This document shows positions 1-64,000 of a stretch of 64,000 nt of DNA, one piece after another (position 1 is the first letter of the stretch; every line of letters begins with the position of its first letter). The notes beneath the pieces were generated by a model that saw nothing but the letters and a program-made list of their open reading frames with translations, made no database searches and was not told the DNA's origin. The translations under genes and the position numbers were made by a program. The DNA is from Betaproteobacteria bacterium (GTDB lineage Bacteria; Pseudomonadota; Gammaproteobacteria; Burkholderiales; CAIKXV01): assembly GCA_947458265.1 (NCBI GenBank), contig CANGYF010000020.1, positions 1 to 64,000 of the forward strand. Direction: 5' to 3'.

Positions 1-3000
1 CGCCGGAGAGCAGCGCGACCGGCGCGCTGCCTTCGGTGAAGGTGGCGTTGACGGTGCCGGCCAGCACCGGCGCATCGTTGCGCGGGTCGACGCTGGTGGC
101 GAGCGCCACTGGCAGCGACCAGGTGCCGGTCTGGCCTACGCTGCCGGAGAGATTCACGCCCGTGGCCGCAGCCTGCGCGCTGTCTGCCAGCCTGAGCGTG
201 AGCGCGCCCGGCGTGCCGTTGTAGTCCGCTGCCGGCAGGAAGCGCAGGCTGGCGGTGGTGGGCAGTACTACCGCCGAGGCATCGCTCACCGCGCCCACAT
301 CAGTCCATGCGCCGCCGGTGTTGAACTGCCAGCGGCCTTCGCTGGCTGCGCTCGCGGCATTGCCGACGATCGCGTAGCCACCCAGCGAAGTGGCGGTATT
401 GCCGCCGCCCGTGATGCCGGTGCGGTTGTCGACGGCGTCGCTGTAGCCGAAGCCGAGCGAGGACAGCGCCGCACCGGTCGGGTTCGTGTTGTCCTCGAAG
501 GTCGCCGCCAGCGCGGTGCTCGCCGCCGTCGGACGGTCGTTGATCGGGGATACGGTGGTGGTCAGCGTGACCGCGTTCGAGTCGTCCGAGTAGCGGGTGA
601 TGCCACCGGAGAGGGCACCCGACACGTTGACGGTCGAGCCCGTGACGAGCGCCGGGCCGCTGGCGTCCACCAGCCGTACGGTCAGCGCGCCGGGCGTGCC
701 GTGGAAGTCCGCCGCTGGCACGAAGCGCAGACGATCGCCAGGCTGCAGTTGCAGCGCCGAGGTCTGGCTGACCACAGGCAGCGCCGTCCAGTTGCTGCCG
801 TCGCTGGAGTACTGCCATGCGCCCTGCGCGCCGATCGCCGCGTTACCGGCGATGGCAATGCCGGCGAACGCATTGGCCACACTGCCACCGGTCACGGCGC
901 GGTCGATCTGGTCGAAGGCATCCGAGAAGGCTGACCCGAACAGAGTCGACACCGTGTCGCCGGGCGGAGTGGCCCCGGCGCCGCCCGGGGAGTCCTCGTC
1001 CACGGCAGGCAGCGTGATTGAAGCGGTCAGCCGTACCGGCGCATCGTTGACCGGGGTGACCGTCACGGTAAAGGTACGCGTCGTGACCAGCGCGGCACTG
1101 GTGCCGTCGGCGTAGGCGAAGTCGCCGGGATTCACGGTCGGAGCATCTGTATCGCCGGCAATGCTCGCCGGCCGCGTACCAGTGTTACCCGCATCGTTGT
1201 ACACCACGGTAACGGTGAAACCGCCGTTCCAGTCCACGGGCCGCGCAGCGCCGACGGGATCAGGAAAGGCCACGGTGAGGGCCTGCAGGCGGCTGTTGAG
1301 CTGCGCCTCGGTACCGGTCAGTGTGAGCTCGCGCGTGTTCGTTCCCGCCACGCTGCCACCGCTGCCACCCACGGCGCTGAACACCAGCCCCGACCCGTCA
1401 GGCAGCGTGACCGTCGCCGTGAGGTTGGTCGCGCCGTTGTCGTCCGGATCGGCGATCGTGATGCCAGCATTGCCCGCACCGAGGACGAGCGTGGCCGAAG
1501 CTTCTGCGACGACGACGTTGTTCGCGCTTATCGAACCCGGGTCGTTGATCGAGGACACGAACACCGACCGCGTGGCACGCACCACGTTGTAGATGTTGTA
1601 GGTCGAGACCGTGCTCGAATAGGCGTTGAAGGTGTCGGTGAGCGGCACCGTCGGCAGCAGTGACTGCTGGTTGGTGGCGCCACCGTTCGCGCCACCGGCC
1701 AGCGTACCCCCTCCGTTACGCAGCCGATCATCGGCGATGACTTCGATCGAATAGGTCTGGTCGACGTTGGAGTTACCGAGATTGGCAAAGGTGACCTGCA
1801 GTCCTGCCAGCCAGGCATTCACCTGGGCCAGCGTGCCGCGCACGGCGACCGGCGCGCCAGAGCCGTTGAGCGTGGCATCAACCGCAGCGCCATGACCGAC
1901 GGCGCTGGTATCCAGCACGATACCCAGGCCTGCTCCCGCGCTCGCATAGGCCGCTGCTACCAGTGGCGTGCCGACCGGCCCCAGCAGACGCACCAGCACC
2001 TGCACCGTACCGTCGGTCTCGCCAGCCGCATAGCCGTCGTCCGCATCCACGTCGGACGCCGCCACGCCGGTGAGGGTGATCGGTGTCGTGCCAGACACGA
2101 CCAGCGCCGCGCCTGCCATGGCCACGCTCGGCGCGTCGTTGACCGCGGTGATCGTCACTGCGGTCGCGACATCTGCCGGGTTGTTGGCAACACTGCCGGC
2201 GCCCACGTCGCCGCCGATGCCGGAGGTCGAGTCGGAGAAGGTGCCGGACACCGTGACATCACCCGCGACCACGTCGTTGAGGTCGTGGTTGACGTTGAGC
2301 GCCGTCGTGTAGAACAGCCCGCCCGCGGCATCGTCCGCGGTGTTGGCAAAGTTGCGGCCGTTGAGCAGCGCCTGGATATCGGCGGCGCGGCCGGTCAGTA
2401 CGATCTGGCGGGTGTTGTCGCCAGTGATCGTGACGGCCTGACCGCCAGAAGGCGTGAGACTGGTGCTGGCCCCAGCCGCACCGATATCCAGCGTGCCGCC
2501 TCTGCTCGCCGGCACCGAGAGGGTCACCACCACTGGCGTGCCGAAGGCCGCCGACTCGGGATCGCTCACGGTGAAGGCACCCGCCACGCGGGTGCGCACA
2601 TCCTCGTCGACGGTCGCGGCCGCTGGTGCAGTGAAGGTGGCCGGATCGTTGGTGTGCGAGGCGTGCAGATCGACGGTGCGCGCCGTGATGTTCGGATCAT
2701 CGACGGGAACCGTCACCGCCGTGGCCCAGTCGAACACCGTGCCCGGCACCGCGGTGGCCGCGCTGCCCGCCGGCTTCCCCTGGTTGAGTTCACCACCGTT
2801 GGCGTCGCTGCCCGAAGTGTCCAGCGCGCCCGCCGCGCTGCGCAAGCGGTCATCGACGATCACCTGCAGCCGATACACCAGGTCACAGTCATTGGCGAAG
2901 GTGACGGTAAGGCCGGCCAGCGCGGCATTGACCTGCGCGCGACTGCCCTGGAACTGCACGATGTCGTTGGCACCGGTTCGGGTGGCGGCCCAGCGTCCGC

Positions 3001-6000
3001 TCGTGTCGGCCGGGGTAGCGATCGCGATGCTCACGCCGCCGCCGGCAAAGCCGGTCGTGTAGTTCGTGATCGGCGCACCGCTCGAGTCGAGCAGGCGCAG
3101 CGTGACCTGCACGAAGTCCACCTCGGCGGGACCGATGCCGGCGGTGAGGTCGATGTCGGACACCACGAACCCGGCCACCGGGTTGTTTGCGGCCACCGTG
3201 CTATCGATGTTGATCGGACCCGACGGGCCGGCGATGGCCGGCGCGTCGTTGGTGCCGCTGATCGCGAAGTTGAAGCGCCCCGGAGTGGTCGCCGTACCTT
3301 GGGCGAAGGACGTGGTCTCGTTCGCCCGCCAGTCGCCGTCGCTCACCACGTAGTCGAAGAAATCGGCGGTGGTCTCAGAGCCGTCGTGCACGTAGGTGAT
3401 CCGACCGGCGTCGAGGTCCGCCTGCGTGAACACAGAGCCCGCCCCCAGCACCTGGCCGTTCAGGCGCACCGCGCCATTGGCCGGGGCGGTGGTGACGCGG
3501 TACTGGCGCTGGTCGGTCGCATTGTCGCTGTCACGATAGGACAGAAAGGCGCCGGTGGCCGGATGCGACGGCGTGCCGCTGCCGGTGACGCCGGTCAGGT
3601 CGCCGGTATAGCCGGTCGCGCCCTGGATCGTGATCAACTCGCCTTCGCGCAGCACCCCCTCGCGCTTGCCGGCGAACACCGGCGGGTCGTTCACTGGCAG
3701 CACGGTGATGTTGACCGTGATCGTGCCGCCCAGGCTGGGCTGGTTGGTCGGGTTACCCGCCAGCGGGTCGGCCGCGACCACGCCGCGATCGTCGAGCGGC
3801 CGGACCTGGAAGCTGTCGGTGTAGCGCTCGGCGCCGAGGTGGTGATAGGTCACGCGCGCGAGGTCGGCAGTCGCCAGCAGGTCGCCCACAGCCACCGGCG
3901 TGCCATCGAGCCGCAGTTGCCCGGTCAGCGGGTCCGGCAGGGTGACGACCTCCAGGGTGAGGGTGTTGTCCTGCGCGAAGCCGGTCGTGCGGTCGGTCGG
4001 GGTGGCGTTGTCGCCGTCGCCCACGCCGAGGCTGGTGGCGATGCTGCCGCCCTCGGCCACCTTGAGGCTGGCCCCGCTCGCCGTCGGCGTGTCGTTCTGC
4101 GGGAGCACGTCGAACGCGAACGTGCGCGGCCCGACCACCCGCTCGCCATCGGACAGGGTGAACTGGAAACTGCCGTCGAACATCTCCCCGCCGTCGTGCC
4201 GGTAGCTGATCCGGCCCGCGTCCACGTCCGCCTGGGTGAACGAGCCGGCGAGGATCAGCGAAGTGGTGCCGTTGAGCAGCAACTGGCCGTTCTGCGGCAG
4301 GGCATTGATGCGATAGACGAGCTCGGACGCCACGTTGTCGGCATCTGTGGCGCCGAGTTCCGCTGCCGTGAGCACGATCGTCTGCCCCTCGGCGATGCGG
4401 TCCGGCCCGAGCCGCAGCGTGCCGCCGACCACCGGAACTGCGTTCACCGGCGCAGCCGTGCCCGGCTGCGCCGCTCCGCCCCCGCCCACTGGCAGGCCGG
4501 TGGACTCGATGCGGAAGCTGCGCTGCTCGAGCGTGGTGGTCGTCTCGTTTGCGTACAGCCCACCCTCGCGCTGCGGCGTCGGCCACAGCCGCACGCTGCT
4601 GTCGGTCAGCGTGAAATCGAAATCGGTGACGAACGGCCCGGTACTGGTCGCGATGAAGCGGATCTTGCCTGCGTCCAGTTCGCTCTGCTTGAAGGTGAAG
4701 CCCACCGGCAGGAAGGTGCCCGGGAAGTCGGTCGAGACCAGGTAGCCGTTGGTGGGCAGGCCGGTCAGCGTATAGGTGAGGCGATCGTCCGGGGAGTCGA
4801 CGTCCGCCGCCTGGAGCATCGCGCGAGTGAGCGTGACGGCCGGTCCGGCGAGCGCCTGCCCGTTGCCCAGCACGACCCCGGTGTTGACCGGCAGCGTCGG
4901 GTCGTCGTTGTTCGGGATGATCGACAGCGAGATGGTCTGGTCGGGCGAGGTGAGGCGCGAGGCGCCACCGGCACCGCCACCATCGTCGGTGACCCGGATC
5001 GTGAAGCTGTCGCTGGTTGTCTCGCTGCCGTCATGGCTGTAGGCGAGCCGCGAGGCGTCGAAGTTCGCGATCGTCTGCCCGGCGCTCACCAGGGCGCCGT
5101 CGTAGCGCAGCACGCCCCGGACAGGCAGGCTGGTGATGTCCACCGTGAACGGAACGCCCGGCGCCTGGTCCGGGTCGGTGATCGTCAGGCTGCCGCGGCT
5201 GCCACCCACCGGCGCCGGCACGCTGCCGCCAGACAGCGGCACGCCGGTCTCGCCCTCGATCAGCGTGATGGTGCCTCCCGCCGCGGGCCGGTCGTTGACC
5301 GGGTTGAGGCGGATCGGGACGTCGACACCGGCCACCAGCCCGCCGGCACCATCATCGACGTTGATGCGGAAGCTGTCCTGAGTGACGGCGAGGACCTGAC
5401 CGCCACCGTGCACGTAGCGCAGGTTGGCGATGTCCGACACTGCCAGTGTCTGGCCCACCGCCACTTCGCGACCGTTCAGCGTGAGCGTGCCCAGCGAAGG
5501 CAATGCCGTGATCTTGATGATCACCTGGCGGGTCGTGTTGTCGGCGTCGACCAGTCCCAGGTTGACCTGGTTCGCCCCGAGCCCGGACGCTGGCGTGGCC
5601 GCCACGAAGTTCACGCCCCCGCCCTCATCGAGGGTCAGCAGGTTGGCGCCCGCAGGAAAAGCCGGCGGCACCACGCTCGGCACATCGTTCTGCGGCTGGA
5701 CGGTGATCGCCCTGCCACCGGCGAGCGTCGCCGTGCCACCGGTGGTCTGGTTGGTAACCGACAACGCGAGGGCATCGGAGTCACCAATCTCGGAGGTACC
5801 GACATAGCTGTATTGCAACGCAGACAGCGCAGTCTGCAGGTCGGCCGCCGTACCCCGGAAGACGATTGAGGCGGTGCCGCTGCCCGAGACGATCGTCACA
5901 CCGCCAGGCAACGGGGCAAAGGCGAGCGTGCCCTTGCCCGAGGTGACCGAAGCCGTCGCCTGCAGCACGTCGGCGCCGGTCCCGCCGACCGTGATGCCAC

Positions 6001-6838
6001 CGCCCACCGTGCCACCGGTGTTCTCGCCCACGGCAACGATCCCGGCAGGTGCTGTCAGGTCGGGGGCGGCCAACATCCACCCATATCCCGCCACGGACAG
6101 GACGGTCGCCGTCACCTCGCCTGCGCCGGCCTCGAGTACCCAGTCGCCGCCTCGGGCAGCCGCACCCGTGGCGTCGATCGATGCCGCGACATCCGCGCCG
6201 GTCATCCGTGCAAGCTGCTCGACCAGCAGCCCGCCATCGGCGGCAATACGGCAGCCATAGAGCAGGATGTCCGCGCCTGGGCGCAGGACAGCGGCCACGG
6301 CGGTCCACTGCGACTGGAAAGCCTCGAGGGTCGCCGCATCCAGCGTGTCTCCGCCCAGGGTGAACTGACCCTGGGCGCCGTGGCTGATCAGGTGCAGCGC
6401 GCCGATGTCACCGAGAGAGGCCACCGCAGTGGCCAGCTGGTCCATTCCGGACACACCGGGCGCCAGATGCAGCACGGTGGCGCCGTCGGGGATCGCACCC
6501 TCGAGGACGGACGCATCGCGTACTGCGGCATCGATCACATAGACGGCCCTGCCCTCGGACGCTCGCGCTGGCGCAGCTGCCGTCTCGAGGGACGGCGCGG
6601 CCGGCAGCAGCGGCGCTTCGCCCGCGCTGGCTTCACGTGGCGCATCCGCGCCGGCGGCTGGCGCGTTGGCAGCCTGGAACATGTCGGCCGCGGCCGCAGC
6701 GTCGAACATCTGCCGCGGCTCCAGGGCGAACCGGTGCTGCGCCGGGCGCAGGGCATGGCCCATGGGCGACACGCACCCATTCCCGGTCGGGAGGGTGGAT
6801 TTCTCAGGGCGAACCGAAAACACACTGCCTTTTTTCAT
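1..6838 (-). CDS. Giant DUF4347 / cadherin-like repeat surface protein (partial, runs off left edge)
   Basis: Not in the ORF track because it has no stop inside the window; reading the minus strand from ATG at 6838 gives about 2,279 uninterrupted codons. Residues about 95-240 form a DUF4347 domain (YVIDAAV, then LHLISHGAQGQFTLG and LLYGCRIAADG). The rest is a chain of roughly 100-residue beta-rich units, each ending in an ND(x)P-type linker (NDVP, NDRP, NDTP, NDPP, NDAP; at least twelve). The central ones carry the CSPG/cadherin-3 signature YxHDGSETTxDSF. Near the left edge a different unit of about 120 residues (GNAA...WQ...LRFVPAADFHGTPGALT) occurs twice in tandem. No Sec signal is seen. 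Proteins of this build are usually type I-secreted adhesins, but the C-terminal secretion signal lies outside the window, so adhesin function is inferred. All long plus-strand ORFs here are antisense shadows. Confidence 0.88.
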   Translation of the reverse strand, partial: MKKGSVFSVRPEKSTLPTGNGCVSPMGHALRPAQHRFALEPRQMFDAAAAADMFQAANAPAAGADAPREASAGEAPLLPAAPSLETAAAPARASEGRAVYVIDAAVRDASVLEGAIPDGATVLHLAPGVSGMDQLATAVASLGDIGALHLISHGAQGQFTLGGDTLDAATLEAFQSQWTAVAAVLRPGADILLYGCRIAADGGLLVEQLARMTGADVAASIDATGAAARGGDWVLEAGAGEVTATVLSVAGYGWMLAAPDLTAPAGIVAVGENTGGTVGGGITVGGTGADVLQATASVTSGKGTLAFAPLPGGVTIVSGSGTASIVFRGTAADLQTALSALQYSYVGTSEIGDSDALALSVTNQTTGGTATLAGGRAITVQPQNDVPSVVPPAFPAGANLLTLDEGGGVNFVAATPASGLGANQVNLGLVDADNTTRQVIIKITALPSLGTLTLNGREVAVGQTLAVSDIANLRYVHGGGQVLAVTQDSFRINVDDGAGGLVAGVDVPIRLNPVNDRPAAGGTITLIEGETGVPLSGGSVPAPVGGSRGSLTITDPDQAPGVPFTVDITSLPVRGVLRYDGALVSAGQTIANFDASRLAYSHDGSETTSDSFTIRVTDDGGGAGGASRLTSPDQTISLSIIPNNDDPTLPVNTGVVLGNGQALAGPAVTLTRAMLQAADVDSPDDRLTYTLTGLPTNGYLVSTDFPGTFLPVGFTFKQSELDAGKIRFIATSTGPFVTDFDFTLTDSSVRLWPTPQREGGLYANETTTTLEQRSFRIESTGLPVGGGGAAQPGTAAPVNAVPVVGGTLRLGPDRIAEGQTIVLTAAELGATDADNVASELVYRINALPQNGQLLLNGTTSLILAGSFTQADVDAGRISYRHDGGEMFDGSFQFTLSDGERVVGPRTFAFDVLPQNDTPTASGASLKVAEGGSIATSLGVGDGDNATPTDRTTGFAQDNTLTLEVVTLPDPLTGQLRLDGTPVAVGDLLATADLARVTYHHLGAERYTDSFQVRPLDDRGVVAADPLAGNPTNQPSLGGTITVNITVLPVNDPPVFAGKREGVLREGELITIQGATGYTGDLTGVTGSGTPSHPATGAFLSYRDSDNATDQRQYRVTTAPANGAVRLNGQVLGAGSVFTQADLDAGRITYVHDGSETTADFFDYVVSDGDWRANETTSFAQGTATTPGRFNFAISGTNDAPAIAGPSGPINIDSTVAANNPVAGFVVSDIDLTAGIGPAEVDFVQVTLRLLDSSGAPITNYTTGFAGGGVSIAIATPADTSGRWAATRTGANDIVQFQGSRAQVNAALAGLTVTFANDCDLVYRLQVIVDDRLRSAAGALDTSGSDANGGELNQGKPAGSAATAVPGTVFDWATAVTVPVDDPNITARTVDLHASHTNDPATFTAPAAATVDEDVRTRVAGAFTVSDPESAAFGTPVVVTLSVPASRGGTLDIGAAGASTSLTPSGGQAVTITGDNTRQIVLTGRAADIQALLNGRNFANTADDAAGGLFYTTALNVNHDLNDVVAGDVTVSGTFSDSTSGIGGDVGAGSVANNPADVATAVTITAVNDAPSVAMAGAALVVSGTTPITLTGVAASDVDADDGYAAGETDGTVQVLVRLLGPVGTPLVAAAYASAGAGLGIVLDTSAVGHGAAVDATLNGSGAPVAVRGTLAQVNAWLAGLQVTFANLGNSNVDQTYSIEVIADDRLRNGGGTLAGGANGGATNQQSLLPTVPLTDTFNAYSSTVSTYNIYNVVRATRSVFVSSINDPGSISANNVVVAEASATLVLGAGNAGITIADPDDNGATNLTATVTLPDGSGLVFSAVGGSGGSVAGTNTRELTLTGTEAQLNSRLQALTVAFPDPVGAARPVDWNGGFTVTVVYNDAGNTGTRPASIAGDTDAPTVNPGDFAYADGTSAALVTTRTFTVTVTPVNDAPVRLTASITLPAVDEDSPGGAGATPPGDTVSTLFGSAFSDAFDQIDRAVTGGSVANAFAGIAIAGNAAIGAQGAWQYSSDGSNWTALPVVSQTSALQLQPGDRLRFVPAADFHGTPGALTVRLVDASGPALVTGSTVNVSGALSGGITRYSDDSNAVTLTTTVSPINDRPTAASTALAATFEDNTNPTGAALSSLGFGYSDAVDNRTGITGGGNTATSLGGYAIVGNAASAASEGRWQFNTGGAWTDVGAVSDASAVVLPTTASLRFLPAADYNGTPGALTLRLADSAQAAATGVNLSGSVGQTGTWSLPVALATSVDPRNDAPVLAGTVNATFTEGSAPVALLSG

Positions 6839-7037
6839 TCACTTAGTATAGACGACGCGACAGGTAGCCCGGCTGCCTGCTCATCGTCCGGCTCATGCAG
6901 GACGTGGAGGACGATGGGCCCATCGCCGCCGTCGAGATCTTCCCGGCTTCGAGCTGGCGGCGAGTTAAGCTACCCGAACAGGATAAGCCGCGCCGCATCC
7001 GGCGCCGCACGCCGGCTTACGCAACAGGAGAGGATCG

Positions 7038-8027
7038 ATGACACCCACCATCTACCGCCATCGCGCGGCCGCCACGGCCATCCTGGCCGCCACGACCACC
7101 CTCGCCGTCGTTCTGCCGGTCAGCACCCTGGCGCAGTCATGGCCGACGAAACCCGTGCGGGTAGTGACGCCCTGGGCCGCCGGCGGCCTGACCGACATCG
7201 TCGGGCGTATCGTGTTCCAGAAGGTCTCCGAGAACCTCGGCCAGCAGTTCATGGTGGACAACCGCGGCGGCGCGGCCGGCACGATCGGCGCGGACATCGT
7301 CGCCAAGTCGCCGGCCGATGGCTACACCCTGATGGTGCATTCGATGGCCCACGTGGTGAATCCGTTCGTCTACGCGAAGCTGCCCTACGACACGCTGAAC
7401 GATTTCGTCGGCATCGGCACGCTGGTGCGCCAGACCGGGCTGCTGGTGGTGCACCCGTCGCTGCCTGTCAGGACAGTGAAGGACCTGATCGGCCTAGCAC
7501 GCGCGCGACCCGACCAATTGTTCTACTCGACCGCGGGCAGCGGCAGTTTCTCCCACTTGGCCGTCGCCCTGCTCGGGTCGATGAGTGGCACGCGCATGGT
7601 CGACGTGCCCTACAAGGGTGGCGGGCCAGCCACGGCGGCCCTGGTCTCGGGCGAGGCACAACTGTCTGCAGGCACGCCTGCTTCGGTGTCGACCCACCTG
7701 GGCACCAACCGGCTGCGGTTGATTGCCGTGACGTCGGACACGCGGCTCACCGCCTTCCCGAATACCCCCACGGTCGCCGAGTCGGGCCAGCCCGGCTACG
7801 AGTACTCGGGGTGGGTCGGCGTGTTCGCCCCGGCAGGCTTGCCGAAACCGCTGGTCGATCGCATCAACGCCGAGATCGCCCGCGCGATGGAAGCCCCGGA
7901 CACGAAGAAGCGCCTGGAGGAGTTCGAGCCCTGGACGATGTCACCGGCCCAGATGGCTGCGCGCATCCGGCAGGACTACGACAAGCACGTCAAGCTGATG
8001 AAGGTGGCGGGCATCAAGCCGATGTAG
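7038..8027 (+). CDS. Bug/TctC family periplasmic substrate-binding protein
   Basis: 329 aa. A Sec signal peptide (about residues 1-33, hydrophobic AAATAILAATTTLAVVL, cleavage near STLAQ) precedes the Bug fold starting WPTKPVRVVTPWAAGGLTD. The family landmarks NRGGAAGTIGADIVAKSPADGYT and VPYKGGGPA are present. The family binds carboxylates and other small organic acids in the periplasm; in Burkholderiales most members are orphans without TctA/TctB membrane partners, as here, so the ligand cannot be predicted. A strong ribosome site (AGGAGAGG) lies just before the ATG. It is divergent from the giant repeat gene and has no operon partner; integron debris follows it. Confidence 0.93.
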   Translation: MTPTIYRHRAAATAILAATTTLAVVLPVSTLAQSWPTKPVRVVTPWAAGGLTDIVGRIVFQKVSENLGQQFMVDNRGGAAGTIGADIVAKSPADGYTLMVHSMAHVVNPFVYAKLPYDTLNDFVGIGTLVRQTGLLVVHPSLPVRTVKDLIGLARARPDQLFYSTAGSGSFSHLAVALLGSMSGTRMVDVPYKGGGPATAALVSGEAQLSAGTPASVSTHLGTNRLRLIAVTSDTRLTAFPNTPTVAESGQPGYEYSGWVGVFAPAGLPKPLVDRINAEIARAMEAPDTKKRLEEFEPWTMSPAQMAARIRQDYDKHVKLMKVAGIKPM

Positions 8028-8177
8028 GGTCCGCGCGCAGAGGCTGGCCTGTACGCCTGACGACTGCGATACCCACCTGGCCAAGTTCCATGTATCCACC
8101 AACTTTTTGCTGGACACCATCGTCGCCGGCTACCGAGGCGACGGAGGCGGAGGTGCTCTCGAACGAAAGGTTGGGCA
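8028..8177. other. Non-coding stretch at the outer edge of the integron relic
   Basis: No convincing gene. On the minus strand just after the truncated antitoxin there is GCCCAAC followed by CTTTCGTTCGAG (about 8160-8176). This fits the RYYYAAC outer core plus adjacent arm of an attC site, but I find no matching GTTRRRY half nearby, so at most it is a decayed half-site. Confidence 0.35.
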
Positions 8178-8345
8178 TCAGTCGCCCAGCAAGAACGCAA
8201 AGTCCTGTTGCGATAGCCCGGCTTTCGCACGAGCAACCGCCGCATCGGGCAACTTGACCTTGGTTACCTTGGCGGCTTTGCCTTGCCGCATCTGCCTCAC
8301 CGACGTGAGCAAGTTTTGCTGAAACTTGTTGAGCTCAGAGGACAC
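8178..8345 (-). pseudogene. Truncated HigA/XRE-type antitoxin
   Basis: A GTG start at 8345, overlapping the end of the upstream toxin remnant by 11 bases, gives 55 residues: SSELNKF, then SVRQMRQGKAAKVTKVKLP and AGLSQQDFAFLLGD before TGA. This matches the N-terminal half of small antitoxins of the HigA/XRE type, whose helix-turn-helix normally continues (LGVSxRTLxxWEQG). Here it ends exactly at the point where the second helix should begin, so DNA binding is almost certainly lost. It lay in an operon with the RelE-like toxin remnant. Too short and unusual in start to appear in the ORF track. Confidence 0.7.
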
Positions 8346-8649
8346 CTTCAATCTCCCGCTTCAGCTGTGCCAGGAACGTTGTCGGAAGGTCGTCGAACTT
8401 CGCCTTCGTATAGACGATGAGTAGCCAGATCGTCGAGTCGTCCGCGTTGAAGTAGATGATCCTCGCACCACCGCTCTTCCTGCGACCAGAGGCACCCTAA
8501 CGCACTTTTCGACAGCTGCCGCTGCCGCGAATCAATGCACCAGCCTCGGGATTGAAGGCGACGTACGAAATGAACTGCTCGCGCTCGGTCGCGCTCCACA
8601 CCTCAGCGGCGGCGACGGCGTGTCGTGGCGGGTCCGTTTCAGCGACAGG
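8335..8649 (-). pseudogene. RelE/HigB-type toxin remnant with in-frame amber stop and lost N-terminus
   Basis: The minus-strand frame reads AEVWSATEREQFISYVAFNPEAG, then GSGSCRKVR, TAG, then GASGRRKSGGARIIYFNADD and TIWLLIVYTKAKFDDLP, ending KREIEGVL-TGA. This is a RelE/HigB-family toxin in a single frame interrupted only by TAG at 8497-8499, where homologues have Trp (TGG to TAG). No start codon is available: upstream the frame meets TAA at the end of the DUF5615 gene, and about the first 12 family residues are replaced by attC-like DNA. The 83-aa ORF in the track (8348-8599) is a wrong-frame reading of the same remnant. Confidence 0.78.
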
Positions 8650-8655
8650 TTAAGC
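8605..8655 (-). repeat. Partial attC site after the DUF5615 cassette
   Basis: Directly at the stop of the DUF5615 gene the minus strand reads GCTTAAC (RYYYAAC outer core), then CTGTCGCTGAAACGGACC, typical of an attC left arm. No complementary right half or GTTRRRY follows; the toxin remnant begins instead. This looks like the point where the cassette array was cut and joined to other DNA. Confidence 0.5.
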
Positions 8656-8973
8656 ATCAGCGATAACGACATAGCTGCCTCTAACAAGTTGGGCGAGTTC
8701 TCGTTCAACCGCAGGGACGAGCGGGAGCAGGTACCGTAGTTCGTTCGACACTGCATTCATCACCAGCACCGCTACAGGAAGCGATGTCGTGTTCTGCTGA
8801 TATGGCAAATTTTTGTCAACGGTAACTAGCGCATCAAAGCGCTGCGCGGCCAGGGCGAGCAATTGACCGTTCTTTACGCCTGCCCAGCCTTCAAGCACAA
8901 CCGTCGAGACTTCGTGCGAGACGAACGCGCGGCGGAGACGGACCGGAACACACTCGTCAAGCAACAGGCGCAT
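8650..8973 (-). CDS. DUF5615 PIN-like protein (putative toxin of a DUF433/DUF5615 module)
   Basis: 107 aa from the ATG at MRLLLDECVP; the ORF-track start ten codons upstream is less likely because family members begin here. The acidic motif LLLDECVP, then VTVDKNLPYQQ and a hydrophobic VAVLVMNAVSN strand, match the DUF5615 family, a PIN-like nuclease fold. It overlaps the end of the DUF433 gene by 17 bases, the usual arrangement for this predicted toxin-antitoxin pair. The pair occupies one integron cassette, reading away from the integrase. Toxicity is predicted from family context only. Confidence 0.82.
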   Translation of the reverse strand: MRLLLDECVPVRLRRAFVSHEVSTVVLEGWAGVKNGQLLALAAQRFDALVTVDKNLPYQQNTTSLPVAVLVMNAVSNELRYLLPLVPAVERELAQLVRGSYVVIADA

Positions 8974-9175
8974 CGGCTGCCAAGCCTTCGCGCGCAGCTT
9001 CAAGAACGGCCACGGCCTGCACGCGCGTTATGGACGGAAAGTCCTCGAGAAAGTCTTCAAGGGACGACGCGCCCTCGAGATAGTCGAAGAGGTTCTTCAC
9101 CGGCACGCGGGTACCTGTGAAACACAGGGCGCCGCTCATGATTTCCGGGTCGCGGCTGACGAGAGATGCATCCAT
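8957..9175 (-). CDS. DUF433 antitoxin-like protein
   Basis: 72 aa, starting at the ATG (MDASLVSRDPEIM) that follows AGGAGG at a six-base spacing; the track's TTG start would place the ribosome site inside the gene. The family signature is clear: SGALCFTGTRVPVKNLFDYLEG, then SLEDFLEDFPSI and a helical AVAVLEAAREGL tail. DUF433 proteins have a small winged-helix-like fold and pair with DUF5615 or VapC-like nucleases. The gene is the first of a two-gene integron cassette; its start lies about 57 bases after the attC inner core GTTAAGC. Confidence 0.85.
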   Translation of the reverse strand: MDASLVSRDPEIMSGALCFTGTRVPVKNLFDYLEGASSLEDFLEDFPSITRVQAVAVLEAAREGLAADAPVA

Positions 9176-9231
9176 TACGGCCTCCTTTGCCAAAGTCTAC
9201 CCTCAGGAGCTGGCCCGGCGCTGGATCTGAT

Positions 9232-9327
9232 GCTTAACGTGGAGGTGAGAGGCGGCCGGAGCGCGAAGCGCAGAGGGAACCTGCAAGCGCAGCTTGCAGG
9301 GCGTCCGCCTCGACCGCCATGTTAGCC
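9232..9327 (-). repeat. Integron attC site (cassette carrying the RelE/ParE pair)
   Basis: On the minus strand, GGCTAAC overlaps the toxin stop codon and GTTAAGC (a perfect GTTRRRY) closes the site 96 bases on. The arms GGCGGTCGAGGCGGACG and GCCGCCTCTCACCTCC are imperfectly complementary, and a central hairpin (CTGCAAGC/GCTTGCAG) is present. Orientation is correct for cassettes reading away from the integrase. Confidence 0.82.
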
Positions 9328-9624
9328 GTCATTTAGCCGTGACTTCCAATAGCCTGGCCGGCGGCGAAACGCAGCGACTGCCAAGACCACGATCTCGCCT
9401 TCGAAGGTTGAGTAGACGAGGGAGAACTTGAACTTCCGGTCCAAAATGCGCCGCGTGTTGTACAGGTACTTCGGCCAGCGATCAGGCGACTCAGCTGCCC
9501 GAACTTCGCAAGCGAGGACAGCTCTGTCGAAACGCTCGCTGAGTGCGGGGCTCAATGCTAAGTAGTACTCGATTTCGCGCAGAAACTCGGCGCTTGCATC
9601 CGGGTGATATCGGACCGCTCTCAC
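9322..9624 (-). CDS. RelE/ParE family toxin
   Basis: 100 aa, the usual length for the family. It has the pattern HPDASAEFLREIEYY, DRAVLACEVRAAESPDRWP, then RRILDRKFKFSLVYST and a terminal strand IVVLAVAAFRRRPGYW, the ParE-like fold ending. ParE members poison gyrase and RelE members cleave ribosome-bound mRNA; the sequence alone does not decide. The start overlaps the stop of the antitoxin by four bases (ATGA), so the two are translationally coupled, and its stop codon is part of the attC outer core. Appears intact. Confidence 0.88.
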   Translation of the reverse strand: MRAVRYHPDASAEFLREIEYYLALSPALSERFDRAVLACEVRAAESPDRWPKYLYNTRRILDRKFKFSLVYSTFEGEIVVLAVAAFRRRPGYWKSRLNDG

Positions 9625-9854
9625 CGACGGATCAGGCGTCTGGCTTCGGCATGAACGTCTTCAGAGCTGACCAGAGCGACCGAACCCGATTCCACCTCAG
9701 CTACACGGCGCTGGATTTCGCGGTCCCACGCAGCGTCAACTTCAGAGTCAGGCTCTTGGTCCAGCGACGCCAGCAGTTCTTCCGCGAGGCGCGCCCGGTC
9801 TTGGACGGACAGGGTCTTCGCTCGCGCCGACAATTCATCGACAAGGGTAGTCAT
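9621..9854 (-). CDS. Addiction-module antitoxin (TIGR02574-like)
   Basis: 77 aa from the ATG reading MTTLVDELSARAKTL, preceded by GGAG at 9 bases. The sequence LSVQDRARLAEELLASLDQ, followed by DAAWDREIQRRVAEVESG and SSEDVHAEARRLIRR, is the standard pattern of short helical antitoxins paired with ParE-like toxins. The conserved AW and R(R/V)AE positions are present. It is the first gene of its cassette, after the inner attC core of the preceding site, and is coupled to the toxin by a four-base overlap. Confidence 0.86.
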   Translation of the reverse strand: MTTLVDELSARAKTLSVQDRARLAEELLASLDQEPDSEVDAAWDREIQRRVAEVESGSVALVSSEDVHAEARRLIRR

Positions 9855-9916
9855 GGCAGTCTCCAACCGTTGTGGCACTTTTTTACCGCTCGTGCGAGCG
9901 CTGCGGCATCTATGAC

Positions 9917-10030
9917 GGTTAACGCAGAGTTGAGCGGACGCCGCCAGCGGCGCCCCGCGAGACGGAGAATAAACGAGCGCCGTATCGCGGGGCGCCGCTG
10001 GTGGCGTTCCGTTCGAACGTCGGGTTAGCC
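9917..10030 (-). repeat. Integron attC site (HNH nuclease cassette)
   Basis: Minus strand: GGCTAAC at the HNH gene stop, GTTAACC at the far end, 114 bases in all. A long stem lies between them (CAGCGGCGCCCCGCGA pairs with TCGCGGGGCGCCGCTG), with about 25 unpaired bases in the loop. Outer arms are GAACGGAACGCC and GGCGTCCGCTC. Confidence 0.85.
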
Positions 10031-10471
10031 GTCATTGGCTGCCTCCCGCAGTACTGCCTCTGGGGCTTGACGTTCCGTGGTCTCAGCGCTGCCGTCACTC
10101 GCGAAATAGCCGAGGGAATGCGGCGCCGGTGCGGCAACCTTGTTCAACAAACCTGCCGCAACTGCAGCGATCGTGTCCGGGCCTATGCCTCGCGTTTGGC
10201 AGTACTTGGACTTAAGCCAATCGCCGAGATTCTTCGTTCCCTTGCTCGAATTGCACCCGATACAGCAAAGAGCGATGTTCTCGAGAGTGACGATCGACTC
10301 ATCGTTGATGATGTGCTCCCAGGACGCCAAGCCCGCCCGGGGACCCGACATTTCAGCGGCGAAGTCTCGGCTGCAATAGATGCAGCGCAGATCACGCGCG
10401 AGAACCGCCAGCGCCAGATCGCGTGGAACCTTCCAGCGTGCAGCCGCGCGGACCAGCAGCGTGTGGTTCAT
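10025..10471 (-). CDS. HNH endonuclease (integron cassette gene)
   Basis: 148 aa. A zinc-ribbon HNH core is visible: CIYC at about residue 31, WEHIIND as the first catalytic box, TLENIALCCIGCNSSKG with the second Cys pair and the Asn/Lys box. It resembles stand-alone HNH nucleases found in cassettes and phage-related DNA; its substrate is unknown and it could be a restriction-like or defence nuclease. It starts five bases after the inner core of the preceding attC site, so there is little room for its own promoter; expression probably depends on read-through. No partner methylase or immunity gene is present. Confidence 0.85.
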   Translation of the reverse strand: MNHTLLVRAAARWKVPRDLALAVLARDLRCIYCSRDFAAEMSGPRAGLASWEHIINDESIVTLENIALCCIGCNSSKGTKNLGDWLKSKYCQTRGIGPDTIAAVAAGLLNKVAAPAPHSLGYFASDGSAETTERQAPEAVLREAANDG

Positions 10472-10474
10472 GAC

Positions 10475-10603
10475 GGATAACGTTCGAGGTAACCTGCCCG
10501 CGAAGGCAGGACTTGTAAGCCCAGACTGAGACGATAGTACGACTGGCTCAAGCCGGGCTTACAAGGCCTGCCGTAGCGGGTCAGGTTGACCGAGGGGTTA
10601 GGC
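10475..10603 (-). repeat. Integron attC site (first cassette)
   Basis: Minus strand GCCTAAC (perfect RYYYAAC) to GTTATCC, 129 bases. Long complementary arms are obvious: GGCAGGCCTTGTAAGCCCGG against CTGGGCTTACAAGTCCTGCC, plus GTCAACCTGACCCGC against GCGGGCAGGTTACC. The unpaired centre is about 25 bases. Confidence 0.87.
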
Positions 10604-10644
10604 CGCACTTGGCACAGTTGCATGCCTTGCTCTTTTGGCAGCAA

Positions 10645-11073
10645 CTAGACCGAGGCAGCGCAGCGCGCACTTTGACCCTGTAGGCGATTTACTGCGCGGA
10701 TGAGAGCCTGATAGTCGTCGGAGTACGTTTTCGGTGGCGAGAACGAGGGGATGTATACGTTGTAGCTCTTCTCTCCGACTTCCAGTGTGAGCCAAGCGTT
10801 CACCGTCAAGTCTTCTCCCCGCGGGTTATCGATAGTCCATTTCTCTCTTGGAAACTCGAAGAAGTACATGACTTGGCCCTTGTCAGTTACCCATTCAGTC
10901 TTTGTCCTAGCTCCGACCGCCCGCGCAATTGGTTCAAGCTCCTTCCTAAGTCTGCGAAGGTACAAGTGAACTCGCAGGTAGCGCACACCTGGAAAAGCCG
11001 TGAAGAAGAGTACCCCCGAGAGCAGGGCTAGCCCCACAGCCGTACTAGCCACGAGTTCAACGGCGCTATTCAT
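10645..11073 (-). CDS. Hypothetical membrane-anchored protein (first integron cassette)
   Basis: 142 aa using the ATG at MNSAVELV. The longer track start (11154) would lie outside the cassette boundary at 11115-11121, so it is rejected. One N-terminal membrane segment (about residues 9-28, GLALLSGVLFFTAF) is followed by a basic stretch (RVHLYLRRLRKEL) and a soluble domain with WVTDKGQVMYFFEFPREKW and VNAWLTLEVGEKSYNVYIP. I do not recognise the family. The DNA is visibly more AT-rich than the flanking chromosome, as expected for an acquired cassette. Being next to attI, it is the most recently inserted cassette and the one most likely to be transcribed. Confidence 0.7.
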   Translation of the reverse strand: MNSAVELVASTAVGLALLSGVLFFTAFPGVRYLRVHLYLRRLRKELEPIARAVGARTKTEWVTDKGQVMYFFEFPREKWTIDNPRGEDLTVNAWLTLEVGEKSYNVYIPSFSPPKTYSDDYQALIRAVNRLQGQSARCAASV

Positions 11074-11114
11074 GGGATTGGAGGTGCGCGTGCGCAGGGA
11101 GGCGTTTCTGTGCG

Positions 11115-11255
11115 GCCTAACGTGATTTAGGGAGACGAAGATGTCGGTTACCACCGCCGACTGTCGCCCTAATTCGGCGTCCGACCGGGTGTTTTTCTCG
11201 CTTCACGCCCACAGCTTACGTGAACTAGGCTGGTTGTTTCCATGGATAACCCGCC
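11115..11255 (-). other. attI-like region between integrase and first cassette
   Basis: Lies between the integrase start and the first cassette. On the minus strand it ends with GTTAGGC (11115-11121), a perfect GTTRRRY crossover core preceding the first cassette gene. No second attC-type arm is present, as expected for attI. Promoters for the integrase and the array should lie here but I cannot identify them confidently. Confidence 0.6.
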
Positions 11256-12048
11256 ATGAAAGCCGGCAAGCTGCCGCTCCCGCCGTTGCAGTCCGCCAAG
11301 TTGCTGGATCAGGTACGAGAGCGGGTGCGTTATCTGCATTACAGCCCGCGTACCGAGCAGGCCTACGTCTACTGGGCGCGGGTCTTCATCCGTTTCCACG
11401 ACCGTCGCCATCCCGCCACCATGGGCGGTCCGGAAGTCGAGCTGTTCCTGTCCTGGCTGACGAACAAGCGCAAGGTATCGGCCTCGACACACAAGCAGGC
11501 GCTTTCGGCGCTGCTGTTCCTGTACGGCAAGGTGCTCGGCGTGGACCTGCCCTGGATGTCCCGCGTCGATCGGCCACGCGGGCCGAAGCGATTGCCCGTG
11601 GTGCTGTCGCCCGACGAACTGACTCAGATCTTCGCCACGATGGAGGGCGAGCACCGCCTGTTCGCGCAACTGCTCTACGGAACCGGCCTGCGTATCAGCG
11701 AAGGCCTGCGGCTTCGGGTGAAGGACGTCGACTTCGAGCGCCGCGCGATCGTGGTGCGCGAGGGCAAGGGCGGGAAGGACCGGGTGGTGATGCTGCCGCT
11801 GAGCCTGGTGCCGGCGCTGCGGGCCCAGCTCGCACGCGCCGCGGCGCTGTGGCGTGCGGACAACGCGTCCGGGCGCGGCGGCGTCGAGATGCCGGAACGG
11901 CTACGACATCCGCACAGTGCAGGAGCTCCTCGGCCATGAGGACGTGTCGACCACGATGATCTACACGCATGTGCTCAACGTCGGCGGCGGCGGGGTGCGC
12001 AGCCCGGTGGATGTCTTGCCGGCGCCGTCGACTGCGCATCCAGAGTGA
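11256..12048 (+). pseudogene. intI: Integron integrase IntI with internal deletion and frameshift
   Basis: The first frame (11256 to about 11893) is a clear integron integrase: [44 protein letters not shown] with the first catalytic Arg, and [15 protein letters not shown] with the catalytic Lys. After GGVEMP the reading frame changes by one and resumes as [28 protein letters not shown], which supplies the box III His and the nucleophile Tyr. About 70 residues are missing between the two parts, including the HxLRHSFAT box II and the IntI-specific helix region. Recombinase activity must be lost. It points away from the cassettes, the classical integron layout. Confidence 0.88.
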
Positions 12049-12060
12049 GCCCAGTCCTCT

Positions 12061-13056
12061 TCAGTCCGGCTTGATCCCGCTCGCCTGCACCACCTTCGTC
12101 CAGCGCGCGAAATCCTCGCGGATGAACGTGCCGAACGCCTCGGGCGTGCCGCCCTGCGCTTCGACGCCCATCTGCGCGAAGCGCTCCCTCACCTGCGCCG
12201 TGCCCAGGGCCTTGACCGCCGCGGCATGCAGCCGCTGCACGATGGGTGCCGGCAGCGCGGCCGGACCGAGCAGGCCGGTCGCGTTGGCGATATCGAAGTC
12301 CTTCAGGCCGGCCTCGGCGAAGCCGGGCACGTCCGGCAGCGAGGCCATCCGGTTGCGCCCGGAGACAACCAGCCCGCGCATCTTGCCGCTGCGGACGTTA
12401 CCGCTGGCCGTCGATCCCTGGTCAAACAGCATGTCGATCTGGCTACCCATCACATCGGTGGCAGCCAGCGCCGCGCCCTTGTACGGGATGTGCAGGAACT
12501 TCACGCCAGTGAGCATCTGGAACAGCTCGCCCACCAGCTGGTTCGACGAGCCGGTGCCGCCGGAGCCCATGGTCAGCGTGCCCGGCTTCTCGCGCGCGAG
12601 CTTCAGCAGTTCGGCAACGTTCTGCGCCGGCAGGCCGCTGCGCACCACCAGCACGAACGGTGAGGTCTGCAGGTTGATGATCGGGGTGAAGTCGCGCACC
12701 GGGTTGTATGGCGCGTTCGGGTACAGCGCTGGCACGACGCTGAACGTGCTGTTGGATCCGGTGAGCAGAACGTAGCCGTCCGGCGCAGCCTTGGCCACCA
12801 CCTCGGCACCGACCATGCCGCCGGCGCCGGTGCGGTTCTCGACCACGATCGGCTGGCCGAGCGTGTCCGCCATCGCGGGGGCGACCAGCCGTGCGGTCAG
12901 GTCGACGTTGCCGCCGGCGGCGAACGGCACGATCAGGCGAATCGGCTTGGACGGCCAGGCGGGTGCGGGCTGTGCCGATGCGGCCGGGATCGACGCCGTG
13001 GACGCGATGGCGGTTGCGACAAGCGCCAGCGCGAGCGCGGGCATGGGCTGCTTCAT
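12061..13056 (-). CDS. Bug/TctC family periplasmic substrate-binding protein
   Basis: 331 aa from ATG 13056 (MKQPMPALALALVAT), which has GGGGGAG eight bases upstream; the track's 56-residue extension overlaps the intergenic region and is rejected. Signal peptide to about residue 29 (AASAQ), then WPSKPIRLIVPFAAGGNVDLT, VVENRTGAGGMVGAEVVAKAAPDGYV and HIPYKGAA. The ligand is not predictable. It follows the alpha/beta hydrolase gene by 76 bases on the same strand, so it may deliver a substrate or its precursor to that enzyme. The convergent integron relic ends 12 bases from its stop codon. Confidence 0.92.
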   Translation of the reverse strand: MKQPMPALALALVATAIASTASIPAASAQPAPAWPSKPIRLIVPFAAGGNVDLTARLVAPAMADTLGQPIVVENRTGAGGMVGAEVVAKAAPDGYVLLTGSNSTFSVVPALYPNAPYNPVRDFTPIINLQTSPFVLVVRSGLPAQNVAELLKLAREKPGTLTMGSGGTGSSNQLVGELFQMLTGVKFLHIPYKGAALAATDVMGSQIDMLFDQGSTASGNVRSGKMRGLVVSGRNRMASLPDVPGFAEAGLKDFDIANATGLLGPAALPAPIVQRLHAAAVKALGTAQVRERFAQMGVEAQGGTPEAFGTFIREDFARWTKVVQASGIKPD

Positions 13057-13132
13057 GGTGACTCCCCCGTTGGACAGCGCGCTGCCGCGCGCTCGATGTA
13101 CTGCGAGATCTGCTTCGTGGTGCAGGGCCTGG

Positions 13133-14305
13133 TTACGGCAGGTCTGCGAGCGGGTCCAGGAGCGTGTCTGCGATCCAGTCCGCGATGTAGTCGACGCCGA
13201 GCTGCCGGTTGTCGAGCTGCACATGATAGGTACCGCCCTCTTCCTCGGTGAATATCTTCAGGTGCTTGCGTTTCGACCCGATGGCGTCGAAAACCTTGTG
13301 TGCAGACGTGACCGGCACGACCTTGTCCTTCTCTCCGTGCACGATCAGGAAGGGCATCGTGATGTCCTTGGCCACCTCGGCGAGGGTAAAGCCGCGCGCC
13401 TTCTCGATCGCGGCATCCAGTGTATCGGTGCCCATCACCCAGCGGAAGTGGAACGCCGACTGCGGCGTGGACTTCGGGTCGGCGTCCTGCCGGCGCTTGA
13501 TCTCGAGCTGCCAGGCATGCAGGTCCCAGTGCAGCGCGGCGAAGGCGACGCCTGCGGCATAGCGCTGGTCGAACGCGGCGACGCGCCCGGCGTAGTAGCC
13601 GCCGAAGCTGTACCCCATCACCACCACCTTCGAGCCGTCGACCTCGGGCCGGGCGGCGACCCAGTCAAAGGCAGCACGGCCAGGCACTTCGTAGTCGAAG
13701 CGCGCGGAGAGGTCGCGCAGCCGCAGCGACTCGCCCTGCCCCGGCCCGTCGATCGCGAGCGTGTGGAAGCCACGGGCCGCGAATTCGAGCCCGTTGAACA
13801 GCACGCTCATCTCCTTGCAGTTGTCCATGCCGTCGAACACGACCACGGTCGGTGCCGGCCCGGTCACGCCCGGCGCCTTCAGGAACCAGGCGGGCAGCGA
13901 GCCGCCCTCGTACGGAACCTCGACCCGCTCGATGTTCGGGTAGCGCCGCACCAGCCCCTTGCCCTGGCAGTCGAGCGACTTGCGGCCGAGTTCGCGCTTC
14001 TGTTCGCCCGGCTCGACGAAACGTTCGGCCGTGAAGTAGTACATGCCAGCGCGCAGGTAGAAGTTGCCGGCGGTCATCCGGTGACCTGCAGCCTCGGCGG
14101 CATCGGCGCGCGCTTCCAGACGCACCGCCATGCGTTCCCACTCTTCACGGAAGGCGTCGGGCTCGGTCTGACGCTCGCGCAGCCGGTCGCAGACCTCGTC
14201 GATCTCGCCCATCGCCACGCATCCGTAGGGCGCCATTCCCTTGCAGATCAGCGTTGCGTTCGACCAGGTCATGTTGCCCGGGAATTCCTCGATCCAGCGG
14301 CCCAT
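13133..14305 (-). CDS. Alpha/beta hydrolase, similar to 2,6-dihydroxypseudooxynicotine hydrolase / FrsA-like group
   Basis: 390 aa. A helical N-terminal cap (residues 1-125) is followed by the hydrolase core: FDGMDNCKEM, the turn GQGES, the nucleophile elbow GYSFGG (Ser about 242), the acidic HGEKDKVVP and the histidine in GGTYHVQLDNR. The long helical N-terminus and the DGMD oxyanion loop match carbon-carbon hydrolases of the dihydroxypseudooxynicotine type and related FrsA-like enzymes. No signal peptide, so cytoplasmic. Substrate unknown. It heads a likely two-gene unit with the Bug protein downstream. Confidence 0.82.
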   Translation of the reverse strand: MGRWIEEFPGNMTWSNATLICKGMAPYGCVAMGEIDEVCDRLRERQTEPDAFREEWERMAVRLEARADAAEAAGHRMTAGNFYLRAGMYYFTAERFVEPGEQKRELGRKSLDCQGKGLVRRYPNIERVEVPYEGGSLPAWFLKAPGVTGPAPTVVVFDGMDNCKEMSVLFNGLEFAARGFHTLAIDGPGQGESLRLRDLSARFDYEVPGRAAFDWVAARPEVDGSKVVVMGYSFGGYYAGRVAAFDQRYAAGVAFAALHWDLHAWQLEIKRRQDADPKSTPQSAFHFRWVMGTDTLDAAIEKARGFTLAEVAKDITMPFLIVHGEKDKVVPVTSAHKVFDAIGSKRKHLKIFTEEEGGTYHVQLDNRQLGVDYIADWIADTLLDPLADLP

Positions 14306-14543
14306 CGCGCGCCCCTTCTCAGTACTGCGGCCGCGGCCGCCTTGCCCCGAGCATAGCTGGTCCGGGCGTCTTCATTCGGCAGTGGCACCGGAGGTCGGAC
14401 TGGTCGGCACCACTGCCTGCGCTGGCCACATACCGTAGTGGCTTCAGCCGGTTGATCAGGATCAAACGACAAGCCGTGCGGGCGCTTACACTGGTTGCGT
14501 CGCCGCAGCACGACAGAACGCAGCACGACAGAAAAGGAATCCG

Positions 14544-15797
14544 ATGGATGACTGGCAGGCGATGCCATGGCTGGGCATCGCCGTCGCAGGCGGAGCGGGG
14601 CTGTTGATCGGGCTGGAGCGTGAACGGCGCAAGCAACAGCCTGGGCATGTCGCGTTCGCCGGAGTACGCACCTTCACGATGGCGGCACTGGCCGGCGCGA
14701 TCGCGCAGGCTCTAGCGCAGCCATGGATGGTCGTGGCGGGTGCGCTGCTGCTCGGCGCGCTGATCACGGTCTCTTACATACGTTCGTCCAGGATAGACAC
14801 CGGCGCGACGACGGAGCTCGCGCTGTTCGTCACCTACCTGATCGGTATCGCCGCCATCACGCAGCCGATGCTGGCCGCGGGCGTATCGGTCGCGGTGACC
14901 GCACTGCTCGCCTCGCGCACGCGCCTGCAGAGGTTCGCCAACGAGGTGCTCAGCCCCGATGAACTGCGCGACGGCCTGATCCTGGCGGCCTCCGCGCTGA
15001 TCGTCCTTCCGCTCGTACCCTCGGTGCCACTGGAGTGGCTGGGTGGGCTGAACCTGCGGCAGGTCTGGGGCGTCGTGGTGCTGCTGCTCGCCGTGCAGGC
15101 AGCAGGCCATGTGGCGCTGCGCATGCTCGGCCCACGGCACGGCCTGGCAGTGTCCGGGTTCGCCTCAGGCTTCATCAGCAGCACCGGCACCATCGCAGCC
15201 TACGGACTGAGGGCAAGGCAGGCACCGGAGCAACTGGACGCCTGCGCCGCTGGTGCACTGCTGTCGTGCCTGCCCACGTTCATCCAGCTCGGGATCCTGA
15301 TCATCGCGCTTCATCCACCAGCGCTGGGGCCGAGCATGCCCATGCTCGCCGCCGGATTGCTGGCGGTGATCGCATCCAGCCTGCCTGGCCTGGTTCGCGG
15401 CGCGCCGGCGACTGCGGAGCCAGTGCCCCGCCGCCGGGCGTTCAGTCTGACGGCAACCGTCGGCTTCGCGCTCCTGCTGATCGGGGTGGCCACCGCTACG
15501 CGCTGGCTGGACGCCGCGATGGGCGCCGAGGCTTCGCTCGCCGCGATCGCCATCGCCGGATTCGCCGACGTGCATGCAGCCTCGGCATCGGCACTGTCGC
15601 TCGCCGCATCGGGCGAAGGATCGGCCAGCCAGTTGCAGCTGATGCTGCTGCTGGCGATCTCGACCAATACCGCAAGCAAGCTGGTAGCAAGCCTCGCCGG
15701 CGGCCCGCGCTATGCGCTGCGCGTGATACCCGGCCTGCTGCTGGCGGCGGGTGCGGCATGGGCCATGTCGATCGCCACCGGCCACCTCTGGCGATAG
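14544..15797 (+). CDS. MgtC/SapB and DUF4010 domain membrane protein
   Basis: 417 aa, almost entirely hydrophobic with about 11-12 membrane segments. The N-terminal third carries the MgtC signature GLLIGLERERRKQ and FAGVRTFTMAALAGA; the C-terminal half is the DUF4010 domain (GFASGFISSTGTIAAYG, ASASALSLAASG). MgtC-like proteins are linked to growth at low magnesium and to membrane potential, but the function of the MgtC-DUF4010 fusion is not established. Start chosen after AAGGAA. Two direct copies of GCAGCACGACAGAA sit just upstream (about 14506-14535), possibly regulatory. The 238-base gap to the divergent hydrolase gene holds no other gene. Confidence 0.85.
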   Translation: MDDWQAMPWLGIAVAGGAGLLIGLERERRKQQPGHVAFAGVRTFTMAALAGAIAQALAQPWMVVAGALLLGALITVSYIRSSRIDTGATTELALFVTYLIGIAAITQPMLAAGVSVAVTALLASRTRLQRFANEVLSPDELRDGLILAASALIVLPLVPSVPLEWLGGLNLRQVWGVVVLLLAVQAAGHVALRMLGPRHGLAVSGFASGFISSTGTIAAYGLRARQAPEQLDACAAGALLSCLPTFIQLGILIIALHPPALGPSMPMLAAGLLAVIASSLPGLVRGAPATAEPVPRRRAFSLTATVGFALLLIGVATATRWLDAAMGAEASLAAIAIAGFADVHAASASALSLAASGEGSASQLQLMLLLAISTNTASKLVASLAGGPRYALRVIPGLLLAAGAAWAMSIATGHLWR

Positions 15798-15867
15798 AGC
15801 CCTGCCTGCGCGTCAGCGCTGGCAGCGGAAGTCCAGTCCCGGCGCATCGTGCGCCGGCACCAGAGCC

Positions 15868-17319
15868 TCAATCCTTGCGTCCGATGTCCAGCGCGGGTGC
15901 ACCATGGTGCTCGCGCGACTGCGTCATCAGCGAGCCGACGACCATGCCCGCGATCGCGAAGCCCAGCCCGATGATCTGCGGCGGCCAGATGCCCTCGGGC
16001 GCGACCACCTCCATCGTGATCCACGACAGCAGCCCGAGCACGATCGACAGCACCGCGCCGGCATTGGTCGCGCGCCTCCAGTAGAGGCCGAAAACCAGCG
16101 GTGTGAATGCGGCCACCAGCGTCACCTTGTAGGCGTTCTGCACCATCTCGTACATCGTGCTGCGCGAGTTCAGTGCGAACAGCAGCGCACCCATCGCGAA
16201 GATGATCAGCACCAGGCGCACGGTCAGCAGCAGCTGGCGGTCGCCCATGTGCTTCACGAAGGGCCGGATCACGTTCTCGGTGAAGATCGACGCCGGCGCG
16301 AGCAGCGCACCCGAGGCCGTGGACAGGATCGCCGACAGCAGCGCACCGAAGAACATCGCCTGCGCCCAGAGCGGCGTCTGCGCGAGCACCGCGTCGGGCA
16401 GGATGCGCTGGATCTCGCGCGGATCCTCGGAGGCGAACAACTGCACCATCGAGGGGTCGATAGTCATCGCGGCATAAGCGATGAACATCGGCACGAATGC
16501 GAAGCAGAAGTACGCACCGGCGCCGATCAGTGAGGCGCGTACGGCGGTGTCCTCGTCCTTCGCCGAGGTGACCCGCTGGAACACGTCCTGCTGCGGGATC
16601 GAGCCGAGTGCGAGGGTGAGGAAGGCCGCGATGAACGGCAGCCATTCGGTCCAGTCGCCCTGCGGGAAGAACGCGAACTTGTCGGCATCGATCGCCGCCT
16701 GCACGACGGTACCGGCACCGCCCGCCATGTCGGCCATCAGCCAGGCCACTGCAAGCAGTCCGACGAGGATCACCACGGTCTGGAACAGATCGGTCATCGC
16801 CACCGACCACATGCCACCCCAGATCGTGTAGCCAGCGACCACCGCGGTGCCGATGATGATGCCGGTCGACAGCGAGATCGCACCATCGGAGAGCACCATC
16901 AGCACCAGGCCGAGCGCGGTCAGCTGTGCCGATGTCCAGCCGAGGTAGGACAGGCCGATCGCCAGGCTGGTCACCACCTCGACCGGCTTGTTGTAGCGCT
17001 TGCGGTAGAAGTCGCCGATGGTCAGCAGGTTCATCCGGTAGAAAGCGCGTGCGAAGAAGAACGCGACCACCAGCAGGCAGGCCGAGGCGCCGAATGGGTC
17101 GGCGGGAATGCCGTTCAGGCCGTCGCGCGCGAAGGTGGCCGACACCGAGAGCACGGTTTCTGCGCCGAACCAGGTCGCGAACACGGTGGCGACACTGATG
17201 TAGAGCGGCAGGCTGCGCCCGGCGACCATGAAGTCCTTCGAGTCGTGCACGCGCCGAGAGGCGTACAGCCCGATGGCGATGGTGATCAGCAGGTAGACGA
17301 TGACGATCGTGACAAGCAT
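15868..17319 (-). CDS. Sodium:solute symporter (SSS family)
   Basis: 483 aa from ATG 17319 (MLVTIVIVYLLITIAIGLYASRR); the track's 41 extra residues overlap ubiB and lack family similarity. About 13 membrane segments. SSS hallmarks are VAGRSLPLYISVATVFATWFGAETV in the first helices and the ALGSIPQQDVFQRVTSAKDE loop. The protein imports an organic solute with sodium; specificity (carboxylate, amino acid or other) is not evident. Its start lies 71 bases downstream of the ubiB stop on the same strand. No partner small subunit of the DUF485 type is seen. Confidence 0.88.
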   Translation of the reverse strand: MLVTIVIVYLLITIAIGLYASRRVHDSKDFMVAGRSLPLYISVATVFATWFGAETVLSVSATFARDGLNGIPADPFGASACLLVVAFFFARAFYRMNLLTIGDFYRKRYNKPVEVVTSLAIGLSYLGWTSAQLTALGLVLMVLSDGAISLSTGIIIGTAVVAGYTIWGGMWSVAMTDLFQTVVILVGLLAVAWLMADMAGGAGTVVQAAIDADKFAFFPQGDWTEWLPFIAAFLTLALGSIPQQDVFQRVTSAKDEDTAVRASLIGAGAYFCFAFVPMFIAYAAMTIDPSMVQLFASEDPREIQRILPDAVLAQTPLWAQAMFFGALLSAILSTASGALLAPASIFTENVIRPFVKHMGDRQLLLTVRLVLIIFAMGALLFALNSRSTMYEMVQNAYKVTLVAAFTPLVFGLYWRRATNAGAVLSIVLGLLSWITMEVVAPEGIWPPQIIGLGFAIAGMVVGSLMTQSREHHGAPALDIGRKD

Positions 17320-17389
17320 GTGGTTCCCGTCCCGTTGAGTAGCGCAGCGACCAGCGCAGGCAACCGGCGTGCCAGTAGCAGCCTCGCGC

Positions 17390-18910
17390 CTACCAGGCGG
17401 ATACCAGCTGCCATGCGAACAGCGCCACCAGGCTGGCCGCAATGATACCGAGCAGCAGCGTCTGCCGGCGCTGCTGCCGTATTAGCCGGCGCAGTTCGAA
17501 CGTGAGTGCATCGTTGCGGCCCGGCTTCAGTGCCTGCGCGATCTGGCGCGGGATCTGCGGCAGCGCGGTGGCCCAGCCCGGGCCCTCCTCCTGCACGCTG
17601 CGCACGAAGGCGCGCCAGCCGAGCTGCTCGCTCATCCAGCGTTCGAGATAGGGCTGCGCGGTCTTCCACAGGTCGAGATCGGGATCGAGATCGCGACCGA
17701 GCCCCTCGATGTTGAGCAGGGTCTTCTGCAGCAGCACCAGCTGCGGCTGGATCTCGACATGGAACCGGCGCGAGGTCTGGAACAGCCGCAGCAGCACCTT
17801 GCCGAACGAGATCTCCTTCAGCGGCTTGTCGAAGATCGGCTCGCACACCGTACGGATCGCGCTCTCGAACTCGTCGATCCGGGTGTCGGCTGGCACCCAG
17901 CCAGCCTCCAGGTGGGCCATCGCGACGCGCTTGTAGTCGCGGCGGAAGAAGGCGAGGAAGTTCTGCGCCAGGTAGTTCTTGTCGACGTCGGTGAGGGTGC
18001 CGACGATGCCGAAGTCGAGCGCGATGTAGCGGCCGTCCGCACCGACGAAGATGTTGCCCGGGTGCATGTCGCCGTGGAAGAAACCGTCGCGGAACACCTG
18101 GGCGAAGAAGATCTCCACGCCGGAGCGCGCGAGCATCGGGATGTCGATGCCGGATTCGCGGATCTCGTCGATGTGCGAGATCGGGATGCCGTGCATCCGC
18201 TCCATCACCATCACCTCGGTGGCGCACCAGTCCCAGTAGACCTCGGGCACCACCAGCAGCGGCGAGTCGGTGAAGTTGCGGCGAAGCTGGCTGGCGCTGG
18301 CCGCCTCGCGCATCAGGTCGAGCTCGTCGAGCAGGTGCTTCTGGAACTCGTGCACCACCTCGCGCGGGCGCAGCCGCTTGCCGTCGGCCCAGACCGTCTC
18401 GATCAGCCCTGCCGCGGCATCGAGCAGCCCGAGGTCGTTCTCGATGATGCGGCCGATGCCCGGGCGCAGGACCTTGACCGCCGCCTCGCGGCCGTCGGGC
18501 AGGATCGCGAAATGCACCTGCGCGACCGAGGCGCTGGCCACCGGTACCGGATCGAACGCGGCGAACACCTGGTCCACCGGCTTGCCGTAGACACGCTCCA
18601 GCGTCTCAAACACCTGCGCGCTGGGGAACGGCGGCACCTGGTCCTGCAGCCTCGCCAGCTCGTCGGCGATGTCCGGCGGGACCAGGTCGCGCCGGGTGGA
18701 CAGCATCTGGCCGAACTTCACGAAGATCGGACCGAGCGCCTCCAGTGCCAGGCGCAACCGTTCACCGCGCGGTGCATCGCCGCGGTGGCCGCCGTTCAGG
18801 CGCAGCAGCGGCCGCAGCGCCCGGAACCGCTCGTGCCCCAGCACGAAGCTGTCCAGCCCGTAGCGATAGGTGACCTGGAGGATGCGGAAGAGTCGAAGCA
18901 GCCGCATCAT
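17390..18910 (-). CDS. ubiB: UbiB, ABC1-family atypical kinase for ubiquinone biosynthesis
   Basis: 506 aa. The atypical kinase motifs are all visible: the KxGQ helix ([11 protein letters not shown]), the Ala-rich nucleotide loop ASASVAQVH, the VAIK-like [18 protein letters not shown] as the catalytic loop and ALDFGIVG as the metal-binding loop. Two hydrophobic segments lie at the extreme C-terminus ([20 protein letters not shown]), as in bacterial UbiB. UbiB supports ubiquinone synthesis, probably by handling lipid intermediates using ATPase activity. It overlaps ubiJ by four bases, so they are cotranslated; ubiE is upstream in the same direction. Confidence 0.95.
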
Positions 18911-19548
18911 CGATCAGCAGGGACGCGCGAGCGGCGCGCAGCTTCCAGGCGGGCGATACGGATCTCGAGCCGGTCGGCGTCGTCGCGCAGGTGGTCGATC
19001 TCGTCAATGAATGCCGACACCTCGTCGGGCCGCGCGAGCACCGGCTGCTCTTCGGTCAGGAACTGCCGTGACGAGCGCGCGAACGACTGGGCGACGGCGC
19101 CGGGCAGGCTGGCCGCAGCCCGCCCGGCACGGCCGATCCGGTGCGCTGCGATGTCGCCGAACAGCCGGCTGAGGTCGGCCTCGGCATCCCAGCGCAGGTT
19201 GGCGAACAGGTATTCGATATCGGCAGCGAGGCCGACGTTGCCGGTCACCATCACCGCGCGACGCGCCTGCGGATCGCGCGCCAGCAGCAGCGGCAGCGCG
19301 GACGGTGGCACCGCGATCGTGACGGCCGGTTGCCGGTCATCTGCCGCCTCCAGAAGGCCGGTGGCCGTCACCGCGAGTTCGACGGCAGTCGGACCGAGCT
19401 CGATCCGGATGGAATCGCCGGCATGCGGCACGAGCCGGGCCGTTGCCCAGGACTGCGCGGCCAGCAGGTGGTTCAGCGCACCGATGATCACCGGTTCGAC
19501 AGGCAGGCGCATGGGTGCAGGGGTCGATGGAGGGACAGGCTGGAGCAT
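18907..19548 (-). CDS. ubiJ: UbiJ, SCP2-domain accessory factor of ubiquinone biosynthesis
   Basis: 213 aa. An SCP2-like lipid-binding domain (residues about 20-125, [41 protein letters not shown]) is followed by a helical tail with a coiled-coil stretch ([28 protein letters not shown]). This is the UbiJ architecture; UbiJ binds ubiquinone intermediates and helps assemble the soluble Ubi complex. Position directly before ubiB, with a four-base overlap, supports the call. An internal ATG twelve codons in is a possible alternative start. Confidence 0.9.
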
Positions 19549-19562
19549 GCCCGAAAATGAAA

Positions 19563-19584
19563 ACGGGCGGATCGCTCCGCCCGT
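19563..19584 (-). terminator. Rho-independent terminator after the Tim44-like gene
   Basis: Perfect 9-bp stem ACGGGCGGA/TCCGCCCGT with a four-base loop, followed on the minus strand by TTTCATTTT. It sits between the Tim44-like gene and ubiJ, so ubiJ-ubiB probably has its own promoter or relies on partial read-through. Confidence 0.75.
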
Positions 19585-19611
19585 TGTTTCTGCCGCGACC
19601 TGCCGCGCCGA

Positions 19612-20547
19612 TCAGGCTTTCGCAGGCGCCTCGGCGGCCGGCACTTCCTGTTCGACCTGCTGGATGCCGGCGATCAGCCAGCTCGAGTTGGCGTTCGACA
19701 GGTCCTTCTCGACATGCCAGACCTCGTCCACCGGTTCCGGATTGAACGCATCATCCTCGCGCACCAGGCCGGTGAAGCGGACGCTGGCGATCATCTTCCC
19801 GTCTTCGGTCACGACCTGCATGACCTGCGCATCGATCGACACCACCTCGGTGCGCTGGGCCACGTCACCGCGCTCCTGCATCTGCATCGCCACCGCGGCG
19901 TAGACCTGCGGCGTGGTGTAGTCGCGGATGTCGTTCAGGTCCTTGGCATCGTTGGCCGCCTGCAGCCGGATGAACGACATCTTGGCGTTGCGCACGAACC
20001 CCTGGACATCGAAGTCGGCCGGGATGCGGCCTTCCGCGACCGCCGGTGCAACCGGCATGCGCGGCTCGGAGCCGCCCATCGGCGGCACGCTGGCCGGAAC
20101 CTGCTGGCCGTTGTTCATCCGGTAGGCCCCCGCCGGTTGCGCCCGCGACCGCATGAAGCGGAACGCCATGAAGGCCGCCAGCGCGAGCAGCGCGAACATC
20201 ATGAAGTCGCCGGCGCTCAGGCCGTCGAACGCGCCGCCGAAGAACATCGCCGCCAGCAGGCCGCCGGCGAGAAGACCGGCCGCCGGCCCGAGCCAGCCCG
20301 GCATCGACTTGCCAGCCGCACCGGCGGCAGCACCGGCCGCAGCGGGGGCAGCCGCCGGCGTTCCGGGCGTCTGCTGACCCTGGGCCTGCGCCGGCGCACC
20401 CGGCTTCTGGGGCTGGACCGCGTCGCGCTTCATGCCGACGTTATTGCCGCCGCCGAACCGGCGCTTCTGCGCCTCGGCGTCGAAACTGGCTGCCGTCAGG
20501 CTCAGCCCGACCACGCCTGCCACCACCCAAGTCATCAGCTTGTTCAT
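19612..20547 (-). CDS. Tim44-like domain protein
   Basis: 311 aa. Signal-like N-terminus (LMTWVVAGVVGLSLTAASFDAEAQ), a Pro/Ala/Gln-rich linker (QKPGAPAQAQGQQTPGTPAAAP), two short hydrophobic segments (about residues 85-130) and a C-terminal Tim44/calcium-dependent-like domain (IPADFDVQGFVRNAKMSFIRLQAANDAKDLNDIRDYTTP, then VDEVWHVEKD). Bacterial homologues are anchored in the inner membrane and their role is unclear. It lies between ubiE and ubiJ on the same strand, separated from ubiE by 264 bases of repeat-rich DNA and from ubiJ by a terminator, so it may be transcribed separately. Confidence 0.88.
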   Translation of the reverse strand: MNKLMTWVVAGVVGLSLTAASFDAEAQKRRFGGGNNVGMKRDAVQPQKPGAPAQAQGQQTPGTPAAAPAAAGAAAGAAGKSMPGWLGPAAGLLAGGLLAAMFFGGAFDGLSAGDFMMFALLALAAFMAFRFMRSRAQPAGAYRMNNGQQVPASVPPMGGSEPRMPVAPAVAEGRIPADFDVQGFVRNAKMSFIRLQAANDAKDLNDIRDYTTPQVYAAVAMQMQERGDVAQRTEVVSIDAQVMQVVTEDGKMIASVRFTGLVREDDAFNPEPVDEVWHVEKDLSNANSSWLIAGIQQVEQEVPAAEAPAKA

Positions 20548-20663
20548 TGATTCTCCATGGAAAAACGGTATTTCGCGGTGCTGCGCGGAGTTCTCGAACC
20601 CTTGCCTCGCGGTCCAACGTCAATTGGACAGTCGTCCCACAAAAAAGGTTCCCCAAAAAAAAT

Positions 20664-20816
20664 GGGGTCAGACACGATTTTACAAGACCGCAAGCTGACT
20701 TACTCTACAGAATACGTGCGCCCCCGGCTCTTGCGGAATCCGTGTCCAGAATCCGTGTCCGACCCTGATTTTCGTCGGAATCCGTGTCTGACCCCGGTTT
20801 TCGACTCGGGGTCAGA
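20664..20816. repeat. GGGTCAG-type intergenic repeats, including a terminator-like hairpin after ubiE
   Basis: Several copies of the same short motif in both orientations: GGGGTCAGACACG (20664), ATCCGTGTCCGACCC, and ATCCGTGTCTGACCCC facing CGGGGTCAGA. The last two arms (20787-20796 and 20807-20816) pair perfectly over 10 bp and overlap the ubiE stop codon, so they may act as its terminator. The rest of the 264-base gap (20548-20811) holds no gene. Confidence 0.6.
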
Positions 20817-21546
20817 GGCGGTAGCCGCGGTGCAGGGCCACCACGCCGGCGCTGAGGTTGAAGTACTCGACACGTTCGAAGCCGGCGTCGGCCATCATCT
20901 GCTTCAGCGTCTCCTGGTCGGGATGCTTGGCGATGGATTCGGCGAGGTAGCGGTAGCTGGCGCTGTCGTTGGCGACCACCTTGCCCATCGCCGGCAGCAG
21001 CTGCATCGTGTACAGCCGGTACAGCGGGTCGAGCGGCGACCAGACCTTGGAGAACTCGAGCACCAGCAGCCGCCCGCCGGGGCGCAGCACCCGGAACATC
21101 TCGGCCAGCGCCCGGTCCTTGTGCGTCATGTTGCGCAGGCCGAAGGCGACGCTGACGCAGTCGAACGTGCGGTCGGGGAACGGCAGCCGCTCGGCATCGC
21201 AGCGCACCGCCTCGATCACGCGGCCTTCGTCGAGCATGCGGTCGCGACCGCGCGCCAGCATCGCGGCGTTGATGTCGGTGAGCAGCACCGTGCCGGTGGG
21301 ACCGACCCGCTCCTGGAACGCGCGCGCCAGGTCGCCGGTGCCGCCGGCGATGTCGAGCACCTTCTGTCCGGGGCGCACGCCGCTCTGTTCGATCGTGAAA
21401 CGCTTCCAGAGCCGGTGCATGCCGCCCGACATGAGATCGTTCATCAGGTCGTAGCGACCAGCGACCGAATCGAAGACCCCGGCCACGCGCCGTGCCTTCT
21501 CCTCCTCGGCCACCGTCTCGAAACCGAAATCGACCTTGCGTGTCAT
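20812..21546 (-). CDS. ubiE: UbiE, demethylmenaquinone/2-methoxy-6-polyprenyl-benzoquinol methylase
   Basis: 244 aa from ATG 21546 ([12 protein letters not shown]), with AAAGGAA at the right distance; the 42-residue track extension runs into the DUF971 gene. Class I SAM methyltransferase: motif [47 protein letters not shown] and the post-motif [15 protein letters not shown], all typical of UbiE. It does C-methylation in ubiquinone (and menaquinone) synthesis. It follows the DUF971 gene by 23 bases, a frequent pairing in betaproteobacteria. Confidence 0.96.
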
Positions 21547-21569
21547 CGCGTTCCTTTCGGACACGGCCT

Positions 21570-21959
21570 TCAGCGCGCCGGGTCGCGGCTGCTGTTCGCT
21601 GCCTCGAGCCGCTGCAGGTAGCGCGCCCACATCGTGTCCTGATTCAACCCGTAATCGTAGAGCAAAGCCCACGAGAAGATGCCGGTGTCGTGCCCGTCCG
21701 AGAACACCAGCTTCACTGCATAGCTACCCACCGGGTCGATGTCGGTTATCGACACCGCCCGCTTGCCCACCTGCAGAGTACCCTCGCCCGGGCCATGACC
21801 ACGCACCTCGGCAGACGGTGAATGAACGCGCAGGAACTCGCTCGGCAGCTCGAAGCGCCGGCCGTCGGAGAAAGCCACCTCGAGCCGGTTCGTCGCCTGG
21901 TGCAGCACCAGTTCGGTCGGGACCGGCGCTGCGGCCGGCGGTGTGGAGGGATCGTGCAT
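21570..21959 (-). CDS. DUF971 (gamma-butyrobetaine hydroxylase N-terminal-like) protein
   Basis: 129 aa from the ATG at MHDPSTPP; an upstream in-frame ATG (21998) is equally unsupported by a ribosome site. The domain reads [42 protein letters not shown], then [27 protein letters not shown]. This is the complete small domain that in eukaryotes precedes gamma-butyrobetaine hydroxylase; the bacterial stand-alone form lacks the oxygenase part and has no firm function, though links to iron-sulfur biology have been proposed. Upstream of and probably cotranscribed with ubiE. Confidence 0.88.
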
Positions 21960-22038
21960 CGGGAGAGGTGCGCTGCTGCAAAGTGCGAGGAAGCGCATGA
22001 TACGCGCAGGCAGGGGCGCTGCCGCAGCGTCACCGGAT

Positions 22039-22058
22039 CGTCACACAGCCTTCATACA
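22039..22058 (+). promoter_or_regulatory. Possible Pho box upstream of phoB
   Basis: GTCACACAGCCTTCATACA resembles two 11-base-spaced half-sites of the Pho box (CTGTCAT-like), about 45 bases before phoB. Autoregulation of phoB by PhoB is common; the match is weak. Confidence 0.3.
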
Positions 22059-22101
22059 ATCGGATCCGGATTCCCCACCGCAGCAGCCTGCAGGAACATC
22101 G

Positions 22102-22791
22102 ATGCCCGCCACCATACTGGTCGTCGAAGACGAACCCGCGATTCAGGAACTGATCGCCTACAACCTGCGCCAGGCCGGGCACGAGCCGCTGCGCGCGGAC
22201 ACCGCCGAGCGGGCGCTCGAACTGGTGCGCGACGCCCTGCCCGACCTGGTGCTGCTCGATTGGATGCTGCCCGGGCAGTCCGGCATCGAGTTTGCGCGGC
22301 GGATGAAGGCCGACCGGCGCACCCGCGAGGTGCCGATCATCATGCTTACCGCCCGGGCGGAGGAACAGGACAAGCTGATGGGCCTGGAAACCGGTGCCGA
22401 CGACTACATCACCAAGCCGTTTTCACCGCGCGAACTCAATGCGCGCATCAAGGCGGTGCTGAGGCGCCGGGCTCCCGAGGCGACCGACGACCGGGTCGAG
22501 ATCGGCGGACTGCAGATCGATCCGGCCAGCCACAGGGTCACGGCCGGAGACTTGCCGGTGGTGCTAGGGCCGACCGAGTTCCGGCTGCTGCATTACCTGA
22601 TGACCCATGCCGAGCGGGTGCACTCGCGGGTGCAGTTGCTCGACCAGGTGTGGGGCGACCACGTCTTCGTCGAGGAGCGCACGGTCGATGTCCACATCCG
22701 GCGCCTGCGCAAGGCACTGGAGCCGTCAGGGCACGACTCACTGGTGCAGACGGTGCGCGGAAGCGGCTACCGACTGTCCGCGGCTCCGTAG
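22102..22791 (+). CDS. phoB: PhoB, phosphate-responsive response regulator
   Basis: 229 aa from ATG 22102 ([22 protein letters not shown]). Receiver domain with Asp about 54 in [13 protein letters not shown], Thr in [10 protein letters not shown] and Lys in [11 protein letters not shown]; then an OmpR/PhoB winged helix ([51 protein letters not shown]). LLDWMLPG and the VDVHIRRLR helix are typical of PhoB. It is followed 76 bases later by phoR on the same strand, the standard phosphate-starvation pair. The track's upstream extension overlaps the divergent gene and is rejected. Confidence 0.94.
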
Positions 22792-22867
22792 TGCTGGCAC
22801 ACCTCAGGCGCAGCGCAACGTAGAATCGGAGATCCCGGCAAGGGAGGCGATCGAGGAAGGAGCCGAG

Positions 22868-24205
22868 GTGCGCGGATACTGGCGGGGAGCAGCAGGATGG
22901 CTCGCCCTGTGGCTTGCGTTCACGGCCATCGCAGCAGCTGTCTTGGGCCCGTTGACCGCGCTTGTGGGGCTGGTCTGCTGGTTGCTCCTGCTGCATGCAC
23001 GCCAACTGTGGCACATGGATGCGCTGCTGCGCTGGCTCGACGGCGCACCTGGCACGCCGGTACCGCATGGCTCGGGCATCTGGGCCGAGGCGTTCTCCTA
23101 CCTGGCCAGGCTGGTGCGACGCCAGCGGCAGGACGAGGCCGACCTGCGGAGCGCGCTCGAACGCTTCCAGAGCGCGACCGCCGCGATGAACGAGTCGGTG
23201 ATCATCCTCGACGAACTCGACCGCATCGAATGGTGCAATCCGAGCGCGGAGCACTATTTCGAGATAGATGCGCGGCGCGACATCGGACGCCAGCTGACCT
23301 ACATCGTGCGCCAGCCGCAGTTCGTCGAATACCTCGACGAACAGAACTTCGCCGAACCGTTCGCGCTGCGCGGAGCGCGCGGCGGCGAAACCACGCTGTC
23401 GGTGCAACTGGTGCCCTATGGCAACCAGCAGAAGCTGGTGATCAGCCGTGACGTCACGCGCTGGGAGCGGCTGGAGGCCATGCGCCGCGACCTGGTGGCC
23501 AACGTCTCGCACGAGCTGCGCACCCCGATCACGGTGCTCGCCGGTTATCTCGAGACGCTGAACGATATGGAAGTCCCGGATCCGATTTTCCAGAAGCGCG
23601 CGATGCAGCTGATGACGCAGCAGACCAGCCGCATGCAGAACCTGGTCGAGGACCTGCTGACGCTGTCGCGGCTGGAGAACGCGCGCGGGCCCTCGGCGGA
23701 GCAGCCGGTAGACGTGCCGCGGCTGGTGCAAGGACTGCACCACGAAGCGACCGCGCTGTCCGCAGGCCGGCACAAGTTCACGCTGGACGTCGATGCCGAG
23801 CTCTGGCTGACCGGGGCCGAGGCCGAACTGCGCAGCGCCTTCCTCAACCTTGTCACCAATGCGATCCGCTACACCCCGGCACGCGGCCGGATCACGATCC
23901 GCTGGCGGCCGACGCAGGATGGCGGAGGCGCGTTCTCGGTCGTCGACACCGGCATCGGCATCGCGCCCGAGCACATCCCGCGGCTGACCGAACGCTTCTA
24001 CCGCGTCGATCGCAGCCGGTCGCGCGAGACCGGCGGCACCGGGCTGGGCCTGGCCATCGTGAAGTACGCGCTGTCGCACCACCAGGCCCGGCTCGAGATT
24101 GACAGCGAACCGGAGCAGGGCAGCACGTTCAGCGCGATCTTCCCGGCCCGCCGTGTCTGCACGGCACCGGTGGCTGTGGCTGCGGCGGCCCCCGTAAGGG
24201 CCTAG
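22868..24205 (+). CDS. phoR: PhoR, phosphate regulon sensor histidine kinase
   Basis: 445 aa using GTG 22868, chosen because GGAAGGAG precedes it; the track's longer start lies inside phoB. Two N-terminal membrane segments (LALWLAFTAIAAAVLG and LTALVGLVCWLLLL), a PAS domain (about 95-195, SVIILDELDRIEWCNPSAEHYF), HisKA with LVANVSHELRTPITVL, and HATPase boxes NLVTNAIRYTPA, DTGIGIAPEHIPRLTERFYRVD and GGTGLGLAIVK. This is the PhoR layout with short membrane hairpin and cytoplasmic PAS. It overlaps the convergent HIT gene by four bases. Confidence 0.93.
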   Translation: MRGYWRGAAGWLALWLAFTAIAAAVLGPLTALVGLVCWLLLLHARQLWHMDALLRWLDGAPGTPVPHGSGIWAEAFSYLARLVRRQRQDEADLRSALERFQSATAAMNESVIILDELDRIEWCNPSAEHYFEIDARRDIGRQLTYIVRQPQFVEYLDEQNFAEPFALRGARGGETTLSVQLVPYGNQQKLVISRDVTRWERLEAMRRDLVANVSHELRTPITVLAGYLETLNDMEVPDPIFQKRAMQLMTQQTSRMQNLVEDLLTLSRLENARGPSAEQPVDVPRLVQGLHHEATALSAGRHKFTLDVDAELWLTGAEAELRSAFLNLVTNAIRYTPARGRITIRWRPTQDGGGAFSVVDTGIGIAPEHIPRLTERFYRVDRSRSRETGGTGLGLAIVKYALSHHQARLEIDSEPEQGSTFSAIFPARRVCTAPVAVAAAAPVRA

Positions 24206-24633
24206 GCCGGCATCGCCTGCGCCAGCGCGCGGGTCACCGCCCGTTCGTAGTCAGCAACCGGCATCGGCAGCGCGACCGCAGTGCCGGCACGGCGCGCGGC
24301 CCAGACCGGGTCGGGAAAGTGCGGATCGCTGCGGAAACGCGGGATCACGTGCCAGTGTATGTGTGGGGTCATGTTGCCCAGGCTGGCGAGGTTCACCTTG
24401 TCCGGATGCAGGAGGTCGATCAGCACGCGCTCGGTGGCGAACACCGCGTCGAGCAGGCCTGCACGCTGAGTGGCGTCGAGGTCGCTCATCTCGCGCACGT
24501 GCGCCTGCCAGATCACGCGCAGGAAGCCGGGATAGTCCCGGTCGTCGACGCGTACGACGCGCAGGCGTGCGTTCGACCAGAGCACCGTTCCGCCCGGCGT
24601 CGAACAGAGTTCACAATCGTTGGTATCCGACAT
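24202..24633 (-). CDS. HIT family hydrolase
   Basis: 143 aa with the histidine triad HIHWHVIPRF (H-phi-H-phi-H-phi-phi) at about residue 91, preceded by KVNLASLGNMTPHIHWH. An N-terminal Cys pair motif (CELCSTPGG) is of the kind that binds zinc in this group. HIT proteins hydrolyse nucleoside phosphoramidates, dinucleoside polyphosphates or similar; the exact substrate is not predictable. The start follows GGGAGG. It is convergent with phoR, with four overlapping bases. Confidence 0.9.
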   Translation of the reverse strand: MSDTNDCELCSTPGGTVLWSNARLRVVRVDDRDYPGFLRVIWQAHVREMSDLDATQRAGLLDAVFATERVLIDLLHPDKVNLASLGNMTPHIHWHVIPRFRSDPHFPDPVWAARRAGTAVALPMPVADYERAVTRALAQAMPA

Positions 24634-24697
24634 CCATCCTCCCGGCGTGGTTCACGACCGAGCAATCATCTCAGAACACGCACTGCCGAAGGCCCCC

Positions 24698-24862
24698 ATG
24701 GAACATCCGAAGACGATACGAGAGACGGTCGATTGCCTCGAGGGCCCCGGTCAGCGCGACGGCAGCACGCTCGCACCGATCCGCCTGGGCGTCGGCCTGC
24801 GCACCGGCGCCAGCATCGGCCATATGCACTACACCCGCCAGAAAAGCCTCAATCCCCTCTGA
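24698..24862 (+). CDS. Small hypothetical ORF, unrecognised
   Basis: 54 codons from ATG 24698 (MEHPKTIRETVDCLEG ... GHMHYTRQKSLNPL), preceded by GAAGG at a poor spacing. I do not recognise it. It sits alone in the gap between the HIT gene and lpdA, just before a block of GGGTCAG repeats. It may be a remnant or chance ORF. Confidence 0.25.
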   Translation: MEHPKTIRETVDCLEGPGQRDGSTLAPIRLGVGLRTGASIGHMHYTRQKSLNPL

Positions 24863-24888
24863 CCGGACACCTCCGCACGCCAAACCCG

Positions 24889-24945
24889 TGTCTGACCCTG
24901 ATTTCCGACAAACCCGGGTCTGACCCGGATTTCGGGGTCAGGGGG
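24889..24945. repeat. GGGTCAG-type intergenic repeats at the lpdA 3' end
   Basis: Copies ACCCGTGTCTGACCCTGATTT, CCCGGGTCTGACCCGGATTT and CGGGGTCAGGGGGTCA in tandem, both orientations, ending at the lpdA stop. Same motif as at 20664-20816 and 51471-51535; probably a terminator for lpdA. Confidence 0.55.
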
Positions 24946-26775
24946 TCATTTGCGCTTGGGGGGTGGGAGGTCGGTGCAGGTGCCTTCGGCAGCTTCGGCG
25001 GCGAGGCCGATCGATTCGCCCAGCGTGGGATGCGGATGGATCGTCTTGCCGATGTCGACCGAGTCGCAGCCCATCTCGATAGCCAGTGCCACTTCGCCGA
25101 TCAGGTCGCCCGCATGCGTGCCGACGATGCCGCCGCCGACGATACGATGGGTGGCTGCGTCGAACAGCAGCTTGGTGAAGCCCTCGTCGCGCCCGTTGGC
25201 GATCGCGCGGCCGGAAGCCGCCCACGGGAACAGCCCCTTCTCGACCGCGATGCCCTGCTTCTTCGCGTCGTCCTCGGTCAGCCCGACCCAGGCCACCTCC
25301 GGATCGGTGTAGGCCACAGCCGGGATCACGCGTGCATCGAAGAAGCTCTTCTCGCCGGCGGCGGCCTCGGCCGCGACATGGCCCTCATGAACCGCCTTGT
25401 GCGCGAGCATCGGTTGCCCGACCACGTCGCCGATCGCGAAGATGTTCGGCGCGCTGGTGCGCATCTGGCGGTCGACCGGGATGAAACCACGCGCGTCGAC
25501 GGTCACGCCGGCTCGCTCGGCCGCGATCTTCCGGCCGTTCGGCGCGCGGCCGACCGAGCTGAGGATCATGTCGTAGCGCTGCGGACCTGCCGGTGCGGCG
25601 GCACCTTCGAACGTGGCGTACAGGCCGTCCGACCTGGCCTCTACGCCGACCGTCTTCGTGCCGAGCATGACCTTGTCGAAGCGCTTCTCGTTCATCTTCT
25701 GCCAGACGCGCACCAGATCGCGGTCGGCACCGAGCATCAGCGAATCCATCATCTCGACCACGTCCAGGCGTGAACCCAGGGTCGAGTACACCGTGCCCAT
25801 CTCGAGCCCGATGATGCCGCCGCCGATCACCAGCATCTTCGCCGGGATCGAGCGCAGTTCCAGCGCACCGGTCGAGTCGACGATGCGCGGATCGTCCGGC
25901 AGGAACGGCAGCTTCACCGGCTGGCTGCCCACCGCGATGATCGCGCTGGCGAACTTCACGACCGTTCGCGCGTTGCCCGGCGTGTCATCGCTGCCGGTGG
26001 TCTCGACCACTTCGACATGGTTCGCGTCGAGGAAGCTGCCCAGCCCGCGTACCACCGTAACCTGCCGCGCCTTGGCCATCATCGACAGGCCGCCGGTGAG
26101 CTTGCCCACCACCTTCGACTTGTGCGCGCGCAGCCGGTCGATATCGATCTTCGGCGCATCGAAGGTGATCCCGATGTCACCGAAGTGCTTCACCTCGTCC
26201 ATCACCGCCGCGACATGCAGCAGGGCCTTGGACGGGATGCAGCCGACGTTCAGGCAGACGCCGCCCAGCGTGGGATAGCGCTCGACCAGCACCACCCGCT
26301 TGCCGAGGTCGGCTGCGCGGAACGCCGCCGAATAGCCCCCGGGGCCGGCGCCGAGCACCAGCACGTCGCAATCGAGGTCGGCCTTGCCGGTGAAGGCGGG
26401 GGCGGACGACGGGGCCGCCGCGGGAGCCGGAGAAGGGACGGAAGCCGGAGACGGGACGGGGACCGGGGCAGATTTCGCCGCGGGTGCCGAGGCGGCCGGC
26501 GAAGGCGCCGCCGACTTGTCCGCCGCCGGAGCCGCCTGTGCCTCGAGCAGCAGGATCAGACTGCCCTCGGACACCTTGTCGCCGACCTTGACCGCAATCT
26601 CCCTGACAACGCCCGCCGCCGGCGACGGCACGTCCATCGTCGCCTTGTCGGATTCGAGCGACACCAGCGGATCTTCCGGCCCGACCGTGTCGCCCGGCTT
26701 GACCAGGATGTCGATGATCGGCAGGTCCTTGAAGTCCCCGATATCGGGGACCTTCACTTCGATTGCTGGGGGCAT
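24946..26775 (-). CDS. lpdA: Dihydrolipoyl dehydrogenase with N-terminal lipoyl domain
   Basis: 609 aa from ATG 26775 (MPPAIEVKVPDIGDF). Residues 1-80 are a lipoyl domain with the modification Lys in ESDKATMDVPSP; a Pro/Ala linker (80-130) follows; the rest is an E3 flavoprotein with GAGPGGYSAAFRAADLG, the redox disulfide GGVCLNVGCIPSKALL, NAD motif VIGGGIIGLEMG, FAIGDVV and the active base in HPHPTLGE. It closes the electron path of 2-oxoacid dehydrogenase complexes. Lipoyl-E3 fusions are usual in betaproteobacteria next to aceE-aceF, but no E1 or E2 gene is adjacent in this window, so it may serve more than one complex. Confidence 0.94.
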   Translation of the reverse strand: MPPAIEVKVPDIGDFKDLPIIDILVKPGDTVGPEDPLVSLESDKATMDVPSPAAGVVREIAVKVGDKVSEGSLILLLEAQAAPAADKSAAPSPAASAPAAKSAPVPVPSPASVPSPAPAAAPSSAPAFTGKADLDCDVLVLGAGPGGYSAAFRAADLGKRVVLVERYPTLGGVCLNVGCIPSKALLHVAAVMDEVKHFGDIGITFDAPKIDIDRLRAHKSKVVGKLTGGLSMMAKARQVTVVRGLGSFLDANHVEVVETTGSDDTPGNARTVVKFASAIIAVGSQPVKLPFLPDDPRIVDSTGALELRSIPAKMLVIGGGIIGLEMGTVYSTLGSRLDVVEMMDSLMLGADRDLVRVWQKMNEKRFDKVMLGTKTVGVEARSDGLYATFEGAAAPAGPQRYDMILSSVGRAPNGRKIAAERAGVTVDARGFIPVDRQMRTSAPNIFAIGDVVGQPMLAHKAVHEGHVAAEAAAGEKSFFDARVIPAVAYTDPEVAWVGLTEDDAKKQGIAVEKGLFPWAASGRAIANGRDEGFTKLLFDAATHRIVGGGIVGTHAGDLIGEVALAIEMGCDSVDIGKTIHPHPTLGESIGLAAEAAEGTCTDLPPPKRK

Positions 26776-26945
26776 CGTGCGTCCGCTCTGGATTCGTACC
26801 GCCACGAGCTTACCGCGATCTGCCGACCGCGACAGATCGCCCGCGCCGACCCAGTCAGCCGGCGCATGTACGCGATTCGCGATCCCGCCCGGTATGCTCT
26901 CGCCCTCCAACCTGCTGGCGTGCTATCCGCCGCTTCCCTCCACCG

Positions 26946-27776
26946 ATGCACGACACTACCCCCCTGGATCGACAGCCACCACGCGGTGGCGCCGGCACCG
27001 CCGCCCGCCGCCTGCTGCAGGCCTGGGGCGTGCTGCGCTCGCTCTGGATCTACCGTATCCGCGGCCGCCACCGGCATCGCGCAATGGACGCGCTGTACCG
27101 CCAATTCCTGGCACCGGGCGACCTCGCGTTCGACATCGGCAGCCATGTCGGCGACCGCATCGCCTGCTTCCGCCGGCTCGGCTGCCGGGTCGTCGCGGTC
27201 GAGCCGCAGCCGATGCTGGTGCGCGTGCTGCGCGGCCTGCACGGCCGCGACCCTTCGGTCGTGCTGGTCGATTCCGCGATCGGTGCCGCCGAAGGCCAGC
27301 TCGACCTGCACCTGAACCTGCCCAACCCGACCGTGGCCACCGGCTCGCCGGCGTTCATCACCGCCGCCGACGGTGCCCCGCGCTGGGAGGGTCAGCGCTG
27401 GACCGAGACGGTCACCGTACCGGTGACCACGCTGGACGCGCTGGTGCGCCGCCACGGAATGCCGGCGTTCGTGAAGATCGATGTCGAAGGCCTCGAAGGC
27501 GACGTGCTGCAGGGATTGCACGAACCGGTGCCGGCCCTGTCGTTCGAGTTCACGACGATACAGCCGGAGGTCGCACTCGCCTGCATCGAACGCTGCATGC
27601 AGGTCGGCCAATACCGGTTCAACGCTGCGCTCGGCGAGAGCCAGTCGCTGCTGCATCCGTCCTGGCTGGACGCCGACAGCATGGCCGCCTGGCTGCGCGC
27701 GCTGCCGGCCGAGGCGAACTCGGGCGATGTCTACGCACGCCTGGATACCGGCCGAGACGACGCGAGTCCTGTCTAG
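26946..27776 (+). CDS. FkbM family methyltransferase
   Basis: 276 aa from ATG 26946 ([14 protein letters not shown]); the longer track frame overlaps the divergent lpdA start. Core features: [30 protein letters not shown] (SAM-binding loop), [15 protein letters not shown] and [34 protein letters not shown], the diagnostic FkbM block. FkbM enzymes O-methylate sugars or polyketides; the acceptor is unknown. No surface polysaccharide genes surround it. Its stop overlaps the proA end by four bases (convergent). Confidence 0.88.
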
Positions 27777-29029
27777 CCGCGCACCTGCCCGTCGCCGATC
27801 ACCACCCACTTCTGGTTGGTGAGTCCTTCCAGGCCCACCGGCCCGCGCGCATGCAGCCGGTCGGTGGAGATGCCGATCTCGGCACCGAGCCCGTACTCGA
27901 AGCCGTCGGCGAACCGGGTCGATGCATTCACCATCACCGAGCTCGAATCGACCTCGCGCAGGAACCGGCGCGCCCGCGACAGGTCTTCGGTGACGATGGC
28001 ATCCGTATGCTGGGAGCCGTAGCGCGCGATGTGCTCGATCGCCTGGTCGAGGCCGTCGACGATGCGCACGGCCAGGATCGCGTCCAGGTACTCGGCATAC
28101 CAGTCCGCCTCGGTCGCCTCGAGCATGCCTGGTACCAGCGCACGTGCGGCCGCATCTCCGCGCAGCTCGATGCCCTTCTGGCGGTAGACCTCGGCCAGCC
28201 GGGGCAGCACGGCGGCGGCGACAGGACGATCGACCAGCAGCGTCTCCATCGTGTTGCAGGTGGACAGCCGCTGCGTCTTCGCGTTATCGGCGATGCGCAC
28301 CGCCTTGTCGAGGTCGGCTGCAGCATCGATGTAGACGTGGCAGACACCGTCCAGGTGCTTGATCACCGGCACCCGCGCTTCGGCGGAGATGCGTTCGATC
28401 AGGCCCTTGCCGCCACGCGGCACGATGACGTCGATGTATTCGGGCATGGTGATCATCTGCCCGACCGCTGCACGGTCGGTCGTCGACAGCACCTGCACCA
28501 CCTCCTGGGGCAGCCCTGCCTCGCGCAGGCCCTGGTGCACGCAGGCCGCGATCGCCTGGTTCGAGTGCACCGCCTCGGAACCGCCGCGCAGCACCGTCGC
28601 GTTGCCCGACTTCAGGCACAGCGATGCGGCCTCCACCGTCACGTTCGGACGCGATTCGTAGATGATGCCGACCACGCCCAGCGGTACCCGCATGTGGCCG
28701 ACCTGGATGCCCGACGGCCGGAAGCGCAGCCCGGTGATCTCGCCCACCGGATCGGGTAGCGCGGCCACCTCGGCCAGGCCCTGGGCCATCGTCGCGATGG
28801 TCTTCGGCGACAGCGTGAGGCGGTCGACCATCGGCGCATCGAGCCCGGCGGCGCGTGCGGCATCCACGTCGCGTGCATTCGCCGCGAGCAGCGCGTTCGA
28901 GCCGCGCGTGAGCGCCTCGGCGGCAGCGAGCAGCGCCCGGTTCTTGGTGGCGGTGTCGGCACGGGCAATGGCGCGTGCGGCTGCACGCGCGGCCTTGCCG
29001 ACCGAAACCATGTAGGTCTGGACATCCAT
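27773..29029 (-). CDS. proA: ProA, gamma-glutamyl phosphate reductase
   Basis: 418 aa from ATG 29029 ([22 protein letters not shown]). Aldehyde-dehydrogenase-like fold with the ProA signatures [45 protein letters not shown], the catalytic Cys in [16 protein letters not shown] and [25 protein letters not shown]. It reduces gamma-glutamyl phosphate to glutamate semialdehyde in proline synthesis. It ends the leuS-lptE-holA-proA run, 37 bases after holA. Confidence 0.97.
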
Positions 29030-29066
29030 GGCTTCGAAGTCTATCCGGTTTCGGCCTCCGCCCGGG

Positions 29067-30107
29067 TCAGCCGGGCCGGGCGCCCGCGCGGCGCGGCGCG
29101 TTCGCCAGCCCGAGGCACAGCGCCGTGACCAGTTGCCAGGGATCGCGCGTGCCCAGCCCCTTCGATGCACGGTCGATCTCGGCGACCGCGCGCAGGGCAC
29201 GCCGCGCGCGGCGCGCGTCGATCCGGCCCGCCGCGCGACCGATCGGGCCGGTCCGTGCGCCGAACACACCGGCCTCGCGCAGCGCCGCGTCCTTCGGCCG
29301 ACCGGCGTCCAGTGCATCGTGCACGCCGACCAGCGCGCGCAGTTCGTGCGCCAGCGTCCAGGTGACCAGCGGCAGTGGCGAGCCCTCGGCACGAAGACCG
29401 TCGATCATGCGTACCAGCTGGGTGCGTTCGCCCTCGAGCATCATCGCGCCGAGCGCACGCAGGTCGAACCGGCTGACATCGAGCACCGAGCCGCTGACCT
29501 GCTCGAACGACAGCTCGCCGGGCTCGAACGACAGCGCGAGTTTCTCGACTTCCTGGTTTGCCGCCGACAGGTTGCCCTCCACCCGGTCCGCCAGGAACTC
29601 GAGCGTCTCGCGCGCGGCCCGCTGCCCGTTCTTCGCCAGGCGCGCCTCGATCCAGCCGACCAGCCGGTCGCGCGGGAACGGATCGGCGACCACCAGCACG
29701 CCGGCCGACTCCAGCGCCTTCAGCCACGCCGCCTTCATGCCGGACCAGTCGAGCGCCGGCAGGCTGACCAGCGTCACCGTGTCCGGCGGCAGCCGCTTCG
29801 CATACTCTGCGAGCGCCTGGCCACCTTCACGGCCAGGCTTGCCGTTCGGGATGCGTACCTCGACCAGCCGCCGCGAGGCAAACAGCGACAGGGAATCGCC
29901 GGCTGCGCGCAGGGCTTCCCAGCGGAAGCCGGACTCGCTGGTGAGCACGGTGCGTTCATCGAAACCGTCCTGCAGCGCGCGCGCGCGCAGTGCGGCCATG
30001 GCCTCGTGGCCGAGCAGCGGCTCGTTGGCCACGACCGTGTAGAGGGGACCCATTGATGCCCCAGGCCGCTTCAGCGCGGCGGCGAGGTCATCGGCATCGA
30101 TACGCAC
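29067..30107 (-). CDS. holA: HolA, DNA polymerase III delta subunit
   Basis: 346 aa. The N-terminal ATPase-like domain ([42 protein letters not shown]) lacks a Walker A motif, as expected for delta; the middle and collar domains are recognisable ([40 protein letters not shown]). Delta opens the sliding clamp in the clamp-loader complex. It follows lptE by 18 bases. Confidence 0.94.
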
Positions 30108-30125
30108 GTGCGCGCAGCCAGCCGG

Positions 30126-30704
30126 TCAGGACGCGGAGAGCCGCGCCGTCGAGAGCCTGCGGATCAGCTGCTGCACGGCGTCGCCCTGCATGTCGCGCAC
30201 CAGCAGGATCTCCTCCTGCTCCTTGGCGAGCACCTGCGAATCGTTGAAGGTGATGTCCCGGCGCAGCACGACTTCGCCCGGCGGGATGAACTCACGGCCC
30301 TTGCCGTCGTGCACCCGGTAGGACACGCGGTAGACCAGCTGGAACTCGCGCACCCGGCCGGCGCCCGACAGGGACAGGATGCGCCGCTCCTGCGAGATGC
30401 CCGCGATCTGCAGGATGGCCTGCGCCTGCTTCGGATCGTCGACGATGAGTACATTCCGATTGGCGAGGATGCTGCGCCTGAGTTCGACCGCGAACGCGGT
30501 GTTCTCAGCGCCCTGCAGGGCCATCGTCTCGAACGGGATGTTCGCCGAGCCGCGCAGCCTGAAGCCACAACCCGCGGCCGCGCCTGCGAACGCAAGCAAG
30601 GCGATGCGCTGGAGCGCGGTACGACGCGCGCGGCCGGCAGTGCCATCGATCGCGTTGCCGGGCATGCTGTCACGTGCACTGGCGCACGGGTTGGAAACGT
30701 CCAT
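30126..30704 (-). CDS. lptE: LptE, LPS-assembly lipoprotein
   Basis: 192 aa; start chosen because AGGAGG lies six bases before ATG 30704. A lipoprotein signal occurs after an unusually long basic lead (about 30 residues): IALLAFAGAAAGC, with the lipidated Cys about residue 46. The mature part begins GFRLRGSANIPFETMAL and contains the LptE pattern QLVYRVSYRVHDGKGREFIPPGEVVLRRDITFND. It plugs the LptD barrel in LPS export. Between leuS (54 bases upstream) and holA. Confidence 0.92.
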   Translation of the reverse strand: MDVSNPCASARDSMPGNAIDGTAGRARRTALQRIALLAFAGAAAGCGFRLRGSANIPFETMALQGAENTAFAVELRRSILANRNVLIVDDPKQAQAILQIAGISQERRILSLSGAGRVREFQLVYRVSYRVHDGKGREFIPPGEVVLRRDITFNDSQVLAKEQEEILLVRDMQGDAVQQLIRRLSTARLSAS

Positions 30705-30758
30705 CGCTGCCTCCTGGCCGATGCCGCTACTGTAGCGCGAATGCGCAGCCCGCCACCG

Positions 30759-33437
<2,679 letters not shown>

Positions 33438-33526
33438 TTATAGCGGGCCGGGGCTCGCATCCCCCTGTGCCTGCCGGCGCATCCGCAACGGGCCCCGCGC
33501 AATACCGGATACCCGTGGAGAACTGG

Positions 33527-34513
33527 ATGACCCTGCCGTACCCTGCCTGCACCCACCGTCCTTCGACCGGCACGGACGACGAAGGCCCCACCCCCGTCAG
33601 GGCTCGCCGCCGGCTGCTGATGCTGCTGCCTTGCCTCTGGCCGGTACCCGGCCTGCTGGCATCCGGGGATGCAGCGGCGCAGTCCTCCGGGGCGCGCGAC
33701 GATGCCTGGGTGGCGGCGGTGCAGATGCCGGCCTGGATCGAACGCGCCGGCGTGCGCACGCCACTTTCGCCTGGCACGGTGCTGCGCATCGGCGACGTGG
33801 TGCTGACCGGCGCCGGTGGCCGGGCGCAGGTGCGCCTGGCCGAGGGCAGCCTGGTGCGGCTGGGCGAATCGGGGCGGCTGGCGTTGAGCGACCTGCGCGT
33901 GGCGCGTGGGCCATCAACGGTGCTGTCCGGACTGCTCGACATCGCGCAGGGCGCGTTCCGCTTCACCACCGCCGTCGTGCAACGCGCGAGCAGCGAACGA
34001 GACCTGCAGGTCCGCATCGCGACGGTCACCGTTGGCGTACGCGGCACCGATCTCTGGGGCCGCGGCACTGCCGAGCGCGAAATCGTCTGCCTGATCGAAG
34101 GCCGTATCACCGTGACCCGCGGCAACGAGGCTCCGATCGAGATGAACGACCCGCTGTCGTTCTTCATTGCCCCGACGGGCGCGCCCGCGCTGCCGGTGGC
34201 GCCCGTCGACGCGCAGCAGCTCGCCCAGTGGACGCGCGACACCGATCCGGTCGCCGGTGCCGGTGCCGCAGTGCCGGGCGGTCGCTGGCGGGTCAGCGTT
34301 CTGCGCAGCGACGACCAGGAGGAAGCCCTGAAGTCATTCGATGCGCTGCGCGAGGCCGGGTTCGATGCCCGCATCCGAAGCACGCGCAGCGACGCCGGCG
34401 CGACCTACGAGGTCCGCATCGGCAACCTGTCGACGCAGGCCGAGGCCCGCGGGCTGGCCAGACGCCTGGCCGGGCAACCCGGCGTGAGCGGCGAACCGCA
34501 GGTCGGGCGCTGA
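33527..34513 (+). CDS. FecR-domain protein with C-terminal SPOR domain
   Basis: 328 aa from ATG 33527, preceded by GGAG. After a charged lead (RARRR) comes a signal segment (LLMLLPCLWPVPGLLASGDAAAQ), a FecR domain (about 70-205: RTPLSPGTVLRIGDVVLTGAGGRAQVRLAEGSLVRLGESG, then TVTVGVRGTDLWGRG) and a SPOR domain (about 245-325: WRVSVLRSDDQEEALKSFDALREAGFDARIR, YEVRIGNLSTQAEARGLARRL). FecR domains sense or scaffold at the envelope, and SPOR domains bind denuded septal peptidoglycan, so the protein is periplasmic and may be cell-division associated. It is divergent from leuS and 194 bases upstream of the EAL operon. Confidence 0.85.
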   Translation: MTLPYPACTHRPSTGTDDEGPTPVRARRRLLMLLPCLWPVPGLLASGDAAAQSSGARDDAWVAAVQMPAWIERAGVRTPLSPGTVLRIGDVVLTGAGGRAQVRLAEGSLVRLGESGRLALSDLRVARGPSTVLSGLLDIAQGAFRFTTAVVQRASSERDLQVRIATVTVGVRGTDLWGRGTAEREIVCLIEGRITVTRGNEAPIEMNDPLSFFIAPTGAPALPVAPVDAQQLAQWTRDTDPVAGAGAAVPGGRWRVSVLRSDDQEEALKSFDALREAGFDARIRSTRSDAGATYEVRIGNLSTQAEARGLARRLAGQPGVSGEPQVGR

Positions 34514-34609
34514 GGCAACGACACCCCGCATGCGTGCAGCGCACCATGCGTCTGTCAACAATTGCCTCATGCCACAGCCGCGAGGTGCGTAGAATCGGTG
34601 CCGGCTGCT

Positions 34610-34627
34610 GCCCGAGTGCACTCGGGC
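34610..34627. promoter_or_regulatory. Perfect 18-bp palindrome upstream of the EAL/FIST/kinase operon
   Basis: GCCCGAGTGCACTCGGGC is a perfect inverted repeat, 80 bases before the start of the REC-EAL gene and about 20 bases after a TAGAAT that could be a -10 box. Candidate operator; no gene overlaps it. Confidence 0.45.
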
Positions 34628-34707
34628 ACCATGGACTGGCAGCATGCCGCCATGCGCGGCGCGCAGGTTCCGGCCCCCGCTACACCCTGGAAGAAACTGG
34701 CGCATAG

Positions 34708-37506
34708 ATGCTCACGAGTTCGAATTTCCTGCGCGGCGATGACGTACAACGGCAAGGCAGGTCTGAGCAGACCCGGCCCCGGGTCCTGATAGTCGAAGAC
34801 GAAGCGCTGATCGCATGCGACCTCGAGCGGAGGCTCGATCGCCTGGGATTCGAATCCGTCGGGATCGCCGACAACCGGGACGACGCGCTGGAGCTCTTCC
34901 GCACGACGTACCCGGACCTCGTGCTGATGGACATCTCCATCAGGGGCCCTGTCGATGGCATCGACACCGCGCGCGCGATGCTCGAGTTCGCGGATACCGC
35001 AGTTGTCTTCCTGACAGCCTATGCAGACAATGCAACCGTAGCCCGCGCGTCCGAACTGTCCCCGTACGGCTATATCGCCAAGCCGTTCGACGAACGTACG
35101 CTGGGTGCCACTTGCAAGGTGGCTGTCGCCAGGCATGCGACAGACCGTGACCTGCGCGTGCTGGCACACGTCGCCTCGCGCGCGCCGATCGGGCTGATCG
35201 TGGCCAAAGTGGTCGGCGACGAGCGGCAGATCGTCTTCGCCAATGATGCGTTCGAGCGTATCACCGGCGTGACGGTCGACAGCGTCCTGGGCCACAGGCC
35301 CGGCTTCCTCGCCGAAGAGTCGAGCGCAGCGTGCGTTGCACGCCTCGCTGCGGCCGTCGACAACCTCACCGAAGCGCGGGAGACGATTCAGGGCTGGCGT
35401 CCGGACGGGCAACCGATGTGGAGCCTCATCAGCGTGTCTCCGGTCGTCGGTCCGACCGTACGAGCCAGCCACCTGGTCATCCTGTACGCCGACGTCACCG
35501 GCGAGCGGCAGGCCATGGACGCGGTTGCCGAGCTCCAGCACACCGAACTGGTCGGCCGCTTCTCGGCCGCCATCTGCAACGACTTCAACAACTTCCTCTC
35601 GGTCGTGCTGTCGTACGCAAACCTCGTTTTGCATGCGGTGAACGATCCCGACGTCCAGCACGATGTCGGGCAGATCGTGATGGCAGCCGGCAAGGGCATG
35701 TCGCTGACACGGCAACTGCTCGACTTCGCGCGCTTCGACGAAAAGCCGGTGGCTGCGCATACCGACCTGTCGATCGCGATCCGGGATGCGCGCACGAGGC
35801 TGAAGGTGATTGCCGGACCTGCATGCCGGGTACGGTTCGAACTGCCCGAAGATCCGATCTGGATCCGGCTGTCCACCGAATCGATCGAACAGATCCTCCT
35901 GAACCTTGTCGCCAACGCACGGGATTCGATGCCCGATGGCGGAGCGATCTTCATCACCGCCTTCTGGCCAGGCGAGCCGTCCAAGAGGCCGGGGGCTGGT
36001 GCAAACATCCGGATCGAGGTCAGCGACACCGGCTCCGGCATCGATCCAGCCATCCTGGATCGTGTATTCGAACCCTTCTTCACCACCAAGCCCCGCGATC
36101 TCGGCAGCGGCCTGGGGCTGGCACGCTGCCGCATGCTGGTCGAACGCGCGGGCGGCAGCATCCGCCTGCTCGGCGCCGAGGGCGGCGGAACGAAAGCCGT
36201 GATCGAACTGCCGACCGTCGAGGAGCCGGCAACGGACACGGCAGGCTCGTCGCTGCAGCTGGCGGCCGTGAACGCGCACGGGGCTTCATGCCTGCTGATC
36301 GTGCCAGACGAATCCCTCCGCGCGGCCTATGCGCGTGCGCTTTCGATGGTGGGATTCGCGGTGACCGAAGCGTCGTCTGGACAGGCTGCGATCGAGATGA
36401 TCGACGTGCTCGGCAACACGCTCGACCTGCTGGTCTGCACCGCGTTCCTGCCACCGGGACCGGTCGAGAAGGGGCTCGAGGTTGCTGCGCGAGCACGCAT
36501 CGCCTCGCCGGCATGCCGTGCGATCGTCGCCACCGGGGTCACGGATCGGTTTGATGCCCCGCCCGGGGACCATGTCCGCCTCGTGGACATGCCGCTGAGC
36601 GGCTGGACGCTTGCCCGCCACGCGCTGGAGTTGCTGGGCGCCAGCTCGAACGGTCCGAAGCCTGGCTACGGTGCAGCCAGGATGGCTGAACCAGGTGGCG
36701 CGTCCGAGGCAGAGGCCGCTGCTGCGCTGGCCTTGCCGGGCGAGAGCCGCACAGGCGTGCCGTCGGAGGCGCTCGCCGTCGCGACCGCCGAAATCGAAGC
36801 CGTCGGCCGGGCCTTCGAGGAAAGCCTCGCTTGCCTGCACGTACTGTTCCAGCCCATCGTGCACGCCAACGACGGCTCGCCTTACGGCCACGAGGCGCTG
36901 ATGCGCAGCCTCGGGCCGCTCAAGCGGCCCTCCGAACTGCTCGCCGCGAGCGAGCGCCTGGACCGGGTCGAGGATCTCGGCCGTACCGTCCGGCGATGCA
37001 TCGCCGAGGCCATTTCGAATGACCCTGGCCTGAACCACTGGATCTTCGTGAACCTTCATCCGAAGGAGTTCAGGTCGGGCCTCCTCACGGGACTCGATGA
37101 GCCGCTGCTGCCCTTCGCGTCGCGGATCGTATGGGAAGTGACGGAGCGCGACCAGCTGTCCTATTCGAACGAAATCGCGAACACCCAGCAGGCGCTGAAA
37201 GCGGCCGGCTATCGGGTGGCTATCGACGACCTGGGCGAAGGTTACGCAAGCCTCTCCTGGCTGGTCAGGTTCGTACCCGACATCGCGAAGCTCGACCTGT
37301 CCCTCGTGCGCGGCATCGACCAGTCGCAGATCAAGCGCGACCTCGTGCGCGCGATCGTGGACGCATGCCACAGAAGCGGCACGCTCGTGGTGGCCGAAGG
37401 AGTCGAGACGCTCGAGGAGGCGGCGGTGCTGCGCGACCTCAACTGCGACCTGCTGCAGAGCCATCTCTTTGCGCGGCCGGCGCCGCCGTTCGCCGACTTT
37501 GGATAA
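34708..37506 (+). CDS. REC-PAS-kinase-like-pseudoREC-EAL hybrid c-di-GMP signalling protein
   Basis: 932 aa, soluble. Order: receiver (26-140, intact Asp in LVLMDISIRG, Lys in YIAKPFDE), PAS (150-270), a HisKA-like helix, HATPase (about 380-515), a second receiver-like domain (530-650) and EAL (about 700-930). In the HisKA segment the usual AHDFNN is CNDFNN: the phospho-accepting His is Asn (about residue 291). The ATPase boxes are intact (NLVANARD, DTGSGI, FEPFFTTK, GSGLGLA). The second receiver has CTAFLPPG, so it lacks its Asp. The EAL domain looks active: HEALMRS, NLHPKEF, WEVTERDQ, AIDDLGEGYASL, IAKLDLSLV, VAEGVET, QSHLFARP. It should hydrolyse c-di-GMP under control of the receiver. First gene of a three-gene operon. 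Confidence 0.9.
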   Translation: MLTSSNFLRGDDVQRQGRSEQTRPRVLIVEDEALIACDLERRLDRLGFESVGIADNRDDALELFRTTYPDLVLMDISIRGPVDGIDTARAMLEFADTAVVFLTAYADNATVARASELSPYGYIAKPFDERTLGATCKVAVARHATDRDLRVLAHVASRAPIGLIVAKVVGDERQIVFANDAFERITGVTVDSVLGHRPGFLAEESSAACVARLAAAVDNLTEARETIQGWRPDGQPMWSLISVSPVVGPTVRASHLVILYADVTGERQAMDAVAELQHTELVGRFSAAICNDFNNFLSVVLSYANLVLHAVNDPDVQHDVGQIVMAAGKGMSLTRQLLDFARFDEKPVAAHTDLSIAIRDARTRLKVIAGPACRVRFELPEDPIWIRLSTESIEQILLNLVANARDSMPDGGAIFITAFWPGEPSKRPGAGANIRIEVSDTGSGIDPAILDRVFEPFFTTKPRDLGSGLGLARCRMLVERAGGSIRLLGAEGGGTKAVIELPTVEEPATDTAGSSLQLAAVNAHGASCLLIVPDESLRAAYARALSMVGFAVTEASSGQAAIEMIDVLGNTLDLLVCTAFLPPGPVEKGLEVAARARIASPACRAIVATGVTDRFDAPPGDHVRLVDMPLSGWTLARHALELLGASSNGPKPGYGAARMAEPGGASEAEAAAALALPGESRTGVPSEALAVATAEIEAVGRAFEESLACLHVLFQPIVHANDGSPYGHEALMRSLGPLKRPSELLAASERLDRVEDLGRTVRRCIAEAISNDPGLNHWIFVNLHPKEFRSGLLTGLDEPLLPFASRIVWEVTERDQLSYSNEIANTQQALKAAGYRVAIDDLGEGYASLSWLVRFVPDIAKLDLSLVRGIDQSQIKRDLVRAIVDACHRSGTLVVAEGVETLEEAAVLRDLNCDLLQSHLFARPAPPFADFG

Positions 37507-37524
37507 CCAATCAGGAGAGTGAAC

Positions 37525-38670
37525 TTGCACGACCAGCCAGGCGACGGGAACCACGGAATGCATGTTGTCCACCTCCCGGACAGCGACCTGCCGGCATTGC
37601 GGCGCGGTCTCGCCTCCCTGGTGGAAGCCGGCGCGCAGTCCGTGCAGTTCCTCGGCGCGATAGACGACCAATGGACACCGGAGGGACTCGACCCGATCAT
37701 CGCCGGGCTTGGAATACCGATGTTCGGAGGACTGTTCCCCGGCGTGCTCTTCGAAGGCAAGGCCTGCAAGCGCGGCGCGGTGCTGATCGGACACCCGGTC
37801 CGCACGCGCGTCGTGGCGATCGACATCTCCGGGACTGACGCGCCCCCGCAGGACTGGACGCAGCACCTCGACGGCCTGCACACCATCATCGCGTACCTTG
37901 ACGCCACCTGCTCCAGCGGACACCTGATGCGTGCGTTGTTCGATGCCAGGGGCACGAATGCGACCTGGTGCGGTGGCGGTGCTGGCGGACTCGACTTCGT
38001 CCGCCGCCCGGCGTTGATCACGCCGGAGGGCCTGCGCGCCGGCGTAGCCGTGCTCGCCGGCCTCGACACGACCACGCAGCTGGGCGTGACTCATGGATGG
38101 AAGCCGTTCGGCGATCCCCTGCTGGTCACGGAGTCGCGGGGTAACGACATCGTCACGCTCGACTGGCGCCCGGCGCTCGAGGTCTATCGTGAAGCGGTGG
38201 AACACCACTCCGGGACGCGCTTCGAGCAGCGGGACTTCTTCGAGCTTGCAAGCCGCTTCCCGCTGATGATCGAGCGCTTCGGCGCTGAAGGCGTCGTGCG
38301 CGATCCGCTGTCGAAGCTCGACGACGGCGCAATACGGTGCGCTGGCGACATTCCCGAGCATTCGACCGTGCGGGTAGCCACCGGCGGCTTCGAGGACATG
38401 ATCGAAGCCGCCGCGCGTGCCAAGGAGCAGGCTACCGCATCCGTCGCGCCAGCCGCCGGCACCGTCGCCCTCACCATCGACTGCATCTCGCGCGCGTTGC
38501 TGCTCGGCGACCGTCTTTCGGACGAGCTGGACGTAATGCGCGTCCCCGGAGTACCCCAGGCAGGGGCCCTGACGATCGGGGAAATCGCGAGCAGTTCGAA
38601 CCACTTCCTCCAGGTGCACAACAAGACCACCGTACTGGCGATGATCGCCCCCGGCAGCGGCGCCTCATGA
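37525..38670 (+). CDS. FIST-domain sensor protein, possibly NosP-like
   Basis: About 381 aa. The TTG at 37525 has AGGAG at seven bases; the GTG six bases upstream (track start) is too close to it. FIST_N covers about 20-215 (QSVQFLGAIDDQWTPEGLDPII, MFGGLFPGVLFEGKAC, TWCGGGAGGLDF, THGWKPFGDPLLVTES) and FIST_C about 225-370 (REAVEHHSG, ALTIDCISRALLLGDRL, GALTIGEIASS, NKTTVLAMI). FIST proteins are cytoplasmic small-ligand sensors; the stand-alone type of this length includes NosP, a haem-binding NO sensor that controls a partner kinase. Haem binding here is inference. It sits 18 bases after the EAL gene and overlaps the kinase gene by four bases. Confidence 0.88.
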   Translation: MHDQPGDGNHGMHVVHLPDSDLPALRRGLASLVEAGAQSVQFLGAIDDQWTPEGLDPIIAGLGIPMFGGLFPGVLFEGKACKRGAVLIGHPVRTRVVAIDISGTDAPPQDWTQHLDGLHTIIAYLDATCSSGHLMRALFDARGTNATWCGGGAGGLDFVRRPALITPEGLRAGVAVLAGLDTTTQLGVTHGWKPFGDPLLVTESRGNDIVTLDWRPALEVYREAVEHHSGTRFEQRDFFELASRFPLMIERFGAEGVVRDPLSKLDDGAIRCAGDIPEHSTVRVATGGFEDMIEAAARAKEQATASVAPAAGTVALTIDCISRALLLGDRLSDELDVMRVPGVPQAGALTIGEIASSSNHFLQVHNKTTVLAMIAPGSGAS

Positions 38671-41600
38671 ACGAGCTGGCATTCCAGCTCATGAGTCTGC
38701 AGTACGAGCTGGCGATGAAGATCGGCGGTACGCTCGACCGTGGCGACATGTTGCAGTCGGTGCTGGAGACCCTGATCAGGCGTCTGGACGCCCGAGCAGC
38801 GGCCGTCTTCGACTTCGAGGGCGCCGACGCACAGCCGAGGCTGATAGCCGCCTTGCCCAGCGGCTGGAAAAACGGCGCGATGCACGGGGATAGGTTGACC
38901 ACGCCGGGTAGTACCGGGGCCGCGCCGGCGGTGTGCGCCGAACGCCTCGGCGACGGTGCCTTCCGGTACGTGTTCAAGCTGCCCGACTTCGGGCAGCTTG
39001 AACTGGAACGGGACGCGGGCCCGCTGGAACCCAGCGCGCTGCGTGCACTCGAGCCTTTGATGGCCCAGCTGGGACGCTCGGCGCGCGCCTGCACCGACCA
39101 CGCCGAGGTGGAGACGATGCAGCGACGCTTCAGCGCCCTCGTCGCGACCGTGCCCGAGGCGATCTTCGAGGCACGCATCGACACCGAAGGTGGCATCGCG
39201 TTCGATTACGTGAGCCCCCGGGCGCAAGACCTGCTTGGCATCGAGCCGCGGACGCTGCTCGCGCTCCCGGAAACGCTGCTGCATCGGATCGAGGAAAAGG
39301 ACCGGACGGCGCTCGTCGGCGTGCTCGCGCGCGCAGCGGCGACCGGCGAAGCGTTCGATCGGCGCGTGAGGCTGGATGCGCAGGGCCTCGAGCCGCGCTG
39401 GCTCCTGATCGCCGGCAGGCCACGGCACAGCGATGCATCCGGCAGCGTGCGCTGGAGCGGCATCATCCAGGATGTCACGGCGCGTGAACTCTACTCTGAA
39501 TCGCGACGCCAGCAGGCGCGCGACCAGTTCGACTCGGTGCTGTCGGCGATCGACGATGCAGTCGTCGGTTCGGACCTCTCCGGCTGCATCACGTACTGGA
39601 ACAAGGGCGCGGAACGGATGCTGGGCCATCCGGCGGCCGCGGTGATCGGCCAGCCGCTTTCGGTGATCGTGCCCGAGCGCCTGCGCGGCGCGCAGTCGAG
39701 TGGCTTCGCCCCGAACGTTGCCACCGACGAGCGACGCGCGTTCGGGCGTCCGACCGAGATGCATATGCTGCATGCCGAGGGCCACGAGGTCCCGGTGGAA
39801 TTCATCCTGAGCAGGTCTGGGGATGCCGGCCACGTGCGCTTCTTCGCGGTGCTGCGCGACCTCACGGCCCGCAAGGAAGCCGAGCAGCGCCTCGCCTTCG
39901 CGCTGGAAGTGCAGCAGGCGATAGCCGAAAGCTCGACGCTGCTGCTGAGCGCGGAACTGGCCGGTATTGATGCGCTGCTCGAGTCCACCCTCGGACGCCT
40001 GGGGCAGTTGACACGTTCCGACCGGGTCTACATCTTCCGCTTCGTCGACGGCCTCCTCTACAACACGCACGAGTGGTGCAGGCAAGGCGTGCAGCCGCAC
40101 AAGGAATCGCTCCAGGCACTCGCCCCCGGAGACTTCCCGTTTTTCATGGCGCCGCTGCGGGCCGGGCGGACCCTCGTGATCCCGTCGGTGCAGGCGCTAT
40201 CGGCGGAGGCCGCCGCGGAGCGCGCGACACTGGAGGCGCAGGACGTCGAGAGTCTGATCGCGGTCCCGGTCATCTTCGAGGGGGCGTTCCGGGGCTTGCT
40301 CGGCCTGGACAACCCGACCACTTCGAGCGTCGCGACGCTCGAAGACCTGGCGACCCCGCTGCGCGTGTTCTCCGAAGTGATCGCTGGCGTCCTGCAACGC
40401 GCCGCCGGGGAGCGCGAACTGCGCGCGCTGCACCTTCGGATATCCGGGCGCGTGGCCGAACAGCGGGCGATGCTCCGGATGTCCGCAGACCTTGCTGCCA
40501 CCCGATCGCGCGACGGCTTCTACGGCATCCTGAACCAGCACCTGGGCGATGCACTCCCTGCCGCGAACCTCACGCTCATGACCCTGTCGCAAGGCGGCAG
40601 GACGGTCCGTATCCGGCCGCTGGTCACCTTGGCAAATTTCCAGACAAGGCCGTACCGCGCATCGCTCGAAGCCAGTAGTTCGGCACTCGAGGTCGACACC
40701 GAATCCCTGGCCGGCCGGTCCGAATGGCAGGCACTCGTGCGAGGCGAGACGGTTTCCACGGAAGGCGGCACGGCGGTACCGTTCCCTGACCTGATTGATC
40801 AGGACGCGCGCCAGGAATCCAGCCACTTCGTGGTCGTGCCGTTGATCGGCCCCGATGGCGTGCTGGGCTGCTTCAAGGCACGTTTTTCCGGCGAACAGCC
40901 GCTGCTGCCGCAGACCACCGACTGGGTCGAGCAGGTCGGCGCACTGCTCGGCGCACACATAGCAGCGCACGAAGCGCGCGAGGCGCTGCAGGACCTCAAC
41001 GCGAACCTCGAGGCCCGGGTGGCGTCGCGTTCGGCAGCATTCCAGGCCAGCGAGGAGCGATTCACCACCCTGTTCGACCGCGCGCCGCAGGCCATGCTGC
41101 TGCTCGACCACGCGGGAGTCGTCACCCGGTCCAATGCACGGGCCCGTGCGCTGTTCAGGATCGGGGAAGACGCACCGGCCGACCTGTCGTTCCATGCGCT
41201 GCTGCCCGCGCATGGCGCCGACGCCGGCACGCCCACGCTGGTGGCCGCACAGCGGCTCGATGGCACGTCCTTCCAGGCAGAGACCAGCCTCGTCACCGTC
41301 TACCAGGACGGGCGTCCCGTCGACATCGTCGGCGTGGCCGACGTGACCGAGCGCATCGAGGCACAGGATGCCATCGTGCGTTCGCTGCAGGAGAAGGAGA
41401 CGCTGATCAAGGAGATTCACCACCGGGTCAAGAACAACCTCCAGATCATCTCCAGCCTGCTGATGCTGCAGAGCGATCGCATGCCCTCCGACGCCGGACG
41501 GGAACTTCTCGCGGAGAGCGTGCTCCGGGTACGCTCGATGGCGCTGATCCACGAACAACTGTACGGCGTCGAGTCGCTGGACCGCATCGACCTGGGAGAG

Positions 41601-42023
41601 TACGCGCGTACCCTCGCCCAGGGCCTCTGCGCGACCCTGGCCCCGACGGTCCGGGTACGCGTCGATGCGGGCGTGACCGACATCACGATCAACGAAGCCA
41701 TTCCCCTCGGGCTGATTCTGAACGAACTGCTCACCAACGCCTTCAAGTACGGCATTGCGGGACCGGGGAGGCCTGACCGGGTCCGGCGCACCGGCGACGA
41801 TTGCGACGTCCAGGTGGAGGTCTTCGCCGATGATTCCGAGGTAAGGATGGCGGTGACCGACTCCGGGGACGGACTGCCCGCCAGCGTCGATACAGCGAAA
41901 GCATCCTCGCTCGGACTGACCCTGATCCGCGCGCTGGCGCGCCAGTTGCGCGGCCGTCTGACGCACGACGTCGATGGCGGTACGAGGTTCATTATCACCT
42001 GCCCGCGTTGGACACCGGATTGA
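38667..42023 (+). CDS. Multi-sensor histidine kinase (GAF/PAS, HisKA_2 type)
   Basis: 1,118 aa from ATG 38667, overlapping the FIST stop (ATGA). No membrane segment. Approximate order: GAF-like (10-150), PAS (160-275), PAS (285-405, SDLSGCITYWNKGAERMLGHPAAAVIGQ), GAF (415-575, SLIAVPVIFEGAFRGLLGLDN), GAF (585-765), coiled-coil linker, PAS (785-895), then a HisKA_2 dimerisation helix (LIKEIHHRVKNNLQIISSLLMLQS, His about 918) and HATPase (NELLTNAFKYG, DSGDGLP, SLGLTLIRALARQL). HisKA_2 kinases phosphorylate stand-alone receivers; the intact receiver of the EAL protein is the natural partner. With three GAF and three PAS units it probably integrates several inputs besides FIST. Confidence 0.9.
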   Translation: MNELAFQLMSLQYELAMKIGGTLDRGDMLQSVLETLIRRLDARAAAVFDFEGADAQPRLIAALPSGWKNGAMHGDRLTTPGSTGAAPAVCAERLGDGAFRYVFKLPDFGQLELERDAGPLEPSALRALEPLMAQLGRSARACTDHAEVETMQRRFSALVATVPEAIFEARIDTEGGIAFDYVSPRAQDLLGIEPRTLLALPETLLHRIEEKDRTALVGVLARAAATGEAFDRRVRLDAQGLEPRWLLIAGRPRHSDASGSVRWSGIIQDVTARELYSESRRQQARDQFDSVLSAIDDAVVGSDLSGCITYWNKGAERMLGHPAAAVIGQPLSVIVPERLRGAQSSGFAPNVATDERRAFGRPTEMHMLHAEGHEVPVEFILSRSGDAGHVRFFAVLRDLTARKEAEQRLAFALEVQQAIAESSTLLLSAELAGIDALLESTLGRLGQLTRSDRVYIFRFVDGLLYNTHEWCRQGVQPHKESLQALAPGDFPFFMAPLRAGRTLVIPSVQALSAEAAAERATLEAQDVESLIAVPVIFEGAFRGLLGLDNPTTSSVATLEDLATPLRVFSEVIAGVLQRAAGERELRALHLRISGRVAEQRAMLRMSADLAATRSRDGFYGILNQHLGDALPAANLTLMTLSQGGRTVRIRPLVTLANFQTRPYRASLEASSSALEVDTESLAGRSEWQALVRGETVSTEGGTAVPFPDLIDQDARQESSHFVVVPLIGPDGVLGCFKARFSGEQPLLPQTTDWVEQVGALLGAHIAAHEAREALQDLNANLEARVASRSAAFQASEERFTTLFDRAPQAMLLLDHAGVVTRSNARARALFRIGEDAPADLSFHALLPAHGADAGTPTLVAAQRLDGTSFQAETSLVTVYQDGRPVDIVGVADVTERIEAQDAIVRSLQEKETLIKEIHHRVKNNLQIISSLLMLQSDRMPSDAGRELLAESVLRVRSMALIHEQLYGVESLDRIDLGEYARTLAQGLCATLAPTVRVRVDAGVTDITINEAIPLGLILNELLTNAFKYGIAGPGRPDRVRRTGDDCDVQVEVFADDSEVRMAVTDSGDGLPASVDTAKASSLGLTLIRALARQLRGRLTHDVDGGTRFIITCPRWTPD

Positions 42024-42052
42024 CGCCGGCCCGGCATGCCGACCCGTATAAT
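42020..42052 (+). promoter_or_regulatory. Possible uvrD promoter
   Basis: A perfect TATAAT (42047-42052) lies 10 bases before the uvrD ATG, with TTGACG 21 bases upstream, overlapping the kinase stop codon. The spacer is longer than the usual 17, so the -35 is doubtful. A start point this close would give a nearly leaderless mRNA. Confidence 0.35.
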
Positions 42053-42062
42053 CCGCGGCGCC

Positions 42063-44510
42063 ATGCAAAGCAGACTGCTCGAAAACCTGAACCCGGAACA
42101 ACTCGCCGCAGTCACGCTGCCGCGCGAGTCCGCGATGATCCTGGCCGGTGCAGGCAGCGGCAAGACGCGCGTGCTCACGACGCGCATTGCCTGGCTGATC
42201 GAGACGCGGCAGGTCAATCCGCTCGGGCTGCTCGCGGTCACCTTCACCAACAAGGCCGCGCGCGAGATGCTGACCCGCATCTCGGGCATGCTGCCGATCA
42301 ACACCCGCGGCATGTGGGTAGGCACCTTCCACGGCCTTGCCAACCGCATGCTGCGCGCCCACCACCGGGACGCCGGCCTGCCGCAGACCTTCCAGATCAT
42401 GGACACCGCCGACCAGGTGGCGATGGTCAAGCGGATGATGAAGGCCAACGGCGTCGACGAAGAACGCTTCAAGCCGCGCGACACCGCCTGGTTCATCAGC
42501 GCCCAGAAGGACGCCGGGTTGCGGCCCGGCTCGGTCGAGGCGTTCGACGACCACACCCGGCAACTGGTCGAGATCTACCGGATGTACGAGGCGCAGTGCC
42601 AGCGCGAGGGCGTCACCGACTTCGCCGAACTGATCCTGCGCAGCTATGAACTGCTGGCGAAGAACGAGGCGATCCGCGAACACTACCGGGCGCGCTTCGC
42701 GCACATCCTGGTCGACGAGTTCCAGGACACCAACCGGCTGCAGTTCGACTGGCTGAAGCTGATCGCAGGCAGCCAGAACGCGGTGTTCGCGGTGGGCGAC
42801 GACGACCAGTCGGTGTACAGCTTCCGCGGCGCGAAGGTCGCGAACATGCGCGACTTCGAGCGCGAGTTCAACGCCGGCACGATCATCAAGCTCGAACAGA
42901 ACTACCGCTCGCACGGCAACATCCTCGAAGCCGCCAATGTGCTCATCGGGCACAACCAGCAGCGGCTGGGCAAGAACCTGTGGACTTCAGAGTCGCAGGG
43001 CGAGCCGATCCGCCTGTTCGAGGCACAGACCGACTTCGAGGAGGCGCAGTTCATCGTCGAGCAGGTGCGCGACCTCAAGGCGACCGGCGTGCCGCTGGTC
43101 GAGGTCGCGCTGCTCTACCGTTCGAACGCACAGTCGCGGGTGCTCGAACATGCGCTGTTCTCGGCCGGCCTGCCCTACCGCGTGTACGGCGGCCTGCGCT
43201 TCTTCGAGCGCCAGGAGATCAAGCATGCACTGGCCTACCTGCGGCTGGTCGCCAACCCGGACGACGATGCCGCGCTGCTGCGGGTGATCAACTTTCCGAC
43301 GCGCGGCATCGGTGCGCGTTCGATCGAGCAATTGCAGGACGCCGCGCGTGCCGGCGGCACCAGCCTGTGGCAGGCCGCCTGCTCACGCGGCGGTTCGAAA
43401 GGCGGCGCCTCGGATGCCCCGAAGAAGGGCATAGAAGGCTTCGTGCTGCTGGTCGACCGGCTGCGCAACGAGTGCAGCGGCATCACCCTGCCCGAGATGA
43501 TCGAGGCGGTGATCGAACGCTCCGGGCTGCGCACGCACTACGAGGCCGAGCGCGAAGGCGCCGACCGCATCGCCAACCTCGACGAACTGGTCAACGCAGC
43601 CGCGCAGTTCTCGGACGACCCGATGCGCATGCTCGAGATGGAGGCCGATGCCGAGTCCTTCGCCTCGCAGGGCCCGACCGCGCTGGCCGCCGCGAGGCAG
43701 GCAGCGGGCACGCTGGACGCGGACGCCGTCGAGGCGGAAGCCGATGCCGCGATGATGGCTGCGGGCTTCGAGGACATGGCCGGCATGGGGCCGGGCGGCT
43801 TCGACGGTGACGGTGAAGGTGACGGCGCCGGCGACGGCGGGACGCCTGCGAATGCCGGCGGTGGTGTGGAGTCAGTCGAGCCAGCCGACCAGTTGCTCAT
43901 CCAGTTCCTGTCCCACGCCTCGCTGGAAGCCGGGGATAACCAGGCCAACGCCGGCGACGACGCACTGCAGCTGATGACGGTGCATGCGGCCAAGGGCCTC
44001 GAGTTCCACGCCGTGTTCGCCAGCGGCCTCGAGGAAGGCCTGTTTCCGCACGAGAACAGCCTGGATGATGCCGGCGGCGTCGAGGAGGAACGGCGGCTGA
44101 TGTACGTGGCAGTCACGCGCGCCCGTCGCCGGCTGTACCTCACCTTTGCCCAGAGCCGGATGCTGCACGGCCAGACGCGCTACAACGTCGCCTCGCGCTT
44201 CCTGCGCGAGATCCCGGTCAAGCTGCTCAAGCGGCTGTCGCCGACCTACGAACGGGGCGGCGGCTCGACCAGCTTCGACCGGCCACGTACGCCGTCGAGC
44301 TACGCCCCCGTGCAGGTGCAGGCCGCGCCCAAGGTCGAGGCCGCGGGCATGCCGTTCCGCATCGGCCAGAACGTGCGCCACGCGAAGTTCGGCAATGGCG
44401 TGATCATCGATGCCGAGGGTCGCGGCACGGATGCGCGGGTACAGGTCAACTTCGGCCGCGAGGGCGTGAAGTGGCTGGCGCTGGCTTACGCGAAGCTGGA
44501 CGCTGCGTAG
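42063..44510 (+). CDS. uvrD: UvrD, DNA helicase II
   Basis: 815 aa from ATG 42063 (MQSRLLENLNPEQLAAVTLP). SF1A helicase motifs in order: Walker A AGAGSGKTRVLTTR, VTFTNKAAREM (Ia), GTFHGLANRML, LVDEFQDTN (II), GDDDQSVYSFRGA (III), LEQNYRS (IV), MTVHAAKGLEFHAVF (V), RLMYVAVTRARRRLYL (VI). The C-terminal GxNVRHAKFGNGVI Tudor-like tail (FRIGQNVRHAKFG) is present. It unwinds DNA in nucleotide excision and mismatch repair. Between motifs IV and V there is an acidic/glycine-rich insertion (GFDGDGEGDGAGDGG) not usual in the family; probably a flexible loop in domain 2B. Confidence 0.96.
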   Translation: MQSRLLENLNPEQLAAVTLPRESAMILAGAGSGKTRVLTTRIAWLIETRQVNPLGLLAVTFTNKAAREMLTRISGMLPINTRGMWVGTFHGLANRMLRAHHRDAGLPQTFQIMDTADQVAMVKRMMKANGVDEERFKPRDTAWFISAQKDAGLRPGSVEAFDDHTRQLVEIYRMYEAQCQREGVTDFAELILRSYELLAKNEAIREHYRARFAHILVDEFQDTNRLQFDWLKLIAGSQNAVFAVGDDDQSVYSFRGAKVANMRDFEREFNAGTIIKLEQNYRSHGNILEAANVLIGHNQQRLGKNLWTSESQGEPIRLFEAQTDFEEAQFIVEQVRDLKATGVPLVEVALLYRSNAQSRVLEHALFSAGLPYRVYGGLRFFERQEIKHALAYLRLVANPDDDAALLRVINFPTRGIGARSIEQLQDAARAGGTSLWQAACSRGGSKGGASDAPKKGIEGFVLLVDRLRNECSGITLPEMIEAVIERSGLRTHYEAEREGADRIANLDELVNAAAQFSDDPMRMLEMEADAESFASQGPTALAAARQAAGTLDADAVEAEADAAMMAAGFEDMAGMGPGGFDGDGEGDGAGDGGTPANAGGGVESVEPADQLLIQFLSHASLEAGDNQANAGDDALQLMTVHAAKGLEFHAVFASGLEEGLFPHENSLDDAGGVEEERRLMYVAVTRARRRLYLTFAQSRMLHGQTRYNVASRFLREIPVKLLKRLSPTYERGGGSTSFDRPRTPSSYAPVQVQAAPKVEAAGMPFRIGQNVRHAKFGNGVIIDAEGRGTDARVQVNFGREGVKWLALAYAKLDAA

Positions 44511-44535
44511 GGGGTAGGTAGGGCGCGCTGTGCAG

Positions 44536-44646
44536 GATCGAGGCGAGGGGGCACCTGGCTCCGCTCATGTCCCCCGCCGCCGGGCGCGGCTGCGCCCGGC
44601 GGCTCCTCCTTTACTTCGCTCCGCCAGGTGCCCCCTCACCTCGATC
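44536..44646 (-). ncRNA. Structured element with exposed Shine-Dalgarno sequence, copy 1
   Basis: Minus strand: outer arms GATCGAGGTGAGGGGGCACCTGGC pair with the 3' end, then GGAGCGAAGTAAAGGAGGA, an inner GC hairpin (GCCGCCGGGCGC/GCGCCCGGCGGC) and GGGGGACATGAGCGGAGCC. Same plan as copy 2: variable outer stem, conserved GTAAAGGAGGAGC strand, GC hairpin, conserved GGGGGACAYGARCGGAG. AAAGGAGG is complementary to the 3' end of 16S rRNA. It resembles, from memory, the Rfam betaproteobacterial toxic small RNA family; not verified. The ORF of 16S-like content is absent, so an RNA or repeat is the best reading. Confidence 0.6.
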
Positions 44647-44757
44647 AGCGCAGGCGCTGTGTAGAGGGAGGAACCGTGCGACGGTCCGGCGACAAGAAAA
44701 CGCGGTGCCTTCGCACCAGCCCATCCTCTCCTCTCAACAAGGCACGCTGGTGGAGCA

Positions 44758-44866
44758 GACGCGCGGATGGGGCTGCCGGCGGAGTGAGGTAAAGGAGGAG
44801 CCCCCGGGCGCGCCCGCGCCCGGGGGCGGGGGACACGAACGGAGCCGGCAGCCCCATCCGCGCGTC
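44758..44866 (+). ncRNA. Structured element with exposed Shine-Dalgarno sequence, copy 2
   Basis: Plus strand: outer stem GACGCGCGGATGGGGCTGCC closing with the perfect complement GGCAGCCCCATCCGCGCGTC; inside, GGAGTGAGGTAAAGGAGGAGC, a GC hairpin (CCCGGGCGC...GCGCCCGGG) and GGGGGACACGAACGGAG. The inner strands match copy 1 while the outer stem sequence differs but still pairs, so structure is conserved over sequence. The 376-base gap 44511-44886 contains only these two elements, facing in opposite directions, and a small hairpin (GGTGCCTTCGCACC, 44704-44717). Confidence 0.6.
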
Positions 44867-44886
44867 AAGGCACCGAATCGCCCCCC

Positions 44887-45741
44887 CTACTCCACCGTCT
44901 CCACCGTATCCACCACTGCCTCCTCCACCGGCTCGAAGACATCCACGTACGACGTGTAGAACGTGATGAATCCGACCGGCGCGATCACCGCCACCACTGC
45001 CCCGAGGAGGGCCATCGCCAGGATCGGGCCGATGGCCGGCACCATCGCCAGCAGGCTGACGGCCATCCGCACCAGCGCCATCAACAGGATCAGGGCGGCG
45101 AAACACACGAGGAAGGCGCGCCAGTTGCGCAGCGCGGCGCCCAGGCTCGCCAGCAGCGCGGGAAAGGCCTTCTGGCCGTGGAAGTAGACCAGCAGCGGCG
45201 CGAACCAGGTAGCGAGCAGCAGCGGCACCAGCAGCGCCAGGCCGACGAGGCCTGCGAATGCCATCGCCCCGGTCACCGCTACCGGTCCGCCCGGTGCAGC
45301 GCCCGGGTCGGCACCGGCCACGCCACCGGCCGACATGCCCTGGGCGATGCCGGCGCCACCGATCGCCATCATCACGCCGACGATCATCAACTGGCCGACG
45401 AGGTACATGCCGCCGATCGCAACCAGGTCGCCGGTGGAGGATCGGAAGCCGCCGAAGAACTGTGCAGGCACGATCGGCTCGCCGCGGTCGGCTGCCTGCG
45501 CCGCGAGTGCGATGCCGACGCTGAACACCGGGAACACCAGTCCGAACACCAGCGGGCCGACGACCTTGAGCAGGCTGCTCATCACCATCGCGGACAGCAG
45601 CGCGAGCAGGAACAGCACCCACGCGCCCGGGTTGCGACGGAACAGGGCATGGGCGTTCACCAGCCACTGGGCGCCCCTCAGCGCGCGCAGCACGCGCGGC
45701 TCGGGCATCGGTGGGATCGTACGAGTCTCGTCGGCAGCCAT
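44887..45741 (-). CDS. BPSS1780 family membrane protein
   Basis: 284 aa from ATG 45741; MPEPRVL eleven codons later is an alternative start. About six membrane segments (AWVLFLLALLSAMVMSSLL, PLVFGLVFPVFSVGIALAAQ, LVGLALLVPLLLATWFAPLLVYF and others). The family signature is the N-terminal ALRGAQWLVNAHALFRRNPGAWV and WFAPLLVYFHGQKAFPALLASLGAALRNWRAFLVC. The function of this betaproteobacterial family is unknown. It starts seven bases after the thrB stop, so the two are an operon, as often seen in this class. Confidence 0.88.
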   Translation of the reverse strand: MAADETRTIPPMPEPRVLRALRGAQWLVNAHALFRRNPGAWVLFLLALLSAMVMSSLLKVVGPLVFGLVFPVFSVGIALAAQAADRGEPIVPAQFFGGFRSSTGDLVAIGGMYLVGQLMIVGVMMAIGGAGIAQGMSAGGVAGADPGAAPGGPVAVTGAMAFAGLVGLALLVPLLLATWFAPLLVYFHGQKAFPALLASLGAALRNWRAFLVCFAALILLMALVRMAVSLLAMVPAIGPILAMALLGAVVAVIAPVGFITFYTSYVDVFEPVEEAVVDTVETVE

Positions 45742-45748
45742 GGATCGC

Positions 45749-46744
45749 TCAGGCGCCCGGGAGCGCGATGCGCCCAGGGGATGCGACATGCCAGGCCAGC
45801 AGGTCGCGGAAATGCGCGGGATCGTGGGCATGCACGATCTCGCCGGGCCGCGGCAGGTGGAAGTCGAACAGGCGGGACACCCAGAAGCGCAGCGCGCCCG
45901 CGCGCAGCACGGCCGGCCAGGCCAGCTTCTCGGAGTCGCCGAACGCACGCACCAGCGAATAGCCGTCGAGAAGGGCGGCGGCGGCATGCGCATCGAGGCC
46001 GGCCGAGGGATCGGCGAGGTCGGCCCGGCACCAGTCATTCACCGCGACCGCGACATCGAACAGCAGGACATCGGTGCAGGCGAAGTAGAAGTCGATGACG
46101 CCGCCGACCTCGCCGCTATCGACGTCGAACAGCACGTTGTCCCGGAACAGGTCGGCATGGATCGGCCCGCGCGGCAGTCGGTCGAAGCGATGGCTGGCCT
46201 GGAAGGCGATCTCGTCCTCGAGCATGCGCCGCTCTGCCGCGGGCAGGAAACCTTCCAGCCTCGGCGCGGTCGCGGTCCACCAGCGTGGACCGCGTGGATT
46301 GGCCATCGTCGCCGGATAGTCGGCGCCGGCCACATGCATCGCGCCGAGCATGCGCCCGAGCGCATGGCACTGGCGCACCGAGGGCGTGCTGACCGAGCGT
46401 CCCGACAGACGTGCCACGACGGCTGCGGGCTTGCCGTTCAGTTCGCCGAGCCAGCGCCCATCCGTGTCGGGCATGGGCCTGGGCGTCGGCACGCCTCGGT
46501 CGGCCAGATGAGCCATCAGGCCGAGGTAGAACGGCAGTTCGGCAGCGGTGAGCTTCTCGAACAGTGTCAGCACGTATCGGCCACCGGTGGCGCCGACGTC
46601 GCGGCCGGAACCGTCGGTGGTCAGGAAGTAGTTCGTGTTCTCGATGCCGCTCTGGATGCCTTCCAGGTCGGCCAGGGCGCCGAGCGCATAGCGCCCCAGC
46701 CAGGCAGATGCCTGGTCGGGCGTGACGGTGGTGAATACGGCCAT
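45749..46744 (-). CDS. thrB: ThrB, homoserine kinase (APH-fold type)
   Basis: 331 aa. Aminoglycoside-phosphotransferase fold: GIQSGIENTNYFLTT, the nucleotide-binding Lys/Glu strand RYVLTLFEKLTAAELPFYLGLMAHLADRGVPTP, the catalytic loop IHADLFRDNVLFD and metal loop GVIDFYFACTDVLLFDVAVAVNDWC. This is the ThrB form of beta/gammaproteobacteria (TIGR00938), not the GHMP-type kinase. It phosphorylates homoserine in threonine synthesis. It follows DUF2782 by 30 bases and leads to the BPSS1780 gene. Confidence 0.95.
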   Translation of the reverse strand: MAVFTTVTPDQASAWLGRYALGALADLEGIQSGIENTNYFLTTDGSGRDVGATGGRYVLTLFEKLTAAELPFYLGLMAHLADRGVPTPRPMPDTDGRWLGELNGKPAAVVARLSGRSVSTPSVRQCHALGRMLGAMHVAGADYPATMANPRGPRWWTATAPRLEGFLPAAERRMLEDEIAFQASHRFDRLPRGPIHADLFRDNVLFDVDSGEVGGVIDFYFACTDVLLFDVAVAVNDWCRADLADPSAGLDAHAAAALLDGYSLVRAFGDSEKLAWPAVLRAGALRFWVSRLFDFHLPRPGEIVHAHDPAHFRDLLAWHVASPGRIALPGA

Positions 46745-46774
46745 GGTCCCGGGTGGTCCCTCATTCGTCCGGGG

Positions 46775-47200
46775 CTACCAGCTGCGGATGACCCACATCG
46801 GTACCCGCACGCCGCTGTCGAAGCTGGCGGTACGCGCGAAGTTGCCGTCGCCGAAGTAGTCGACGAGGTAGTACGGCGTGCTGCCACCCACGGGCGTGAT
46901 CCGCATCATGTAGAGCTGGCCGGCGATCCGGAACTCTTCGACTGTCTCCTTCTCGCGGCGGATGATGCGCACTTCGGGCTCGACGCCAGGCGCCAACTGC
47001 AGCGTGGCCGGTGGCGGCGGCGGGATGTCCGGCAATGGCTCGAGGTTCGGCGGACGCTGCTGGGCGGCGGCCGGGAAGGTCGTCAGGACAGCGCTGCCAG
47101 TCGCCAGCAGCAGGGCTGCCAGGGCGGCGCGCACCGTCGGACGCGGCCGCGCCGGTGCCGGCGAAGTGCAGGGGGTCGAGGCGTTCGGAAGGCTTCGCAT
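46775..47200 (-). CDS. DUF2782 secreted protein
   Basis: 141 aa. Signal peptide with a long basic lead (RPRPTVRAALAALLLATGSAVLTTFPAAAQ), a proline-rich stretch (PDIPPPPPATL) and the DUF2782 domain EVRIIRREKETVEEFRIAGQLYMMRITPVGGSTPYYLVDYFGDG. Periplasmic, function unknown. In related genomes it is found near thrB and polA, as here. The ORF-track start adds seven residues; MRSLPNAS is preferred but not decisively. Confidence 0.85.
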   Translation of the reverse strand: MRSLPNASTPCTSPAPARPRPTVRAALAALLLATGSAVLTTFPAAAQQRPPNLEPLPDIPPPPPATLQLAPGVEPEVRIIRREKETVEEFRIAGQLYMMRITPVGGSTPYYLVDYFGDGNFARTASFDSGVRVPMWVIRSW

Positions 47201-47425
47201 GGCAGGCTCAGGGTTCTGCAAACCGTCATTCTAGGGAACCTCGGGCCGCGCCGCCATCGGAACGCGTTGCGCGCTTGCCGCACCGCACCGCGTTCTCCTA
47301 GGCAAAAAGCTCCGAAAAGCCCTATTCTTCCCTTGTAGCATGGTTACACTTGAGCACAGTCCTCCGTAGCGACGGTACCGGTCGCCCTCCGGAAGGCTCA
47401 CACCAACTCCATGGAGATACCCTGA

Positions 47426-47854
47426 ATGGCTGCCAAGAAGCCCGCCAAGAAAGCCGCTAAGAAGGTTGCAAAGAAGGCCGTCAAGAAAGTCGCCGCCAAG
47501 AAGGCCGCGCCGACGAAGGCGGCCAAGAAAGTCGCGCCGAAGAAGGTCGCGAAGAAGGCTGCGAAGAAGGCCGCGAAGAAAGTCGCGAAGAAGGTTGCGC
47601 GCAAGCCCAACGCTGCGTTCATGGCCGCACTGAAGCCGAGCGCATTGCTCGCAGCGATCGTCGGCGACAAGCCGCTGTCGCGCCCGGAAGTGACCAAGAA
47701 GGTCTGGGCCTACATCAAGAAGAATGGCCTGCAGGACAGCGTCAACCGCCGCAACATCAACGCCGACGCCAAGCTCGGTCCGATCTTCGGTGGCAAGAAG
47801 CAGGTCTCGATGTTCGACCTGACCAAGCTGGTCTCGCAGCAGCTTTCTGCCTGA
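47426..47854 (+). CDS. SWIB/MDM2-domain protein with histone-H1-like lysine/alanine-rich tail
   Basis: 142 aa. Residues 1-62 are a run of AAKK/VAKK repeats (MAAKKPAKKAAKKVAKK...) like the C-terminal tail of histone H1 and bacterial AlgP/HctB proteins. Residues about 65-140 are a SWIB domain: AALKPSALLAAIVGDKPLSRPEVTKKVWAYIKKNGLQD, NADAKLGPIFGGKKQVSMFDLTKLVSQQL. The tail should bind DNA non-specifically. Related fusions occur in Chlamydia and some betaproteobacteria; their role in nucleoid structure is not settled. GGAGA eight bases before the ATG. Strong hairpins follow the stop. Confidence 0.93.
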   Translation: MAAKKPAKKAAKKVAKKAVKKVAAKKAAPTKAAKKVAPKKVAKKAAKKAAKKVAKKVARKPNAAFMAALKPSALLAAIVGDKPLSRPEVTKKVWAYIKKNGLQDSVNRRNINADAKLGPIFGGKKQVSMFDLTKLVSQQLSA

Positions 47855-47869
47855 GATTCACTGCGCATG

Positions 47870-47896
47870 CTGCGGCGTCCGTTGCGGACGCCGCAG
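47870..47896. repeat. 12-bp inverted repeat after the SWIB gene
   Basis: CTGCGGCGTCCG, loop TTG, CGGACGCCGCAG: a perfect stem 15 bases after the SWIB stop. No T-run follows directly; probably protects the 3' end or works together with the terminator that follows. Confidence 0.6.
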
Positions 47897-47912
47897 ACGT
47901 GAACGGGGGTCG

Positions 47913-47946
47913 AACGGGGGTCATGCCTGACCCCCGTTTCTTTTCC
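47913..47946. terminator. Bidirectional terminator between SWIB and LOG genes
   Basis: Stem AACGGGGGTCA/TGACCCCCGTT, loop TGCC, followed by TCTTTTCCCC on the plus strand. It lies between two convergent genes. The GGGGTCA core again matches the dispersed GGGTCAG motif. Confidence 0.72.
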
Positions 47947-47948
47947 CC

Positions 47949-48683
47949 CTACAGATTCAGCTGTATCTCGCGCTCTTCGGCTGATGGCGCAAACCCGCGC
48001 GCTTCGTAATGGTCGAAGATGGCCGTGGTGATCTTCGTGGGATCGTCGATCACCTGCACCAGGTTCATGTCGTCAGGGCTGATCATGCCTTCGGCCACCA
48101 GCCGGTCGCGGAACCAGTCGATCAGCCCGCTCCAGAACGGCGTGTGCACCAGGATGATCGGCATGCGGCGCGTCTTGCCGGTCTGCACCAGTGTCAGCGC
48201 CTCGAACAGTTCGTCCAGGGTACCGAAGCCGCCAGGCAACACGACGTAGGCGACGGCGAACTTCACGAACGCGACCTTGCGCGCGAAGAAGTGCCGGAAT
48301 GTCTGGCTCACGTCCTGGTACGGATTGGCGCCCTGCTCGTGCGGCAGCAGGATGTTCAGGCCGACGCTGGGGCTGCGCCCGAAGTAGGCGCCCTTGTTGG
48401 CCGCCTCCATGATGCCCGGACCGCCGCCGGAGATCACCGCGAAGCCGGCATCGGACAGGTTGCGTGCGATGGTCTCGGCAAGCAGGTAGTACGCGCTGTC
48501 GGGCGGCGTGCGGGCACTGCCGAACAGGCTGACGGCGGGCGCGATGTTGGTCAGGCGTTCGGTCGACTCGATGAACTCTGACATAATCTCGAGCACCCGC
48601 CAGGCCTCGCGCGAGGACTCCACCCGCCGGGCGAGTTCCGGCTCCACCGAGGGTGTGAGCTGGACCGGCATCTTTTCCCGCAT
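47949..48683 (-). CDS. LOG family protein (TIGR00730, Rossmann nucleotide-hydrolase fold)
   Basis: 244 aa. The diagnostic motifs are SGGGPGIMEAANKGAYFG and LPGGFGTLDELFEALTLVQTGK (PGGxGTxxE), with LFGSARTPPDSAYYLLAETIARNLSDAG in front. LOG proteins cleave nucleoside 5'-monophosphates or cytokinin ribotides at the N-glycosidic bond, releasing a base and ribose phosphate; the bacterial physiological substrate is often unknown. An extra N-terminal helix region (1-45) is typical of the longer proteobacterial members. Its start codon is only ten bases from the divergent polA start. Confidence 0.9.
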   Translation of the reverse strand: MREKMPVQLTPSVEPELARRVESSREAWRVLEIMSEFIESTERLTNIAPAVSLFGSARTPPDSAYYLLAETIARNLSDAGFAVISGGGPGIMEAANKGAYFGRSPSVGLNILLPHEQGANPYQDVSQTFRHFFARKVAFVKFAVAYVVLPGGFGTLDELFEALTLVQTGKTRRMPIILVHTPFWSGLIDWFRDRLVAEGMISPDDMNLVQVIDDPTKITTAIFDHYEARGFAPSAEEREIQLNL

Positions 48684-48693
48684 TGGTCGCTCC

Positions 48694-51471
48694 TTGAAGA
48701 CTCTGCTGCTGGTCGACGCCTCGTCGTACCTCTATCGCGCATTCCATGCCCTTCCCGACCTGCGCAACAAGTCGGGCGAGCCCACCGGCGCCATCTACGG
48801 CGTGATCAACATGCTGCGCCGATTGCAGCGCGAAGTGCCGGCGGATTATAGGGCGTGCGTCTTCGACGCCAAGGGAAAGACCTTCCGCGACGACTGGTAC
48901 CCCGAGTACAAGGCGACGCGTTCGGCGATGCCCGACGACCTCGCGCTGCAGATCGAGCCGATCCACGAGGCGATCCGGGCACTGGGCTGGCCGATCGTGA
49001 TGGTCGACGGCGTCGAGGCAGACGACGTGATCGGCACGCTGGCCGCGCGTGCGCGCACGCATGCAATGCGCACCGTGGTGTCCACCGGCGACAAGGACCT
49101 CGCGCAGCTGGTCGACGATTCGACCACGCTGGTCAACACGATGAGCAACGAGACACTCGACCCGGCGGCGGTGCAGGCAAAGTTCGGCGTGCCGCCGGAC
49201 CGGATCGTCGACTACCTCTCGCTGGTCGGCGATACGGTCGACAACGTGCCGGGCGTGGCCAAGGTGGGACCGAAGACCGCAGTGAAATGGCTGGGCCAGT
49301 ACGGCTCGCTCGATGGCGTGGTCGCCAATGCCGCCAGCATCGGCGGCGTGGTTGGCGAGAACCTGCGCAAGGCGCTCGACTGGCTGCCGATGGGACGCCG
49401 GCTGGTGACGGTCAAGTGCGATGTCGAGCTGCCGGTCGGGCCGGAAGGGCTCGTACCAGCGGAGCCGGACGATGCGAAGCTGGCCGAACTGTTCGAGCGC
49501 TTCGAGTTCAAGAGCTGGCTGGCCGAGGTGAAGGCCACCCGGCATCCAGAGGCCAACGGCGGCAACCTCAAGGGATCGGACATCGCGGCGGGCACGCACG
49601 CGTCGCCAGCACGGCAATGGACGACGGATGCCTCCGACGCGCCGCCGCCGGCACCGGCCGCGATCGAGCGGCACTACGAATGCGTGACCACCGACGCCGC
49701 GCTCGACGCGTGGATCGCGCGCATCGAGGCCGCAGCGCTGACAGCGGTGGACACCGAGACCACCAGCCTCGAGCCGATGAACGCCGAACTGGTCGGCATC
49801 TCGCTGTCGACGGCACCGGGGGTCGCCTGCTACATCCCGGTGGGCCACCGCTACCCGGGCGCCCCCGACCAGCTCGGCAGGGACCATGTCCTGTCACGGC
49901 TGCGCCACTGGCTGGAAGGCGAGTCCTTCCCGAAGGTCGGGCAGAACCTGAAGTACGACGCACACATCTTCGAGAACCATGGCGTGCGCATCGCGGGCAT
50001 CGTGCACGACACGCTGCTGCAATCCTACGTGCTCGAGAGCCACCGCCGGCACGACATGGACGACCTGGCGCTGCGCCACCTTGGCGAGACGACGATCACC
50101 TACGAGCAGGTCGCCGGCAAGGGCGCGAAGCAGATCGGCTTCGCCGAGGTGTCGATCGAACGCGCCACCGAGTACGCAGCCGAGGACGCCGACATCACGC
50201 TGCGGCTGCACCATGTGCTCTATCCACAGGTCGCAGCGATCGAACCGATGGACCGGCTGTACCGCGAGATCGAGATCCCGGTCGCGCGCGTGCTGCAGGG
50301 CATGGAGCGCAACGGCGTGCTGGTCGATGCGCAACTGCTCAACCGACAGAGCAACGAACTCGGCAGCAAGCTGATCGAGATCGAGCGGCGCGCGCACGAG
50401 GCAGCAGGTCAGCCGTTCAACCTCAACTCGCCGAAGCAGATCCAGGAGATCCTGTTCGGCAAGCTGGCCATGCCAGTGATCCGCAAGACACCGAGCGGCA
50501 CGCCGTCGACCGACGAGGACGTGCTGACCGAACTGGCGCTCGACTATCCCCTGCCCAAGCTGCTGCTCGAGCATCGTTCGCTGTCCAAGCTCAAGTCGAC
50601 CTACACCGACAAGCTGCCGAAGATGGTGAACCCGCGCACCGGGCGCGTGCACACCAACTATGCGCAGGCGGTGGCGGTGACAGGGCGCCTGTCGTCGAAC
50701 GATCCCAACCTGCAGAACATCCCGGTGCGCACGGCAGAGGGGCGGCGCATCCGCGAAGCGTTCATCGCACCGCCGGGCAGCGTGATCGTGTCGGCCGACT
50801 ATTCGCAGATCGAACTGCGCATCATGGCGCACCTGTCCGGCGACGACGGACTGCTCAGGGCATTCGCCGCGGGCGAGGACATCCACCGCGCGACGGCTGG
50901 CGAGATCTTCACGACCGAGCCGGCGGACGTGAGCAGCGAGCAGCGCCGCTATGCGAAGGTGATCAACTTCGGGCTGATCTATGGCATGTCGGCGTTCGGG
51001 CTGGCGGCGCAGCTGGGCATCGAACGCTCGGCCGCGCAGCAGTACATCGACCGCTACTTCATGCGCTACCCCGGCGTCGCCGACTACATGCGGCGCACCC
51101 GCGCCGCCGCGCACGATGCCGGCTATGTCGAGACCGTGTTCGGCCGCAGGCTCTACCTGCCCGACATACGCAGCACGAACCAGGGTCGCCGCCAGGGTGC
51201 CGAGCGCGCGGCGATCAACGCGCCGATGCAGGGCACTGCCGCCGACCTGATCAAGCTCGCGATGATCGCCGTCGACCGCCACCTGCGCGAAGCGAACATG
51301 GCTACCCGCATCATCATGCAGGTCCACGACGAACTGGTGCTCGAGGTCCCCGACGCCGAGCGCACCGAGATGGCCGAAGCCCTGCCCCGCCTGATGAACG
51401 GCGTAGCGAAGCTCGCGGTGCCGCTGCTGGTCGAGGTCGGCACCGGCCCCAACTGGGAAACCGCCCACTAA
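48694..51471 (+). CDS. polA: PolA, DNA polymerase I
   Basis: 925 aa from TTG 48694, reading LKTLLLVDASSYLYRAFHALPDLRNKSGEPTGA, where the family normally begins; the track start runs backwards through the LOG gene. 5'-3' exonuclease (1-290), an active-looking 3'-5' exonuclease (AVDTETTSLEPMNAELVGISL, then KVGQNLKYDAHIF) and the polymerase domain with motif A SADYSQIELRIMAHLSGD, motif B RRYAKVINFGLIYGMSAFGL and motif C MQVHDELVLEVP. There is no clear ribosome site before the TTG and the promoter must lie inside the divergent LOG gene. A perfect hairpin overlaps the stop. Confidence 0.95.
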   Translation: MKTLLLVDASSYLYRAFHALPDLRNKSGEPTGAIYGVINMLRRLQREVPADYRACVFDAKGKTFRDDWYPEYKATRSAMPDDLALQIEPIHEAIRALGWPIVMVDGVEADDVIGTLAARARTHAMRTVVSTGDKDLAQLVDDSTTLVNTMSNETLDPAAVQAKFGVPPDRIVDYLSLVGDTVDNVPGVAKVGPKTAVKWLGQYGSLDGVVANAASIGGVVGENLRKALDWLPMGRRLVTVKCDVELPVGPEGLVPAEPDDAKLAELFERFEFKSWLAEVKATRHPEANGGNLKGSDIAAGTHASPARQWTTDASDAPPPAPAAIERHYECVTTDAALDAWIARIEAAALTAVDTETTSLEPMNAELVGISLSTAPGVACYIPVGHRYPGAPDQLGRDHVLSRLRHWLEGESFPKVGQNLKYDAHIFENHGVRIAGIVHDTLLQSYVLESHRRHDMDDLALRHLGETTITYEQVAGKGAKQIGFAEVSIERATEYAAEDADITLRLHHVLYPQVAAIEPMDRLYREIEIPVARVLQGMERNGVLVDAQLLNRQSNELGSKLIEIERRAHEAAGQPFNLNSPKQIQEILFGKLAMPVIRKTPSGTPSTDEDVLTELALDYPLPKLLLEHRSLSKLKSTYTDKLPKMVNPRTGRVHTNYAQAVAVTGRLSSNDPNLQNIPVRTAEGRRIREAFIAPPGSVIVSADYSQIELRIMAHLSGDDGLLRAFAAGEDIHRATAGEIFTTEPADVSSEQRRYAKVINFGLIYGMSAFGLAAQLGIERSAAQQYIDRYFMRYPGVADYMRRTRAAAHDAGYVETVFGRRLYLPDIRSTNQGRRQGAERAAINAPMQGTAADLIKLAMIAVDRHLREANMATRIIMQVHDELVLEVPDAERTEMAEALPRLMNGVAKLAVPLLVEVGTGPNWETAH

Positions 51472-51517
51472 ATCCGGGTCAGAGACGATTTTCCATAAAT
51501 CGTCTCTGACCCGGATT
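51471..51517. terminator. 21-bp perfect hairpin between polA and the ldh-type gene
   Basis: AATCCGGGTCAGAGACGATTT and its exact reverse complement, separated by TCCAT. It overlaps the polA stop, and a further GACCCGGATT follows before the convergent gene's stop. Likely a bidirectional terminator, built from the dispersed GGGTCAG motif. Confidence 0.75.
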
Positions 51518-51528
51518 AGTGACCCGGA

Positions 51529-52617
51529 TTACGCCCAGGGTAACGGGACTCGGAGGGAGGCTGCGAGGGCGGTGAGGTCGCGGCGGACGCCGGCGGGTAA
51601 CGCGATGCCTGCCGGCGCCTGCGCGGCACGCTTGGCTTCGCCGCGTTCGCCCGGCAACAGCACGGGTGACGCGCCGTTGGGAGGCAATGCATGGATGGTG
51701 GCGGCCAGGGCCTCGATGTCGCGGCGATAGACGTCCGGATCGACGATGCGCTCGATGTCCAGCGCCATCACGAAGGCGTTCTGCACATGGGGATGCTTCG
51801 ATCCGCCCGCAGCGGCCAGCGCGGGCGCGAGGATCGGGTTGGCAGTGAGCAGGCTGGCGATCACCTCGAACATCAGCGCCAGGCCTGAACCCTTGGCGCC
51901 GCCGACCGGTAGCGGCACCTTCGCCAGCGCGGGATCGGTCGTAGGCTGGCCATGGGCATCGAGCGCCCAGTCGGCCGGGATCGGCTCGCCTTTCGCCTTC
52001 GCCTGCCGCAGCTTGCCCATCGCCACCACCGCTGAGGCCATGTCGAACACGATCGGCGGATGGCCATCGCCTCGAGGCGCGGCGATCGACAGTGGCGCGG
52101 TACCCAACGCCGCCCGGCCGGCGCCGTGATAGGCCATCAGCGGCACCGATGCGGCCGCAGCGACGCCGAGCATGCCTGCACGCGCGATGCGCTCAGTATG
52201 GAAGCCTACCGCACCGGTATGCGTGGTCGCGCGCAGCAGCGCAACCGATGACCCGGCGCTGCGCGCGCGCTCGATCACCGCATCGACCGCGTGCCGCATG
52301 CCCAGCGCGCCAGCACAGCGGTCGCCCTCGATCACCTGCAGCGCGGGGAGGTCGACGACCGTGCGGATGGACGGCGCCGGATTCATCTCGCCACTGGCAA
52401 GCCACCCGGCGTATTGCGGCAGGCGCGACACACCGTGCGAATGGACGCCGCGCAGGTCTGCCCAGACAAGCAGGTCTGCGACGCAGGCCGCATCGGCGGC
52501 GGACATGCCAGCGGCCGACAGAAGCCCGGATGCGAAGCGGTGAAGCGCTTTCCAATCGACCGGGAGCGCGGTGGAAGCAGGCGCAGGAGCAGGAACCATG
52601 GCGGGACTTTCGTTCAT
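51529..52617 (-). CDS. Malate/L-lactate dehydrogenase (LDH2) family oxidoreductase, candidate ComC-like sulfolactate dehydrogenase
   Basis: 362 aa. The LDH2/MDG2 family pattern is clear: DLLVWADLRGVHSHGVSRLPQY with the catalytic His, GALGMRHAVDAVIERA, TTHTGAVGFHTERIARAG and LPVGGAKGSGLALMFEVI. These NAD(P)-dependent enzymes oxidise (S)- or (R)-2-hydroxyacids; the family contains malate dehydrogenases and ComC, the (R)-sulfolactate dehydrogenase. Last gene of the SuyAB cluster, 57 bases after the flavoprotein. In a sulfonate context ComC-like action on sulfolactate or action on a sulfonated malate is plausible but not proven. Confidence 0.85.
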   Translation of the reverse strand: MNESPAMVPAPAPASTALPVDWKALHRFASGLLSAAGMSAADAACVADLLVWADLRGVHSHGVSRLPQYAGWLASGEMNPAPSIRTVVDLPALQVIEGDRCAGALGMRHAVDAVIERARSAGSSVALLRATTHTGAVGFHTERIARAGMLGVAAAASVPLMAYHGAGRAALGTAPLSIAAPRGDGHPPIVFDMASAVVAMGKLRQAKAKGEPIPADWALDAHGQPTTDPALAKVPLPVGGAKGSGLALMFEVIASLLTANPILAPALAAAGGSKHPHVQNAFVMALDIERIVDPDVYRRDIEALAATIHALPPNGASPVLLPGERGEAKRAAQAPAGIALPAGVRRDLTALAASLRVPLPWA

Positions 52618-52674
52618 CGGCGAGCCGCCATTGTCGCCTGCAACGGGTGCGGACGGCCCCGACGTTCGTACCGC

Positions 52675-54396
52675 TCAGCGAACCAACGACTGCCCCGGCT
52701 TGATACGGCTGAACACCACCGGCCGCGTGCCGTAATCGAACCGGCCGCCATCGATGCGCACCGTGGTGTAGCGCGAGTTTTCGAGGTCGCGCACGTCCGG
52801 GAAATCGTTCCGGTAGTGCGCGCCGCGCGAATCCTCGCGCTGCTCGGCGGCGCCGCGGATCGCCTGGCTGACCAGAACCAGGTTCTTCAGGTTGAGCCAG
52901 TCGTGCCAGGTCAGGTTGAAGCCGCGCTGGCCATCGGCCACGCCGGTCGCATCCAGGCGTGCATCGAGTTCCTCCAGGCCGCTGCTCGCGCGCGCCAGGC
53001 TGGCCGCATCGCGGAAGATGCCGACGTCGTCCCACATCAGGTCGTGCAGCCGGGTCCGGATGTCCGAAAGACCGGTCGCCGGCCCCTTCGTGCCGGCATC
53101 GAACGGCCGCATGACCCGCGCCGCGCCCAGCGCGATCGCCTCCTCGTCCGGCTCGTGGTACACGCCGTTGGCTGCGACCCAGGCGCCCATGGTGTCGCCG
53201 GCGATGCCGCCGTACACGGTGGAGTTGGCGACACCGTTGCCGCCCAGCCGGTTCGCGCCATGCACGCCGCCGGTGTCCTCGCCCGCCGCGAACAGCCCCG
53301 GCAGGTCGGTCGAGCAGTCGGTGCGGAACACCACGCCACCCATCATGTAGTGCGCGGTCGGTACCACCTCGACAAGCCCGGAGACCAGGTCGAAGCCGCA
53401 GTCGGCGCAGCGCTCGACCATGCCGGGGAATTCCTTCTTCACCATCGCCGGATCGAGGTGGCGCATCGTGATGTACACGCCACCGTTCGGTCCGACATTG
53501 CCCCTGAGCATCTGGTCGTACATGCCGCGGCTGACGATGTCGCGCGTCGCACGTTCGTTGCGCGGGTCGTACTCGCCCATGAAGCGTTCGCCCTGCCCGT
53601 TCAGCAGGTAGCCGCCGACGCCGCGCAGCCCTTCCTCGATGATGGTACCGGTGATGCGCGTGCCGGCACCGGCCACCAGGCCGGTCGGGTGGAACTGCAC
53701 CATCTCCATGTCGCGCAGGGTCAGCCCGGCACGCAGCGCCATCGCCATGCCGTCGCAGCTCTTGTCGCCGGAGGGCGTGTGGTACTTGTACATCGTCGGA
53801 CCGCCGCCAGTGGCGAGCAGCACCGCCTGCGCCTGCACGAACACCAGCTCGCCGCTGCGGATGTCGATCATCAGCACGCCGGCGATCGCATCGCCCCGCC
53901 GGTTGCGGATGATCTCGACCGCACGGTGTTCCTCGAGCCGCTTGATGCCGCGCGCCCAGGTCTGCTCGGCCAGCCGGTTGATGATCTCGATGCCGGTCAG
54001 GTCGCCCTTGTGCACGGTGCGGTCGAAGGTCTGCCCGGCAAACGCCTTCTGGTGCACCGTGCCGTCCGGGTTGCGGTCGAAGAAGCAGCCGAGTTCGTTC
54101 TCGAGTTCATGGATGCGCTCGATCGCCACCTCGACCAGTTGCCAGGCAAGGTCCTGGTCGGGCAGCCACTTGCCGCCTTCGATGGTATCCATGAAGTGGC
54201 GCTCGACCGAGTCTTCCTTCGCCAGCGCGACGTTGTAGCCGCCCTGCACCATGCGCGTGCAGCCGCTCTTGCCAAGCAGCCCCTTCACGGCAACGGTGAT
54301 GTCGGCCTTCGGGTTCTTCTGGTGCGCATGCAGCGCAGCGAACAGCCCGGCACCGCCGGAGCCGAGGATCAGGATGTCGGTCTTGATGCGTCGCAT
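52675..54396 (-). CDS. Succinate dehydrogenase/fumarate reductase-like flavoprotein subunit
   Basis: 573 aa from ATG 54396 (MRRIKTDILILGSGGAG). FAD-binding GSGGAGLFAAL, the substrate motifs FHPTGL, ERATRDIVSRGM (catalytic Arg), AHYMMGGVVFRTD and HGANRLGGNGVANS are intact, so a dicarboxylate-type active site is expected. The segment that carries the covalent-FAD His in E. coli SdhA (RSHTVSAQGG) reads KSGCTRMVQGG, so FAD is probably not His-linked. The C-terminal region is shorter than in TCA-cycle SdhA. Its iron-sulfur and membrane subunits lie upstream in the same cluster, separated by the fumarase and Bug genes. Confidence 0.9.
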   Translation of the reverse strand: MRRIKTDILILGSGGAGLFAALHAHQKNPKADITVAVKGLLGKSGCTRMVQGGYNVALAKEDSVERHFMDTIEGGKWLPDQDLAWQLVEVAIERIHELENELGCFFDRNPDGTVHQKAFAGQTFDRTVHKGDLTGIEIINRLAEQTWARGIKRLEEHRAVEIIRNRRGDAIAGVLMIDIRSGELVFVQAQAVLLATGGGPTMYKYHTPSGDKSCDGMAMALRAGLTLRDMEMVQFHPTGLVAGAGTRITGTIIEEGLRGVGGYLLNGQGERFMGEYDPRNERATRDIVSRGMYDQMLRGNVGPNGGVYITMRHLDPAMVKKEFPGMVERCADCGFDLVSGLVEVVPTAHYMMGGVVFRTDCSTDLPGLFAAGEDTGGVHGANRLGGNGVANSTVYGGIAGDTMGAWVAANGVYHEPDEEAIALGAARVMRPFDAGTKGPATGLSDIRTRLHDLMWDDVGIFRDAASLARASSGLEELDARLDATGVADGQRGFNLTWHDWLNLKNLVLVSQAIRGAAEQREDSRGAHYRNDFPDVRDLENSRYTTVRIDGGRFDYGTRPVVFSRIKPGQSLVR

Positions 54397-54416
54397 GTCT
54401 GGTTCAACCCGTCGGT

Positions 54417-55028
54417 TCAGCTTTTCACGCCCAGCGAGGCCAGCACGGCCGCGCGCCGGTCGCGCGCCTGCGCGTTCACTTCGGTGTAGAGGCTGGCGCC
54501 ATGGCTGTCCATGCTGACCAGCAGCGGCCCGAAGCCCTTGATACGAAACTTCCACAGCGACTCGGGATTGAGGTCGTGCAGGTCTACGTCCTCGATCTGC
54601 TCGATCCAGGTGGTCTCGAGTGCCGCCGCGCCGCCGATCACTGCAAGGTATACCCCACCCAGGTCGCGGAACGCATCCAGCGAGCCCTGCCGAAGCCCCC
54701 CCTTGCCGATCACGATGCGCACGCCGTACTGCTCCATCAGCGGGCGGGTGAAGCGCTCCATCCGGTCCGAGGTGGTGGTGCCGACGCATACCGGCTCGTA
54801 GCCGACCGGCGCGGCGGCCGTCTCGCCGACCCAGCGGACGTTGGGCGCGGTGTGCACCACCGCATGCCCGCGCAGGTCGAACTTCGTGGTGCGGCCCCGG
54901 TCGAACATGTGGATCTGCGTCGCATCGCGGATGCCGTACAGCGTGTCGTGAAGCGTGACCGTATCGTTCACCTTCAGCGCGCGTACCTGCGCCTCGCTCA
55001 CCGGCATGTGGAAATCGTAATGCGCCAT
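54417..55028 (-). CDS. Class I fumarase/tartrate dehydratase beta subunit
   Basis: 203 aa, the usual size of the separate beta subunit (TtdB/FumA C-terminal domain). It reads VTLHDTLYGIRDATQIHMFDRG, then VVHTAPNVRWVGETAAAPVGYEPVCVGTTTSDRMERFTRPLMEQYGVRIVIGKGGL and HGASLYTEVNAQ, all family hallmarks. It needs the alpha subunit, encoded two genes upstream. Together they hydrate/dehydrate fumarate, tartrate or an analogue through a labile [4Fe-4S] cluster. 20 bases upstream of the flavoprotein gene. Confidence 0.92.
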   Translation of the reverse strand: MAHYDFHMPVSEAQVRALKVNDTVTLHDTLYGIRDATQIHMFDRGRTTKFDLRGHAVVHTAPNVRWVGETAAAPVGYEPVCVGTTTSDRMERFTRPLMEQYGVRIVIGKGGLRQGSLDAFRDLGGVYLAVIGGAAALETTWIEQIEDVDLHDLNPESLWKFRIKGFGPLLVSMDSHGASLYTEVNAQARDRRAAVLASLGVKS

Positions 55029-55057
55029 GGTCCCTGCTCCTTGCCGTCAAGCCCCGG

Positions 55058-55687
55058 TCACGAATCGCGACCCAGCATGCCGCGCTTGAGGTTGTCGCTG
55101 ACCGGTCGCTCGCCCAGCCAGATGCGCATCAGCGCGCGGTAGAAGTCCTCGCCGGCGATCGGCTCGCCACGCGGTCGCCCGTCGACCACCACCCGCGTGA
55201 CGCCGACGGGCAACCAGTCGATCGCGATGCGGGTGCCGCGCCCCACCTTGCCGATGTCCTGCATCACCCGGTCGAGCATCGACATCCGGGGCCGGAAACG
55301 CTCGACCTCGGCCGGCGCGTGGTTCTCGGTGATTCCCTCGGCGAGCGCCGAGGAGAGTTGCTCGGCAGTGATTTCGCGCAGCACGTTCATCTCGATGCGC
55401 TTGGCACCCGGCATGGCGATCGCCGACTCGGCGGAACGCCGCGGCTCGGGCAGGTAGAGCCCGATCGCGTACACCTGGAAGCCGAACAGCCGATGCAGCG
55501 CGAACCCGTTCAACTGCAGTTCGGCCGGGATTTCAGGGGTGCGCAACACCCGGTCGAAGCGAACGCCGGCGACCTCGGCCACGGCGGCCACGCCATCGGC
55601 AGCCGGCACCCCGAGGGCTGCGACTCCAACGAGCGCGAAGACCGCACGCCGCCGCGGCCACACCTCAGAAGCCCCAGGCAAGGCCAT
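55058..55687 (-). CDS. Chalcone isomerase-like domain protein (Chalcone_3 type)
   Basis: 209 aa. A basic lead and hydrophobic segment (RRRAVFALVGVAALGVPAADGVA) suggest export or Tat-like targeting. The domain follows: GVRFDRVLRTPEIPAELQLNGFALHRLFGFQVYAIGLYLPEP, KRIEMNVLREITAEQLSSALAEGI, DWLPVGVTRVVVDGRPRGEPIAGEDFYRALMRIWLGERPVS. Bacterial members of this fold bind fatty acids or haem-like ligands or have no known function; a role in flavonoids is unlikely. It overlaps the end of the alpha-hydratase gene by 23 bases and separates the two hydratase subunits, so it is tightly coupled to them. Confidence 0.78.
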   Translation of the reverse strand: MALPGASEVWPRRRAVFALVGVAALGVPAADGVAAVAEVAGVRFDRVLRTPEIPAELQLNGFALHRLFGFQVYAIGLYLPEPRRSAESAIAMPGAKRIEMNVLREITAEQLSSALAEGITENHAPAEVERFRPRMSMLDRVMQDIGKVGRGTRIAIDWLPVGVTRVVVDGRPRGEPIAGEDFYRALMRIWLGERPVSDNLKRGMLGRDS

Positions 55688-56540
55688 CGGGCGTCCAGGT
55701 CGCGCGCGCGCGGCGTGCCGAGTGGCACTGCATGTTGACCGCCACCGGGTTCATCGTGATGTGCGTCGCCGCGAGTTCGATGTGCACCGCGAACGAGGTC
55801 GCATCACCGCCCAGCCCCTGCGGGCCGACGCCGAGCCGGTTCACCGCCTCGGTGAGCTGCTGCTCCAGCTTCGCGCCCTCGGCATCGCTGCAGCGGGTGC
55901 CAAGCGCGCGCGTGGCCGCCACCTTGGACAGGTGAACGCACAGGTCGCCGGTGCCGCCCACGCCGACGCCAACGATGGTCGGCGGACAGGTCTTGCCGCC
56001 GGCATTGAGCACGCAGTCGATGACGAAGGTCTTGATCGCGTCGATGCCGTCGGCCGGGATCGCCATGTGCAGGAAGGTGTTGTTCTCCGACCCGCTGCCC
56101 TTGGGGATCATCTCGATGGACAGGCGGTCCTGCGCATCGACGAAGTCGATGTTGATCACCGGCACCAGCGGCCCGCACGACGTCTGCTCGTTCACGCGGG
56201 TCAGCGGATGCACGACCGAGGAACGCAGCGGGTACTCGGTGGTCGCCCGCTCGCAACCCTTGCGGATCGCCTGCTTCAGCGCGAACCCGTCGAGCTGGAC
56301 ATTACGCCCGATCTCGACGTTGTAGATCGGCAGGCCGGTGTCCTGGCAGAGCAGGTTGTCTGTGGACTCCGCAACGGTGATGTTGCGGATCATCGTCGCC
56401 AGCACCGACTGCCCGGTCGCGTTCGTCTCGCGCTTCACCAGGCCGGTGAAGCCTTCCTTGATGTCCGGCGGGAGCACCTTGAGCGCCCGGATATAGAGCT
56501 CCTTGGCGGCGTCTTCCACCTGCTTGAGGTCGATCTGCAT
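55665..56540 (-). CDS. Class I fumarase/tartrate dehydratase alpha subunit
   Basis: 291 aa, typical for a separate alpha subunit. Three cluster-binding Cys are recognisable: LLCQDTGLPIYNVEIG, GKTCPPTIVGVGVGGTGD and VNMQCHSARRA. SVVHPLTRVNEQTSCGPLVP and IPKGSGSENNTFLHM are family signatures. With the beta subunit it forms an oxygen-sensitive [4Fe-4S] hydratase. Fumarase, L-tartrate dehydratase and related hydratases share these motifs, so the substrate is open. Starts 63 bases after the Bug gene stop. Confidence 0.92.
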   Translation of the reverse strand: MQIDLKQVEDAAKELYIRALKVLPPDIKEGFTGLVKRETNATGQSVLATMIRNITVAESTDNLLCQDTGLPIYNVEIGRNVQLDGFALKQAIRKGCERATTEYPLRSSVVHPLTRVNEQTSCGPLVPVINIDFVDAQDRLSIEMIPKGSGSENNTFLHMAIPADGIDAIKTFVIDCVLNAGGKTCPPTIVGVGVGGTGDLCVHLSKVAATRALGTRCSDAEGAKLEQQLTEAVNRLGVGPQGLGGDATSFAVHIELAATHITMNPVAVNMQCHSARRARATWTPDGLAWGF

Positions 56541-56603
56541 GCAGTTCCCGTGCGCGCGTGGGTACGCAGTGAGTCCGTACGCGGTAAGTCCGTGACCGGC
56601 GAA

Positions 56604-57590
56604 TCAGTTCGCGGTGATCTTCCGCTCGCGGATGATCCGGCCCCAGCGGGCGATCTCCGAACGGATGTACTTGTTGAATTCATCGGGACCATTGCCGACG
56701 GCTTCCATCCCCAGGCCCAGGACACGATCGCGGAAGGTGCCGCCTGCCGTGACCTTCGCGATGTCCTCTGCCACCCGGTTGACCAGCGGCGCGGGCGTGC
56801 CGGTCACCACTGCGACGCCGAACCAGCCGAGGTTCTCGAAGCCGGTGATGCCGGCTTCAGACACCGTCGGCACGTCGGGCAGCGACGGCGAACGCTTCGG
56901 ACCGGTGACTGCCAGCGCACGCAGCTTGCGGTCGCGCAGGAAGTTGATCGCAGCGCCGAGGTTCGGTGCTGCCCAGTCGATCTGGCCGCCCATCAGGTCG
57001 GTGATCGCGACCACTTCGCCCTTGTAGGGAACGTGGACGGAATCCATCTTTGCGAAGAACTCGAAGCTCTCCGCCGCGAGGTGCACCTGGCTGCCGACGC
57101 CGGCCGACCCGTAGCTCAGCTTGCCGGGGGCGGCGCGCACCGCGGTGACGAGGTCCATCAGCGTGTTGAACTTCGAGTTCGGCCCGACCGCGATCACCAT
57201 CGGACCGCTCGCCACCAGCGACACGCCGGTCAGGTCGCGGCCCGGGTCATGGCTCATCTTGCGGTACATGTGCTGGTTGGCCGACAGCACGCTGCCCGAT
57301 GCGAACAGCTGGGTATAGCCATCCGGGTTCGAACGGGCGACGATCTCGCTGGCGATCGTGCCGCCGGCGCCGGCGCGGTTCTCGACCAGCACGCTCTGGC
57401 CCCAGCGCTCGTTCAGTCCCTGCGCCAGAAGGCGCGCGACGACGTCGGTCGCACCACCGGCCACGAACGGCACGATCATGCGTACCGGCTTCACGGGAAA
57501 GGCCGGCGCCTGCGCCTGCGCCGCGGTTGCACTGCCCAGCGCCACAGTCGCGGCCGCAGCCGCGACGATCTTGATCGTCCACCGTTTCAT
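56604..57590 (-). CDS. Bug/TctC family periplasmic substrate-binding protein of the sulfonate cluster
   Basis: 328 aa from ATG 57590 (MKRWTIKIVAAAAATVALG), with AGGAGGA at the right spacing. Signal peptide ends near AAQAQA; the mature part begins FPVKPVRMIVPFVAGGATDVVA and carries NRAGAGGTIASEIVARSNPDGYT and VPYKGEVVAITDL. Sulfolactate uptake in some bacteria uses a tripartite tricarboxylate transporter with such a binding protein (Slc system), so this may bind a sulfonated carboxylate. No TctA/TctB genes are in the cluster. The 110-base gap before it contains one GC hairpin (CCCGGGCG/CGCCCGGG) and a GGGGTCTGACACG repeat copy (57619-57631). Confidence 0.92.
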   Translation of the reverse strand: MKRWTIKIVAAAAATVALGSATAAQAQAPAFPVKPVRMIVPFVAGGATDVVARLLAQGLNERWGQSVLVENRAGAGGTIASEIVARSNPDGYTQLFASGSVLSANQHMYRKMSHDPGRDLTGVSLVASGPMVIAVGPNSKFNTLMDLVTAVRAAPGKLSYGSAGVGSQVHLAAESFEFFAKMDSVHVPYKGEVVAITDLMGGQIDWAAPNLGAAINFLRDRKLRALAVTGPKRSPSLPDVPTVSEAGITGFENLGWFGVAVVTGTPAPLVNRVAEDIAKVTAGGTFRDRVLGLGMEAVGNGPDEFNKYIRSEIARWGRIIRERKITAN

Positions 57591-57699
57591 GTTGTCCTCC
57601 TGGGGCACTTGCCATTTCGGGGTCTGACACGCGGCTGCATCATGCCGCCTGTCTGCGGAATCCGCCAGCCCCGGGCGACTGCCGCCCGGGCGTATTTTC

Positions 57700-58050
57700 T
57701 CAGCCGATGTTGAGCGCGAACAGCAGGCCGGCTCCGATGCTGGCCGCCACCGACACCGCGAACAGCGACTTCTGCCAGTCGCGCCATGGCAGGAACTCGA
57801 GCATCAGCAGCCGCAGGCCGCCGGCCAGGTGCGCTGCAAGCGCGATGACCAGCCCGAACTCGGCCACCTTCACCGCCGGGTTCGCGGTCCAGTCGATGAA
57901 GCCGTCGAGCGCAGCCTCGCCCGACAGTGCCTGGCCCAGTGCCCAGAAATGCAGCGGGATGAATGCCGCCAGCAGCAGCCCGGATACCCGGTGCACGATG
58001 AACGCCCACCAGGCGGGATGGTTGCGGTTGCGCCACGCCTTCGCGCTCAC
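57700..58050 (-). CDS. SDH/FRD membrane anchor subunit (D position)
   Basis: 116 aa from GTG 58050, overlapping the stop of the preceding gene by four bases (GTGA). Three membrane helices: WWAFIVHRVSGLLLAAFIPLHFWAL, KVAEFGLVIALAAHLAGGLRLLML and KSLFAVSVAASIGAGLLFALNI. HRVSG and AHLAGGLRLL are the usual quinone/haem-binding helix patterns of SdhC/SdhD-type anchors. The ORF track hides it inside a longer frame. Forms the membrane part of the complex with the next gene. Confidence 0.85.
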   Translation of the reverse strand: MSAKAWRNRNHPAWWAFIVHRVSGLLLAAFIPLHFWALGQALSGEAALDGFIDWTANPAVKVAEFGLVIALAAHLAGGLRLLMLEFLPWRDWQKSLFAVSVAASIGAGLLFALNIG

Positions 58051-58400
58051 GGAGCCCCCCCGGGCGCATACACGCCCCAGACAGCACGCAGGCCGAAAAG
58101 GAGGAAGAACACGCCGATCGCCAGCACCGTGACCTCGAGGCCGCGCCCGCGCCAGGCGAAGGTCTCGGCCAGGATGTTGCGCAGGCCGATCGGCACGTGC
58201 ACCGCGACGCTGACCACGAACAGCACATAGAACAGCATCCACGGGGTGTTGCCGCGGGTGCGAGCGAGGATCTCGCCGGCAGACAGCCCGCTGCGCACCG
58301 CATAGATCATCGTCGCCAGATGCACCAGCACGAAGAAGCCGAGCAGCGCGGCCGACGCCCGCTGCGCGAACCACAACCAGACCTGGGTGCGTGCGCTCAC
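58047..58400 (-). CDS. SDH/FRD membrane anchor subunit (C position)
   Basis: 117 aa from GTG 58400, overlapping the iron-sulfur gene by four bases. Three helices: FAQRASAALLGFFVLVHLATMIYAV, TPWMLFYVLFVVSVAVHVPIGLRNIL and LEVTVLAIGVFFLLFGLRAVW. Two His in HLATM and HVPIGLRNI are likely haem ligands. As a two-anchor complex it should pass electrons from the flavoprotein and iron-sulfur subunit to quinone, so the oxidation direction would feed the respiratory chain. Confidence 0.85.
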   Translation of the reverse strand: MSARTQVWLWFAQRASAALLGFFVLVHLATMIYAVRSGLSAGEILARTRGNTPWMLFYVLFVVSVAVHVPIGLRNILAETFAWRGRGLEVTVLAIGVFFLLFGLRAVWGVYAPGGAP

Positions 58401-59158
58401 AGTTCCCCCTTCAGCAGCGCGCGCGTGGTCACCCGCTTGAGGCCTGCGATGGCCGAAGTCAGCGGCAGGTGCTTCGGACAGCGCTCGGTGCAGGTCATGT
58501 GGGTATGGCAGGCATGGCAGCCGGCATCCCCGGCCACCGCGGCGAGTCGCTCCCGACGGGCTTCGTCGCGGGTGTCGTTGACCAGGGTCCAGGCGCGGTT
58601 CATTGCCGCCGGCCCGAGGTAGTCCGGCTTCCATTCGACCACGTCGCACGACGAATAGCAGACACCGCAGCCGATGCATTCGATGCCGAGGTCGACCTGC
58701 TGACGTTCGGCCGACAGCGGCGACACGACCGCGAAGTCGTCCTTGCGCGTCAGGCTGCCGGAGAACTGACCCTTCGCGCGCGCCCACTTGTCGAAGAACG
58801 TGCTCATGTCGGTGGCGAGGTCACGGATCACCGGCAGGTTGCGCAGCGGCGCGATCTCGAGCGTACCGTCCTGCGAAACCTTGTCGACATGGGTACGGCA
58901 GGTCCAGCGCGCCTCGCCGTTGACCACCATCGCACACGAACCGCAGACACCCACCCGGCAGGCGAAGCGGTAGGTCAGCGTGGGGTCGAGGTGGCGCTGG
59001 ATGTGGGTCACCACGTCGAGCACTGTCTGGCTCGGCTGGCGCGGCACGTCGAACGCCTCGAAACGGCCTTCGCCGGACGCGACGCCGCCGGGCCCGGTGC
59101 TGCGCCATACCGAGACCCTGATCGTGCCGCTGCCGGCGGGTGGAGTCGACTGGTCCAT
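58397..59158 (-). CDS. SDH/FRD iron-sulfur subunit
   Basis: 253 aa. All three cluster motifs are present: plant-type [2Fe-2S] CRVGVCGSCAMVVNG with the later Cys in WTCRTHVDK, [4Fe-4S] CIGCGVCYSSCD, and the [3Fe-4S]/[4Fe-4S] set CHACHTHMTCTERCPKHLP. Architecture is that of SdhB/FrdB. Upstream it follows the sulfite oxidase gene by 42 bases. Flavoprotein is four genes downstream of the anchors, an unusual split order within one transcription unit. Confidence 0.93.
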   Translation of the reverse strand: MDQSTPPAGSGTIRVSVWRSTGPGGVASGEGRFEAFDVPRQPSQTVLDVVTHIQRHLDPTLTYRFACRVGVCGSCAMVVNGEARWTCRTHVDKVSQDGTLEIAPLRNLPVIRDLATDMSTFFDKWARAKGQFSGSLTRKDDFAVVSPLSAERQQVDLGIECIGCGVCYSSCDVVEWKPDYLGPAAMNRAWTLVNDTRDEARRERLAAVAGDAGCHACHTHMTCTERCPKHLPLTSAIAGLKRVTTRALLKGEL

Positions 59159-59200
59159 CGTGGAGCTTCCTGATCGTTGATTGCGCCCGTCGCGCGGCGA

Positions 59201-60382
59201 CTAGCGTACCGTGACCTGTACCGCCTGCGCTGCATTGTTGCCCATGCCCGCCGTGTTCCAGTCAGGCTGCAGCGGCTGCACCGATCCGTCCGCCGCATGA
59301 GCACGGCACTGCAGCAGGTGCTCGCCGCGGGTTGCGTCCCACGGACAGGTCCATGCGCGCCAGGCATACCGATGCTCGCCCGGCGGCGCCAGCAGCGCAT
59401 CGCGCCATTCGCCGTCTACCGCCACTTCGACCCGCTCGACCGGAACGCCCGCCCCGGCCCATGCACGGCCGCGCAGTTCGACGCGCCCGGCGTCGACCAG
59501 CCGGCGCCGCGTGTACCAGTCGGGGATGCCCGGCGGCAACATCAACGAACGCACGCGCAGGGTGGTCACCGGCACGCCCGGATCGTCGGCCGACTTGCGG
59601 TAATGATAGCCGACGGCCTGCTGGAAGCCGTCGAACGGGCGGTCGAGCACCTCGATGCGCGACAGCCACTTGACGCTGGCCATGCCGTACCAGCCCGGCA
59701 CGATCAGCCGGCACGGATGGCCGTGCTGCGGCAGCAGCGGCTGGCCGTTCATCGCGTAGACGACCAGCACGTCGTCGGACAGCGCCTGGTCGAGCTTCAG
59801 GCTGCGCCCGTAGTGATGCTCGACGCCGCGATCGAAGCCGCGGTCGAGCCCCAGGAATGCGACCTCGCTGGCCCGATCGACCGGCACCGCCTTTTCGAGC
59901 AGGCCACGCAGCGGCGTGCCTGTCCACTCGGCTGTGCCTACCGCCTCGCCGATCCACGGCATGCTCGGATAGCGGGGCGTCATGCCCGCGCGGCCGTTGC
60001 CCGCGCACTCGAGCGTCACGCGCAGCGTGCGCGTGGGCAGCTGCTTCAGTTCGGCCAGAGAGAACGACAGCCCGGCCCGGACATGCCCGCCGATCGACAG
60101 CCGCCAGGCCTGTGCGTCGACCTCGGGGATGTCGAAATGCGACAGCAGGTAATGCATGCCCTGCGGAGTGATGTCGTAGCGCAGCCCTTCCAGCGGCATG
60201 CCCGGATTGCGGTTGGCGAGCGCCACTTCCTCGCGCGCAAACGCGCCATCGACATGCGGCCGCGCGTCGGCTCCGGCAAACGGATTGCCGGAGCCGGTGC
60301 GCGCAGCGGCGGGGTCGCCGCCGCTGTCGCTGCCGATCAGGCCGCCCGCAGGGCTACCCGCCGGCGGCACCCCCTCGCCCAA
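59201..60382 (-). CDS. Molybdopterin-dependent sulfite oxidase family protein
   Basis: About 393 aa; TTG 60382 directly after the suyB stop (one-base gap) is used, though a later start is possible. The oxidoreductase domain has the Mo-ligand Cys in RVTLECAGNGRAGM, plus GTAEWTGTPLRGLLEKA, HGHPCRLIVPGWYGMASVKWLSRIEV, followed by the Mo-co dimerisation domain (about 280-390, VELRGRAWAGAGVPVERVEVAVDG, HRYAWRAWTCPWD). No Tat or Sec signal is visible in the Gly/Ala-rich N-terminus, so it may be cytoplasmic, unlike periplasmic SorA. It would oxidise the sulfite released by SuyAB to sulfate. Confidence 0.87.
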   Translation of the reverse strand: MGEGVPPAGSPAGGLIGSDSGGDPAAARTGSGNPFAGADARPHVDGAFAREEVALANRNPGMPLEGLRYDITPQGMHYLLSHFDIPEVDAQAWRLSIGGHVRAGLSFSLAELKQLPTRTLRVTLECAGNGRAGMTPRYPSMPWIGEAVGTAEWTGTPLRGLLEKAVPVDRASEVAFLGLDRGFDRGVEHHYGRSLKLDQALSDDVLVVYAMNGQPLLPQHGHPCRLIVPGWYGMASVKWLSRIEVLDRPFDGFQQAVGYHYRKSADDPGVPVTTLRVRSLMLPPGIPDWYTRRRLVDAGRVELRGRAWAGAGVPVERVEVAVDGEWRDALLAPPGEHRYAWRAWTCPWDATRGEHLLQCRAHAADGSVQPLQPDWNTAGMGNNAAQAVQVTVR

Positions 60383-60383
60383 A

Positions 60384-61553
60384 TCAGGCGCTCTCGAACA
60401 GCCGGGTCAGCACGAACTCGCGATGGCCCAGCGCCTCGGCAGCCGTCAGGCGGCCATTGGCGGTACGGAACATGCACTCGAGCAGCGCGTCGCCCGCCTG
60501 GTCCGGGTTCATCTCCTTGCGCAGCAGGCCGGACACGTCGACGTCGACATGCTCGCCCATCGTGCGCACCGTCTTCGGGTTCGCGCAGAGCTTGATCACC
60601 GGCAGGATCGGGTTACCGATCACGTTGCCCTGGCCCGTCGGGAAGAAGTGCACCGTGTAGCCCGCGGCCGCGCACAGCGTGACCATCTCGGCCGCTGCCG
60701 AGGACGAGTCCATGAACCACAGGCCCGGATGGGTCGGTGCTTCCGCCTTGTCGAGCACGCCGTCGACCAGGCACTTGCGGCCGATCTTCTGGATGTTGCC
60801 CAGGGCCTTTTCCTCGATCGTGGTCAGGCCGCCGGCGATGTTGCCCTTGGTCGGCTGCGACTCGGACAGGTCGTCGGTCTTCCAGCGGTTGATCATGTCC
60901 TGGTAGCGGTTGAACATGAACATGAACTTCTCGCGCACTTCCGGCGTGCGGCAACGCTCGGCCACCAGCATCTCGCCGCCGGTGATCTCGGAGGTCTCGC
61001 CGAACACCAGCGTGGTGCCGTGCGGGTAGAGCTTGTCGAACGCATTGCCGACCGTCGGGTTTGCGCCGCAGCCCGAGGTGGTGTCGGACTCGCCGCACTT
61101 GGTCGACACCCAGAGGTCCTTCAGCGGCCGCTCTTCGCGCCGTTTCTCGGACGCCCACTGCACGTATTCGCGCGCGGCCTTCGAGGCCCTGTGGATGGTC
61201 TCGTGGTCACCGTGGCCCTCGATGCCGAAACCGACGACCGGCTTGCCGGTGGCGGCGATGCCGTCGACGATCTTCTTGGTCCAGCCGTCCTCGATGCCGA
61301 TCACCACGACGGCGGCGACGTTCGGGTTCGAGCCGGTGCCGATCAGCGTGCGGAAGTGCAGGTCGAGGTCGGCGCCGAACTGCAGGCGGCCGTAGGGATG
61401 CGGCAGCGCCATCGCGCCCTTGATGTTGTGGGCGACCGCTTCGGCCGCGGCGTTCGACAGGTCGTCGACCGGAAGGATGATGACGTGGTTGCGAACGCCG
61501 ATGCGGCCGTTCTCACGCTTGAAGCCCCAGAAGGTGGCCTTGCTCAGATCCAT
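60384..61553 (-). CDS. suyB: SuyB, (2R)-sulfolactate sulfo-lyase large (beta) subunit
   Basis: 389 aa, UxaA/altronate-dehydratase C-terminal superfamily. The sequence [89 protein letters not shown] and [24 protein letters not shown] is what I know of SuyB rather than of altronate or galactarate dehydratases. With SuyA it splits (R)-sulfolactate into pyruvate and sulfite. AGAGGAA precedes the ATG. Altronate-type activity remains the alternative, but the adjacent sulfite oxidase favours SuyB. Confidence 0.87.
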
Positions 61554-61596
61554 GTCGGAATTCCTCTAATCGGGTGGGGGCGGCTACCAGCTTCGG

Positions 61597-61878
61597 CTAC
61601 CAGCGCTTCGTCTTGATGTTGTGCACGTGGGCATGCTCGCCACGCGCGATCGGAGCGACCACCTTGCCGATGTCCACGCCGTACTTGATGACGGTGTCGC
61701 CCGGCTTGTAGTCGGTCAGCGAGACCTTGTGTCCGATCGGGATGTCGCTCCTGGCGACGACCTTGATCTCGGTGTCCTGTTCCATGATCCAGCCTGTCAG
61801 CTCGGCTCCGGACTTGACGCCTTCGACGACAACGACACCCACGCCGTCACCGTCTTCGTGCACCACGAAGTGAATCAT
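61597..61878 (-). CDS. suyA: SuyA, (2R)-sulfolactate sulfo-lyase small (alpha) subunit
   Basis: 93 aa single SAF domain: MIHFVVHEDGDGVGVVVVEGVKSGAELTGWIM, IKVVARSDIPIGHKVSLTDYKPGDTVIKYGVDIGKVV, then the C-terminal HAHVHNIKTKRW, the pattern of the small subunits of UxaA-type lyases including SuyA. It is the first gene of the cluster, with AGGAGG before the ATG, about 43 bases after the predicted transcription start of a strong sigma70 promoter. suyB follows after 43 bases. Confidence 0.87.
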   Translation of the reverse strand: MIHFVVHEDGDGVGVVVVEGVKSGAELTGWIMEQDTEIKVVARSDIPIGHKVSLTDYKPGDTVIKYGVDIGKVVAPIARGEHAHVHNIKTKRW

Positions 61879-61927
61879 CTTTCCTCCTGGGGGATTTCAG
61901 GGTCGGCCCGTGGCCGGAAGGAGGACG

Positions 61928-61956
61928 ATCATATTGAACGGTCGGCGGCGAGTCAA
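61928..61956 (-). promoter_or_regulatory. Sigma70 promoter of the suyAB cluster
   Basis: Minus strand TTGACT (61951-61956), exactly 17 bases, TATGAT (61928-61933): only one mismatch to consensus in each box. It would start transcription about 43 bases before suyA. Confidence 0.72.
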
Positions 61957-61961
61957 ACAAC

Positions 61962-61973
61962 TCATCTATATGA
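61962..61973. promoter_or_regulatory. Candidate GntR operator next to the suy promoter
   Basis: TCATCTATATGA, an imperfect dyad (TCAT N4 ATGA) immediately upstream of the -35 box and in an AT-rich patch of otherwise GC-rich DNA, between suyA and the divergent GntR gene. Confidence 0.35.
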
Positions 61974-62013
61974 ATCCTTCCAACCGGGGGCGGGTTCGAA
62001 TAGACTCGGCGCC

Positions 62014-62802
62014 ATGGGAAAGGACAGCCTTGCCGGCGGGACATACGGTATCCCGCTCTACCGGGAGCTCCAGCGGCGCCTCACGCGCGCATTGTCCGAG
62101 GGAACCTGGAAGCCGGGCGAGGCCCTGCCATCCGAGTCGCGCCTGGCGCAGCAGTACGGCGTGTCCATCGGCACCGTGCGCAAGGCGATCGACGAACTGG
62201 TGTCGGGGCGCATCCTCGTGCGGCAGCAGGGTCGTGGCACCTTCGTCGCCACGCACACGGCCGACCGCCTGCTGTTCCATTTCTTCCATGTCGTGCCGCG
62301 CAGCGATGGCCATGGCCGCCCGCCCGGTACCGAGCGCGAGATGCCGCGCCCGGTCCTGCGCAGCTTCCGCCGGGCGGCGGCAGGCGCCACCGTCGCCCGC
62401 GAGCTGGGCATCGACGCCGGCGCGCCGATCCTGCGCATCGACAACCTGCTGCTGCTTGGCGCACGGCCGGTGATCGTCGACGAGATCTCGATCTCGGCGC
62501 CGCTGTTCCCCGATCTCGACCGGCAGCGCTTCGAAGGCCGCCCGGGCACGATCTACGGCCTGTACCAGGCCGACTACGGCATCAACGTCGTGCGCAGCAA
62601 TGAGCGCCTGTCGGCCGTCGCCTGCCCGCCGGCGATCGCGAAGCTGCTCGGGCTGCGTGCCCGGCAGCCGGTACTGAACATCCGCAGGGTCGCTTACACC
62701 TACGCCGACCGTCCGGTGGAATCGCGGGTGTCATGGGTGGACACGCGCGAACACGAGTACCTGTCCGACCTCTGGAAGAGCGACCCCGACCACGACCGCT
62801 GA
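62014..62802 (+). CDS. GntR family (HutC subfamily) transcriptional regulator of the suy cluster
   Basis: 262 aa from ATG 62014 (MGKDSLAGGTYGIPLYREL); the track's longer start overlaps suyA. Winged helix: LYRELQRRLTRALSEGTWKPGEALPSESRLAQQYGVSIGTVRKAIDELVSGRILVRQQGRGTFVA. The effector domain is UTRA/HutC type (about 90-250: ARELGIDAGAPILRIDNLLLLGARPVIVDEISI, VARRVAYTYADRPVESRVSWVDTREHEY-like end). It is divergent from suyA with 135 bases between them, so it most likely represses or activates the cluster in response to the substrate or an intermediate. Confidence 0.88.
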   Translation: MGKDSLAGGTYGIPLYRELQRRLTRALSEGTWKPGEALPSESRLAQQYGVSIGTVRKAIDELVSGRILVRQQGRGTFVATHTADRLLFHFFHVVPRSDGHGRPPGTEREMPRPVLRSFRRAAAGATVARELGIDAGAPILRIDNLLLLGARPVIVDEISISAPLFPDLDRQRFEGRPGTIYGLYQADYGINVVRSNERLSAVACPPAIAKLLGLRARQPVLNIRRVAYTYADRPVESRVSWVDTREHEYLSDLWKSDPDHDR

Positions 62803-62805
62803 GCG

Positions 62806-62990
62806 TGTAGCAGGCCTTGTACTGGTTCGCGAAACAGGTGTCGCCCCCTGGACGGGATATCGATGCCGTAGGGCATCGTGCACAGGCAGGGACGCTCGAC
62901 ATGGCAGTGGTCGGAATGGAAGTACATCTCACCGTCGGGCAATGCACCGACGTACTTGCCAGAAAAATGTACCGGAGCGCTCCTGGCTGC
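62806..62990 (-). pseudogene. TauD/TfdA-family dioxygenase fragment, frameshifted
   Basis: Minus strand reads HFSGKYVGALPDGEMYFHSDHCHVERPCLCTMPYGIDIPS, then after a one-base shift GGDTCFANQYKACYT. This is the Fe(II)/2-oxoglutarate-binding core (HSD as the HxD motif) and the following GGxTxFANxYxAY block of TauD-like dioxygenases. Only about 55 of some 280-300 residues remain; the rest is lost and the fragment stops at the end of the GntR gene. The 301-base gap 62803-63103 contains nothing else I can identify. Confidence 0.7.
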
Positions 62991-63103
62991 AACACCTGAA
63001 ACACCTGCTCACACATCCGTCGGGCATCAAGGGCGGAAACCGGCCTTTCGGTGAGTAAACTATGCTGCAGATCCCGCCCTGCCGGAGACTCCGGAGCCAC
63101 CCG

Positions 63104-64000
63104 ATGCCCCTGCCGCAGACCGCCCCGCGCGGACCCTCCAGACCGACGCCTCAGCCGACCGACACGCCACGCACGGCTCCGGCCCTGCGGCAATCGCCGC
63201 GTCGAGGACAGTGCCTGTGGCTGGGGCTCGCACTGCCACTGTTCCTGTCAGGCCTGCCGGCCTCGGCACAGCCGGTAGCGCAGCCGGCGCGGCCGGCCAC
63301 GGCAGCGCCGGCCGCGCTGACCGAATCACAAGCGGTCTGGCGCGCCGCCTCGCGCCTGGGCTACTGGCCATCGGAGCAGCAGGTGGCAGCCATCCGCGCG
63401 CATCCGGGCGGTGCGCGCGGATGGGCACTGGATGAAGTCGATCGCGCCTTCGAGGCGAGCCGGCAGCCCGCCCGCATCCCGGAACAGCTCTCGGCCGTGA
63501 ACACGCCACTGCCGGAGGTGTTCGCCGAGGCACGGCGAGAGCGCGAGGCACAGCAGCGTGCTGCCCTGGCTGCACCGGCGGCTACGCCGGCGATGGACGC
63601 CCCGGCCGCGATGCAGCCGGCCGGGCCGGTGGCACAACCCGTGCCGCCGGCGTCCTTCGTGCGCGCCAGCGCCCAGCAGGCAGCCGCCTGGCGGATGCTC
63701 AGCTGCTCCGACCCGTCGGTGGAGAATCCGCTGCTGTCGCGGATGACCGAATTCTGGTTCAACCACCTGAACGTGTTCGTCGGACGCGCCACGGTCCGGC
63801 CGTTCACCGGCCACTACGCGGTCCATGCGATCCGTCCGAACGTGCTCGGCCGCTTCGAGGACCTGCTGCTCGCGAGCGCCCGCCATCCCGCGATGCTGTT
63901 CTACCTCGACCAGAACCAGAACGTCGCCGAAGGCACGCCAGGCCCGCGCGGCACCACGCGCGGCCTGAATGAAAACTACGCGCGCGAGCTGATGGAACTA
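63104..64000 (+). CDS. DUF1800 family protein (partial, runs off right edge)
   Basis: 299 codons to the window end, no stop. ATG 63104 is preferred because GGAG lies seven bases upstream; an in-frame ATG at 63062 is possible. A long proline-rich lead precedes the signal segment LWLGLALPLFLSGLPASAQ, then an Ala/Pro linker (APAATPAMDAPAAMQPAGP). The DUF1800 core reads LLSRMTEFWFNHLNVFVGRATVRPFTGHYAVHAIRPNVLGRFEDLLLASARHPAMLFYLDQNQN and GLNENYARELMEL. DUF1800 proteins are exported, usually cotranscribed with a DUF1501 gene, and of unknown function. Confidence 0.88.
   Translation, partial: MPLPQTAPRGPSRPTPQPTDTPRTAPALRQSPRRGQCLWLGLALPLFLSGLPASAQPVAQPARPATAAPAALTESQAVWRAASRLGYWPSEQQVAAIRAHPGGARGWALDEVDRAFEASRQPARIPEQLSAVNTPLPEVFAEARREREAQQRAALAAPAATPAMDAPAAMQPAGPVAQPVPPASFVRASAQQAAAWRMLSCSDPSVENPLLSRMTEFWFNHLNVFVGRATVRPFTGHYAVHAIRPNVLGRFEDLLLASARHPAMLFYLDQNQNVAEGTPGPRGTTRGLNENYARELMEL

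Follow-up and report, generated by a model that had tools for sequence, protein, structure and literature searches.

A nosRPK-like operon encoding a probable c-di-GMP phosphodiesterase whose embedded kinase core lacks the phospho-histidine

In B. pseudomallei the nosRPK genes encode a signalling chain in which NosP, a FIST heme protein, modulates NosK and NosK phosphorylates NosR, a receiver protein with a c-di-GMP output domain (PMC12570481). The corresponding output protein of L. pneumophila, NarR, is a DGC-PDE (PMC8846402). Receivers of the PhyR type are in turn phosphorylated by HWE/HisKA2 kinases (PMC12148442). Here we describe a locus of this kind in a window of 64,000 nucleotides (the whole stretch of DNA that was analyzed), in which the R protein contains an additional kinase core and a second receiver that both lack their phosphorylation sites.

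The operon and its neighborhood

The features of the locus, given in positions of the window, are the following:

34708–37506, + strand: nosR-like gene, 932 aa, with the domain order REC-PAS-DHp-HATPase-pseudoREC-EAL
34783–35106, + strand: first receiver, REC1 (Response_reg, residues 26–133), intact
35182–35508, + strand: PAS domain (about residues 159–267; PAS_9, 2.7e-10)
35533–35745, + strand: DHp (HisKA-like) helices with altered H-box (HisKA 0.0044, sub-threshold)
35578–35580, + strand: codon AAC of Asn291, which by codon comparison is His (CAC) in both orthologs
35881–36216, + strand: HATPase_c (CA) domain, residues 392–503, 1.5e-21, with the N, G1, F and G2 boxes all kept
36289–36627, + strand: pseudo-receiver, Asp replaced by Thr578 and Lys by Met628, degenerate in all three orthologs
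36835–37479, + strand: EAL phosphodiesterase domain (Pfam, residues 710–924)
37519–38670, + strand: nosP-like gene, 383 aa, FIST_N and FIST_C, starting 12 bases after the nosR-like stop codon
38667–42023, + strand: nosK-like gene, a PAS/GAF sensor kinase with HisKA_2 and HATPase, its start overlapping the nosP-like stop

The initial annotation had placed the protein at 35560–37506. This interval lies within the gene but starts at residue 285, just before the H-box, and omits REC1 and the PAS domain. As read from the translation, the key residues of REC1 are all present (E30/D31, D75, T103 and K125), so that the output protein has the receiver with a phosphorylatable Asp which the NosP-NosK-NosR class requires. 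The best NCBIfam match of REC1 is a PhyR-type receiver (3e-26). The PAS domain is LOV-like by similarity and has LOV matches in the PDB. LOV photosensing was considered and rejected, since the adduct Cys is absent and GHRPGFL stands at the position of GxNCRFL(Q). In the EAL domain, aligned with BlrP1, DosP and other solved EAL domains, the metal-binding and catalytic residues are present (E729, N782, E810, D840, D841, K861, E897 and Q917), and the set is common to the ortholog. Judged by these residues, the 932-aa protein is probably a c-di-GMP phosphodiesterase. AlphaFold2 was run on the full protein with one ortholog; the mean pLDDT was 33.6 and the model was not used.

The 12-base gap between the nosR-like and nosP-like genes is followed by a 4-base overlap of the nosP-like and nosK-like genes. 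The nosK-like kinase (HisKA_2 2.9e-26, HATPase_c 1.6e-9) has kept its phospho-His motif EIHHRVKNN, and its core is best matched by PhyK. A solo FIST protein thus stands beside a histidine kinase and a receiver protein with c-di-GMP output, which is the arrangement of the NosP-NosK-NosR systems, an operon type that is already known. The three-gene block is kept in G004/L022 and L096, and the nosR-like and FIST genes in G007. When contigs were scanned with the FIST protein as query only the G004 contig was found, and a sequence search with the same protein returned no solved FIST relative.

FIST genes adjoining kinases, and FIST-EAL fusions, recur within the order. Such fusions of 1260–1315 aa were seen in three related genomes of one family (L086 4179–8126, L087 4564–8364 and L088 4687–8469), in two of them with a PAS-like match between FIST and EAL. 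The genome that contains the window has a second FIST gene (409 aa; L094, G000 contig C21, locus 2660–13676). Kinase-domain ORFs of 1430 and 1045 aa and an ORF for a receiver lie close by, and the group appears to be a further FIST-kinase cluster. Upstream of the operon a protein with FecR and SPOR domains is encoded at 33467–34513, and a similar ORF is found upstream in L010. On the other side a UvrD/Rep-type helicase gene (42036–44510) follows the kinase gene after 12 bases and is possibly co-transcribed. The window also encodes a PhoR-like sensor kinase with PAS, HisKA and HATPase at 22607–24205. Among the mechanically listed ORFs of the surroundings, several gave no match to Pfam; these are probably not genes.

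The embedded kinase core and the second receiver

Residues 290–295 of the embedded core are CNDFNN, and at the place of the acceptor His that the H-box of an active HisKA domain carries there is N291. The initial annotation had described this as a change of AHDFNN to CNDFNN. The replacement of His by Asn is borne out and is unique to this genome; the Cys, however, is common to both orthologs and represents a separate event. In the alignment with HDFNN-type kinases that had been proposed as a check, all eight hybrid kinases compared (8/8), relatives belonging to the same order or genus, keep HDFNN and the receiver Asp. The observation that the ATP-binding boxes are all retained is correct (N box NLVANARDSM, G1 DTGSGI, F FEPFFTTK, G2 GSGLGL). 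With fold and ATP boxes kept and the acceptor lost, the core has, as far as can be read from its sequence, the features of a pseudo-histidine kinase and on this reading cannot autophosphorylate at the canonical site in this species.

The second receiver is recognizable but sub-threshold (Response_reg 21 bits vs a cut-off of 30.2; 3.9e-4). The absence of its Asp, likewise reported earlier, is confirmed by Thr578 at the phospho-Asp column, and in addition the Lys column is occupied by Met628 and the first acidic position by Pro533. Across the three orthologs the Asp column holds Thr, Thr and Ala, and the Lys column Met in all. Receiver homology together with the missing phospho-Asp identifies this domain as a pseudo-receiver (PsR). 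The His is missing from 0.9% of HisKA domains and the Asp from 2.0% of receivers (PMC12632262); His-less HisKA domains and Asp-less receivers are therefore uncommon, yet not unprecedented, and form known classes.

Another histidine nearby serving as acceptor would have spoken against the loss of kinase function. H278, H309 and H318 lie near N291 and none of them is kept in both orthologs; L010 has Gln at the positions of H309 and H318. Two of the three DHp changes specific to this genome concern residues 278 and 291, which would fit a gain of a new acceptor at residue 278 while H291 was lost. However, H278 lies 13 residues upstream on a different face of the helix, where related kinases usually have Lys or Arg, and we therefore do not regard it as a substitute; that any other DHp histidine has taken over appears to us highly improbable. 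The change of residue 278 itself (35539–35541), Arg to His, is seen in this genome only and lies close to the lost H291. A search of the own genome for (H/N)DFNN(L/F) hit only the window site, so that there is no intact paralog with this exact motif as a stand-in.

The chief reservation is that Asn291 depends on a single base of one draft genome, made up of 33 contigs; both orthologs have CAC. The C to A difference at 35578 might thus reflect base-calling, assembly or a strain polymorphism, the kinase of the species being normal. Frame and context are clean, however, and the difference is a substitution and not the indel typical of long-read error, and we give such an artefact little credence.

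Orthologs and the order of the losses

Full-length orthologs were found in two other members of the genus (G004, 72% identical, and G007, 61% identical); at the thresholds applied, full-length searches of 399 genomes of the order and 369 of the class gave none beyond the genus. In a DivL-type pseudokinase the loss of the His is conserved among orthologs, whereas here both orthologs read CHDFNN. As the Cys is present in all three proteins it is ancestral to them, and as both orthologs have CAC the His was lost through a single base change that only this genome shows. Since the receiver is degenerate in all three and the His lost in one, the receiver would have died first, before the three known species separated, and the His would have been lost later, in this species only.

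This order could also result from a neutral recent loss, the kinase having become dispensable after the death of the receiver and H291N being an early stage of decay with no new function. The dN/dS of the CA domain, which is highest in the pair of the window and L009 (0.45 vs 0.32–0.36), points in the same direction. On the other hand, the His and all boxes are kept in both orthologs despite the dead receiver, the ATP boxes are intact, and there is no surplus of DHp or CA changes in this lineage: the amino acid changes specific to the window and to L009 number 3 vs 8 in DHp and 13 vs 16 in CA, counts that could, however, carry no trace of a recent loss. Pairwise dN/dS in comparisons involving the window is 0.20–0.45 in DHp and CA and 0.31–0.32 in EAL, values which are rough because synonymous distances to L010 are at least 0.76. 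Thus there is neither acceleration after the loss of the His nor general decay, the embedded core is not a pseudogene, and we consider a purely neutral loss unlikely.

According to the initial annotation the ATPase may act as a nucleotide-sensing or dimer-control module for the EAL domain. The output of known EAL phosphodiesterases depends on dimer geometry, the ATP boxes are all kept and the domain is under purifying selection; ATP or ADP in the CA domain might therefore set the state of the EAL dimer without phosphorylation. That the core is not a kinase via the canonical His agrees with the residues, and control of the EAL dimer is plausible. Nucleotide sensing, in contrast, is indicated by the retained boxes only, and in the His-bearing orthologs these boxes belong to what looks like a normal kinase; nothing that would point specifically to sensing was seen. 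As both orthologs keep the His, we are not dealing with a conserved, designed ATPase module. A His-less core such as that of DivL can moreover bind ATP poorly (PMC4211667), and altogether we hold this explanation to be improbable. The initial annotation had missed the His in both congeneric orthologs, the nosRPK-like operon with its intact kinase, and the phosphatase residues in NDFNN.

Proposed mechanism and comparison with known systems

We favor, with a probability of roughly 0.55, the reading that the protein is a NosR-type c-di-GMP phosphodiesterase whose REC1 is phosphorylated by the operon kinase and whose embedded core is a dimer scaffold and possibly a phosphatase. By analogy, the FIST protein would bind heme/NO and modulate the adjacent HisKA_2 kinase, which would phosphorylate the intact REC1. 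This pairing is suggested by family resemblance, as PhyR receivers are the nearest family to REC1 and PhyK to the kinase, and kinases of the HWE/HisKA2 type phosphorylate PhyR. Phosphorylation of REC1 would then switch the C-terminal EAL phosphodiesterase, and the DHp/CA scaffold would most likely dimerize and couple the state of the PAS domain and REC1 to the EAL dimer. In the phosphatase motif of HisKA domains an Asp and an Asn follow the His, and because NDFNN keeps both the Asp (+1) and the Asn (+4) the embedded core may also dephosphorylate REC1. HisKA domains do not need the His for phosphatase activity (PMC12632262); DivL, which has no phosphatase role (PMC4211667), is a counterexample that by analogy would argue against such a function. 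As the sign of the NO effect on c-di-GMP output varies between species (PMC12570481), the direction of the NO effect on phosphodiesterase activity is not predictable here.

It is conceivable, though we put this forward only tentatively, that the block inserted in a NosR-type phosphodiesterase is becoming stepwise (receiver, then His) a phosphorylation-free module within one genus, possibly a REC1 phosphatase or an ATP-gated clamp of the EAL dimer. If this were true, the natural His and Asn versions of one protein would allow a direct test. The finding extends to no more than three species, and within one of these to a single base, and is a lineage-specific change in a known signalling system, not a new machine. 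New is the combination of a dead receiver and a dead His with His-bearing siblings, which provides a natural before-and-after series from hybrid kinase to pseudokinase within an enzyme of c-di-GMP metabolism and links a protein that is hard to interpret by itself with a likely nitric-oxide pathway.

With BPSS1648-1647-1646 of B. pseudomallei the locus shares the gene order R-P-K, and with the nosR-nosP-nosK systems, including NosP-NahK-NarR of L. pneumophila, the solo FIST protein, the separate kinase and the receiver protein with c-di-GMP output. The R protein differs in having an EAL output and the inserted PAS-kinase-receiver block, whereas NosR of B. pseudomallei consists of REC and a degenerate HD-GYP and NarR has both GGDEF and EAL. 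The kinase is of the HisKA_2 type with PAS/GAF domains, unlike in the published nosRPK-type systems. The inserted block (residues 157–613) matches the PRK13557-type PAS-kinase-receiver hybrid kinases (NF010076) with 1.7e-70, which is far below the curated cut-off. It has their domain order but differs in the dead second receiver, the lost His, the absent LOV Cys and its position between REC1 and EAL. As in Caulobacter DivL, the phospho-His has given way to another residue with the H, N, G1, F and G2 boxes still in place, and a PAS domain lies upstream; the Tyr of DivL, however, is conserved in its orthologs, whereas here a single species shows the replacement, in a core that is joined to REC1 and EAL. 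Finally, the second receiver resembles the PsR of ShkA and CikA, being a receiver without Asp and Lys inside a kinase-containing protein that may bind the DHp and restrain the kinase, but unlike these it precedes an EAL domain.
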